Assembly: GCA_902196205.1 (NCBI GenBank)
Contig: CABIKM010000008.1
Location: 1-34,404 of the forward strand
Source: Candidatus Methylomirabilis lanthanidiphila
GTDB lineage: Bacteria > Methylomirabilota > Methylomirabilia > Methylomirabilales > Methylomirabilaceae
DNA: 34,404 nucleotides
Reading direction: 5' to 3'
Below are positions 1-34,404 of this stretch, in pieces. Within the stretch, counting starts at the first letter, position 1. The number at the start of each line of letters is the position of its first letter. The notes below the pieces were generated by a model. It saw only the letters and a list, made by a program, of their open reading frames with translations. It was not told where the DNA came from and made no database searches. The position numbers were made by a program, and so were the translations under genes.

Positions 1-30
1 ACACCAGGTGTCTCAAAATCATTGACACAT
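1..30. mobile_element. Possible IS21-like element end interrupting hsdM
   Basis: Read on the minus strand, the last bases of the window contain TGTCAATGATTTTGAGACAC, which resembles the termini of IS21-family elements from memory. It begins just where the HsdM protein stops looking like its family (after LLED). No transposase is visible, so this is a guess from a short motif. Confidence 0.3.
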
Positions 31-2074
31 TCCGATCTTCGAGCAGCCCGCCCTCGCCGCCGTGCTCTTCCTTGAGTTCGTCGAGCTGCTGCTCCAGCGC
101 GCCGAGTGTACTTTCAAGCGCCTCGATAGACGCCTGCTCGGCTGCGAAGTGACGGGCGACCAGCAGCGCGGCCGGGATGAGATCCGACTTGAACTTCTGC
201 TTGCCCACCGTGAAGTCGGGTTGCTCCTTGCTCTTCTGCTCCTTGGTCTCGACGATGAGCCTCGGCTTAGCGGCGTCAACCCAGCCCGCGTGGACGATCA
301 GATACACATCGTCCTGCATCGTCGCCGTCCAGTAGTCCATGAGGTGCTGATAGACGTCGTATGGGTCGATAAGCCGGGCCGTGCCGAAGGTGGCCAGCAG
401 TTTCTCGGAGAGCGTTTCGATCAGCGCCTTCGGATGGTCGCCGAACTTGATGGCGTGGAGGCGCGGGGCGTTGGCCTTCTTCCACTGCCCGAACAGCGTC
501 GTGACGGACGCGTTGAACGACGCAAACTCGGCATGGCCCAGGATGGCAGCCTTGATCTCACCCCCTGGCAGCCTCAGGCGACTGTAACCGGCGCGCCCTG
601 CTGACTCAAACAGCAGCGGGCGGACGGCGGGCACCACCTGCCAGTAGCGGTCGAGTGCATCGACATCGCGATCGGCGATGCCGCCGCGCAGGTGGCCGTC
701 GATGTCTTGCAGGTCCTCGGGCTCGGTGCTGTCGATGTAGCGCGGGAGGTTGAGGTTGAAGTTGTTCTTCGGGTCGCTGATCTCCGAGAAGGGCACCATG
801 CGGGCGTAGCGCGGCACTTCGAGCTGTCGAGTGAAGGTGTCCACGATGCGGTGGATATCCTGGGCGCGCAGGCGGTTCTTGTTGCCGTCCTTAATGAAGC
901 CCTTTGAGGCATCCACTATGAAGATGCCCCTGCGGGCGTGAGCGTTCTCCTTGTCCAGCACGATGATGCAGGCGGGGATGCCAGTGCCATAGAACAGGTT
1001 GGCCGGCAGGCCGATGATGCCTTTGATGTAGCCGCGATTGACGACCTCGTGGCGGATGGCCGCCTCGGCATTGCCGCGAAACAGCACGCCATGCGGGAGA
1101 ATGACCGCTCCCTTGCCCGTGCTCTTGAGACACGTGAGGATGTGCAGCAGGAAGGCGTAATCGCCGTTCCTCTTCGGCGGGATGCCGTACTCGAAGCGCT
1201 TGAACTCATCTGCCTCGGGATGGAAGCCGTTGCTCCACGCCTTGGTGGAGAACGGCGGATTCGCGACGACGAAGTCGTAAGTCTTGAGGCCGCCGTCCTT
1301 GTTACGGAAGTGCGGATTTGCGAGGGTACTGCTTCCGCCCGGGGCGATCTCCGCCGTAATACAATCATGGAGAATCACGTTCATCCGAGCAAGCGCAGAC
1401 GTGGCATTGTCTTTGTCTTGCCCATAGAGCGCGAGATCGAGGCCGGCGCGACCTTTAGCCTCGTCGTGGGCCTTAAGCAACAGTGAGCCGGAACCGCACG
1501 TGGGGTCGTGAATCGTCTGGCCGGCTGACCTGGCATCGCCGACACCGATAACCTTAGCCATGATGCGCGAGACTTCGGCGGGCGTGTAGAACTGCCCCTT
1601 GCTCTTGCCTGACTCCGTCGCGAAGTGTCGCATCAGGTATTCGTAGGCGTCGCCGAGCAGGTCGTCGCCTTCGGCGCGGTTGCTACGAAAATCGAGCGCC
1701 GGGGTGTCGAAGATGGAGACGAGGTTAGAGAGGCGGTCCACCATCTCCTTGCCCTTACCGAGCTTGTCCGCGTCGTTGAAGTCGGCAACGTCGATCACGC
1801 CCTTGAGGTCGTTGGCCTCGGCAAGCTTGGCGATGATCTTGTTGATCTTGTCCCCGATCTCCTTGTCGCCCTTCAGGACGACCATGTCGGCAAAGCTCCC
1901 GCCATTCGGCACATCGAGCAAGTAGCCCTTCTGGCTGGCCGCCTTGTCGGAGACGTACTTCATGAACAACAGGACGAGGACGTAGTCCTTGTACTGCGAG
2001 GCATCCATACCGCCGCGCAGCTCATCGCAGCTCTTCCAGAGGGAGGCGTAGAGTTCGGATTTCTTGATGGGCAT
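1..2074 (-). CDS. hsdM: Type I restriction-modification DNA methylase subunit, partial (left edge)
   Basis: The minus-strand frame is open from ATG at 2074 to the window edge (691 codons, no stop). It starts MPIKKSELYASLWKSCDELR, the usual N-terminal helical domain of type I M subunits. The AdoMet-binding motif DPTCGSGSLLLK and the catalytic NPPF motif are both present, as is the family stretch GKSKGQFYTPAEVSRIMAKV. The enzyme should methylate adenine with an HsdS specificity subunit and license HsdR cleavage; neither partner gene lies in the window. A conserved region ending in HGGEGGLLED is seen near the edge. After LLED the frame enters sequence unlike the family (RNVSMILRHLV), which may be an insertion-sequence end. 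The ribosome-binding site is weak. Family assignment is firm; whether the gene is intact is unknown. Confidence 0.9.
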   Translation of the reverse strand, partial: MPIKKSELYASLWKSCDELRGGMDASQYKDYVLVLLFMKYVSDKAASQKGYLLDVPNGGSFADMVVLKGDKEIGDKINKIIAKLAEANDLKGVIDVADFNDADKLGKGKEMVDRLSNLVSIFDTPALDFRSNRAEGDDLLGDAYEYLMRHFATESGKSKGQFYTPAEVSRIMAKVIGVGDARSAGQTIHDPTCGSGSLLLKAHDEAKGRAGLDLALYGQDKDNATSALARMNVILHDCITAEIAPGGSSTLANPHFRNKDGGLKTYDFVVANPPFSTKAWSNGFHPEADEFKRFEYGIPPKRNGDYAFLLHILTCLKSTGKGAVILPHGVLFRGNAEAAIRHEVVNRGYIKGIIGLPANLFYGTGIPACIIVLDKENAHARRGIFIVDASKGFIKDGNKNRLRAQDIHRIVDTFTRQLEVPRYARMVPFSEISDPKNNFNLNLPRYIDSTEPEDLQDIDGHLRGGIADRDVDALDRYWQVVPAVRPLLFESAGRAGYSRLRLPGGEIKAAILGHAEFASFNASVTTLFGQWKKANAPRLHAIKFGDHPKALIETLSEKLLATFGTARLIDPYDVYQHLMDYWTATMQDDVYLIVHAGWVDAAKPRLIVETKEQKSKEQPDFTVGKQKFKSDLIPAALLVARHFAAEQASIEALESTLGALEQQLDELKEEHGGEGGLLEDRNVSMILRHLV

Positions 2075-2283
2075 CGTCAGCTCAGGTGCTCTCTGTTGCC
2101 GCAGCCCGATTGTGAGCGATACGAGAAATGTGACCGCGGTGTACATGGTCTTGTCGATCGGGGTGCCTGCCGCGCCACATGCCTTCGTCGCCAGCCAAAG
2201 CGCGGGTGTCCTTGGTGTGCCGGGCGCTGACCCATAGGGAAAGTCTCTGCTTGGTGAGACCCTGCTCCATGGTTCTCGCAGGC

Positions 2284-2377
2284 GTCGAACGTGTGAGTTC
2301 AGGGGCCGCCGGAGGCCGAAGGCCGAAGGGCACCGGCAAGCGCAGCTTGCCGGTGGTCCGGAACGAAGGGTTAGAGC
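2284..2377 (-). repeat. attC-like integron recombination site (probably decayed)
   Basis: On the minus strand this 94-bp palindromic element starts 19 bases after the kinase stop codon. It reads CTCTAAC, CCTTC, GTTCCGG, a hairpin-rich centre, CCTGAAC, TCACAC, GTTCGAC. That is the order R'', spacer, L'', variable arm, L', spacer, R' of an integron attC. The two outer boxes pair at 5 of 7 positions, so they are degenerate against RYYYAAC/GTTRRRY. The centre holds a perfect 10-bp stem with a 5-base loop (2331-2355). Position just behind a gene on the same strand is the gene-cassette layout. A fold and covariance-model search would decide. Confidence 0.5.
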
Positions 2378-2395
2378 GATGTTGCGGAAGCACGC

Positions 2396-3322
2396 TCATG
2401 CTGGGGTATTCAGATCTCTCCAAAATTCGAGGGCGGACGCAGTTCTGTAATCGACATGGCGGCGGAGAGCCTTTTCCAGGGCGAAGTTAAACGAGCCACC
2501 GACTTGGAGGGCCATTTTACGAGGAACGCCATTTAGCACTTCCTCGGTCGTAAGAGTCAGCGGGTGGCCGAGAAGAATCTGAAGAAAGAGCAGGCCACAA
2601 TGGTAGATATCCATGCGATGGTCCATTGGGCCATACTCAGCAGGGACGATAGACTCCGGTGCTCGCATCCACTCGGCGAGCACTGTATTTTGGGCGTCGA
2701 TTTCCGTGACCATCTTGGTTATCCCAAGGTCGCCCAGCATGAAGGTGAAGATCATGTCATTCGGAGCCATGTCATCACTTCGCGTTGCGATAAAGACGTT
2801 ACCGCCGTGAATATCTTGATGGACGTAGTCGTTGCAGTGGAGGAAATGCACTGCTTGGAGAATTTGCCGTGCAATTGCGCGCAGCCAAAGATGGCCGTTG
2901 AATTGGTCGCTTTGAATGAACTGATTGATGGGCTGCCAGCATCGTTCGAACACTATGTAGAAGGTGTGGCGGAATTCAAATGCATCGTGAACGTAAGTAA
3001 CGTTTGGATGGCGAAGAAGCCGGAGCTTCTCAAGCTCAGCGATTGCGCTCTCTCGCACTTGTTCGTAGGTGCCCAGGGGCTTCAACATCTTCACCGCGAG
3101 TAGGTTTTCCCAAGTGTCCGTGCACTCATAGACCACTCCGAAGTTGCCCTCACCAATAACCGGCCCGATTCGATACGTGTTTCCTGTAAGGGTACTGGTG
3201 ATCGACTCGCCCTCAACGGGCGGGGTAAATACAGGAACGAAAACCTGACCATCAGCCACGGTAGCCGGAACCTCAGGCGCAGGCAGCTGTGCGTCGTGCT
3301 CGGGTAGCTGTGGGTTAGTCAT
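2396..3322 (-). CDS. Serine/threonine protein kinase, soluble
   Basis: This 308-residue protein has a single eukaryotic-type kinase domain. The glycine loop GEGNFG is at 57-62, the ATP lysine at K78 (AVKML), a candidate helix-C glutamate at E97, the catalytic loop HQDIHGGN with D170 and N175, the metal-binding DLG at 198-200, and APE at 221-223. All catalytic residues are present, although HRD is HQD and DFG is DLG. No membrane helix or extracellular sensor domain is seen, so it should act in the cytoplasm. The substrate is unknown. It is followed directly by an attC-like site and preceded at some distance by an integrase remnant, which suggests a captured integron cassette. The start has no strong ribosome-binding site. 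Confidence 0.88.
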   Translation of the reverse strand: MTNPQLPEHDAQLPAPEVPATVADGQVFVPVFTPPVEGESITSTLTGNTYRIGPVIGEGNFGVVYECTDTWENLLAVKMLKPLGTYEQVRESAIAELEKLRLLRHPNVTYVHDAFEFRHTFYIVFERCWQPINQFIQSDQFNGHLWLRAIARQILQAVHFLHCNDYVHQDIHGGNVFIATRSDDMAPNDMIFTFMLGDLGITKMVTEIDAQNTVLAEWMRAPESIVPAEYGPMDHRMDIYHCGLLFLQILLGHPLTLTTEEVLNGVPRKMALQVGGSFNFALEKALRRHVDYRTASALEFWRDLNTPA

Positions 3323-3379
3323 AGCTCAATTCGCAGAGTAATCGCTCGAACCGTTAAGTAAGCCGCACAAGACGCCACC

Positions 3380-3512
3380 ATGACTGGCGGCCTATCCCGG
3401 ACAGCCCTCGCATCGATGTAAACCAGAATCGCACGTAATATTCCTCTGTTACGATAATTTTGTCAAACATTGCTCATCTGAAAAGAGCCGCCATGGTGGC
3501 GGCCTATCCTAC
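3380..3512. repeat. Two short palindromes sharing GGCGGCCTATCC
   Basis: GGCGGCCTATCC occurs twice, near 3385 and 3500, each time as the right arm of a small inverted repeat. The second, GCCGCCA-TGG-TGGCGGC, is a perfect 7-bp stem; the first is imperfect. They flank about 100 bp of AT-richer sequence between the kinase gene and the integrase remnant. Function is unknown; REP-like repeats are one reading. Confidence 0.4.
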
Positions 3513-3662
3513 TATTGGCTCGCAGCCTATCTCGGTGCCACGACTCTTAACGTCGGCCGGACTGCGCACGCCCCCTCCTCGATTCAGGACATGGGTGTAG
3601 ATCATCGTGCTTTTCCCGTCTGTGTGGCCGAGCCGTTCCTGAACGGTTCGGAGCATAGCCAT
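3504..3662 (-). pseudogene. Integron-integrase / tyrosine recombinase C-terminal fragment
   Basis: Between about 3656 and 3549 the minus strand encodes a typical tyrosine-recombinase C-terminus: [12 protein letters not shown], then [13 protein letters not shown], then VRSPAD. The H of LGH and the nucleophile Y of IYTH are both there. The VLNRGG-VRSP ending is characteristic of IntI-type and related integrases. Upstream in the frame the match ends abruptly: there is no HSFATHLL block and no catalytic arginine, and the sequence is intergenic in character. Only about 35 of some 320 residues survive, so this is a remnant. It lies on the same strand as the kinase, about 230 bp upstream of it. Confidence 0.75.
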
Positions 3663-3786
3663 CGTCGAGCCCGTGCGTGGCACACGGGTGCCGGAAGGTA
3701 TGACAGGATAATCCTGCCCGCTGGGCCGAAATTCGTCGGTCGAGCTGGCCACCAAAGCGGGAGCGGCGCGATTCCCCGCAAACATT

Positions 3787-3824
3787 ACGGCCCTTCGGAG
3801 GATCGGATCACACCGAAGGGCCGT
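3787..3824. repeat. Perfect 12-bp inverted repeat, 14-base loop
   Basis: ACGGCCCTTCGG (3787-3798) and CCGAAGGGCCGT (3813-3824) are exact complements around a 14-base loop. No T-tract follows on either strand, so it does not look like a Rho-independent terminator. It sits in gene-poor DNA beside the integrase fragment and may be a mobile palindrome. Confidence 0.6.
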
Positions 3825-3903
3825 GGATCGCTGCAAACACAGCCGGACTCTCTATGCAGGACGACATACGTCTCGGACAGTTTCTCATTCCGGGCTTGAG
3901 TCT

Positions 3904-3972
3904 GAATTCATCCCCGCGTACGCGGGGACCCAGGGTATGGATTCTCGCTCCCCGCTTAAAGCATGCGGGGAC
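3904..3972. repeat. Dispersed palindromic repeat, CCCCGC type
   Basis: It contains the perfect palindrome TCCCCGCGTACGCGGGGA (3911-3928), and further on TCCCCGC and GCGGGGA arms (3949-3971). The layout, two hairpins joined by a GGATTC stretch, resembles the repeat at 8663-8727, so the two may be relatives of one family. Nothing coding was seen from 3663 to 4328. Confidence 0.5.
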
Positions 3973-4055
3973 AAGCTTCACGGGAATACCGCATGCGCCT
4001 CCGGCGCACCCATGGGGATGAAAGTCCGCGACAAGGCTTTGCCACCCAATGGTTC

Positions 4056-4141
4056 GTCATTGCGAGCGACCAACGGGAGCGCGGCAATCTCACCGTATTT
4101 TGATTGCGAGATTGCTTCGTCGCTGCGCTCCTCGCAAAGAC
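4056..4141. repeat. Dispersed palindromic repeat, GTCATTGCGAG type
   Basis: The outer arms GTCATTGCGAG and CTCGCAAAGAC and the inner arms GCAATCTC and GAGATTGC make a long imperfect hairpin. This is a known style of intergenic repeat, found in many copies in several bacterial phyla and often mis-called as small ORFs. It lies in a gene-free stretch. Confidence 0.7.
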
Positions 4142-4328
4142 ATGAGTGAGGGAAACTTTCGGGACAATGACGTCCAGCATTGCGATTCATGAGGCGATGC
4201 TTGGATTCCCGGACCGCCCATTTCCGCCTCGGCTGTCTAGCCCATACCAGTGGTAAACCGTGGAGTCGGCGCAGGCGCGGCGTGGGATTGACGCCGGATA
4301 GTTCGAAGAGCGGCGCAGTCTGCGCTGG

Positions 4329-4778
4329 TCAGGATGGATGGGGGGACCCGTGTCCAAACGGAGATATCACCCCTAACTGCTGCATGACGAATCCGAGGAA
4401 ATTGTGCTGCGCCCAGCGCTCTACGATCTTGCCTCCCTCAATCCGGTAGATGACAATCCCGGTCATCTCTACCTTCTTCCCGGTGGGCTTGATACCCTTA
4501 AACTCGCCGGTCTGCGTGCCGGTTCCGCTCACTCGCACCACGACCCGGTCGCCCTCGGCAATCAGATCGTGGATGACATGGGTACCATCAGGGTACGCGC
4601 TCGCAAACACTTTGAACGCCTGCTTGATGCCTTCCAGACCAGGCTTGAGATCGGGGATGGGCGGCGGATCATGATCGACCAGATCAGGGGAGAAGAACTC
4701 ATCCATCGCCTCGAAGTTCTGCTTATCGGTCTCTTCGTAGAGGCGACGCACCAGACGCTTGTTGTCTTCGATCGACAT
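4329..4778 (-). CDS. SnoaL-like (ester cyclase / NTF2-fold) protein
   Basis: The 149-residue protein matches the SnoaL-like polyketide cyclase/ester cyclase family, a cone-shaped alpha+beta barrel. Visible family features are the N-terminal helix (NKRLVRRLYEE), FSPDLVDHDPP, GLEGIKQAFKVFASAYPD, the strand VVVRVSGTGTQTGEFKGI and the C-terminal IVERWAQHNFLGFVMQQLG. AAGGAG lies 7 bases before the ATG. Homologues are often single genes of unknown substrate, so no reaction can be named. It is a lone gene between two repeat-rich gaps. The last residues (GHGSPHPS) look like an extension. Confidence 0.85.
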   Translation of the reverse strand: MSIEDNKRLVRRLYEETDKQNFEAMDEFFSPDLVDHDPPPIPDLKPGLEGIKQAFKVFASAYPDGTHVIHDLIAEGDRVVVRVSGTGTQTGEFKGIKPTGKKVEMTGIVIYRIEGGKIVERWAQHNFLGFVMQQLGVISPFGHGSPHPS

Positions 4779-4935
4779 CTCGCGCTCCTTAGATTGCCGC
4801 TACATTCGCGGGACTGAAGGCGAAGCCTGATTGAAGCTCAACGCAGTGAGTAAGTACCATGTATTTAAAGCCAGACATACCTGCCAAGTCAAGACAAATC
4901 GATTTAAATCCGGCCGCATCCGCGGCGGGACCCCG

Positions 4936-5034
4936 GTAGGCTGGGATGAGTGAAGCGAATCCCAGCAATTCTCGCTCGTGTATATGTTCGCATGGCCGTG
5001 GGTTAGCTGGGTTTCGTGCCTCAACCCGGCCTAC
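4936..5034. repeat. Dispersed repeat, GTAGGCTGGG type
   Basis: It starts GTAGGCTGGG and ends with the loosely complementary CAACCCGGCCTAC, with shorter arms inside (CTGGGA/TCCCAG and GGGTT/AACCC). Repeats of this style are common between genes in environmental bacteria. It fills most of the gap between the SnoaL-like and DsbA-like genes (4779-5039); nothing coding is seen there. Confidence 0.5.
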
Positions 5035-5039
5035 TCCAC

Positions 5040-6107
5040 TTATTTCGGCTGGCGGCGAAGTTCGCGGTCGATGATCTTCTGGAACATCTCCAACGGCAGA
5101 GCACCGACGACGAGCCGCCCGTTGATGAAGAAGGTCGGGGTACCCGTGATACCGAGGCGGGTCCCTTCCTCCACATCAGCCTGGACCGCTGCCGCGTGCT
5201 TTCCACCGTCCAAACAGGCGGCGAAGCTTTTGTCGTTGAGCTTCAACTGCTCGGCAAATCGTTTGAAGTCTGCGGGAGTCGCCTGGGCCTGCGATTCAAA
5301 GAGGCGGTCATGATACTCCCAGAACTTTCCCTGCTCGCCGGCGCATCGAGCGGCCTCAGCCGCCTTCGCCGCCTTAGGATGAAGGCCGGCGATCGGGAAG
5401 TCCCGATACGCCAACCGTACCTGCTTTGGGTAGAGCCGTACCACCTCTTTCAGCGTTCCGACGACCCGACTGCAAAAGGGACATTGAAAGTCGGAGAATT
5501 CAACAATGGTGACGGGGGCATCTTTAGGACCTTGGGCAAAGGCCCCTTCCGCGCTCACCGGGACCCGGATCGGGTCGGGCTCTTCCAGAAACCACTCGAC
5601 TTTGGCGCGTTGCTGGAGGCTGGCCAGATAGGCGTGACGGCCTGCCTGCGCCTTCTGGTTTCTCAGATAGTCGCGGACCTTGGGGCGAAGCTCGGCGTCA
5701 TCTCCCTGCAGGCGCGCCCTGTTCTGCGTCATAAATGTGGCAACCTCTGCGTCGCTTACTTCAGGCGCCTTCGACGTCACCTCGGCCTTCAAGAGATCCT
5801 CAACCGTTATTCCGCGGCGCTTCGCCTCGAGCGCCAGAAGGCGCTCCTCAATCAGCTCCTCGAGCTTTGTCTCCATGAGCTGGAACCTCTGCTCTTGTAA
5901 CTTGGCAAGCTGGGGAGCCAGCACCTTTTCAAGCTCTTCAAGCGTAATGATCTGATCATCTACCTTGGCAGCCACTCCCGGTTCGACCGGTTTGACGGAG
6001 GGCTCGCCGCCAAACGCCGACTGTTGCCACAGAACCGCCCACAAGAGGAAGACCGCGCCGATCGCAACGGCCAGACGTTCAGATCTGCTCTTTCCCAGTA
6101 ACAGCAT
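5040..6107 (-). CDS. Secreted DsbA-like thioredoxin-fold protein with SurA-like N-terminal part
   Basis: From ATG 6107 the protein has 355 residues; AAGGAGGTG lies just upstream and contains the alternative GTG start at 6113. A signal peptide or anchor (about residues 10-33) precedes a helical segment resembling the N-terminal part of SurA/PpiC chaperones (about 45-165). The C-terminal half is a DsbA-type domain with the active-site pair C209-P-F-C212 and the cis-proline loop GTPTFF near 322-327. It should form, isomerise or reduce disulfides outside the cytoplasm. The gene lies 52 bases after the multicopper oxidase gene on the same strand, so the two are probably co-transcribed. Helping a secreted metalloenzyme fold is a reasonable but untested role. 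Confidence 0.88.
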   Translation of the reverse strand: MLLLGKSRSERLAVAIGAVFLLWAVLWQQSAFGGEPSVKPVEPGVAAKVDDQIITLEELEKVLAPQLAKLQEQRFQLMETKLEELIEERLLALEAKRRGITVEDLLKAEVTSKAPEVSDAEVATFMTQNRARLQGDDAELRPKVRDYLRNQKAQAGRHAYLASLQQRAKVEWFLEEPDPIRVPVSAEGAFAQGPKDAPVTIVEFSDFQCPFCSRVVGTLKEVVRLYPKQVRLAYRDFPIAGLHPKAAKAAEAARCAGEQGKFWEYHDRLFESQAQATPADFKRFAEQLKLNDKSFAACLDGGKHAAAVQADVEEGTRLGITGTPTFFINGRLVVGALPLEMFQKIIDRELRRQPK

Positions 6108-6159
6108 TATCACCTCCTTGTCATGAGTGTCCCACGAAATATCCGGGATTCCGACTGCG

Positions 6160-7791
6160 CTAGGCCCGCACCAGAAAGTTTCGCATCATGTCCAGGTCCT
6201 CATGTTCGAGATTATGGCAATGATACAAAAACAGACCTGTATATTGATCAAAGCGCTTCAGGATCGTCACCTTTTCTCCCGGCATCACCAGCACCGTATC
6301 CTTCCAGCCGTTATCCACAAACCCTTGACTGACCGACGCGTACCGTTGCTCAAATCCTGGCGCTACCTCCCGCTTGAGCACCTGAAACGTCTGTCCGTGG
6401 ATGTGCATCGGGTGGGCCATCATCATCCCGCGAGCGCGGTGATCGCGATTGATAAATTCCAATACCTGCAAGGTATTCAGCGGAATGATCTCCTCGTCGA
6501 CGACCTTCGTCAGTTCGAACGAGCGGCCGTTCAGTCTCGGCGACATCCCCCGCATCGACAGATGGATCGACCTGGGCTTTTTGGCATTGGCAGCATCTTG
6601 CGGATGAAACCGCTGAATCTGCGACAGACGGCTCGGAAGCGTAAGTTGATCACGCTCTTCCCGCGTCATGCGAACCGTCAGAATAGGGTGCTCGGCCCCA
6701 TGAGGCAAAGCGGCGCCCATCATGCCCATCATCCCGCCCGCCCATACCGCGCCCCATCCCCATCCTTCCGCCACCCCCCCTCTCATCATCCCGCCGCCCA
6801 TACCCATCATCGGCATCACACCGGAGAAAGCCGCGCTACGCAGCGCTATCTCCTCACCGAGCTTTCGGCCGCGGAAATCCGCCCAGATATCCACCCGTTC
6901 ACCGGGCGCGAGCGTCACATAGTTGCGGACCACGGGACTTTCCAGAAGTCCTCCATCGGTGCCGATCACGGTCAGCGGGCTCCCATCGCTCCAGACCAAC
7001 TTATAGATGCGCGAGTTGGAACCGTTGACGATCCGAAGGCGATAGGCTCTGGTAGCCGCCTGGAGTACGAAATCCGGCTTGCCGTTGACCAGTATCCGAT
7101 CGCCAAGGAATCCCATCCATCGATCATGCCCATGCGCGATATAGCGGAGCTGGTTCCGGTCATCGAAACTGCGATCCTGAATCACCAGTGGAACATCGTA
7201 CTCGCCGCGCGGCAGTTCCAGCGACTGCTCCTCACTATCGGTCACGAGGATCAGACCCGCCATGCCGTAGTAGGTCTGCTCAGCCGTTCGTTTGTCGGTA
7301 TGCGGGTGAAACCAATAGGTGCCGGCGCGATCGAGAACCGTATATTCGTAGACAGACGTTTGGCCGCTTCCTATCTGATGTCGAGGGTGCCCGTCGGCCT
7401 TTTCCGGTACCAGGAGGCCGTGCTGATGGAGCACGCACTCCTCCGGCAGCTTATTGTGGAAACGGACCCGGACCTTCTGGCCCTGACGCAACCGGAGTAT
7501 GGGACCGAGATAGCTGCCGGGAATCTCGTCCACGGTGCCGGACGGCCCCTTGATCAACTCTCCCGAAAATTTCCAGACCTTGGTCGGCCGGTCCGACGAG
7601 AGAACCGGAAGCTCCGTCGTCAGGGCCGTTATCCCGACTTCGATGTCCGGTTCTGATCGACCAGAGCGATCCTGAGCCGCCTGTTCATTACCGGCTGCAA
7701 ACACCCACTCCGGAACGACAGTCGTCGCGACTGCGCCGAGTCCGAGGTACTGCAAGAGCCTTCTCCGGGAGAGATCAGTCATACCGCTCAT
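6160..7791 (-). CDS. Multicopper oxidase, Tat-exported (CueO/SufI-like)
   Basis: ATG 7791 follows an AGGAGG and gives 543 residues; a longer frame from 7842 would overlap truA. The N-terminus has the twin-arginine signal SRRRLLQYLGLGAVA. The copper ligand motifs are all visible: LHQHG, YWFHPH, HPMHIHG (from about 460) and HCHNLEHEDLDMM (from 524), which supply the type 1 and trinuclear centres. A Met/Gly-rich segment (MPMMGMGGGMMRGG and a second MMGMMG) sits mid-protein, as in cuprous oxidases such as CueO. It should oxidise Cu(I) or another small substrate with O2 in the periplasm. It starts 29 bases after the truA stop and is followed by a thiol-disulfide protein. Confidence 0.92.
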   Translation of the reverse strand: MSGMTDLSRRRLLQYLGLGAVATTVVPEWVFAAGNEQAAQDRSGRSEPDIEVGITALTTELPVLSSDRPTKVWKFSGELIKGPSGTVDEIPGSYLGPILRLRQGQKVRVRFHNKLPEECVLHQHGLLVPEKADGHPRHQIGSGQTSVYEYTVLDRAGTYWFHPHTDKRTAEQTYYGMAGLILVTDSEEQSLELPRGEYDVPLVIQDRSFDDRNQLRYIAHGHDRWMGFLGDRILVNGKPDFVLQAATRAYRLRIVNGSNSRIYKLVWSDGSPLTVIGTDGGLLESPVVRNYVTLAPGERVDIWADFRGRKLGEEIALRSAAFSGVMPMMGMGGGMMRGGVAEGWGWGAVWAGGMMGMMGAALPHGAEHPILTVRMTREERDQLTLPSRLSQIQRFHPQDAANAKKPRSIHLSMRGMSPRLNGRSFELTKVVDEEIIPLNTLQVLEFINRDHRARGMMMAHPMHIHGQTFQVLKREVAPGFEQRYASVSQGFVDNGWKDTVLVMPGEKVTILKRFDQYTGLFLYHCHNLEHEDLDMMRNFLVRA

Positions 7792-7820
7792 GGAAGCCTG
7801 CCTCCTGCTCGACCTGTTCC

Positions 7821-8612
7821 TTATGAACAGACCATTGCGCACGGTGTCTGAGTCTGTTCGCGGTGAACATCAAAAGGCTGGTAGCTCACCTCAAGCAAAC
7901 ACAGGCCGTGAGGTGATATCGTTTTTGACGCCAGATTACGATCTTGTCCATCATGTATTGCTTTAAAGTCTTCTGGCCCTATTCTGCCACGCCCAACATC
8001 CAGCAAAGTCCCCACAATGATTCGGATCATGTGTCGGAGAAATCCATCAGCCATGATTTCAAAGACGAGATGATCCCCTTGCTGCCGGAACTCCACGGCA
8101 AAGACGGTCCGGACCGGAGACTCAGCCGAGCCGTGGGCGGCTTGAAAGGTGCTGAAATCGTGCGTACCGATCAGACTGCCCCCAGCCTCAATCATGGCAT
8201 CTCTATCCAAAGGATAGGGGACAAATAAGGAATATCGGCACTCAAGGGCGGAGGGGTATCGGCGCGTCAAGAGCGTATAGCGGTATCGCTTCCAGTGAGC
8301 CGAGTGCTGAGCATGAAACTCGTCGTCCATCGCCTCTACCGCCGTGACGACGATATCGGGCGGCAGGCTGCTGGTCAAGGCTCGCCGAAGGGTATCGGGT
8401 GGATGGTGAAAGTCGGCTCGAAGACTGGCGACCTGACCAAGGGCATGGACACCCGCATCGGTTCGGCCTGCGCCCATCACGTGGACATCCTTCCCGACAA
8501 TTCGGGTCATAGCCTCCTGTAACGTGCCTTGAATCGTCGTCATGCCCGGCTGGACCTGCCAGCCATGATAGTTGGTCCCGTCATATTCAAGCGTCAATTT
8601 AAAGGTCGTCAT
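7821..8612 (-). CDS. truA: tRNA pseudouridine(38-40) synthase
   Basis: The 263-residue protein has the full TruA architecture: YDGTNYHGWQVQ (10-21), the catalytic loop GRTDAGVHA at 49-57 with aspartate D52, RRAL and LPPDIVV, then FHAQHSAHWKRYRY and DGFLRHMIRIIVGTLL. It converts uridines 38-40 of tRNA anticodon stem-loops to pseudouridine. Length is normal. The last residues (EQTQTPCAMVCS) are a nonconserved tail that reaches close to the next gene. It is the first gene of a run with the multicopper oxidase and DsbA-like genes and is separated from asd by a terminator. Confidence 0.96.
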   Translation of the reverse strand: MTTFKLTLEYDGTNYHGWQVQPGMTTIQGTLQEAMTRIVGKDVHVMGAGRTDAGVHALGQVASLRADFHHPPDTLRRALTSSLPPDIVVTAVEAMDDEFHAQHSAHWKRYRYTLLTRRYPSALECRYSLFVPYPLDRDAMIEAGGSLIGTHDFSTFQAAHGSAESPVRTVFAVEFRQQGDHLVFEIMADGFLRHMIRIIVGTLLDVGRGRIGPEDFKAIHDGQDRNLASKTISPHGLCLLEVSYQPFDVHREQTQTPCAMVCS

Positions 8613-8662
8613 ATTCGTCTAGTACAGTGTATCGCACGCCTCTTTTCATTTATTCTGGAGCC

Positions 8663-8727
8663 GTCATTCCCGCGAAAGCGGGAATCCAGCGACGGCAGAC
8701 TGGATTCCGGGTCACGCCCGGAATGAC
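8663..8727. repeat. Dispersed palindromic repeat, GTCATTCCCGC type
   Basis: The outer arms GTCATTCC and GGAATGAC enclose two small hairpins (ATTCCCGC-GAAA-GCGGGAAT and TCCGGG-TCACG-CCCGGA) and the complementary pair GGAATCCAG/CTGGATTCC. This is the widely seen intergenic repeat with a cloverleaf-like fold. It sits between truA and the asd terminator. Confidence 0.75.
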
Positions 8728-8770
8728 GCTTGCTGTAAAGGGACGTATGGGACACTCCTACAGAAAACAC

Positions 8771-8801
8771 GAATAGGAGCGCCACGTTAGCGCTCCTATT
8801 C
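8771..8801 (-). terminator. Rho-independent terminator of the psd-pssA-leuA-asd operon
   Basis: A perfect 12-bp stem (GAATAGGAGCGC and its complement) with a 7-base loop starts 34 bases after the asd stop. On the minus strand it is followed by GTGTTTTCTG, a short T-tract. This fits a terminator for asd rather than for truA, which points away from it. Confidence 0.8.
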
Positions 8802-8834
8802 ACGGATGATCCTGAAAGCTCACGGAGAGCCCGT

Positions 8835-9857
8835 TCACAAATATCGATCAATTAACAGCTCAGCAATCTGAATGGCGTTCAGGGCCGCCCCTTTTCGAAG
8901 CTGGTCTCCCACCACCCAGAGGTTGATCGCATGATCGTTCGAAAGATCCGCTCTGATCCTGCCCACAAAGCACTCGTCCTTGCCGGCCGCGAGAAGCGGC
9001 ACCGGGTAGCGGCCGGCTTCAGGCTCATCAAACACGACGAGTCCCGGCATCGTCGACAGCAGCTCCTTCGCCTTGTCCACCTCGATCCTCCGCTCCGTCT
9101 CGACGTTGATGGCGACGGAATGAGCGGTAAAGACGGGGACGCGTACCGTCGTCGGCGAGACGCCGATCGATTCGTCTCCCAGGATCTTCCGGGTCTCGAA
9201 GACCAGTTTCAGTTCTTCTTTTGTGTAGCCGTTCGGCTGAAAGACGTCGATGTGAGGAATGACGTTGAACGCAATCTGCTTGGGGAAGGCGCTGATCTCG
9301 ATCGGCTTACCGGAAGCCCACGCGAGGGTTTGCCGCCTCAGCTCCTCGATCCCTTTCGCTCCCGCTCCGGACACCGCCTGATAGCTCGTGGCAATGACCC
9401 GCCTGATCCGGCCATAGTCGTGCAGCGGCTTGAGCGGCATTACCATGACAATCGTCGTGCAGTTGGGGTTGGCGATGATGCCGCGAGCTCGATACCCGGC
9501 AAGCGCGTCCGGGTTGATCTCAGGAACGATAAGCGGGATATGCGGGTCCATCCGGAATGCTGAGCTGTTATCGATGACGACTGCGCCGGCCTTGACGGCT
9601 GCCGGAGCGAACTCCTGACTGCGGGTGGCCCCGGCCGAAAAGAGCGCAATCTCAACCCCCTGAAACGACGTCTCGCTCAGCCGCTCGACCTTGATCTCCT
9701 CTCCACGAAACGTCAGGCTCGTTCCGGCGGAGCGCTCGGAGGCCAGGAGCCTCAGACGTCGGACGGGGAAGTTCCGCTCTTCCAGCAGTCGAAGCATCGT
9801 TTCTCCGACCGCGCCGGTGGCCCCGGCAACCGCTACCGTGAATGTCCGCTCCGTCAT
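8835..9857 (-). CDS. asd: Aspartate-semialdehyde dehydrogenase
   Basis: From ATG 9857 (MTERTFTVAVAGATGAVGE) it has 340 residues; a GTG at 9866 could add three. The NADP-binding GATGAVG is at 12-18 and the catalytic cysteine is C133 in NPNCTTIV. Other family blocks are IDNSSAFRMD, VPEINPD, YQAVSGAGAKG and VRVPVFTAHS. It reduces aspartyl phosphate to aspartate semialdehyde, the branch point to lysine, methionine, threonine and diaminopimelate. It starts 15 bases after leuA and is the last gene of its operon. Confidence 0.97.
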   Translation of the reverse strand: MTERTFTVAVAGATGAVGETMLRLLEERNFPVRRLRLLASERSAGTSLTFRGEEIKVERLSETSFQGVEIALFSAGATRSQEFAPAAVKAGAVVIDNSSAFRMDPHIPLIVPEINPDALAGYRARGIIANPNCTTIVMVMPLKPLHDYGRIRRVIATSYQAVSGAGAKGIEELRRQTLAWASGKPIEISAFPKQIAFNVIPHIDVFQPNGYTKEELKLVFETRKILGDESIGVSPTTVRVPVFTAHSVAINVETERRIEVDKAKELLSTMPGLVVFDEPEAGRYPVPLLAAGKDECFVGRIRADLSNDHAINLWVVGDQLRKGAALNAIQIAELLIDRYL

Positions 9858-9872
9858 CTCACGCACGCTCAG

Positions 9873-11420
9873 TTAGAGTCCCCGCGGCGCAGCCGCATCT
9901 TTCGGCGGGCGCTGGGCACCGACAATCTTATTGACGGCGTTCAGGTAGGCTCGCACACTGGCCTCAATCACATCGGTCGAGGCGCCCTTACCGATCACAG
10001 TATGGCCATTGACCTCCAGCTTCACGACCACCTCGCCCAATGCGTCTTTTCCGCCGGTGATAGCCCGGATCGAATAATCGGCCAGCCGTCCCTGGACCTT
10101 CGTGATCTGGTCGATCGCCTTGTAGGCCGCGTCCACCGGGCCATCCCCCCAGCCGGACTCCTGGTAGACCTCGTTATCGCGTTTCAGCCGTACGGTAGCC
10201 GTAGGAACAAGGTTCGTCCCGCTGGTAAACTGCAGATGATCCAGGGTGTAGGTCTCGCCGGCCGCCAGAGCTTCTTCCTCGACAATGGCCAGCAGGTCGT
10301 CGTCAAAGACCTCTTTCTTCTTGTCGGCGACGATCTTAAATCGGACAAAAGCCCGGTTGACGGCATCTTCAGACAATATCACACCCAGTTCTTCCAGTCG
10401 TTTCTTGAAGGCGTGTCGCCCGGAGTGCTTGCCCAGGACCAGTCGGCTCCGAGGAACCCCCACCGATTCCGGGGTCATAATCTCATAGGTCAGCGGCTTT
10501 TGCAGCATGCCATGTTGGTGGACGCCGGCCTCGTGGGCGAAGGCGTTCGCGCCGACGATGGCCTTGTTCGGCTGGACGGGGATGCCGATGATGCTGGTCA
10601 AGAGCTTGCTGGATCGATAGATCTCCTCCGTGTTGATGCCGGTGTCGAAGTCGAGCAGGTCTTTTCGCGTCCGCAGCGCCATCACGATCTCTTCCAGGGA
10701 GGCGTTACCGGCGCGCTCGCCGATTCCGTTGATGGTGCACTCGACCTGTCCGGCCCCATTCCTGACCGCCTCCAGCGAGTTGGCGACCGCCAGCCCGAGA
10801 TCGTTGTGACAGTGGCAGCTAATCACCGCCTTATCGATGTTGGGCACACGATCAAACAGATCCTTGATCCGAGTTCCAAACTCCCAGGGAAGGCCATACC
10901 CGACCGTATCGGGAATGTTGATGGTTGTGGCCCCCGCCTTGATCACCTCCTCAACGACCTTGCAGAGATAATCCTGCTCGCTTCGATGGGCGTCCTCCGG
11001 CGAGAACTCGATATCGTCGGTATAGCGTCTGGCATGTTTCACCGCTGCAACGGCAGCCTGCAGGACCTCCTCCTGCGTCGATTTGAGCTTGTAGGTAATA
11101 TGAATCTCAGAGGTCGCAATAAAGATGTGGATCCTCGCGCGATCGGCATATTGCAACGCCTCCCACGCTCGGTCAATGTCGAGATCCCGGGTCCGGCAGA
11201 GGCTGGCGATGATCGGCCCGCCTCTCAGATTCTGGGCAATCGTCTTGACCGCCTCAAAGTCATCTTCGGAGGCGATGGCGAAGCCCGCCTCAATGACGTC
11301 CACCTTCAGACGAGCCAGTTGCCGGGCCATTTCCAGCTTCTCCCGGGTATTCATGCTGCAACCCGGCGCCTGTTCACCATCCCGAAGCGTCGTATCGAAG
11401 ATCAGAATTCGCTTACCCAT
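9873..11420 (-). CDS. leuA: 2-isopropylmalate synthase
   Basis: At 515 residues this is the usual bacterial LeuA. It has [12 protein letters not shown] at 9-20, the metal-binding HCHND at 203-207, [14 protein letters not shown], and HEAGVHQHG. The C-terminal part from about 370 is the allosteric domain that binds leucine. It condenses acetyl-CoA with 2-oxoisovalerate, the first step of leucine synthesis. Citramalate synthase is a related alternative, but the length and motifs fit LeuA. It begins 5 bases after the pssA stop; psd-pssA-leuA is a familiar order in several phyla, where ilvBNC usually lies upstream. Here alaS lies there instead. Confidence 0.95.
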
Positions 11421-11425
11421 CTTCC

Positions 11426-12226
11426 CTACGCTCCATCTTTCCCCCCGACCGGATGCTCCAGCGGCTGGGGCAGGTGTCGTTGAATCGGCGGAATCAGACG
11501 AATGACGCCGAACAACGCGTACAGGGAGAAGAACAAAAAGGCTACCAGGCTCGGCGCTGATGCGACGATCAAGACCACAAGCGTCAGACCGAACAGAAGC
11601 GCGAAGGGTTGACGCTTCTTGATCTCGATCCCTTTCAGACTGCGGTACCGAAGGCGGCTGACCATCAGGAACGACATCGCGTAGACGATGACGACCATAA
11701 GCGCGGAGGTGACCCGATCCGATAGCAGCTCATGCTCAAAAAGGACCAGCGATGGCGACTCCCGCATGAACAGTACGAAGGACGCGATCACTGCCGCGGC
11801 CGCCGGGATCGGGAGACCGACAAAATAGCGCTTATCGAGCGTCTGTGTCTGGACGTTGAAGCGCGCCAACCGGAAGGCGCCACTCGATACGAACAGCGCT
11901 GTCGGGATAATCGATCCGAACAGCAAGCCCATCTTCGTGTAAGGTTTCATCGCCCACGCATAGGAGAGAATCGCGGGCGCGATGCCGAAAGAGACCAAAT
12001 CGGCCAATGAATCGAGTTGCACACCAAACTCGCTCTGGCTGTTGGTGAGTCGGGCAACGGCTCCGTCGAGGCCATCCAGGATGAGGGCCACAAGGATGGC
12101 GACGGCCGCACGGGTGTAGTCATCGTTGTGGACGGCAACGATCGCATAGACCCCGCACAGCATGCCGCTGATGGTCAGCAGGCTCGGCAGAAGGTAGACC
12201 CCTCGTCGCCGCCGGCCCCTCTTCAT
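11426..12226 (-). CDS. pssA: CDP-diacylglycerol-serine O-phosphatidyltransferase
   Basis: The 266-residue membrane protein carries the complete CDP-alcohol phosphotransferase signature between D51 and D76: DGLDGAVAR, eight residues, G68, D72 and D76. Several hydrophobic helices are seen (around 11-32, 40-50, 100-115, 135-155 and 180-245). It makes phosphatidylserine from CDP-diacylglycerol and serine. Its start overlaps the psd stop as ATGA, so the enzyme and the next enzyme of the pathway are translationally coupled. Confidence 0.95.
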   Translation of the reverse strand: MKRGRRRRGVYLLPSLLTISGMLCGVYAIVAVHNDDYTRAAVAILVALILDGLDGAVARLTNSQSEFGVQLDSLADLVSFGIAPAILSYAWAMKPYTKMGLLFGSIIPTALFVSSGAFRLARFNVQTQTLDKRYFVGLPIPAAAAVIASFVLFMRESPSLVLFEHELLSDRVTSALMVVIVYAMSFLMVSRLRYRSLKGIEIKKRQPFALLFGLTLVVLIVASAPSLVAFLFFSLYALFGVIRLIPPIQRHLPQPLEHPVGGKDGA

Positions 12227-12849
12227 CGGAGTGCCCCTATCACACTGGTTCCTCCATACACCCGATCGCCGCGTTTCACCAAAAGCTCAGCACGCGTCGG
12301 AACGATAAGATCGACGCGTGATCCGAAACGGATCAACCCGATCCGCTCTCCCGCCTCAAGTTTTTGCCCGGGAGCGACGCGACAGACGATGCGTCTCGCG
12401 ATAAGGCCGGCAATCTGTTTGACCAGTAGTCGACCTTCCGGCGCCTTCAACGCAATGAGATTCTGTTCGTTGTCGGCAGATGCTTCAGCCTGCCACGCAA
12501 TCCGAAAGGCCCCGGGTTTGTACGTGACCTCTTCGACGACCGCAGGAAATGGGGCGCGGTTAATATGCACATTGAGTACCGACAGGAAGATGCTGATCTG
12601 GGTCGCCGGTTCTTGCAACTCCGAGCCTATATATCGTGTCACCTGGACGATGGTGCCATCAGCCGGCGAAAGAATCAGCCCCTCGCCCTTCGGAATATCG
12701 CGCGGCGGATCACGGAAAAACAGCGCCACCGACACGGCCAATATCAATGTGATCGTACCGGTCGTCGGCCACCCTGCAATCCATAGGATGACGGCTACGC
12801 TCAGCGGTGGCAGGATGAACGGCCATCCTTCCCGTGCAATCGGGATCAT
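12223..12849 (-). CDS. psd: Phosphatidylserine decarboxylase proenzyme
   Basis: This 208-residue protein is of the short PSD class. The self-cleavage site that makes the pyruvoyl group is the G176-S177 pair in RFGSRVDL, and the SPADG (61-65) and VLNVHINR (91-98) blocks are present. Two hydrophobic segments at the N-terminus (11-27 and 31-45) anchor it in the membrane. It makes phosphatidylethanolamine from the product of PssA. It is the first gene of the psd-pssA-leuA-asd set. Confidence 0.94.
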   Translation of the reverse strand: MIPIAREGWPFILPPLSVAVILWIAGWPTTGTITLILAVSVALFFRDPPRDIPKGEGLILSPADGTIVQVTRYIGSELQEPATQISIFLSVLNVHINRAPFPAVVEEVTYKPGAFRIAWQAEASADNEQNLIALKAPEGRLLVKQIAGLIARRIVCRVAPGQKLEAGERIGLIRFGSRVDLIVPTRAELLVKRGDRVYGGTSVIGALR

Positions 12850-12970
12850 CGCTCACACCGCGCCAGAAAGGTCCATGTAGTCCTTAATTTATAGCATGAT
12901 ACCGGACCTCGTCGCAAGCCGAACATGCCGTTAAGCCTCAACTTTCGGCTCCACATATCCTCGGTCCTGA

Positions 12971-12991
12971 CCGCTGAACGCTGATCGCTGA
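12971..12991. repeat. Three tandem copies of NCGCTGA
   Basis: CCGCTGA, ACGCTGA and TCGCTGA follow one another in the 148-bp gap between alaS and psd. Each copy differs only in its first base. No other signal was seen in that gap. Confidence 0.7.
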
Positions 12992-12997
12992 GTGCGT

Positions 12998-15679
12998 TCA
13001 TGCAAGAAAACGCTTGACCAGTTCCGGGACCAGTCGGAGCGCGCGATCCAACTCATCGGGATTCTTTCCGCCGGCTTCAGCGAGATCAGCCCGGCCGCCT
13101 CCGCTCCCACCGGTGATAGTAGCCAGTTCTTTCACTAACTTGCCGGCGTGCAGACGCGAGGTCAGGTCCGGCGTGACAGCCGCCACCCAGCCTACCCGTC
13201 CATCCAGAGACGTTGCCAGGACAATGACACCGCTGCCGATCTTCGTCCTCAGTCGATCGACAAGTTCGCGTAGCGCCCGCTGATCGTATCGCTCGGCCAG
13301 CCCAGCCACTACCGTAATACCAGCGACTTGGGTCGCCTTCTGCAGCAGCTCTTCCGCGATTTCTGCGCCCAGCTTGGCGCGCAGCCGCTGGATCTCCCGC
13401 TCGAAGGCGCGGGCCGAGTCGAAGAGGCGGTCTACCTTTTCCGGCACCTCAAGCGGCTTACTCTTCAGCCGGTCGGCCGATTCCCGCAACACCTCCCCCT
13501 CATGCTTGAGGTGCTGAAAGGCGCCCGGCCCCGTCAAGGCCTCGATTCGCCGTATCCCGGCGGCGACGCCTGTCTCATGCGCAATCTTCAACAGACCGAT
13601 CTCCCCCGTCGCCTTGGTGTGGGTTCCTCCACACAGCTCGACACTGAAGTCGGCGACGCTCACCACACGCACCTCATCCCCGTACTTGTCGCCGAAGAAC
13701 GCCAGCGCGCCTCTTGCCAACGCCTCATCAAGACGCATCTCGTCGACCGTCACCGGCACGTTGGCCCAGAGGTGTGTATTGACGATTCCCTCGATCTGCG
13801 TGATCTCCACGGAACTCAAGGGCCCGTAGTGCCGGAAGTCAAAGCGCAAGCGGTCCGACGCCACCAGCGAGCCCTCCTGCCGCACATGATCTCCGAGGAC
13901 CTGGCGGAGCGCCGCGTGGATGAGGTGTGTGGCGGTGTGATTTTTGACCGTTGTGCTGCGCCGATCCGCATCAACCGAGGCAAAGAGCCGCTGCCCACTT
14001 CTGATCTCGCCCCGCTTCACCTGAACTCGGTGAACAATCAATCCGGCCAACGGGCGTTTCGTATCCAGGACCTCCGCGAGAACGGCGTCACTTCGGAGGT
14101 ATCCGGTATCCCCCACCTGCCCACCTGATTCCGCATAGAAGGGGGTCTGGTCGAGGACGACCTCGGCCTCGTGTCCCGCGCCGATACGATCAACCTCTTT
14201 CCCGTCCGCGATAACTGAAACCACCGATGCCTCGAGCTCGAGGCGCTCATAGCCCAGAAACACGGTTCGCCTCGCGCCGACAAGGTTATGGAAGACTTCG
14301 GCAACTCCCGGAACGTCTCCAAACGCCTTGAGGTGCGCTCGCGACATCTCGCGCTGGCGTCTCAGCTCTGTCTCGAACCCGCCCCAATCGCATCTGACCG
14401 ACTGCTCAGCAGCGATCTCATCGATCAGGTCGCGCGGTACGCCGTATGTATCGTACAGCTCAAAGAGCTTTGACCCAGGCAGGATGGCCTGTTCCGCCCC
14501 TTCGACTGAGCTCAGGACAGGCGCCTGAGACTTGATATTTTGGATCAGATCATGCAGTCGAGGGAGCGCCTCGCGCAGCACAATACCGAACCGGTCCTCC
14601 TCGATCCAAGCCAGGCGCGCGACATGCGCCTGAGTCGCCGGAAGCTCCGGATAGGCGTCCGCCATCAGATCGATCACTTTGTTGGTGACAACGGCCAGAA
14701 ACGGCTCATTCAGTCCCAGGAGGCGGCCATGTCGAAGCGCGCGCCGGAGGATCCGACGCAGCACGTAGCCACGGCCCTCGTTGCCGGGCAGCACACCATC
14801 GGCCAACGCGAAGGTGACCGCTCTTGCGTGGTCGGCGATGACCCGCATCGATACATCATCATTCTGGTCCGCCCCATATCGCTTCTGCGATAGCTCCTCT
14901 ACTGCGGCGATCAGCGGGCGGATGAGGTCGCTCTCAAAATTACTCTTGACCCCCTGACAGACTGCGGCCATCCGCTCCAACCCCGCTCCCGTATCGATGC
15001 TTGGCTTCGGCAGCGGCGTAAGAGTCCCGGAGGCATCGCGATTATACTGCATGAACACCAGGTTCCACAGCTCCAGATAGCGATCACAACCGCATTCAAT
15101 ACTACAGGTCGACCGCCCGCACCCGATCGAGGGACCCTGGTCGAAGATCAATTCGGAGCACGGCCCGCATGGGCCGGTCTCTCCCATGGACCAGAAATTG
15201 TCTTTTTCTCCAAGGCGGACGATCCGATCTGACGGCAGGTCCGTCAGCCTTCGCCAGAGTTCGCCCGCCGCATCATCGTCTTTATAAATGGTGGCCCAGA
15301 GTTGACCGGCAGGCAGCCCCAACTCGCGCGTCAGGAACGCCCAGCCATATTCAATGGCGCCTTCCTTAAAGTAATCGCCAAAAGAGAAGTTTCCGAGCAT
15401 CTCAAAAAAGGTATGGTGGCGCGCGGTTCGACCCACATTCTCCAGGTCGTTATGCTTCCCGCTGACGCGCAAACACTTCTGAATCGAAACAGCGCGCCGG
15501 TAGGGACGCGGATCCGTTCCCAGAAAGACCCCCTTAAACGGCACCATCCCCGCATTGGTGAACAGCAGCGTCGGATCACCGGCGGGAACCAATGAGGAGC
15601 TGGCCACCACCGTATGGTCGTTCCGTTCAAAGAATCGCAGGAACCGATCGCGGATTGCTCCGCCTGTCAACTGCGGCAT
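12998..15679 (-). CDS. alaS: Alanine-tRNA ligase
   Basis: From ATG 15679 it has 893 residues; a GTG at 15691 could add four. The aminoacylation domain (FTNAGMVPFK, MLGNFSFGDYFK, GPCGPCSE), the editing domain (NHTATHLIHAAL and CGGTHTKATGEIG) and the C-terminal coiled-coil and GGSGGGRADLAEAGG end are complete. It charges tRNA-Ala and clears mischarged Ser and Gly. About residues 384-398 (SQAPVLSSVEGAEQA) look inserted before LYDTYGVPRDL; the DNA there contains a palindrome. Its ATG overlaps the recX stop, and recA-recX-alaS is a common order. Confidence 0.97.
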   Translation of the reverse strand: MPQLTGGAIRDRFLRFFERNDHTVVASSSLVPAGDPTLLFTNAGMVPFKGVFLGTDPRPYRRAVSIQKCLRVSGKHNDLENVGRTARHHTFFEMLGNFSFGDYFKEGAIEYGWAFLTRELGLPAGQLWATIYKDDDAAGELWRRLTDLPSDRIVRLGEKDNFWSMGETGPCGPCSELIFDQGPSIGCGRSTCSIECGCDRYLELWNLVFMQYNRDASGTLTPLPKPSIDTGAGLERMAAVCQGVKSNFESDLIRPLIAAVEELSQKRYGADQNDDVSMRVIADHARAVTFALADGVLPGNEGRGYVLRRILRRALRHGRLLGLNEPFLAVVTNKVIDLMADAYPELPATQAHVARLAWIEEDRFGIVLREALPRLHDLIQNIKSQAPVLSSVEGAEQAILPGSKLFELYDTYGVPRDLIDEIAAEQSVRCDWGGFETELRRQREMSRAHLKAFGDVPGVAEVFHNLVGARRTVFLGYERLELEASVVSVIADGKEVDRIGAGHEAEVVLDQTPFYAESGGQVGDTGYLRSDAVLAEVLDTKRPLAGLIVHRVQVKRGEIRSGQRLFASVDADRRSTTVKNHTATHLIHAALRQVLGDHVRQEGSLVASDRLRFDFRHYGPLSSVEITQIEGIVNTHLWANVPVTVDEMRLDEALARGALAFFGDKYGDEVRVVSVADFSVELCGGTHTKATGEIGLLKIAHETGVAAGIRRIEALTGPGAFQHLKHEGEVLRESADRLKSKPLEVPEKVDRLFDSARAFEREIQRLRAKLGAEIAEELLQKATQVAGITVVAGLAERYDQRALRELVDRLRTKIGSGVIVLATSLDGRVGWVAAVTPDLTSRLHAGKLVKELATITGGSGGGRADLAEAGGKNPDELDRALRLVPELVKRFLA
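14488..14521. repeat. Palindromic repeat inserted in frame in alaS
   Basis: The core CTGAGCTCAG (14506-14515) is a perfect 10-bp palindrome inside CCTTCGACTGAGCTCAGGAC, a sequence style known as a dispersed repeat in many genomes. CCTGT and ACAGG flank it as outer arms. It encodes PVLSSVEG in AlaS and keeps the reading frame. Confidence 0.6.
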
Positions 15680-16233
15680 TATGCGTCCCACTCTCCCTGT
15701 TGCTCCTCGCGAAGCAGCCGATGGATTATTTCGGCCGAGAATCCTCGTCGGTGCAGATACCGCGCGACCTGAACGGTTCGTTTTGAAGATTGCCCCCGCC
15801 CAAGCGCGGAAAGCTTACTTGCCATCGCGCGGCGGGCTATCGGCTCTTCTCCATCTTCGTAAACCTCTTCCAGGACCTCGCGTACCAGCGGTGCCTCTAT
15901 CCCCTTTATTTCGAGTTCCCTGATCAGCCGATATGAGCCCATCGGCTTTGTCCGTACGCGGCCCATGGCCCAGGCACTCGCAAATCGCCGGTCGTTCAGG
16001 TATCCTTCCTGTGTCAGCCGCTCGACCGCGACCCGCGACTCCGCTGAAGCAAAGCCCCTGGCCGCCAGCAGGCGAGTCAACTCAGCGCCCGTCCTGTCGC
16101 GAGCAGTGAGGAGGCGTATACCCGCCTTATACGCCGCCTCAGACGATCTCGGCCTCAGTGCGGCTTGCGTTCGCGAGGGCTTTCCTTTCGTTCTGAGGCC
16201 CAAGGCTGATCTATCCAGGTCGCGAGACGTCAA
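15679..16233 (-). CDS. recX: RecX regulatory protein
   Basis: The 184-residue protein has the three-helix repeats of Rec[42 protein letters not shown], and later [28 protein letters not shown]. RecX binds RecA filaments and limits their activity. The first codon is probably TTG (16231-16233), overlapping the recA stop; no ATG or better candidate occurs before the conserved region. It is about 20-30 residues longer at the N-terminus than many RecX proteins, and that part is basic and low in conservation. Confidence 0.88.
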
Positions 16234-17285
16234 CGCGCCTGCGACGCCATTTCCGTCTCGACCGCGCCGGTTAACCCCAGAGCCGCGCGCACCTTTCCTT
16301 CAATCTCGTTACAGAGAGCGCCGTTCTCCTGCAAGAAGCGCTTCGCATTTTCCCGTCCCTGGCCGATCCGCTCCCCGGCGTAGGAGAACCAGGAGCCGCT
16401 CTTTTCGATAATCTTGTGCTCGACGCCAAGATCCAACAGACCTCCGGTCCTGGAGATTCCCTCACCGTAGATCAGATCGAACTCCGCTTCTTTGAAGGGG
16501 GGGGCCACCTTATTCTTGACCACTTTGACCTTCACGCGCGCCCCCACCACATTCTCCCCGTCCTTGATGCTTGAGATCCTCCGGATGTCAAGCCGAACCG
16601 ACGAGTAAAACTTCAGGGCCCGGCCGCCGGTCGTGGTCTCAGGATTGCCGAACATGACCCCGATCTTCTCTCGGAGTTGATTGATGAAGATGACACAGGT
16701 CTTCGACTTACTGATCGCTGCCGTGAGCTTCCTGAGCGCCTGAGACATCAGCCTGGCCTGAAGGCCCATCGTGGGTTCCCCCATCTCGCCGTCGATCTCA
16801 GCCCGAGGCACGAGGGCAGCCACCGAGTCGATCACCACGACATCAACAGCCCCGCTCCGAACCAGGACCTCGGTGATCTCCAAGGCCTGCTCCCCCGTAT
16901 CCGGCTGAGAGATCAGGACGTCATCGATCCGCACCCCGAGAGACCGCGCATAGCCGGCATCAAGCGCGTGCTCGGCATCGACAAACGCGGCAGAGCCGCC
17001 TACCCGCTGAGCTTCAGCGATAATATGCAGGGCCAATGTCGTCTTCCCGGACGATTCCGGCCCGAAGATCTCGATGACGCGGCCCCGCGGTACCCCCCCT
17101 ACTCCCAGTGCCGCGTCCAACTCCAGCGAGCCGGTAGAAATCGCTGCAATGGGCACGAGGGCGCCGGAGCTACCCATCCTCATGATGGAGCCTTTGCCGT
17201 ACAACTTTTCAATCTGGGCAATCGCAAGATCCAGCGCGCGTTCCCGCTCTTTTCCGTCTCCCCGTTCCGCTGTCCTCTCCGCCAT
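16230..17285 (-). CDS. recA: DNA recombinase RecA
   Basis: The 351-residue protein is standard RecA: Walker A GPESSGKT at 75-82, [20 protein letters not shown], the L2 segment [21 protein letters not shown], and a C-terminal domain ending EMASQAR. It forms filaments on single-stranded DNA for strand exchange and LexA cleavage. GGAGG precedes the only plausible ATG. It is the first gene of recA-recX-alaS. No LexA box of the known Gram-negative or Gram-positive kind was recognised upstream. Confidence 0.98.
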
Positions 17286-17341
17286 CAGATCCCTCCTTCA
17301 CCCGCAACGCTGCAATCGACGACTCCCGCTAATCCCCGATA

Positions 17342-17370
17342 ACCGTAGGCGATTTCAGGCGAGTTGTCAA
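17342..17370 (-). promoter_or_regulatory. Candidate sigma70-type promoter of recA
   Basis: On the minus strand TTGACA (17370-17365), a 17-base spacer and TACGGT (17347-17342) lie about 57 bases before the recA start. The -35 is perfect; the -10 is weak. Confidence 0.45.
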
Positions 17371-17458
17371 GAGCAGCAGAGCTCTTATAGGTAGGCTTTG
17401 CTACCCGTCTCATAGACAGCGGCCTACCGGATCAACCGTGGAACCCCCGAACAGTCAC

Positions 17459-17493
17459 GTTTCAGAACGAAACCGATGAAACATCCCGTTTCA
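17459..17493. promoter_or_regulatory. Tandem palindromic activator sites (site A)
   Basis: GTTTC-AGAAC-GAAAC (17459-17473) is followed by TGAAACATCCCGTTTCA (17477-17493). The second is repeated exactly at 27083-27099 with the same kind of first site before it. Both pairs stand about 110 bp upstream of a sigma54-type promoter, the usual place for binding of an NtrC-family activator. The regulator encoded at 25560-26981 is the natural candidate; this link is inferred. Confidence 0.7.
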
Positions 17494-17602
17494 CATAATA
17501 GCCATCTCCCGCATCTCGCCTGTTGCTGACTCTCGGTGAGGTCTACCTGCGAAGTCCTATAAAAACGCGCCGTTAGAGAAAACTGCTGCAGGATTCTCCT
17601 TT

Positions 17603-17618
17603 TGGCATGTCACTTGTT
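17603..17618 (+). promoter_or_regulatory. Sigma54-type promoter for the propeller-like gene
   Basis: TGGCAT-GTCAC-TTGTT matches the -24/-12 pattern TGGCAY-N5-TTGCW, with GT for GC at -12. It is 74 bases from the end of the element to the gene's ATG. The promoter at 27208-27223 has the same departure from consensus. Confidence 0.65.
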
Positions 17619-17691
17619 AATAAGAACAACTGTCGCGATACAGGACGGGTCAAACGTAAGCGCTCACTTTATCTAACTCAAAAGAGGAGAA

Positions 17692-18306
17692 ATGAACATG
17701 CAGAAGATCACGATGAACCTATTCCTGGTTGTGAGTTTCGCAGTGGCCTTATGGTTACCCGGACTACCGCTTGCCCACGCCGCAACTGGAAACGTTGCAC
17801 AACAGGTTGATCCGAAGCCGCCCTGCCCTAACGGCATTGGCGCGGGTAGTGCGTTTGATGGCACCAATCTCTGGTACTCCTGCTCTGCAAACTCTACAGA
17901 CTTGTACCGCGTTCGGACCGATGGCGTGGTAACCGACTCATACAGGATTGACGGAGGTCTCGGAGCACTCGTTTACGATCGCGAAAGGAACGGGATCTGG
18001 GCAAGCTGGGGCGGTGGAGCGGCCGGTAACGGCGCAGTGTGGTTCATCTCCCTGAATGTCGACAAACATATTGTCAAGGCTGCACTCGTGGGCCGCGTCT
18101 CCGAGGGTCTCGTGTGCGATCTGAACGATGGTCTGGCCTACGACGCACGGACAAGTAGCCTCTTTTTCAGTCATGCGTGTTCGAGAACGATTCATCGCTA
18201 CACCATCGCACCTGGTTCCCCTCCGGCGCTGGGTGCGCACATGCATGACATCTTCCCCGAAAGTCATCGTTATAGTCTCCAATGGTCAGACCGGCGGGAA
18301 AAGTAA
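17692..18306 (+). CDS. Secreted beta-propeller-like protein, probably truncated
   Basis: The ATG at 17692 or 17698 follows AAGAGGAG. The 204-residue protein begins with a clear signal peptide ending LPLAHA. The mature part has repeats typical of lyase-like or NHL-like propeller proteins: GSAFDGTNLWYSC, DLYRVRTDG, GGLGALVYDRERNGIWASW, DLNDGLAYDARTSSLFFSH and TIHRYT. Only about two or three blades are present, and the end (from TIAPGS on) looks nonconserved, so the gene is likely a shortened family member. Cysteines at 45, 59 and others may pair. It has its own sigma54-type promoter. A dead relative lies at 23208. Function unknown. Confidence 0.75.
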   Translation: MNMQKITMNLFLVVSFAVALWLPGLPLAHAATGNVAQQVDPKPPCPNGIGAGSAFDGTNLWYSCSANSTDLYRVRTDGVVTDSYRIDGGLGALVYDRERNGIWASWGGGAAGNGAVWFISLNVDKHIVKAALVGRVSEGLVCDLNDGLAYDARTSSLFFSHACSRTIHRYTIAPGSPPALGAHMHDIFPESHRYSLQWSDRREK

Positions 18307-18335
18307 GCCTCGTTGCCTTCGTAAACAGTAGAAGG

Positions 18336-18650
18336 ATGCGACAACCGGGAACGGCCAGCGATCAAGAGAAACTCATCCGGCGATTAAATGAGGCGGAGGT
18401 AGAGGCCAACATGATCAGCAATAGATGGGTCTACGACAACAGCGTCTGCAAGCGCCACGGTCTGACGCGCCGGGAAGTGGAGGTGCTCACTTGGGTCGCC
18501 GGCGGAAAGAGCAATACCGAAATCGGACTGATTCTCGGGACAAGCCCACGAACTGTCGGGAAGCATTTGGAACATATTTTCGAGAAATTGGGGGTGGAAA
18601 CGCGCACGGCGGCCGCCGTGCGCGCACTCGCCCTCACCTCTTCTCAATAG
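18336..18650 (+). CDS. LuxR-type HTH protein, N-terminally truncated
   Basis: From ATG 18336 this is 104 residues; an earlier ATG at 18282 overlaps the upstream gene. The C-terminal 60 residues are a full LuxR/GerE DNA-binding domain: LTRREVEVLTWVAGGKSNTEIG, then TSPRTVGKHLEHIFEKLGV, then RTAAAVRAL. No receiver, PAS or ligand-binding domain precedes it, only a charged helical stretch. Family members usually have one, so it is either a stand-alone HTH protein or the remnant of a larger regulator fused by deletion to the end of the propeller gene. Confidence 0.75.
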   Translation: MRQPGTASDQEKLIRRLNEAEVEANMISNRWVYDNSVCKRHGLTRREVEVLTWVAGGKSNTEIGLILGTSPRTVGKHLEHIFEKLGVETRTAAAVRALALTSSQ

Positions 18651-18746
18651 CGCCAATAGTCCCCTTGCTCCAGGTTGCTACGTGGATAGTTGGCCGAGCT
18701 TCTCCGTCAAATGAGACACAGTTGTTCTCTAGGTTTCATTATCCTC

Positions 18747-18786
18747 TTGACATTGTAGTTTACTTCGGATAGTCAATGCCGAAGTA
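18747..18786 (+). promoter_or_regulatory. Possible promoter and operator before the FecR-TPR-barrel gene
   Basis: A perfect -35 TTGACA (18747-18752) stands 17 bases before a poor -10 (TAGTCA). An 8-bp inverted repeat TACTTCGG/CCGAAGTA (18761-18768 and 18779-18786) overlaps that -10 region. This could be an operator. Evidence is motif only. Confidence 0.35.
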
Positions 18787-18830
18787 GGTTGACTTTGAGA
18801 AGTCAGTTATCGGCTATGAGGTTTTGGCAC

Positions 18831-21800
18831 ATGAATTACCGTCTGTTCTCAATCCAGCGCACAATTCTTCTGCATATCCTCGTTTGCTCGATCGTCTCCG
18901 TGTTGAGCATCGTACCCGCGATAGCCCAGGAGGCAGGAAGGATTGTGAGCGTTGTAGGAAGTGTCGAGGTCTTTCGGGCCCGGCAGTGGCAGCCGGTTGG
19001 ACTTCGTCATGTCCTCATGCCTGGCGATGTGGTGAGAACTGGTCCGGGAAGCCGGGCAGCGATCCTCCTCTCGGACGAGGTGCAGATCAAGGTCAACGCC
19101 AACAGTACCCTGGAGATTACAGAGGTGATGGGTCCTCCAGGGAAAGCAGTTCGTGCTGGGACCGCTCCTTTACAGACGATCCTCAACCTGCTGAAAGGGG
19201 AACTCTGGAGTCGAAGCCGCGGCAGACCCCTTCAGATTCGGACGCCGGCCGCAACGGCAACCATTCGGGGCACGGAGTTCGATCTCTCCAGCGGTCCCGA
19301 TAACGAATCCCGCCTTGCCGTGCTCGAGGGGGCGGTCGAGTTCCGGAATCCTCAGGGGGGTGTCGTGGTGAGGGCCGGAGAAGAGGCAACGGCCAGGATG
19401 GGCGAACCCCCAAGCAAGACCATCCTCCTCAAGCCTCTCGATGCGGTCCAATGGTCCCTTTACTACCCGGGAATTCTCAGTGTTCGGGATTATCCGCTAA
19501 GCGGTGTAGCCCCTACTCTTCTGGCTCAAGGGCTGGTTGACGCCGAGCAGAGAGCGGTCTCCGGACCGACGGACCCGGAGGCGAGGCTCAAGCTGGGCGA
19601 GATCCTCTTCGATCTGGGAAGGCAGGTTGAGGCACGAAGAGAATTTGAGAAAGCCCTTACCCTCGATCCGGGGAACCCGAGGGCCCTTGCCGGTCTCGGG
19701 TGGGTCCACCTGGTGGAGGGGAGGCTTCCAGAGGCTTTGAGGGCATTCCAGCAGGCAACACCTTCTACTCTTTCAGCCCTCGTGGGACAGACCAACGCCC
19801 TCTATCGGCTTGACCGCTTCGACGAGATGCAGGAGGTTATCTCCGAGGCCAAAGGCCGTTTCCCATCCTTCCCGCAACCCCTGGCGCAAGCCGCCCTGCT
19901 CTATCTCATTCAGGGCCGAGTGGCCGAGGCGCGGCAGGAGCTGGAACATGCCGTGGCCCTCGATCCCAACTATGCGCTCGCCCATGACCTTCGCTCGAAC
20001 ATCGCATTGGTTCGGAATGAGAAGGATCTGGCGCAGCAGGCAGCGCAGCAGGCGATCGCAGCTAATCCACGCTCCGCCTCGTCCTATCTTAACCTGAGTC
20101 TGGCGAAGCAAGCCGCATTCCACCTGGACGAGGCGTTGCAGGCGGCCAGAAAGGCGCTGGCGCTGGAGCCGGATAATCCCATGGCCATGATTCAGGTCAG
20201 CCGCCTCCTCTTCGGCATGGGAAGGCTCTCAGAGGCATTGAGCATGGCCGAGGAGGCGCGGCGACGGGCTCCCTCAGATCCCCTTATCACCAGCACATGG
20301 GGCTTCCTCTTGTTAACTCAGGTCAAGACCCCGGAGGCCCTGACAGCCTTTGATCAGGCGATTGATCAAGATTCTACTCGCGGTGAGCCTCATCTGGGCC
20401 GCGGTCTGGCGCTCTTCAGGCAGGGAAAAACAGAGGAAGCGGTCCAGGAGATGTGGATGGCCACCCTCCTGGAGCCCAAGGTCTCCCTCTTTTGGAGCTA
20501 TCTGGGGAAGGCGCTCTATGAGGCGAAACGCTATCCGGAGGAGATGGATCCCCTTGCTATCGCCAAGCGCTCGGATCCGAACGATCCAACCCCCTGGTTC
20601 TATGACGCGATCCAGAAACAGACGACAAACCGGCCGGTTGAAGCATTACGCGACATGCAGCAGGCGATCGAACTCAACGACAACCGGGCCGTCTATCGGT
20701 CACGCCTGTTGCTCGATTCGGACCTGGCCGCGCGGAGCGCCAGTCTCGGTCGGATCTACAGCGATCTCGGATTTCAGCAGCTTGCGCTGGTGGAAGGCTG
20801 GAAATCCGTCAATACCGATCCAAGCAACTTCTCCGCCCACAGGTTTCTCGCCGACTCGTATGCCGTCTTGCCGCGCCACGAGATTGCGCGTGTCAGCGAA
20901 CTCCTTCAATCTCAGTTGCTTCAGCCGATCAACATCACGCCCATTCAGCCCCACCTCGCTGAAAGCAATCTGTTCCTGATAAGTTCTCAGGGACCGGCGC
21001 GTCTTTCCTTCAACGAATTCAATCCGCTGTTCACCAGGAATGGGATCAGGTTCCAGCCAAGCGGCGTTGGCGGTGAAAATAGCACGTATGGCGGAGAAGG
21101 TGTCCTCTCCGGGATCTATCAAAAGGCCTCCTTCAGCTTCGGCGGATCTCACTTTGAGACGGACGGGTTTCGAAAAAACAGCGATCAGCATGATGACATC
21201 GCGGATGCGTTCCTGCAGTACGAATTGTCGCCTCAAACCAGTGTTCAATTTGAATACCGGTTTAGAAATACTCGAACTGGAGATCTTCAGCTAAACTTCT
21301 TCCGAGACGACATTTTTTCGGGATTGAGGAACTCAGCAGATACAAATAGCTGGCGCGTCGGCCTGCGTCATGCCTTTTCGCCGAACTCTACTGTCCTCGG
21401 CTCATTCATGTATCAACGTCAAGATTCGCTCAACCATGATGAATCGCCGGACTTAACCGTGGATTTCAAAGACCCTGATCAACGAGGGATCAGCGTGGAA
21501 CTTCAGCATCTTTTTCAGTCGCGCCACATCAACTTAACCGGCGGTATAGGGTATTTCGACCGTAAAAGAGAACAGATACTTACTATCGAATACGTTCCTC
21601 CTTTGGACGAATTCAACTTTAAGGGCCGCCTTGATTTCGACGCCAGGCACGTGAATGTGTATCTGTACTCCTATCTCAACGTGCTCAAGGACGTGACATT
21701 CACGCTTGGCGCCAGCGGCGATTTCTTTAAGACGGACAGCACGGCTTCAGAATCCACAGACCAGTTCAACCCGAAACTCGGGATTACCTGGAACGTGCTT

Positions 21801-22505
21801 CCGGACACCACCCTTCGGGCGGCCGTATTCAGAGCCTTTAAGAGAACTCTGCTCACTAACCAGACCCTCGAACCGACTCAGGTAGCCGGCTTTAACCAGT
21901 TTTATGACGACTTCGACTCGACGGAGTCATGGCGCTACGGCATAGCTGTCGATCAAAAATTCTCTCCGACGCTATTCGGGGGAGTGGAATTGTCGAGGCG
22001 GGATCTAGAGGTTCCGCTTCCACTCACAGACCCCGCCTCGGATGTCACTGAAGTGGAACGTACGGACTGGCGCGAAGATCTGGCTCGCGCCTACTTCTTC
22101 TGGACACCTCATGAATGGCTGGCGCTCAGTACGGAATATCAGTATGAATATTTTAAACGAATTCGGGAGTTCGGTTTTGGTATAGTGGACGCCACGACGC
22201 ATAGAGTCCCTCTGGGGCTGAGATTGTTCCACCCCGCCGGATTGAGTTTCGTGGGAAAGGCGACCTGGTTTCATCAAAACGGTAACTTTTTCCGAAAAAG
22301 CGGTGTCTGCTGTGAGTCCGGTACGAGTGACTTTTGGGTCGTCGATACCGCAGTCAGTTACCGGCTCCCGAAGCGGTATGGCTTCTTGACGATCGGCGCA
22401 ACAAATCTCTTTAATCGAAAATTCAAGTATCAGGAAACCGACTTGAAGAATCCGGCAATACAACCAGATAGAACTTTCTTTGCTAGACTCACGTTATCGT
22501 TTTAG
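18831..22505 (+). CDS. FecR-domain / TPR / outer-membrane beta-barrel fusion protein
   Basis: The start is uncertain: ATG 18831 puts a signal peptide (LLHILVCSIVSVLSIVPAIA) at the N-terminus; ATG 18816 or TTG 18789 are alternatives. The 1224 residues fall into three parts. A FecR domain lies at about 35-200 (VEVFRARQWQPVG, LMPGDVVRTGPGSRAAI, TPAATATIRGTEF). About ten TPR-like repeats follow (about 240-640; for example EARREFEKALTLDPGNPRALAGLGWV). The rest (about 730-1224) is a TonB-receptor-like barrel ending NLFNRKFKYQE...ARLTLSF, with the C-terminal Phe expected of BAM substrates. No plug domain or TonB box was recognised. It should sit in the outer membrane with FecR and TPR parts in the periplasm. 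Substrate unknown. A CHASE2 sensor kinase is encoded nearby. Confidence 0.85.
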   Translation: MNYRLFSIQRTILLHILVCSIVSVLSIVPAIAQEAGRIVSVVGSVEVFRARQWQPVGLRHVLMPGDVVRTGPGSRAAILLSDEVQIKVNANSTLEITEVMGPPGKAVRAGTAPLQTILNLLKGELWSRSRGRPLQIRTPAATATIRGTEFDLSSGPDNESRLAVLEGAVEFRNPQGGVVVRAGEEATARMGEPPSKTILLKPLDAVQWSLYYPGILSVRDYPLSGVAPTLLAQGLVDAEQRAVSGPTDPEARLKLGEILFDLGRQVEARREFEKALTLDPGNPRALAGLGWVHLVEGRLPEALRAFQQATPSTLSALVGQTNALYRLDRFDEMQEVISEAKGRFPSFPQPLAQAALLYLIQGRVAEARQELEHAVALDPNYALAHDLRSNIALVRNEKDLAQQAAQQAIAANPRSASSYLNLSLAKQAAFHLDEALQAARKALALEPDNPMAMIQVSRLLFGMGRLSEALSMAEEARRRAPSDPLITSTWGFLLLTQVKTPEALTAFDQAIDQDSTRGEPHLGRGLALFRQGKTEEAVQEMWMATLLEPKVSLFWSYLGKALYEAKRYPEEMDPLAIAKRSDPNDPTPWFYDAIQKQTTNRPVEALRDMQQAIELNDNRAVYRSRLLLDSDLAARSASLGRIYSDLGFQQLALVEGWKSVNTDPSNFSAHRFLADSYAVLPRHEIARVSELLQSQLLQPINITPIQPHLAESNLFLISSQGPARLSFNEFNPLFTRNGIRFQPSGVGGENSTYGGEGVLSGIYQKASFSFGGSHFETDGFRKNSDQHDDIADAFLQYELSPQTSVQFEYRFRNTRTGDLQLNFFRDDIFSGLRNSADTNSWRVGLRHAFSPNSTVLGSFMYQRQDSLNHDESPDLTVDFKDPDQRGISVELQHLFQSRHINLTGGIGYFDRKREQILTIEYVPPLDEFNFKGRLDFDARHVNVYLYSYLNVLKDVTFTLGASGDFFKTDSTASESTDQFNPKLGITWNVLPDTTLRAAVFRAFKRTLLTNQTLEPTQVAGFNQFYDDFDSTESWRYGIAVDQKFSPTLFGGVELSRRDLEVPLPLTDPASDVTEVERTDWREDLARAYFFWTPHEWLALSTEYQYEYFKRIREFGFGIVDATTHRVPLGLRLFHPAGLSFVGKATWFHQNGNFFRKSGVCCESGTSDFWVVDTAVSYRLPKRYGFLTIGATNLFNRKFKYQETDLKNPAIQPDRTFFARLTLSF

Positions 22506-22622
22506 TGGCGTGCCGTTAACAGTCTAACAATAGGACTGACTTCTTTGCGAAAGCTCATTATGCTGGTCGCGCGTGGAAAGTAACCAATAACATCCAATTA
22601 CATCACAAAGGGGGGGCAACTC

Positions 22623-22991
22623 ATGAAACTCAAACTGACGCTTCTCGTAATGTTCACAGCTATTGTGTCCTTTGCTTGCGCTAGCTATCCACGGGGTGCC
22701 TCCCAGGAAGGCATCCAGCTAGGAACACGCAATCATCCACACGCACCGATTACAGTTCAGCGGACCGATTCGATTTTTGGCGGAGAGTGCGTAGCGAAGT
22801 TGATATTTGACAACGACAGTGGCGCCCTAACAAAGGTAGAAACTGAGAAACCCTGCGTTGTGAAAGAGGAGCGCTTGTTGGTGAATGGCCGCGAGGTCAT
22901 AGATCTCTCCGGCTCAATCGAATTTGGTGGTAGCTGCAAACGTTGTTATTCAAACGGACAATGTATTGTCGACTACTCCAAGAATTGCTGA
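22623..22991 (+). CDS. Small lipoprotein, cysteine-rich, unknown function
   Basis: A strong GGGGGGG ribosome-binding site precedes ATG 22623. The 122-residue protein has a lipoprotein signal ending VSFAC (Cys19), followed by A-S, so it should be lipidated and, without Asp at +2, is likely sorted to the outer membrane. The mature part has cysteines in GGECVAK, KPCVVK and a C-terminal cluster GGSCKRCYSNGQCIVDYSKNC. No family was recognised. It follows the FecR-TPR-barrel gene by 117 bases and could be its partner. Confidence 0.65.
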   Translation: MKLKLTLLVMFTAIVSFACASYPRGASQEGIQLGTRNHPHAPITVQRTDSIFGGECVAKLIFDNDSGALTKVETEKPCVVKEERLLVNGREVIDLSGSIEFGGSCKRCYSNGQCIVDYSKNC

Positions 22992-23207
22992 CCGAGATAG
23001 CTCCTGAGGATAAGCGTACGACATTTGGTGAGCGTCCGCCCTCTCGCCACCTGTTATGAGGCAGCAGGAGCGGGTACTCCTTCGCAGGCTGGCGCGCCTC
23101 CATCACGCGGCCAGCCTTGAGTCGAGAATCGTAACTTGAAGGAGGGTGTGAAAGAAGTACGCTGGAAGGAAAGGCTAACCGCATCTAAATCAAAAGAGGA
23201 GATGAAT

Positions 23208-23352
23208 ATGAGAAAGATAACAATGAGAATCGTCCTGGTTGCTGGGTTAGCAGTGGCCTAGCTGTTGTCTAGTTTACCGATGGCCCATGCCGTGCGCATT
23301 GTCATCTTTCAAGGGGACAAATATATCGTATTGCCCCATCGATAGGCGTCTC
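23208..23352 (+). pseudogene. Dead, internally deleted copy of the propeller-like gene
   Basis: TCAAAAGAGGAG and the following start region closely match the leader of the gene at 17692. The signal peptide is related residue by residue (MRKITMRIVLVAGLAVA against MQKITMNLFLVVSFAVA, and LPMAHA against LPLAHA), but a TAG stop interrupts it at about 23259. Further on, GACAAATATATCGT and GGCGTCTCC resemble GACAAACATATTGT and CGCGTCTCC near 18061-18100 of the intact gene, as if the middle was deleted. No sigma54-type promoter was seen upstream of it. Confidence 0.65.
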
Positions 23353-23436
23353 CAGGGATCTCGCCTTCGCCTATCCCTTACAGTTACAGCCACGAGGTTG
23401 TATGACGCACCAGATCGCTCGTCTAGTTATATGATG

Positions 23437-23461
23437 GCGCCCACATCACAGATGTGGGCGC
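23437..23461. terminator. Strong 11-bp hairpin before the histidine kinase gene
   Basis: GCGCCCACATC and its exact complement are separated by only ACA. It ends 36 bases before the likely kinase start. No T-tract follows, so a classical terminator is uncertain; it may act on the mRNA or stop transcription from the pseudogene region. The rest of 22992-23496 shows nothing coding beyond the pseudogene. Confidence 0.45.
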
Positions 23462-23496
23462 ATCGTCGACTCGGGTGGATTGCATGGGGATGCTCG

Positions 23497-25563
23497 ATGA
23501 CCGGTAACGAAGGGGTGCGGCCCACGCTACAAGCCGTTCTCATTGCCGTCCCGGCTTTCGCGGCCATGCTCATTCTCATCAATCTCCCTCTCTTCTCTCT
23601 GCTCGAGTTGAAGGGACTGGATCTGCTGTTTCGCATGCGGGGGCCCCTCGCCCCTCCCGGCGAGATCGTCGTCGTTGCCATCGATGAGCCGTCGTTTGCG
23701 GAAATTATGACGCAGTGGCCCTGGCCTCGCCGCCTTCATGCCCGTCTGATCGAGCAACTGAAGAAGGCGGGGGCCAGGGTCATCGCGTTCGATATCCTCT
23801 TCGCGGAACCATCTCAACCCGAGGAGGATCGGGCTTTGGCGCAGGCCATCCACGCGGCCGGAAACGTCGTCCTTGCCGGCGAGCGGTCGGTCGTAACCGA
23901 TGCGCTGTTTCGTCAGACGATCCTCGTCGATCCCATCGAACTCTTCAAGGCGACCGCGTCAGTAGGAATTGCCACCCTTCCGATCGATCCTGATGGAATC
24001 GTAAGACGACCTCTCCCCTTCTCGAATGATCTCCCCTCGTTTGCCTCCCAGATCGTCAGGCTGTACCAGGGACAGGCGCCGTACGCAAGTCAGACGGATT
24101 CCTCCGACACGACCCTGATCAACTATTTCGGCCCACCGAGGACCGTCAAGACGATCTCCTATTACCAGGCTCTCGAGGCCGACCGGATGCTTCCGTCAGG
24201 AACCTTTACCGACAAGATCGTCCTGGTGGGTCGGGCCGTCCAGGCGGCGCCTGAACCGCAGCGAGCCTCACCCGACGTCTTTCCGACCCCGTTTTCCTTC
24301 GACGCGGGCGGTCCCACCGCCGGTGTCGAGATCCATGCCACGATCGTCGCCAACCTCTTGACGAAACAGATGGTGACCGAACCCCCAGGGGCGGTACGCT
24401 ATGGTCTGCTCTTTCTCCTGGCGCTGATCGGCAGCCTGAGCACCATGCGTCTCAAGCCGTTATGGGCAGCCGGAGCGATCCTCGGCCTGTCGATACTGTT
24501 TCTCTTGTTCGCCTTCGGATTCTTTACGAAAGGACTTGTGTGGCTGCCTATCTTCGCCGGGATGGTACAACTCGGTCTGGTCTACGGCGGGTATTTGATC
24601 GCGCAGGTCTTCTCTGCTCAGCGGGAACGACGTCTGGCGCTTGAGGCGATGAACCGGGAGCTGGAACAAAAGGTCAAAGAGCGGACAGCCCAATATGTCG
24701 CCGCGAATGAAGAGCTAGTGAAGGAGCAACACGAGCTGGAGAAAACTCTGCACGAGTTGGCCCAGACCCAGAATGAGCTGCTCCAGTCCGAGAAGATGGC
24801 GTCCCTGGGTTTTCTAGTAGCGGGGGTCGCTCATGAGCTGAACAATCCGATCAGCTTTGTCCATAGTAATATGGATTTTATCGGGGAATATGTTCTGAGG
24901 CTTAAAGGAGTACTTGAGGCGTATGAGACGATTACGCTACCCGATGGGCCTGCCTACCAGCAACTTGCAGAGCTGAAAAAGGGAGCGAGACTGGACCGCA
25001 CTCTCCATACATTAGATGAACTGATCACCAGTTGTAAGCGGGGTACGGAACGGGTGAAGAGAGTTGTCTTGGACCTCGGAACCTTTGCCAGGGCGGACGA
25101 TGTCGATCCCGCCCCCGCCGACCTGCATGAAGGGCTCGAAATCACCCTCAATCTTCTCGCAAAAGAGTACAGGGATCGGATCACTGTCCATCGAGAGTAT
25201 GGAACTCTGCCGCAGGTCGAGTGTCATGCCGGCCAGATCAACCAGGTATTTATGAATCTGCTGCTCAATGCCGCTCAAGCGATTCCTGAGACCGGAGACG
25301 TCTGGATCAACACCTCGTCCCACGGAGATAAGGTCGTCGTGATCATTAAGGACAACGGCTGCGGCATTCCCGAGGCGAATCTGCCCAGGATCTTTGATCC
25401 CTTCTTTACGACGAAGAAGGTTGGTGAAGGGATGGGGCTGGGTCTGAGTATCAGCTACGGGATCATCCAGAAACATGGCGGCAACATGCGTGTGTCGAGT
25501 CCTGATCGGCAGGGAACGGAGTTCACCATTGAGCTGCCGGTCAAGTGGAGCGGTACAAAATGA
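23497..25563 (+). CDS. CHASE2-domain sensor histidine kinase
   Basis: The open frame begins at 23287, but those first 70 residues are unconserved and overlap the pseudogene. ATG 23497 follows GGGGA and gives 688 residues. A first membrane helix (about 10-30) precedes a periplasmic CHASE2 domain (about 33-285; VVVVAIDEPSFAEI, WPWPRRLHARLIEQL, FDILFAEPS, GTFTDKIVLVGR). Then come about three helices (300-385), a coiled coil (about 385-430), a HisKA domain with H446 in AGVAHELNNPISF, and an HATPase domain with N, G1 and G2 boxes (LLNAAQAI, DNGCGIP, GEGMGLGLSI). It should sense an unknown periplasmic signal and phosphorylate the regulator encoded next, with which it overlaps by 4 bases. Confidence 0.93.
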   Translation: MTGNEGVRPTLQAVLIAVPAFAAMLILINLPLFSLLELKGLDLLFRMRGPLAPPGEIVVVAIDEPSFAEIMTQWPWPRRLHARLIEQLKKAGARVIAFDILFAEPSQPEEDRALAQAIHAAGNVVLAGERSVVTDALFRQTILVDPIELFKATASVGIATLPIDPDGIVRRPLPFSNDLPSFASQIVRLYQGQAPYASQTDSSDTTLINYFGPPRTVKTISYYQALEADRMLPSGTFTDKIVLVGRAVQAAPEPQRASPDVFPTPFSFDAGGPTAGVEIHATIVANLLTKQMVTEPPGAVRYGLLFLLALIGSLSTMRLKPLWAAGAILGLSILFLLFAFGFFTKGLVWLPIFAGMVQLGLVYGGYLIAQVFSAQRERRLALEAMNRELEQKVKERTAQYVAANEELVKEQHELEKTLHELAQTQNELLQSEKMASLGFLVAGVAHELNNPISFVHSNMDFIGEYVLRLKGVLEAYETITLPDGPAYQQLAELKKGARLDRTLHTLDELITSCKRGTERVKRVVLDLGTFARADDVDPAPADLHEGLEITLNLLAKEYRDRITVHREYGTLPQVECHAGQINQVFMNLLLNAAQAIPETGDVWINTSSHGDKVVVIIKDNGCGIPEANLPRIFDPFFTTKKVGEGMGLGLSISYGIIQKHGGNMRVSSPDRQGTEFTIELPVKWSGTK

Positions 25564-26981
25564 ACCGGTATGGGATGCTGATCGTCGATGACGAGAGGGA
25601 TATTTTAACAACCCTCTCCTTGACGTTCGAAGAGGACTACGATGTCTTCCAGGCCAACAGCGGCGCTGAAGGGCTGGCAATCCTGGAGCGAGAGGAGATC
25701 GCGCTCATCATTGCGGACCAACGGATGCCGGAAATGACAGGGGTCGAATTCCTGGAGCGATCTATCGCGAAGCGGCCACAGGCCATCAGGATCATCCTCA
25801 CCGGCTATACGGATACGGCATCTCTCATCCGGGCTATCAACGCCGGCAGGATCTATCGCTATGTGACCAAACCCTGGAATCGGGATGAATTGAGGATCAC
25901 GGTCAAGCGCGCGTTCGAAAGTTATGAACTGGCTATGGAGAACCAGCGGCTCCTCAGGGAGTTGCAAGCGGCCAACGAACGGCTACAGACGGAGAATCTG
26001 TATCTGAAGCGCGAGGTCGAAAAGGCTCCCCGTAGCGACACGATCATCGGTAATAGTCCAGCTATGAGGCGGGTCTTCGATCTGATAGAAAAGGTGATCG
26101 ACAGTTCCGCTACGATCCTCCTCACCGGAGAAACTGGAACAGGAAAAGGGGTGATCGCTCACCATCTTCACTACCATGGTTCGAGGCGAGGACGGCTGTT
26201 TATCGAACAGAACTGCGGGGCGCTGCCTGAGACGCTGCTGGAAAGCGAGCTGTTTGGCCATCGACGCGGAGCCTTCACGGGGGCCGTTCAAGACAAGAAA
26301 GGTCTCTTTGAGGTGGCAGATGGGGGAACCCTCTTCCTGGACGAGGTCAGCGAGATGAGTCCCACCATGCAGGTCAAGCTGCTTCAGGTCCTTCAGGACG
26401 GCAGGATGCGGCGAATCGGGGAGACTGAATCCAGGCAGGTCGATGTTCGGATCGTCGCGGCCACCAATAGGGACCTGGAATCGGAGGTCAAAAAAGGCGC
26501 CTTTCGAGCAGACCTTTACTACCGCCTCAGTGTGTTTCCTGTCAGAACACCTGCCTTGCGCGAACGGCGAGAGGATATCCCCTTACTCATCGACTATTTT
26601 CTCGAAAAACAGTGTAAGAAGTTGAAAAAGCCGGTTATGGGACTGAGTCAGGACGCCATACAACGGCTGTGCGACTACGACTTTCCTGGAAACGTGCGAG
26701 AGCTGCAAAATCTCATTGAGCGGGCCGTACTCCTGAGCAGCGGTTCTCGGCTGGATCTGGACGAATGGCTGCCAAAGCCTAGTGATCCCTCCCGAGCAGC
26801 GGGGAGCCCTACGCTGACGCAGGTTGAAAAGGACCATATTCTGGAGCGACTCCATTCGCGGAAAGGGAATCTCGCGCTGGTGGCTAAAGATCTCGGAATC
26901 AGTCGTACGACACTCTGGCGTCGGATGAAGGCCTATCAGATCCCATGGGGTGCCAGACGAGTCGAAGTATCCGCCGAATAA
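25560..26981 (+). CDS. Sigma54-dependent response regulator (NtrC family)
   Basis: ATG 25560 overlaps the kinase stop as ATGA and gives 473 residues. The receiver domain (about 5-120) has LIVDDERD, phospho-acceptor D53 in ADQRMPEMTG, and YVTKPW. The AAA+ domain has Walker A GETGTGKG from 190, GAFTGA at 237-242 (contact with sigma54), GGTLFLDEV, and the arginine-finger region ADLYYRLSVF. A Fis-type helix-turn-helix closes the protein (ERLHSRKGNLALVAKDLGISRTTLWRRM). It should activate sigma54 promoters after phosphorylation by the adjacent kinase. Two matching palindrome pairs plus sigma54-type promoters at 17459-17618 and 27064-27223 are likely targets. Confidence 0.95.
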   Translation: MNRYGMLIVDDERDILTTLSLTFEEDYDVFQANSGAEGLAILEREEIALIIADQRMPEMTGVEFLERSIAKRPQAIRIILTGYTDTASLIRAINAGRIYRYVTKPWNRDELRITVKRAFESYELAMENQRLLRELQAANERLQTENLYLKREVEKAPRSDTIIGNSPAMRRVFDLIEKVIDSSATILLTGETGTGKGVIAHHLHYHGSRRGRLFIEQNCGALPETLLESELFGHRRGAFTGAVQDKKGLFEVADGGTLFLDEVSEMSPTMQVKLLQVLQDGRMRRIGETESRQVDVRIVAATNRDLESEVKKGAFRADLYYRLSVFPVRTPALRERREDIPLLIDYFLEKQCKKLKKPVMGLSQDAIQRLCDYDFPGNVRELQNLIERAVLLSSGSRLDLDEWLPKPSDPSRAAGSPTLTQVEKDHILERLHSRKGNLALVAKDLGISRTTLWRRMKAYQIPWGARRVEVSAE

Positions 26982-27063
26982 TTCTGTTCCTCGCGTTTCA
27001 CCATCCTCTCCATATGATGGACCGACCTGCCACGATAATCGCCGATAAAAACAGGCGATGCAT

Positions 27064-27099
27064 GTTTCACTCTGAAATCGACTGAAACATCCCGTTTCA
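27064..27099. promoter_or_regulatory. Tandem palindromic activator sites (site B)
   Basis: GTTTC-ACTCT-GAAAT (27064-27078) and TGAAACATCCCGTTTCA (27083-27099) repeat the layout of site A with a 19-base instead of 18-base step. The second palindrome is identical over 17 bases. It lies about 80 bp past the response regulator gene and 109 bp before a sigma54-type promoter. Confidence 0.7.
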
Positions 27100-27207
27100 T
27101 GTAACGTCCACTTTTTCGATTCAGTCCCTTCCTCCCGCTACCGCCTCAAAGCTATAACACTCCATATCCATACATAGTTAGAGAAATATCCTATGAAACA
27201 ATCCGAT

Positions 27208-27223
27208 TGGCATGGAGCTTGTT
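27208..27223 (+). promoter_or_regulatory. Sigma54-type promoter before the 58-codon ORF
   Basis: TGGCAT-GGAGC-TTGTT has the -24/-12 spacing and the same bases in both boxes as the promoter at 17603-17618. A further half site TGAAAC lies at 27194-27199. Confidence 0.65.
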
Positions 27224-27257
27224 ATCAATGGTGGTCATTGAGAGGAGGATGTGAACC

Positions 27258-27434
27258 GTGGAGACTGAAGCACGACAGGTGTGGAACTGCAGAATCCCGC
27301 GAGGACCTGTCAGTTGGAGAAGCCAGATGGCCTTAACCAAATGCCTCGTAGAACTTCATGGGGGATCGATAGCGGCGCATTCGGAAGGAGAGGGATGCGG
27401 CAGCACGTTCACCATTCGACTTCCCGGCTGCTGA
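27258..27434 (+). CDS. 58-residue ORF carrying the tail of a histidine kinase
   Basis: AGAGGAGG at 27241-27248 precedes GTG 27258 by 9 bases. The frame runs 58 codons. The first 23 (METEARQVWNC...) match nothing I know. The last 35 are the end of an HATPase domain: MALTKCLVELHGGSIAAHSEGEG, then GSTFTIRLP. The ATP-binding N and G1 boxes are missing, so it cannot be a kinase. It is either a decayed sensor kinase gene or a small chimeric ORF that gained the sigma54-type promoter 35 bases upstream of its start. Confidence 0.5.
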   Translation: METEARQVWNCRIPRGPVSWRSQMALTKCLVELHGGSIAAHSEGEGCGSTFTIRLPGC

Positions 27435-27461
27435 GCCTGGGTGGTCACGAAGACACCTGAC

Positions 27462-28649
27462 ATGACACAACAACTCAGACGACTAAGGAAGGGAGACGAA
27501 GCCATACTGATGGTTGGCGCGACTGGTTCCCGCTGGCTCGGCTTCTCTCCAACGCGCCGGTCGGAGCGGCGTACCGGCCGATGGGCTGTCGTCGGGGTGC
27601 TGGCGCTGACGCTCGGAACGTGGGCACTCGGGCTGGTGTACGCCTCCCACACACAGCCCGCGAGCGCCGTCCGGACGAGCATCGCCCCAGCTACCCCGCC
27701 GCCGGCTCTGCGCCCACCCGCACCAAGGACAGAAACGGCGCGTCAGGCAACGAGGCAGATCTCTCGCCCCCGTTCCTCTCGCGCCTTCATCGAGAACCAA
27801 GAGCAGATCGCTTTCCGTATCGGTGATGGAGTCCGAGGTCGGACCACTGCGCTCTCCTTTACGCCGCAGGGCCTTACAATGACCCTGACCGGATCGCGGC
27901 CCTCGTCACACATCATCCGGACGACCGCCAGGAGCCGAGATCCGCTCGTCCGGAACGAAGCCGCCGACTTGACGTACTGGCTCGTCACACTAAACTTCCT
28001 TGACGCCAATCCAGCGCTGCGCCCTCAATGGCAGAACCCGAGACCAGTGACCATCAGCTCCTCAACTGGTCTCCAACCCCATGAGGCGATCGGACATCCC
28101 GCCTCTGCCACCCTGCGCTATCTGGACGTCTGGCCGGGAATCGACCTACTCTACACCATCACCGACGGCAGGTTGTATTCCACGTTCGTCGTCAAACCGG
28201 GAGCGGATCCGAATCAGATTCAGTTTACCTACCATGGCGTCACCGCTATCAGACGGACCGAGGCTGAACGGCTGGAGGTCAGTACTCCGGTGGGAAGCTT
28301 TACTGAAGACGCACCCGTGGCGTATCAGGAGAGCCGATATCTGGCGCGGTTAGCGTATCTGCGAGATGGTAGTGTCGACGAGGTGCCCGGTAATACTCTG
28401 GAACCGAATGAACGACGGGTGGCGGTGGCAGTAGCGTACACCCTCCAGCCGTCAGGAGAGACGTCGGTTTGGGGAATTCACGTGGAGACCTATGACCCGC
28501 ACGTCCCGCTCATCATCGAACGGATCGTCCGCTACCCCGGCTCCATTGAAGGAGTTGGTACCGATGTGGACCCTGGCCTGGCGGCAGACCGTAATAAGCC
28601 CGCCCATGCATATGCTTCCCCGGCTCCCCTAAACCTACCTACCCCGTGA
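27462..28649 (+). CDS. SBBP-type protein N-terminal domain (DUF7948-like), truncated
   Basis: The start is unclear: GTG 27441 or ATG 27462 (395 residues). One membrane helix (about 43-60; WAVVGVLALTLGTWALGLVYA) is followed by a proline-rich linker and then a domain known as the cap of long SBBP beta-propeller proteins: FIENQEQIAFRIGDGV, LSFTPQGLTMTLTG, LNFLDANPALRP, YLDVWPGIDLLYT, VVKPGADPNQIQFTYHGV and PVAYQESR. In the family this leads into many SBBP repeats; here the protein stops soon after IIERIVRYPGSIEGVGTD, where the first repeat would begin. It is either a genuine short form or a decayed gene. Confidence 0.7.
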   Translation: MTQQLRRLRKGDEAILMVGATGSRWLGFSPTRRSERRTGRWAVVGVLALTLGTWALGLVYASHTQPASAVRTSIAPATPPPALRPPAPRTETARQATRQISRPRSSRAFIENQEQIAFRIGDGVRGRTTALSFTPQGLTMTLTGSRPSSHIIRTTARSRDPLVRNEAADLTYWLVTLNFLDANPALRPQWQNPRPVTISSSTGLQPHEAIGHPASATLRYLDVWPGIDLLYTITDGRLYSTFVVKPGADPNQIQFTYHGVTAIRRTEAERLEVSTPVGSFTEDAPVAYQESRYLARLAYLRDGSVDEVPGNTLEPNERRVAVAVAYTLQPSGETSVWGIHVETYDPHVPLIIERIVRYPGSIEGVGTDVDPGLAADRNKPAHAYASPAPLNLPTP

Positions 28650-28793
28650 GAAACGGTCCGCACCTGAATTTTTCCTCACGGTAATGATAATCTGCTTTCC
28701 ATAATCGACGAGGCGCGAGGGAACTCGCCGTGCAACTTGATCAGAAGTGAGAATCATGAGATGCTTCGTCAGTGAGCCGTGGCAAATAACAAT

Positions 28794-28819
28794 GAGGGGC
28801 GCAGTACGTCGCGCCCCTC
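28794..28819 (+). terminator. GC-rich hairpin between the SBBP-type and AsmA-like genes
   Basis: GAGGGGCGC and GCGCCCCTC form a perfect 9-bp stem with an 8-base loop. Only a short CCATTATG follows, so termination is likely but not certain. The remainder of 28650-28873 shows no gene. Confidence 0.5.
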
Positions 28820-28873
28820 CATTATGTACGGGCCTGCGCGATCTTCAGTGTCGAGCATTAACAAACAGGACGG

Positions 28874-31780
28874 GTGGTGTCGCGAATTCGTGGGTCACTG
28901 ATCCTTCTTATCGTTGGTCTCGTTGTCTTATTACTGAGTGGCGGCCTGCTGTATCTCAAGACGCGAATGGCTGCCGAACAACTCCGCCACCTCGCAGAGC
29001 GGACGCTCACCCGCGAACTGAACCTTCCCGTACAGATCGAAAGCGCATCGCCGGCGTTTCTCAGCGGTAGCGTGGAGCTTCGTGGGATCACGGTCAGTGA
29101 TCTATCCGGGGCGGTCCTGACACAAGCGGATCATAGAATCCATCTGCCGCTCTTGACGATCGAGCGGGCTCTTGTGACGTTCCGGCTGACTTCCCTCCTG
29201 CGTGGCGTGCTCCAGGTAGGCTCGCTCACCATCCAAGGTCCTCGACTGCGCATAACCGACAGTGCTGCATCGTCATCGACTCTTACAACGTTGGTCTCTA
29301 CCCTCAGCGAAATCTCAAATACTGGGGAAACACAAGAGTTCCCAGTTGTGCTGGAGCAGGCCACTATCGCGTACCAGCGCACGACACCCCCACTTAGTGT
29401 CCAGGTCGACGGCCTCACGGGTCGGCTTGACTGGCCCTCTCCCGGCCAGGCTGTAGTCGCGGTGGCCACCGACGATATGATGGTGAGATTGGGAGTTCAC
29501 GACCTACGGAAGATCCGCCTGCAAGTCCACGCGCGGCTGACACGCGACGGTGTGCAGGTAGAGCAGCTCAGTCTGGCCAAGGCCGGCTCCTCACTCACCG
29601 TGACGGGCAACATTCGCACAGGTGCAGGTCGGCCCCAACCCGAGCTGAGCATCACAGGACGGCTTTCACTGGAAACGCTGGCGTCGAGGCTCGGCGGCGC
29701 GGCCCCCTGGAACGGACAGCTTGCCGTAAAGGGGAAGATCGTCGGCGAAGCAACTACCCAGGCGTTGAAGGCAAGCCTTCTACTGGAAGACGGGACCGGA
29801 CGCCTTGTGGGGCAGACGGATGCGAGGGTTCAGGACGGACTCCTCACAGTGAAGCACCTGTCGCTCCACCAGGGCGCCAGTCGGCTGGCGGGCGATGGAA
29901 CCATAAATCTGACGACGGCGACAGCCGATCTCAACCTTGATCTCCGCGGTCGGCTTGAGGATGCGGTCGGATGGTTTCGGACCGACACACCCGTGTCCGG
30001 ACCGATCGTCGGCCGCCTCCGGCTTACCGGAACCGCGTCAAGCCCGAATGGAGCCGGCCACATCGAAATGCACCAGGTGCGGATTGGGACTGAACAGATC
30101 GATGCGCTGGTCGCCAGGCTTGATCTCACAGCCACTGTACTGACGATCCCTTCGCTCACGGGGCGCTATCGTGGAATCCCCTTTAAGGCTTCGGCGGCCA
30201 TTGAGGTCGGCGGGGGTTATCGGTTCATCGTACTCCCGACAAGGATGGACGTCGCCTCGATCCGTGGCCTGGCCGATCGAGGGGCGAGAGGCGTCCTCGT
30301 CGTATCACTCTCCGGAGCCGGGCAGTGGCCCGAACCTCGCGTCGAAGGTGAACTCGCGCTCAAGGATCTGGTCTTTCATGATGCGAAGGTCGGCAATGGA
30401 CGTATCCGCTTCACGTTGGAAGAAAACCGATGGCGCTGGGAGCTTGCCGACAGCCGGACGCTCCGCGCGACAGGTGTGGCGCCCCTGCTGCTGGCCGGCC
30501 CGCTTGAGGTCGACGCTTCGGCAACCAACCTGGACCTGGAGCCGCTTTTTCAGGCGCTGCGCGCGCACCTGCGTTTTCCCCTCGCGGTGCGAGCGGATGG
30601 CCACGCCAGACTCCTTGGGACGCTGCCGGAACTCGGTGATGTGGCCGGCTGGATCGACCTGACCAACGTTCGCGGAACGGCCGGCTCAACTCCGTTACGC
30701 CTGCGGCAGCCGACGCGTGTTGTGCTGGAACCTGAAGCCCTCCGCATCGATTCGTTGGAGTTGAACGGTCCCGGTCTCTCGGTAACAGTAACGGGAGGTC
30801 TTGAACCAGGCGGGCGACTCGACCTTTCCGTGTCCGGTCATGCCCCATTTGACATCATCGGCCCATGGGTTCCGGCCTTGCGCGATCTGCAAGGCACGCC
30901 TCGGCTGCAGCTCTCGCTCGCTGGTGAGCCCGGAGCTTTACGAGTGACTGGACGCGCCGAGCTGGCCCACGTTCAGGTCAAGCCCAAGATCATTCCGATC
31001 TGGATCTCCGTAGAGACCGGCGAGGTGACTTTCAACAATGATCGTATCCACTACATCGTAGCGGCGGGTGCGTTGGCTAAGGGTGGACTGAAGGGAGAAG
31101 GAACCGCACAGCGCCAAGGGGGATCGTGGCACCACACACTGGAGTTTAGCGTAGATCATGCGTCCCTCGATTTGATCAATGACCAACTGCTGCCCGAGCG
31201 ACACTGGGTTTCCGGTACCCTTTCCACGCGTACCGCCTTAGCCTTCGACACCGCACCGAACCGCGCCACCATTCCCACACTGCAGGGTCAACTGTCAATG
31301 CGGCTCCAGGACGGTAGCCTATCCCATTATCCCGCCTTGGTGCGGCTCATGGGCGTGCTCGGAGCGCCTGCCCAGCCGTACCGCCTGCCTGACCTTACCC
31401 GGGAACGGATGCCGTACCGCCGGATCAGTGCCGACATTGCGGTGAAGGACGGGGTGATGCAGACAACCAACCTCCTGCTCGACAGCGAGGTGATGCGGCT
31501 CACGGCAGTGGGTCACATGACACTGGCCAACCAGCACGTGGATCTGGACCTCGCGGTCAGGCCCCTGCAGGTTTTGGAACAAGGTATTCGGAGAATCCCC
31601 CTGCTGGGCCGTCTGTTGCCCAAGAAGCAGAGCCTCGCTCTCACCTACTTCGATATGGAAGGGCCGTGGGATGACCCCACCATCTCCATGGCCCCCGTCA
31701 AGTCGCTGAGTCAAACCGCACGCGATCTCCTCCTCTTCTTCCTGCGTGCGCCCTGGCGCGCCATCGCACCAAGCCGCTGA
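28874..31780 (+). CDS. AsmA/DUF3971-like envelope protein
   Basis: The start is one of two adjacent GTG codons at 28874, with AGGA upstream. The 968-residue protein has an N-terminal membrane helix (about 8-28; SLILLIVGLVVLLLSGGLLYL) and a long beta-rich periplasmic part with repeats typical of the AsmA family: LNLPVQIESASPAFLSGSVELRGITV, ERALVTFRLTSLLRGVLQVGSLTIQGPRLRI, LDLSVSGHA, and a C-terminal region with MRLTAVGHMTLANQHVDLDLAVRPLQ. Such proteins form hydrophobic grooves that bridge the membranes and move lipids, or affect outer-membrane assembly. The exact subfamily cannot be set from motifs. Confidence 0.8.
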   Translation: MVSRIRGSLILLIVGLVVLLLSGGLLYLKTRMAAEQLRHLAERTLTRELNLPVQIESASPAFLSGSVELRGITVSDLSGAVLTQADHRIHLPLLTIERALVTFRLTSLLRGVLQVGSLTIQGPRLRITDSAASSSTLTTLVSTLSEISNTGETQEFPVVLEQATIAYQRTTPPLSVQVDGLTGRLDWPSPGQAVVAVATDDMMVRLGVHDLRKIRLQVHARLTRDGVQVEQLSLAKAGSSLTVTGNIRTGAGRPQPELSITGRLSLETLASRLGGAAPWNGQLAVKGKIVGEATTQALKASLLLEDGTGRLVGQTDARVQDGLLTVKHLSLHQGASRLAGDGTINLTTATADLNLDLRGRLEDAVGWFRTDTPVSGPIVGRLRLTGTASSPNGAGHIEMHQVRIGTEQIDALVARLDLTATVLTIPSLTGRYRGIPFKASAAIEVGGGYRFIVLPTRMDVASIRGLADRGARGVLVVSLSGAGQWPEPRVEGELALKDLVFHDAKVGNGRIRFTLEENRWRWELADSRTLRATGVAPLLLAGPLEVDASATNLDLEPLFQALRAHLRFPLAVRADGHARLLGTLPELGDVAGWIDLTNVRGTAGSTPLRLRQPTRVVLEPEALRIDSLELNGPGLSVTVTGGLEPGGRLDLSVSGHAPFDIIGPWVPALRDLQGTPRLQLSLAGEPGALRVTGRAELAHVQVKPKIIPIWISVETGEVTFNNDRIHYIVAAGALAKGGLKGEGTAQRQGGSWHHTLEFSVDHASLDLINDQLLPERHWVSGTLSTRTALAFDTAPNRATIPTLQGQLSMRLQDGSLSHYPALVRLMGVLGAPAQPYRLPDLTRERMPYRRISADIAVKDGVMQTTNLLLDSEVMRLTAVGHMTLANQHVDLDLAVRPLQVLEQGIRRIPLLGRLLPKKQSLALTYFDMEGPWDDPTISMAPVKSLSQTARDLLLFFLRAPWRAIAPSR

Positions 31781-31950
31781 CCTCCGCTCGTCTCAACAAA
31801 ACGTTATCCAAATTCATTCACTCTGTATCTCCTTGTGTATCACTGACCGCTACCCTACTCCGTACACGCTCTCGCACCTATCACTCCTAACCACGCATCA
31901 ACACAGGCACCCGCGCCTCGCACTCCGATGCAGCGATGGGACCTCACTGA

Positions 31951-31967
31951 TTGGCAAGGTTCGTGCT
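31951..31967 (+). promoter_or_regulatory. Weak sigma54-like promoter before the secreted protein gene
   Basis: TTGGCAAGGTTCGTGCT has GG and GC ten bases apart, as sigma54 needs, and shares GATTGGCA with the promoter at 27208. The palindromic activator sites are not present upstream. Apart from this, 31781-32044 shows nothing. Confidence 0.35.
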
Positions 31968-32167
31968 TCGTTTGGGGGAAACTATACGAACGCCGCAACC
32001 CTGTAACGTGAAGGCCCACACCTATTATCGGAGGGGGACAGCGCATGATGGCATCAGTACGCCCTATCGGTGAAACGTTGTATGCCCGGCACGCGCATGA
32101 ACTGACACCATCGGCACCCAGTTTCGGCGACTGGAGTCAAGGCAGACGTCGCGAGAGGAGGATTAAA

Positions 32168-33145
32168 ATGAATAGTCACAAGGTATCGTTAGTCTTTGCC
32201 GCAGCAATAGTCCTCATTGCTCCTTTGGCGGTTTCGGCTGGAGGGGGCTATGAGCAGGCGCGAATTTACTCCAGATCGCCCAAGTCATTGCACGTGGAAG
32301 GCTTTGTCAACAAAGATAACAAAGTCAAAGATTTTCATATCGTCAATAAGAAGATTGAGGCCGGGTACACGACCTTTAATGGAAAAGCAATTAAGGGTAT
32401 GAAGACCAACCAGTGTTTTCTTGATGCGCCAATACAACAACCCAAGGCAGTAAGATTCGGGCACGTCAATTATTCTGAGACACCTGATGGTTATAACCAG
32501 GCCATGGCATGGTTAAGCATTACCAATGATGGTACTGGGGAAGGTAGCGTTGAGGTGAGATCGATGGAAATCTGGGGAAAGGATCAGAATGGTCGGGTTT
32601 TTCCTGTCAGCGACGATTTGTTCTGCAAAAAGGATGATTGCCAGGAATCGAACCTCGTCTGGGGTTCTATGCTGCAAGATAAGGCGTACTGGAGCAATCC
32701 AGAGGCTTGGGCTCTCCGTTGCCCAAGCGGTGACACCAACGTGGAGGCGTGTGGTAACAATCCGGTTAACCCATTGATATTTGACCTGCAATGGAACAAG
32801 CCCGCAAACGGGCTGTTCGCCATTCCAACCGTTGTATTTCCGACCAGTCGATACCCGGACCAGGTATTCCATCCTTGGTTGGCGGTCTGGGATGATGAAC
32901 CGGACAGTCGTAGACCGAATGCCGAACCGGGCGTTCAATACGCTGTACGCGTCATTGTGAAAGTCAATGGCGCTGCACGGTTGCAAGCAGGCCTCGATTA
33001 TTGGGCGCCGCCCGGAACGGCTCCCTATTGCGAACCGTCGCACCAACACAGCGAACGGTGCGAAGGCGCCGTGTCCAACTGGCAATGCGAATCCGGCGGC
33101 TGGGTCAGCGTCATCGCGGGCCCGCCGGGAATCTTCCGACCGTGA
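32168..33145 (+). CDS. Secreted protein of unknown family
   Basis: ATG 32168 follows AGGAGG by 7 bases and gives 325 residues with a clean signal peptide (MNSHKVSLVFAAAIVLIAPLAVSA). An in-frame ATG at 32045 also has a strong GGAGGGGG; it would add 41 residues and bury the signal peptide, so I prefer 32168. The mature protein is rich in Trp, Asn and Asp with several cysteines (CFLDAP, FCKKDDCQ, RCPSGDTNVEACG, YCEPSHQHSERCEG, WQCESGGW) that may form disulfides. No catalytic motif was recognised. Codon use is less GC-rich than its neighbours near the 5' end, which might mean transfer. Confidence 0.75.
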   Translation: MNSHKVSLVFAAAIVLIAPLAVSAGGGYEQARIYSRSPKSLHVEGFVNKDNKVKDFHIVNKKIEAGYTTFNGKAIKGMKTNQCFLDAPIQQPKAVRFGHVNYSETPDGYNQAMAWLSITNDGTGEGSVEVRSMEIWGKDQNGRVFPVSDDLFCKKDDCQESNLVWGSMLQDKAYWSNPEAWALRCPSGDTNVEACGNNPVNPLIFDLQWNKPANGLFAIPTVVFPTSRYPDQVFHPWLAVWDDEPDSRRPNAEPGVQYAVRVIVKVNGAARLQAGLDYWAPPGTAPYCEPSHQHSERCEGAVSNWQCESGGWVSVIAGPPGIFRP

Positions 33146-33273
33146 ATCCCATTCCGACACGGTAATGACAGCAGCCTGTCAGGAACGGATCGCGCCCATA
33201 AATTCAAAGCTATCCGACTATACGATATTTAAGGCAACATGATTGCGGAAAAGAAGAGAGCGAAGAAGCCATC

Positions 33274-33888
33274 ATGAAAACGGCTATCCTGGATCAGTCA
33301 CGTCATCTTTTTGATAAGATTTTCCAATGCGTGTGGCACCGCAAGATTTACCACTTTATCGCCGGTGGGATACTTCTTCTCACCGTCATTACTCTTGAAG
33401 CACCGAGTTTCAGGGTGTTCTGCCTTGTCTGGCTGGTGACGTTTTGGGCTCTGAGCAAGCGCATCTCTACATCAGTCCTGGGTCTCTTCCTGGTGAACGT
33501 GTTGTCTGGATCAACATTTACCACATTGGGGACCGGCGTGATTTTTGTGGTCGGAGATGGTGCGGCGGCAATCGTCGGCTCGGCCTTCGGCGCCACACAA
33601 TGGCCGTGGCGCACCGACAAGACCGTGCTGGGATCGCTGTCTTTTCTCGGTTGCGCGTTGGTGGCGATGGCCGCGTTAGTGAACTCGACGGCATCTTGTC
33701 CCCCCGGGGACCTGTTGCTGGTGGCGGTTCTGCCATCACTCGTTGGTTGCCTGGCAGAAGCATTACCGCTTACTCTCCTACGTGACATCAGAGATTTCAC
33801 ACCTGACGATAACCTCCTCATAATCTTGTCGAGTGGAGCCGTTCTCCATCAACTGGTGAAATTGTGCCATATAGAAGCAACGCTGTAG
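33274..33888 (+). CDS. Phytol/dolichol kinase-like membrane protein
   Basis: The 204-residue protein has about five or six hydrophobic helices. It contains the hallmark stretch VVGDGAAAIVGSAFGATQWPWRTDKTVLGSLSFLG, which resembles the DG-A-A-xxG-xx(F/W)G...K-xx-GS region of phytol kinases, dolichol kinases and CDP-diglyceride synthases. It would phosphorylate a polyprenyl or phytyl alcohol with CTP, at the membrane. It lies directly upstream of a UbiA prenyltransferase gene with a 15-base gap (ATG 33904), which fits a pathway that activates and then uses a prenyl alcohol. Substrate is not known. Confidence 0.65.
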   Translation: MKTAILDQSRHLFDKIFQCVWHRKIYHFIAGGILLLTVITLEAPSFRVFCLVWLVTFWALSKRISTSVLGLFLVNVLSGSTFTTLGTGVIFVVGDGAAAIVGSAFGATQWPWRTDKTVLGSLSFLGCALVAMAALVNSTASCPPGDLLLVAVLPSLVGCLAEALPLTLLRDIRDFTPDDNLLIILSSGAVLHQLVKLCHIEATL

Positions 33889-33903
33889 TCGGTGAGCGAA
33901 ACT

Positions 33904-34191
33904 ATGGGAAATCGGATCTGCGTGAGACGGTCCGGCCACCACAATAAAATGGCGGCACCATGGGCGAAGCTCTGCGCGATCGTGGATACCGCCCATCCAA
34001 GAGCCGTTGTCGTCTTTACATTGGTCACGCTGGCCGTAGCTATCATCAGCGAACACGGCTTGCCGCCCCTTCGTTTCACAGTCACGCTGGTTTTAGCGAT
34101 GGCGCTTGTTCAGATCTCGGTTGGCGTCTTTAACGAGTACTGCGATCGCGATCTTGATGCGATCGCCAAACCGAGCCGGGTCATGTCATAA
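33904..34191 (+). pseudogene. UbiA-family prenyltransferase gene cut by an insertion sequence
   Basis: ATG 33904 (or GTG 33892) begins a protein with a first helix (RAVVVFTLVTLAVAIISEHG), a second (VTLVLAMALVQISVGVFNEY) and the first aspartate-rich motif NEYCDRDLD, the Mg-diphosphate site of UbiA enzymes, then AIAKPSR. The family continues with KPSRP and six more helices; here the frame leaves the family at 34180 and stops at 34189-34191, right where an IS begins. Only about 95 of some 290 residues remain, so it is inactive unless reinstated by excision. Confidence 0.8.
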
Positions 34192-34212
34192 ACTTCCTGT
34201 AAAAAGAAAGAT

Positions 34213-34281
34213 GGTGTAACCTCCTGAAAACCACAACCCGAAGAGGGCATTGGACGATGCCCCGGACAAGGAGGCTACACC
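34213..34281 (+). promoter_or_regulatory. Inverted repeat sequestering the transposase ribosome-binding site
   Basis: GGTGTAACCTCCT (34213-34225) pairs with AGGAGGCTACACC (34269-34281) at 12 of 13 positions. The right arm holds the AGGAGG of the transposase gene and ends at its ATG. A second hairpin GGGCAT/ATGCCC is nested inside. Transcripts reading in from outside would hide the site; transcripts starting after the left arm would not. Confidence 0.6.
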
Positions 34282-34404
34282 ATGGCCACGAGAGTACCAC
34301 CGAGTAAGCAGATGGAGCAAGCGCTGTACACGGACCTGCTCACGAGCGGCGATCCCCTGGGGGAAGCGGCCCGTCGGGGGGCGCAACTGATCCTGCAGAA
34401 GGCC
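34282..34404 (+). CDS. IS256-family (mutator) transposase, partial (right edge)
   Basis: ATG 34282 follows a perfect AAGGAGG. The 41 visible residues, MATRVPPSKQMEQALYTDLL then SGDPLGEAARRGAQLILQKA, match the start of IS256-type DDE transposases, which usually go on with a DEVTEFL-type block and run about 400 residues. The catalytic part lies outside the window. Confidence 0.8.
   Translation, partial: MATRVPPSKQMEQALYTDLLTSGDPLGEAARRGAQLILQKA

Follow-up and report, generated by a model that had tools for sequence, protein, structure and literature searches.

The protein encoded at positions 18831–22505 of the 34,404-nucleotide stretch of Candidatus Methylomirabilis lanthanidiphila DNA analysed here (the window) is probably a transenvelope receptor of the NsrA type in which a two-component system has taken over as the output. 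A FecR-TPR-barrel receptor beside a CHASE2 gene is already known from NsrA-CyaK of Sinorhizobium meliloti; the histidine kinase and response regulator that partner the window protein are a variant of that arrangement. The open reading frame lies on the plus strand, is free of internal stops, carries GAGG upstream of its ATG and ends, after 1224 residues, in Phe. As the sequence-only reading had claimed, translation, Pfam and AlphaFold2 place FecR, TPR and a C-terminal barrel in a single chain, exported (signal peptide assigned by eye) as in NsrA-type receptors. The same architecture and domain order recur in homologues from other phyla, so that a chance join can be set aside. The parts of the receptor are as follows.

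18831..18926, plus strand: signal peptide, residues 1-32, read by eye from the translation and ending in PAIA, before QEA, at residue 32
18927..19475, plus strand: FecR domain region, residues 33-215 (Pfam FecR at 66-170; AlphaFold2 model)
19476..20390, plus strand: N-terminal part of the TPR solenoid, residues 216-520 (Pfam, AlphaFold2, VIA)
20391..20945, plus strand: conserved last helices and linker ahead of the barrel, residues 521-705 (identity in homologues; low pLDDT)
20946..22505, plus strand: predicted 22-stranded barrel of TonB-receptor type without a plug, residues 706-1224 and stop (Pfam, AlphaFold2, VIA)

Pfam searches assigned FecR (PF04773) to residues 66-170 (E 1.8e-15), many TPR models to residues ~250-620 (best E 1.1e-32) and TonB_dep_Rec_b-barrel (PF00593) to residues 807-1193 (E 1.1e-10), and the best 60 of 168 matches in a sequence search of solved structures were TPR proteins. 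The AlphaFold2 model of the mature chain reached a mean pLDDT of 64 and a pTM of 0.42, fair for the domains but unreliable for how they are arranged overall. Numbered from the mature N-terminus, it has a beta FecR domain at 1-166 and ~30 helices at 170-664, followed by a 42-residue linker and 22 strands. A regular 34-residue spacing at mature residues ~298-584 corresponds to about ten canonical TPRs with degenerate flanks, the number of repeats that had been proposed from the sequence.

A VIA comparison of the whole-chain model aligned chiefly over the TPR part, so the C-terminal half was then modelled and compared by itself. This separate model again contained 22 strands, and its barrel aligned with that of PirA (5fp2_B; VIA-align Z 19.7, rmsd 3.6, 427 aligned); a viral structure library returned generic barrels and otherwise nothing informative. 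TonB-dependent transporters such as PirA, BtuB and FoxA share the 22-stranded barrel but possess a plug domain, in place of which the window receptor has the linker from the TPR rod. No plug, STN or secretin family appeared among the best 25 of 26 Pfam matches to the receptor, and neither predicted model, with pLDDT below 50 in this region, showed a plug-like fold between the TPR part and the first strand. These predictions bear out the earlier description of the barrel as plug-less.

The genes adjacent to the receptor are listed below.

18282..18650, plus strand: LuxR-type HTH ORF, upstream of the receptor (homologue loci)
22623..22991, plus strand: small exported protein in the gap between receptor and kinase (ORF list, Pfam scan)
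23287..25563, plus strand: CHASE2 histidine kinase, with CHASE2 at 92-382, HATPase at 650-752 and H-box His516 (Pfam, homologue comparison)
25545..26981, plus strand: NtrC-type response regulator with receiver, sigma-54 activator and Fis HTH, overlapping the kinase gene (Pfam)

The motifs of the kinase are intact, and its true start may lie near residue 49-71. The sequence-only reading had named this kinase as the closest signalling gene and suggested testing whether CHASE2 proteins are consistent neighbours of homologues. The linkage proved to be conserved: across 24 homologous loci, an adjoining CHASE2 gene was present at 16, a cyclase tail at the contig end at two, and none at one, with five undecidable. 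In 50 genomes from another order, a CHASE2 gene lay within 10 kb at 49 of 69 loci (0.7 expected) and was missing from that interval at the remaining 20; the linkage was seen in 45 of these genomes. Rhizobial NsrA-like loci had CHASE2 next door in five of seven cases and lacked it there in two. At one locus (L021) the receptor was present and CHASE2 was absent from the 16-kb contig, and in one genome of the same genus (G001) the receptor was present and the sole CHASE2 match was cyclase-type, on another contig, an exception that is perhaps an assembly gap. Among the matches listed, 40 of 150 CHASE2 genes had FecR within 6 kb (~1.1 expected), and the FecR-CHASE2 association is thus general. In one order, 52 of 151 sampled genomes had one or more genes for the C-terminal half of such a receptor.

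The enzyme joined to CHASE2 varied. Histidine kinases were found in the window and in G006, G009 and G014, as well as in G008 on a separate contig; cyclases were found at the S. meliloti locus, in eight of ten neighbours typed and in all 48 of a further typed set; and a GGDEF-EAL partner occurred at L025. Apart from the kinase of the window, nearly all of the partners typed are cyclases, and CHASE2 is the constant part of the partner, with an interchangeable output enzyme.

In the available text of PMC7529298 and PMC13001267, NsrA-CyaK of the plant-root symbiont S. meliloti is reported to carry a signal from the outer membrane to the inner one, and genetics there indicated that an outer-membrane receptor and CHASE2 cyclases are needed; ribosomal protein uL2 is the proposed ligand on the NsrA side (PMC7529298, available text). 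NsrA, like the window receptor, comprises a signal peptide, FecR, TPR and a C-terminal barrel in ~1200 residues. Alignment of the receptor with the NsrA group by hhalign (probability 100, E 6e-46, 1027 columns, 21% identity) spanned query residues 35-1130 and template residues 32-1223, a homology that extends over the whole length, although the barrel alone aligned weakly (15-19% identity to NsrA). A CHASE2 gene lies downstream of the receptor in both systems, directly after NsrA and two genes on in the window; CyaK is a CHASE2 adenylate cyclase acting via cAMP, whereas the window pairs its receptor with a CHASE2 histidine kinase and a sigma-54-type regulator. The match in architecture and neighbourhood identifies the window protein as a distant NsrA-type receptor, while the histidine kinase makes it a variant rather than a member of the NsrA-CyaK cAMP pathway.

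Taken together, the conserved CHASE2 linkage, the missing plug and, by analogy, the homologous NsrA-CyaK system support the idea of a direct path from outer to inner membrane, which had earlier been offered as a possible reading. An external ligand would bind the plug-less barrel at its extracellular loops, and the resulting change could travel along the TPR rod across the periplasm to the FecR domain at its far N-terminal end, which would touch the kinase at its periplasmic CHASE2 domain. The kinase would then phosphorylate the co-encoded sigma-54-type regulator and so alter transcription. In this scheme the FecR-CHASE2 contact, the direction of the signal, the ligand and the target genes are inferred.

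The order of TPR and plug-less barrel would also suit a secretion pore comparable to BcsC or PgaA, in which a polymer exporter has its expression merely regulated by the CHASE2 pair; weak PgaA and BcsC model matches, confined to the TPR part, and PEP-CTERM-type proteins adjoining four homologues point the same way. We consider this unlikely, since the barrels of BcsC and PgaA have 16 strands as against 22 of TonB-receptor type here, no glycosyltransferase or polymer synthesis family was found among 20 window proteins scanned with Pfam, and the N-terminal FecR and the CHASE2 partner would be left unexplained. The barrel fold and FecR domain could alternatively mark a plug-less TonB-dependent transporter that acquired FecR to address an ordinary sigma/anti-sigma system encoded at another place in the genome. 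This is very improbable: the genome has no FecR match other than the receptor, the same 20 proteins include no sigma-factor family, TonB would have no plug to act on, and the gene that constantly lies next door encodes CHASE2 and not a sigma factor. In FecIRA, FecR is an anti-sigma protein of the inner membrane and stands next to an ECF sigma factor. The parallel is accordingly loose: the FecR domain invoked by the sequence-only reading is present, but neither a sigma factor nor an anti-sigma part was found here, and a role as an anti-sigma relay was rejected given the N-terminal signal peptide (by eye) and the Pfam scan.

Reversed signalling, in which the CHASE2 kinase itself is the periplasmic sensor and the receptor, with FecR as an inhibitor, does no more than tune or mask it, is quite unlikely. 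FecR-CHASE2 pairs in which the FecR protein is not of barrel size occur commonly in the phylum, and one is described in a Burkholderia operon (PMC5192318, available text), as this alternative would lead one to expect; however, NsrA is reported to be required for the response to the external signal, and its overproduction made the assay more sensitive (PMC7529298, available text). That operon, BiofilmReg, resembles the window in grouping FecR with a CHASE2 histidine kinase and a response regulator, but its FecR protein carries LysM, its regulator belongs to the CreB subfamily, and the available text contains none of the terms TPR, TonB, barrel or outer membrane (PMC5192318). In the Campylobacterota CHASE2 adenylate-cyclase cluster, FecR and TPR are described as separate proteins and the output as a cyclase and phosphodiesterase (PMC9239204, available text).

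Within the NsrA-type receptors the barrel half appears to have its own history. FecR regions of four same-genus orthologues are 82-87% identical, and among such orthologues the barrel varies whereas FecR, TPR, CHASE2, kinase and regulator do not. Residues 521-705 are 61-73% identical in most cross-phylum homologues, where the barrel is 35-56% identical. Output type is tracked by the FecR-TPR part, and the barrel half is equally close to cyclase-linked receptors of other phyla and to kinase-linked receptors of the same genus; judged from these sequences, it looks exchangeable. Tree-distance correlations with CHASE2 were 0.80 for FecR (136 pairs; 0.63 when limited to 55 pairs, with rhizobia left out and a single kinase row kept) and 0.58 for the barrel (171 pairs; 0.55 over 66 pairs), values that ignore kinship and include a G090 CHASE2 ORF over-extended at its start; being modest and uncorrected, they cannot carry the FecR-CHASE2 argument.

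To our knowledge, the passage of a signal across two membranes and the periplasm has been solved for few systems. We tentatively raise the possibility of a general modular relay in several phyla, in which an exchangeable ligand-sensing barrel would sit on a FecR-TPR adaptor matched to a CHASE2 partner (cyclase, GGDEF-EAL pair or histidine kinase), and the strongly conserved pre-barrel helices would replace the TonB plug as a moving part coupling ligand binding to the rod; the genus of the window would have moved from cAMP to two-component output, and its barrels would still be exchanged or evolve fast. Should FecR-TPR-barrel proteins prove to be a common solution in one chain, with exchangeable outputs and barrels, they would make up a large family of environmental receptors as yet unstudied, for which the kinase-linked version offers a simple phosphorylation or reporter readout. 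A survey of open-licence literature returned no paper joining CHASE2 with Methylomirabilis and none combining tetratricopeptide and a barrel with a FecR domain.

The product of the small gene between receptor and kinase had no homology to ORFs in the same slot of three relatives, and this gene was accordingly rejected as a conserved component. Allowing up to one mismatch, the window contained no match to the sigma-54 promoter consensus TGGCAC-N5-TTGCW, with 0.91 expected by chance, a point against the proposed path. The nearest signalling gene is indeed the CHASE2 kinase, with the small correction that the LuxR-type HTH ORF upstream is closer to the receptor, and this ORF is kept beside it in two same-genus genomes.

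The receptor gene, with a GAGG motif 5' of its ATG, lies in the window with the following neighbours:

18831-22505, + strand: receptor ORF (1224 residues in translation)
22623-22991: small exported protein, between receptor and kinase
23287-25563: CHASE2 histidine kinase, 781 bases downstream of the receptor
25545-26981: response regulator (receiver, sigma-54 activator and Fis HTH), overlapping the kinase gene

A signal peptide was read from the translation at residues 1-32, and Pfam places FecR at residues 66-170 (E 1.8e-15), TPR models across residues ~250-620 and a TonB-receptor barrel at residues 807-1193 (E 1.1e-10). No plug family was among the Pfam matches listed, and none of 19 NCBIfam matches reached the cut-off. 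AlphaFold2, run on the mature chain with an alignment of 15 rows, gave a model (mean pLDDT 64.4, pTM 0.42) with a beta FecR domain, ~30 helices, a 42-residue linker and then 22 strands; the 22 strands were recovered again in a second model of residues 560-1224 (12 rows, mean pLDDT 64.0, pTM 0.60). In Foldseek, the top PDB matches to the whole model (E 1.7e-12) were TonB-dependent transporters, BtuB among them; the matches listed for the C-terminal model are likewise TonB-dependent transporters, with PirA aligned over 427 residues (Z 19.7, rmsd 3.6). Since the region that could hide a plug is modelled with low confidence, the barrel lumen may carry a helical filling.

The H-box, N, G1 and G2 motifs of the kinase are intact. 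The 3.05 Mb genome, which also has a PmoA/AmoA-family gene and probably belongs to a Methylomirabilis-type (NC10) methane oxidiser, contains one FecR match and one CHASE2 match, namely the window receptor and kinase; recA and alaS, with a small gene between them, lie on the receptor's other side from the kinase. The first 48-70 residues of the kinase ORF (23287-23496) are missing in orthologues, and the true start is probably further inside the ORF than 23287. Small ORFs in the receptor-kinase slot of three relatives (L029, L034, L030) are unrelated to that at 22623-22991. Upstream of the receptor, an ORF with a LuxR-type HTH (18282-18650) has ~71% identical counterparts adjoining the receptor in genomes G006 and G009; the NCBIfam model closest to it is that of EpsA, a regulator associated with PEP-CTERM, and the match stays under the cut-off. 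A type I restriction-modification N6-methylase gene that continues beyond the window edge sits beside a serine/threonine kinase gene (2-3322).

At E 1e-30, 7 of the 15 genomes searched in the genus and 12 of the 95 searched in the phylum have the receptor. Scanning the GTDB collection added a set of 13 loci, from Methylococcaceae, Nitrosomonas, Desulfoferrobacter, Desulfobacteraceae and other groups. With one locus (G060 = L026) common to both sets, 24 loci were counted, and CHASE2 adjoins the receptor at 16 of them (window, G006, G009, G003, G049, G014, G090, L016, L018, L020, L022, L023, L024, L025, L027, L028), although it lies 4 kb away with other genes intervening in L018 and is frameshifted in L028. 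Just a cyclase tail is visible up to the contig end in G073 and L019, and L021 has no CHASE2 within 8 kb upstream or 5 kb downstream. Contig ends preclude a call at the other five (G001, G008, G072, G060/L026, L017); G008 has a matching kinase and regulator at the start of another contig, and the sole CHASE2 match of G001 is cyclase-type and on another contig. In a separate test on 151 genomes from the order of a Methylococcaceae genome, the C-terminal half of the receptor was present in 52 (E 1e-40), of which 50 were searched for CHASE2, two having already been counted. With fragments merged, CHASE2 lay within 10 kb at 49 of 69 loci versus 0.7 expected, and 45 of the 50 genomes had a linked pair; many of the 20 unlinked loci were extra copies or on contigs without a CHASE2 match.

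Among ten CHASE2 neighbours typed with Pfam, eight have a cyclase domain; that of L025 has GGDEF-EAL, and that of L020 showed no output domain. All 48 linked CHASE2 genes of the order sample score best as cyclases. CHASE2 histidine kinases were seen only in the window's genus, adjoining the receptor in the window, G006, G009 and G014 and on a separate contig in G008. The window's output class is thus rare within these samples.

The NsrA-CyaK pair of Sinorhizobium meliloti is a precedent. PMC7529298 and PMC13001267 describe NsrA as an outer-membrane barrel receptor required together with inner-membrane CHASE2 cyclases for the signal response, the proposed signal being ribosomal protein uL2. In S. 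meliloti GR4 (locus L045), the end of a FecR-TPR ORF of ~1200 residues (8905-12513) overlaps the beginning of a gene for a CHASE2 cyclase (12513-14462); by architecture and position, these are probably NsrA and CyaK. Pfam gave no barrel match in the L045 protein; in profile comparison, the S. meliloti and window receptor families match over their whole length. At seven rhizobial plasmid loci taken from 88 matching records, a cyclase lies directly downstream in five and is absent there in L077 and L079. Searches of the open-licence literature returned no paper on CHASE2 with Methylomirabilis or on a FecR domain with tetratricopeptide and barrel, and for CHASE2 with barrel and outer membrane nothing beyond papers cited here. 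The window system is best seen as a variant of an already known receptor-CHASE2 system.

In the phylum sample of 95 genomes, a FecR gene lay within 6 kb of 40 of 150 CHASE2 genes, against ~1.1 expected for 4-Mb genomes, counting the 150 CHASE2 and 149 FecR genes among the matches listed; FecR-CHASE2 clusters are also described in PMC9239204 and PMC5192318. Few of the listed FecR genes near CHASE2 are receptor-sized, so FecR rather than the barrel is likely to contact CHASE2. What the analysis shows is the receptor's architecture, its linkage to CHASE2, the clustering of FecR with CHASE2 genes and the intact kinase motifs. The system most likely works as follows: a ligand would meet the barrel loops, the change would travel along the TPR rod, FecR would touch CHASE2, and the kinase would act through the regulator on sigma-54 promoters. 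Only for NsrA do published reports give the signal direction and a need for receptor and CHASE2 protein together; we infer the FecR-CHASE2 contact, the ligand and the target genes.

Comparison of the window receptor with four same-genus orthologues gave 82-87% identity for FecR and 77-82% for the TPR parts, and 48-49% for the barrel; for CHASE2, four kinases of the genus (from G014 and three of the orthologue genomes) were 78-80% identical, and for the regulator the figure was 89-92% in three. The pattern was reversed for G003, a cyclase-linked receptor of the same genus (FecR 35%, TPR 33%, last helices 73%, barrel 56%). Between kinase-type and cyclase-type receptors (65 pairs), mean identity was 31.2% in the N-terminal and 48.8% in the C-terminal half, and within the cyclase-type group (78 pairs) 42.9% and 50.0%; these averages count G001 as kinase-type and L025, L020, L021 and G072 in the second group, and leave out G090, G014, L017 and rhizobia. 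A window + G003 clade was rejected by the N-terminal half (AU p 1.1e-5) and not by the C-terminal half (AU p 0.27), whose best tree places the kinase-type rows weakly together (56/84). In a comparison with the same-genus loci L029, L030, L031, L012 and L032, the barrel half (window 20391-22505) is equally near to kinase-linked receptors of the genus and to cyclase-linked receptors from other phyla; FecR-TPR lacks such closeness to cyclase-linked receptors. These comparisons suggest a mosaic receptor history, which we read as a barrel half that would have moved between adaptors at least once, or a barrel that changed fast after such a transfer. Either history would be in keeping with shifting selection on the part that faces the ligand.

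Small exported proteins adjoin four homologues (L016:13664-14104, L017:3664-4314, L020:13583-14251, L032:9567-10265) and could possibly be ligand, cargo or surface partner. One has a Pfam PEP-CTERM match; those of L017 and L020 have C-terminal tails similar by eye, and that of L016 is incomplete. Near cyclase-linked receptors, a gene of ~220 residues (117 in L020) recurs (L016:9092-9745, L022:8661-9329, L027:13873-14553, L020:6956-7309), its L016 and L022 copies being without a Pfam match. A conserved block of three genes (~411-417, 144-166 and 116-138 residues) also lies near the receptor at L017:5183-7302, L020:7702-9712, where the first gene is split, and L022:14539-16664.
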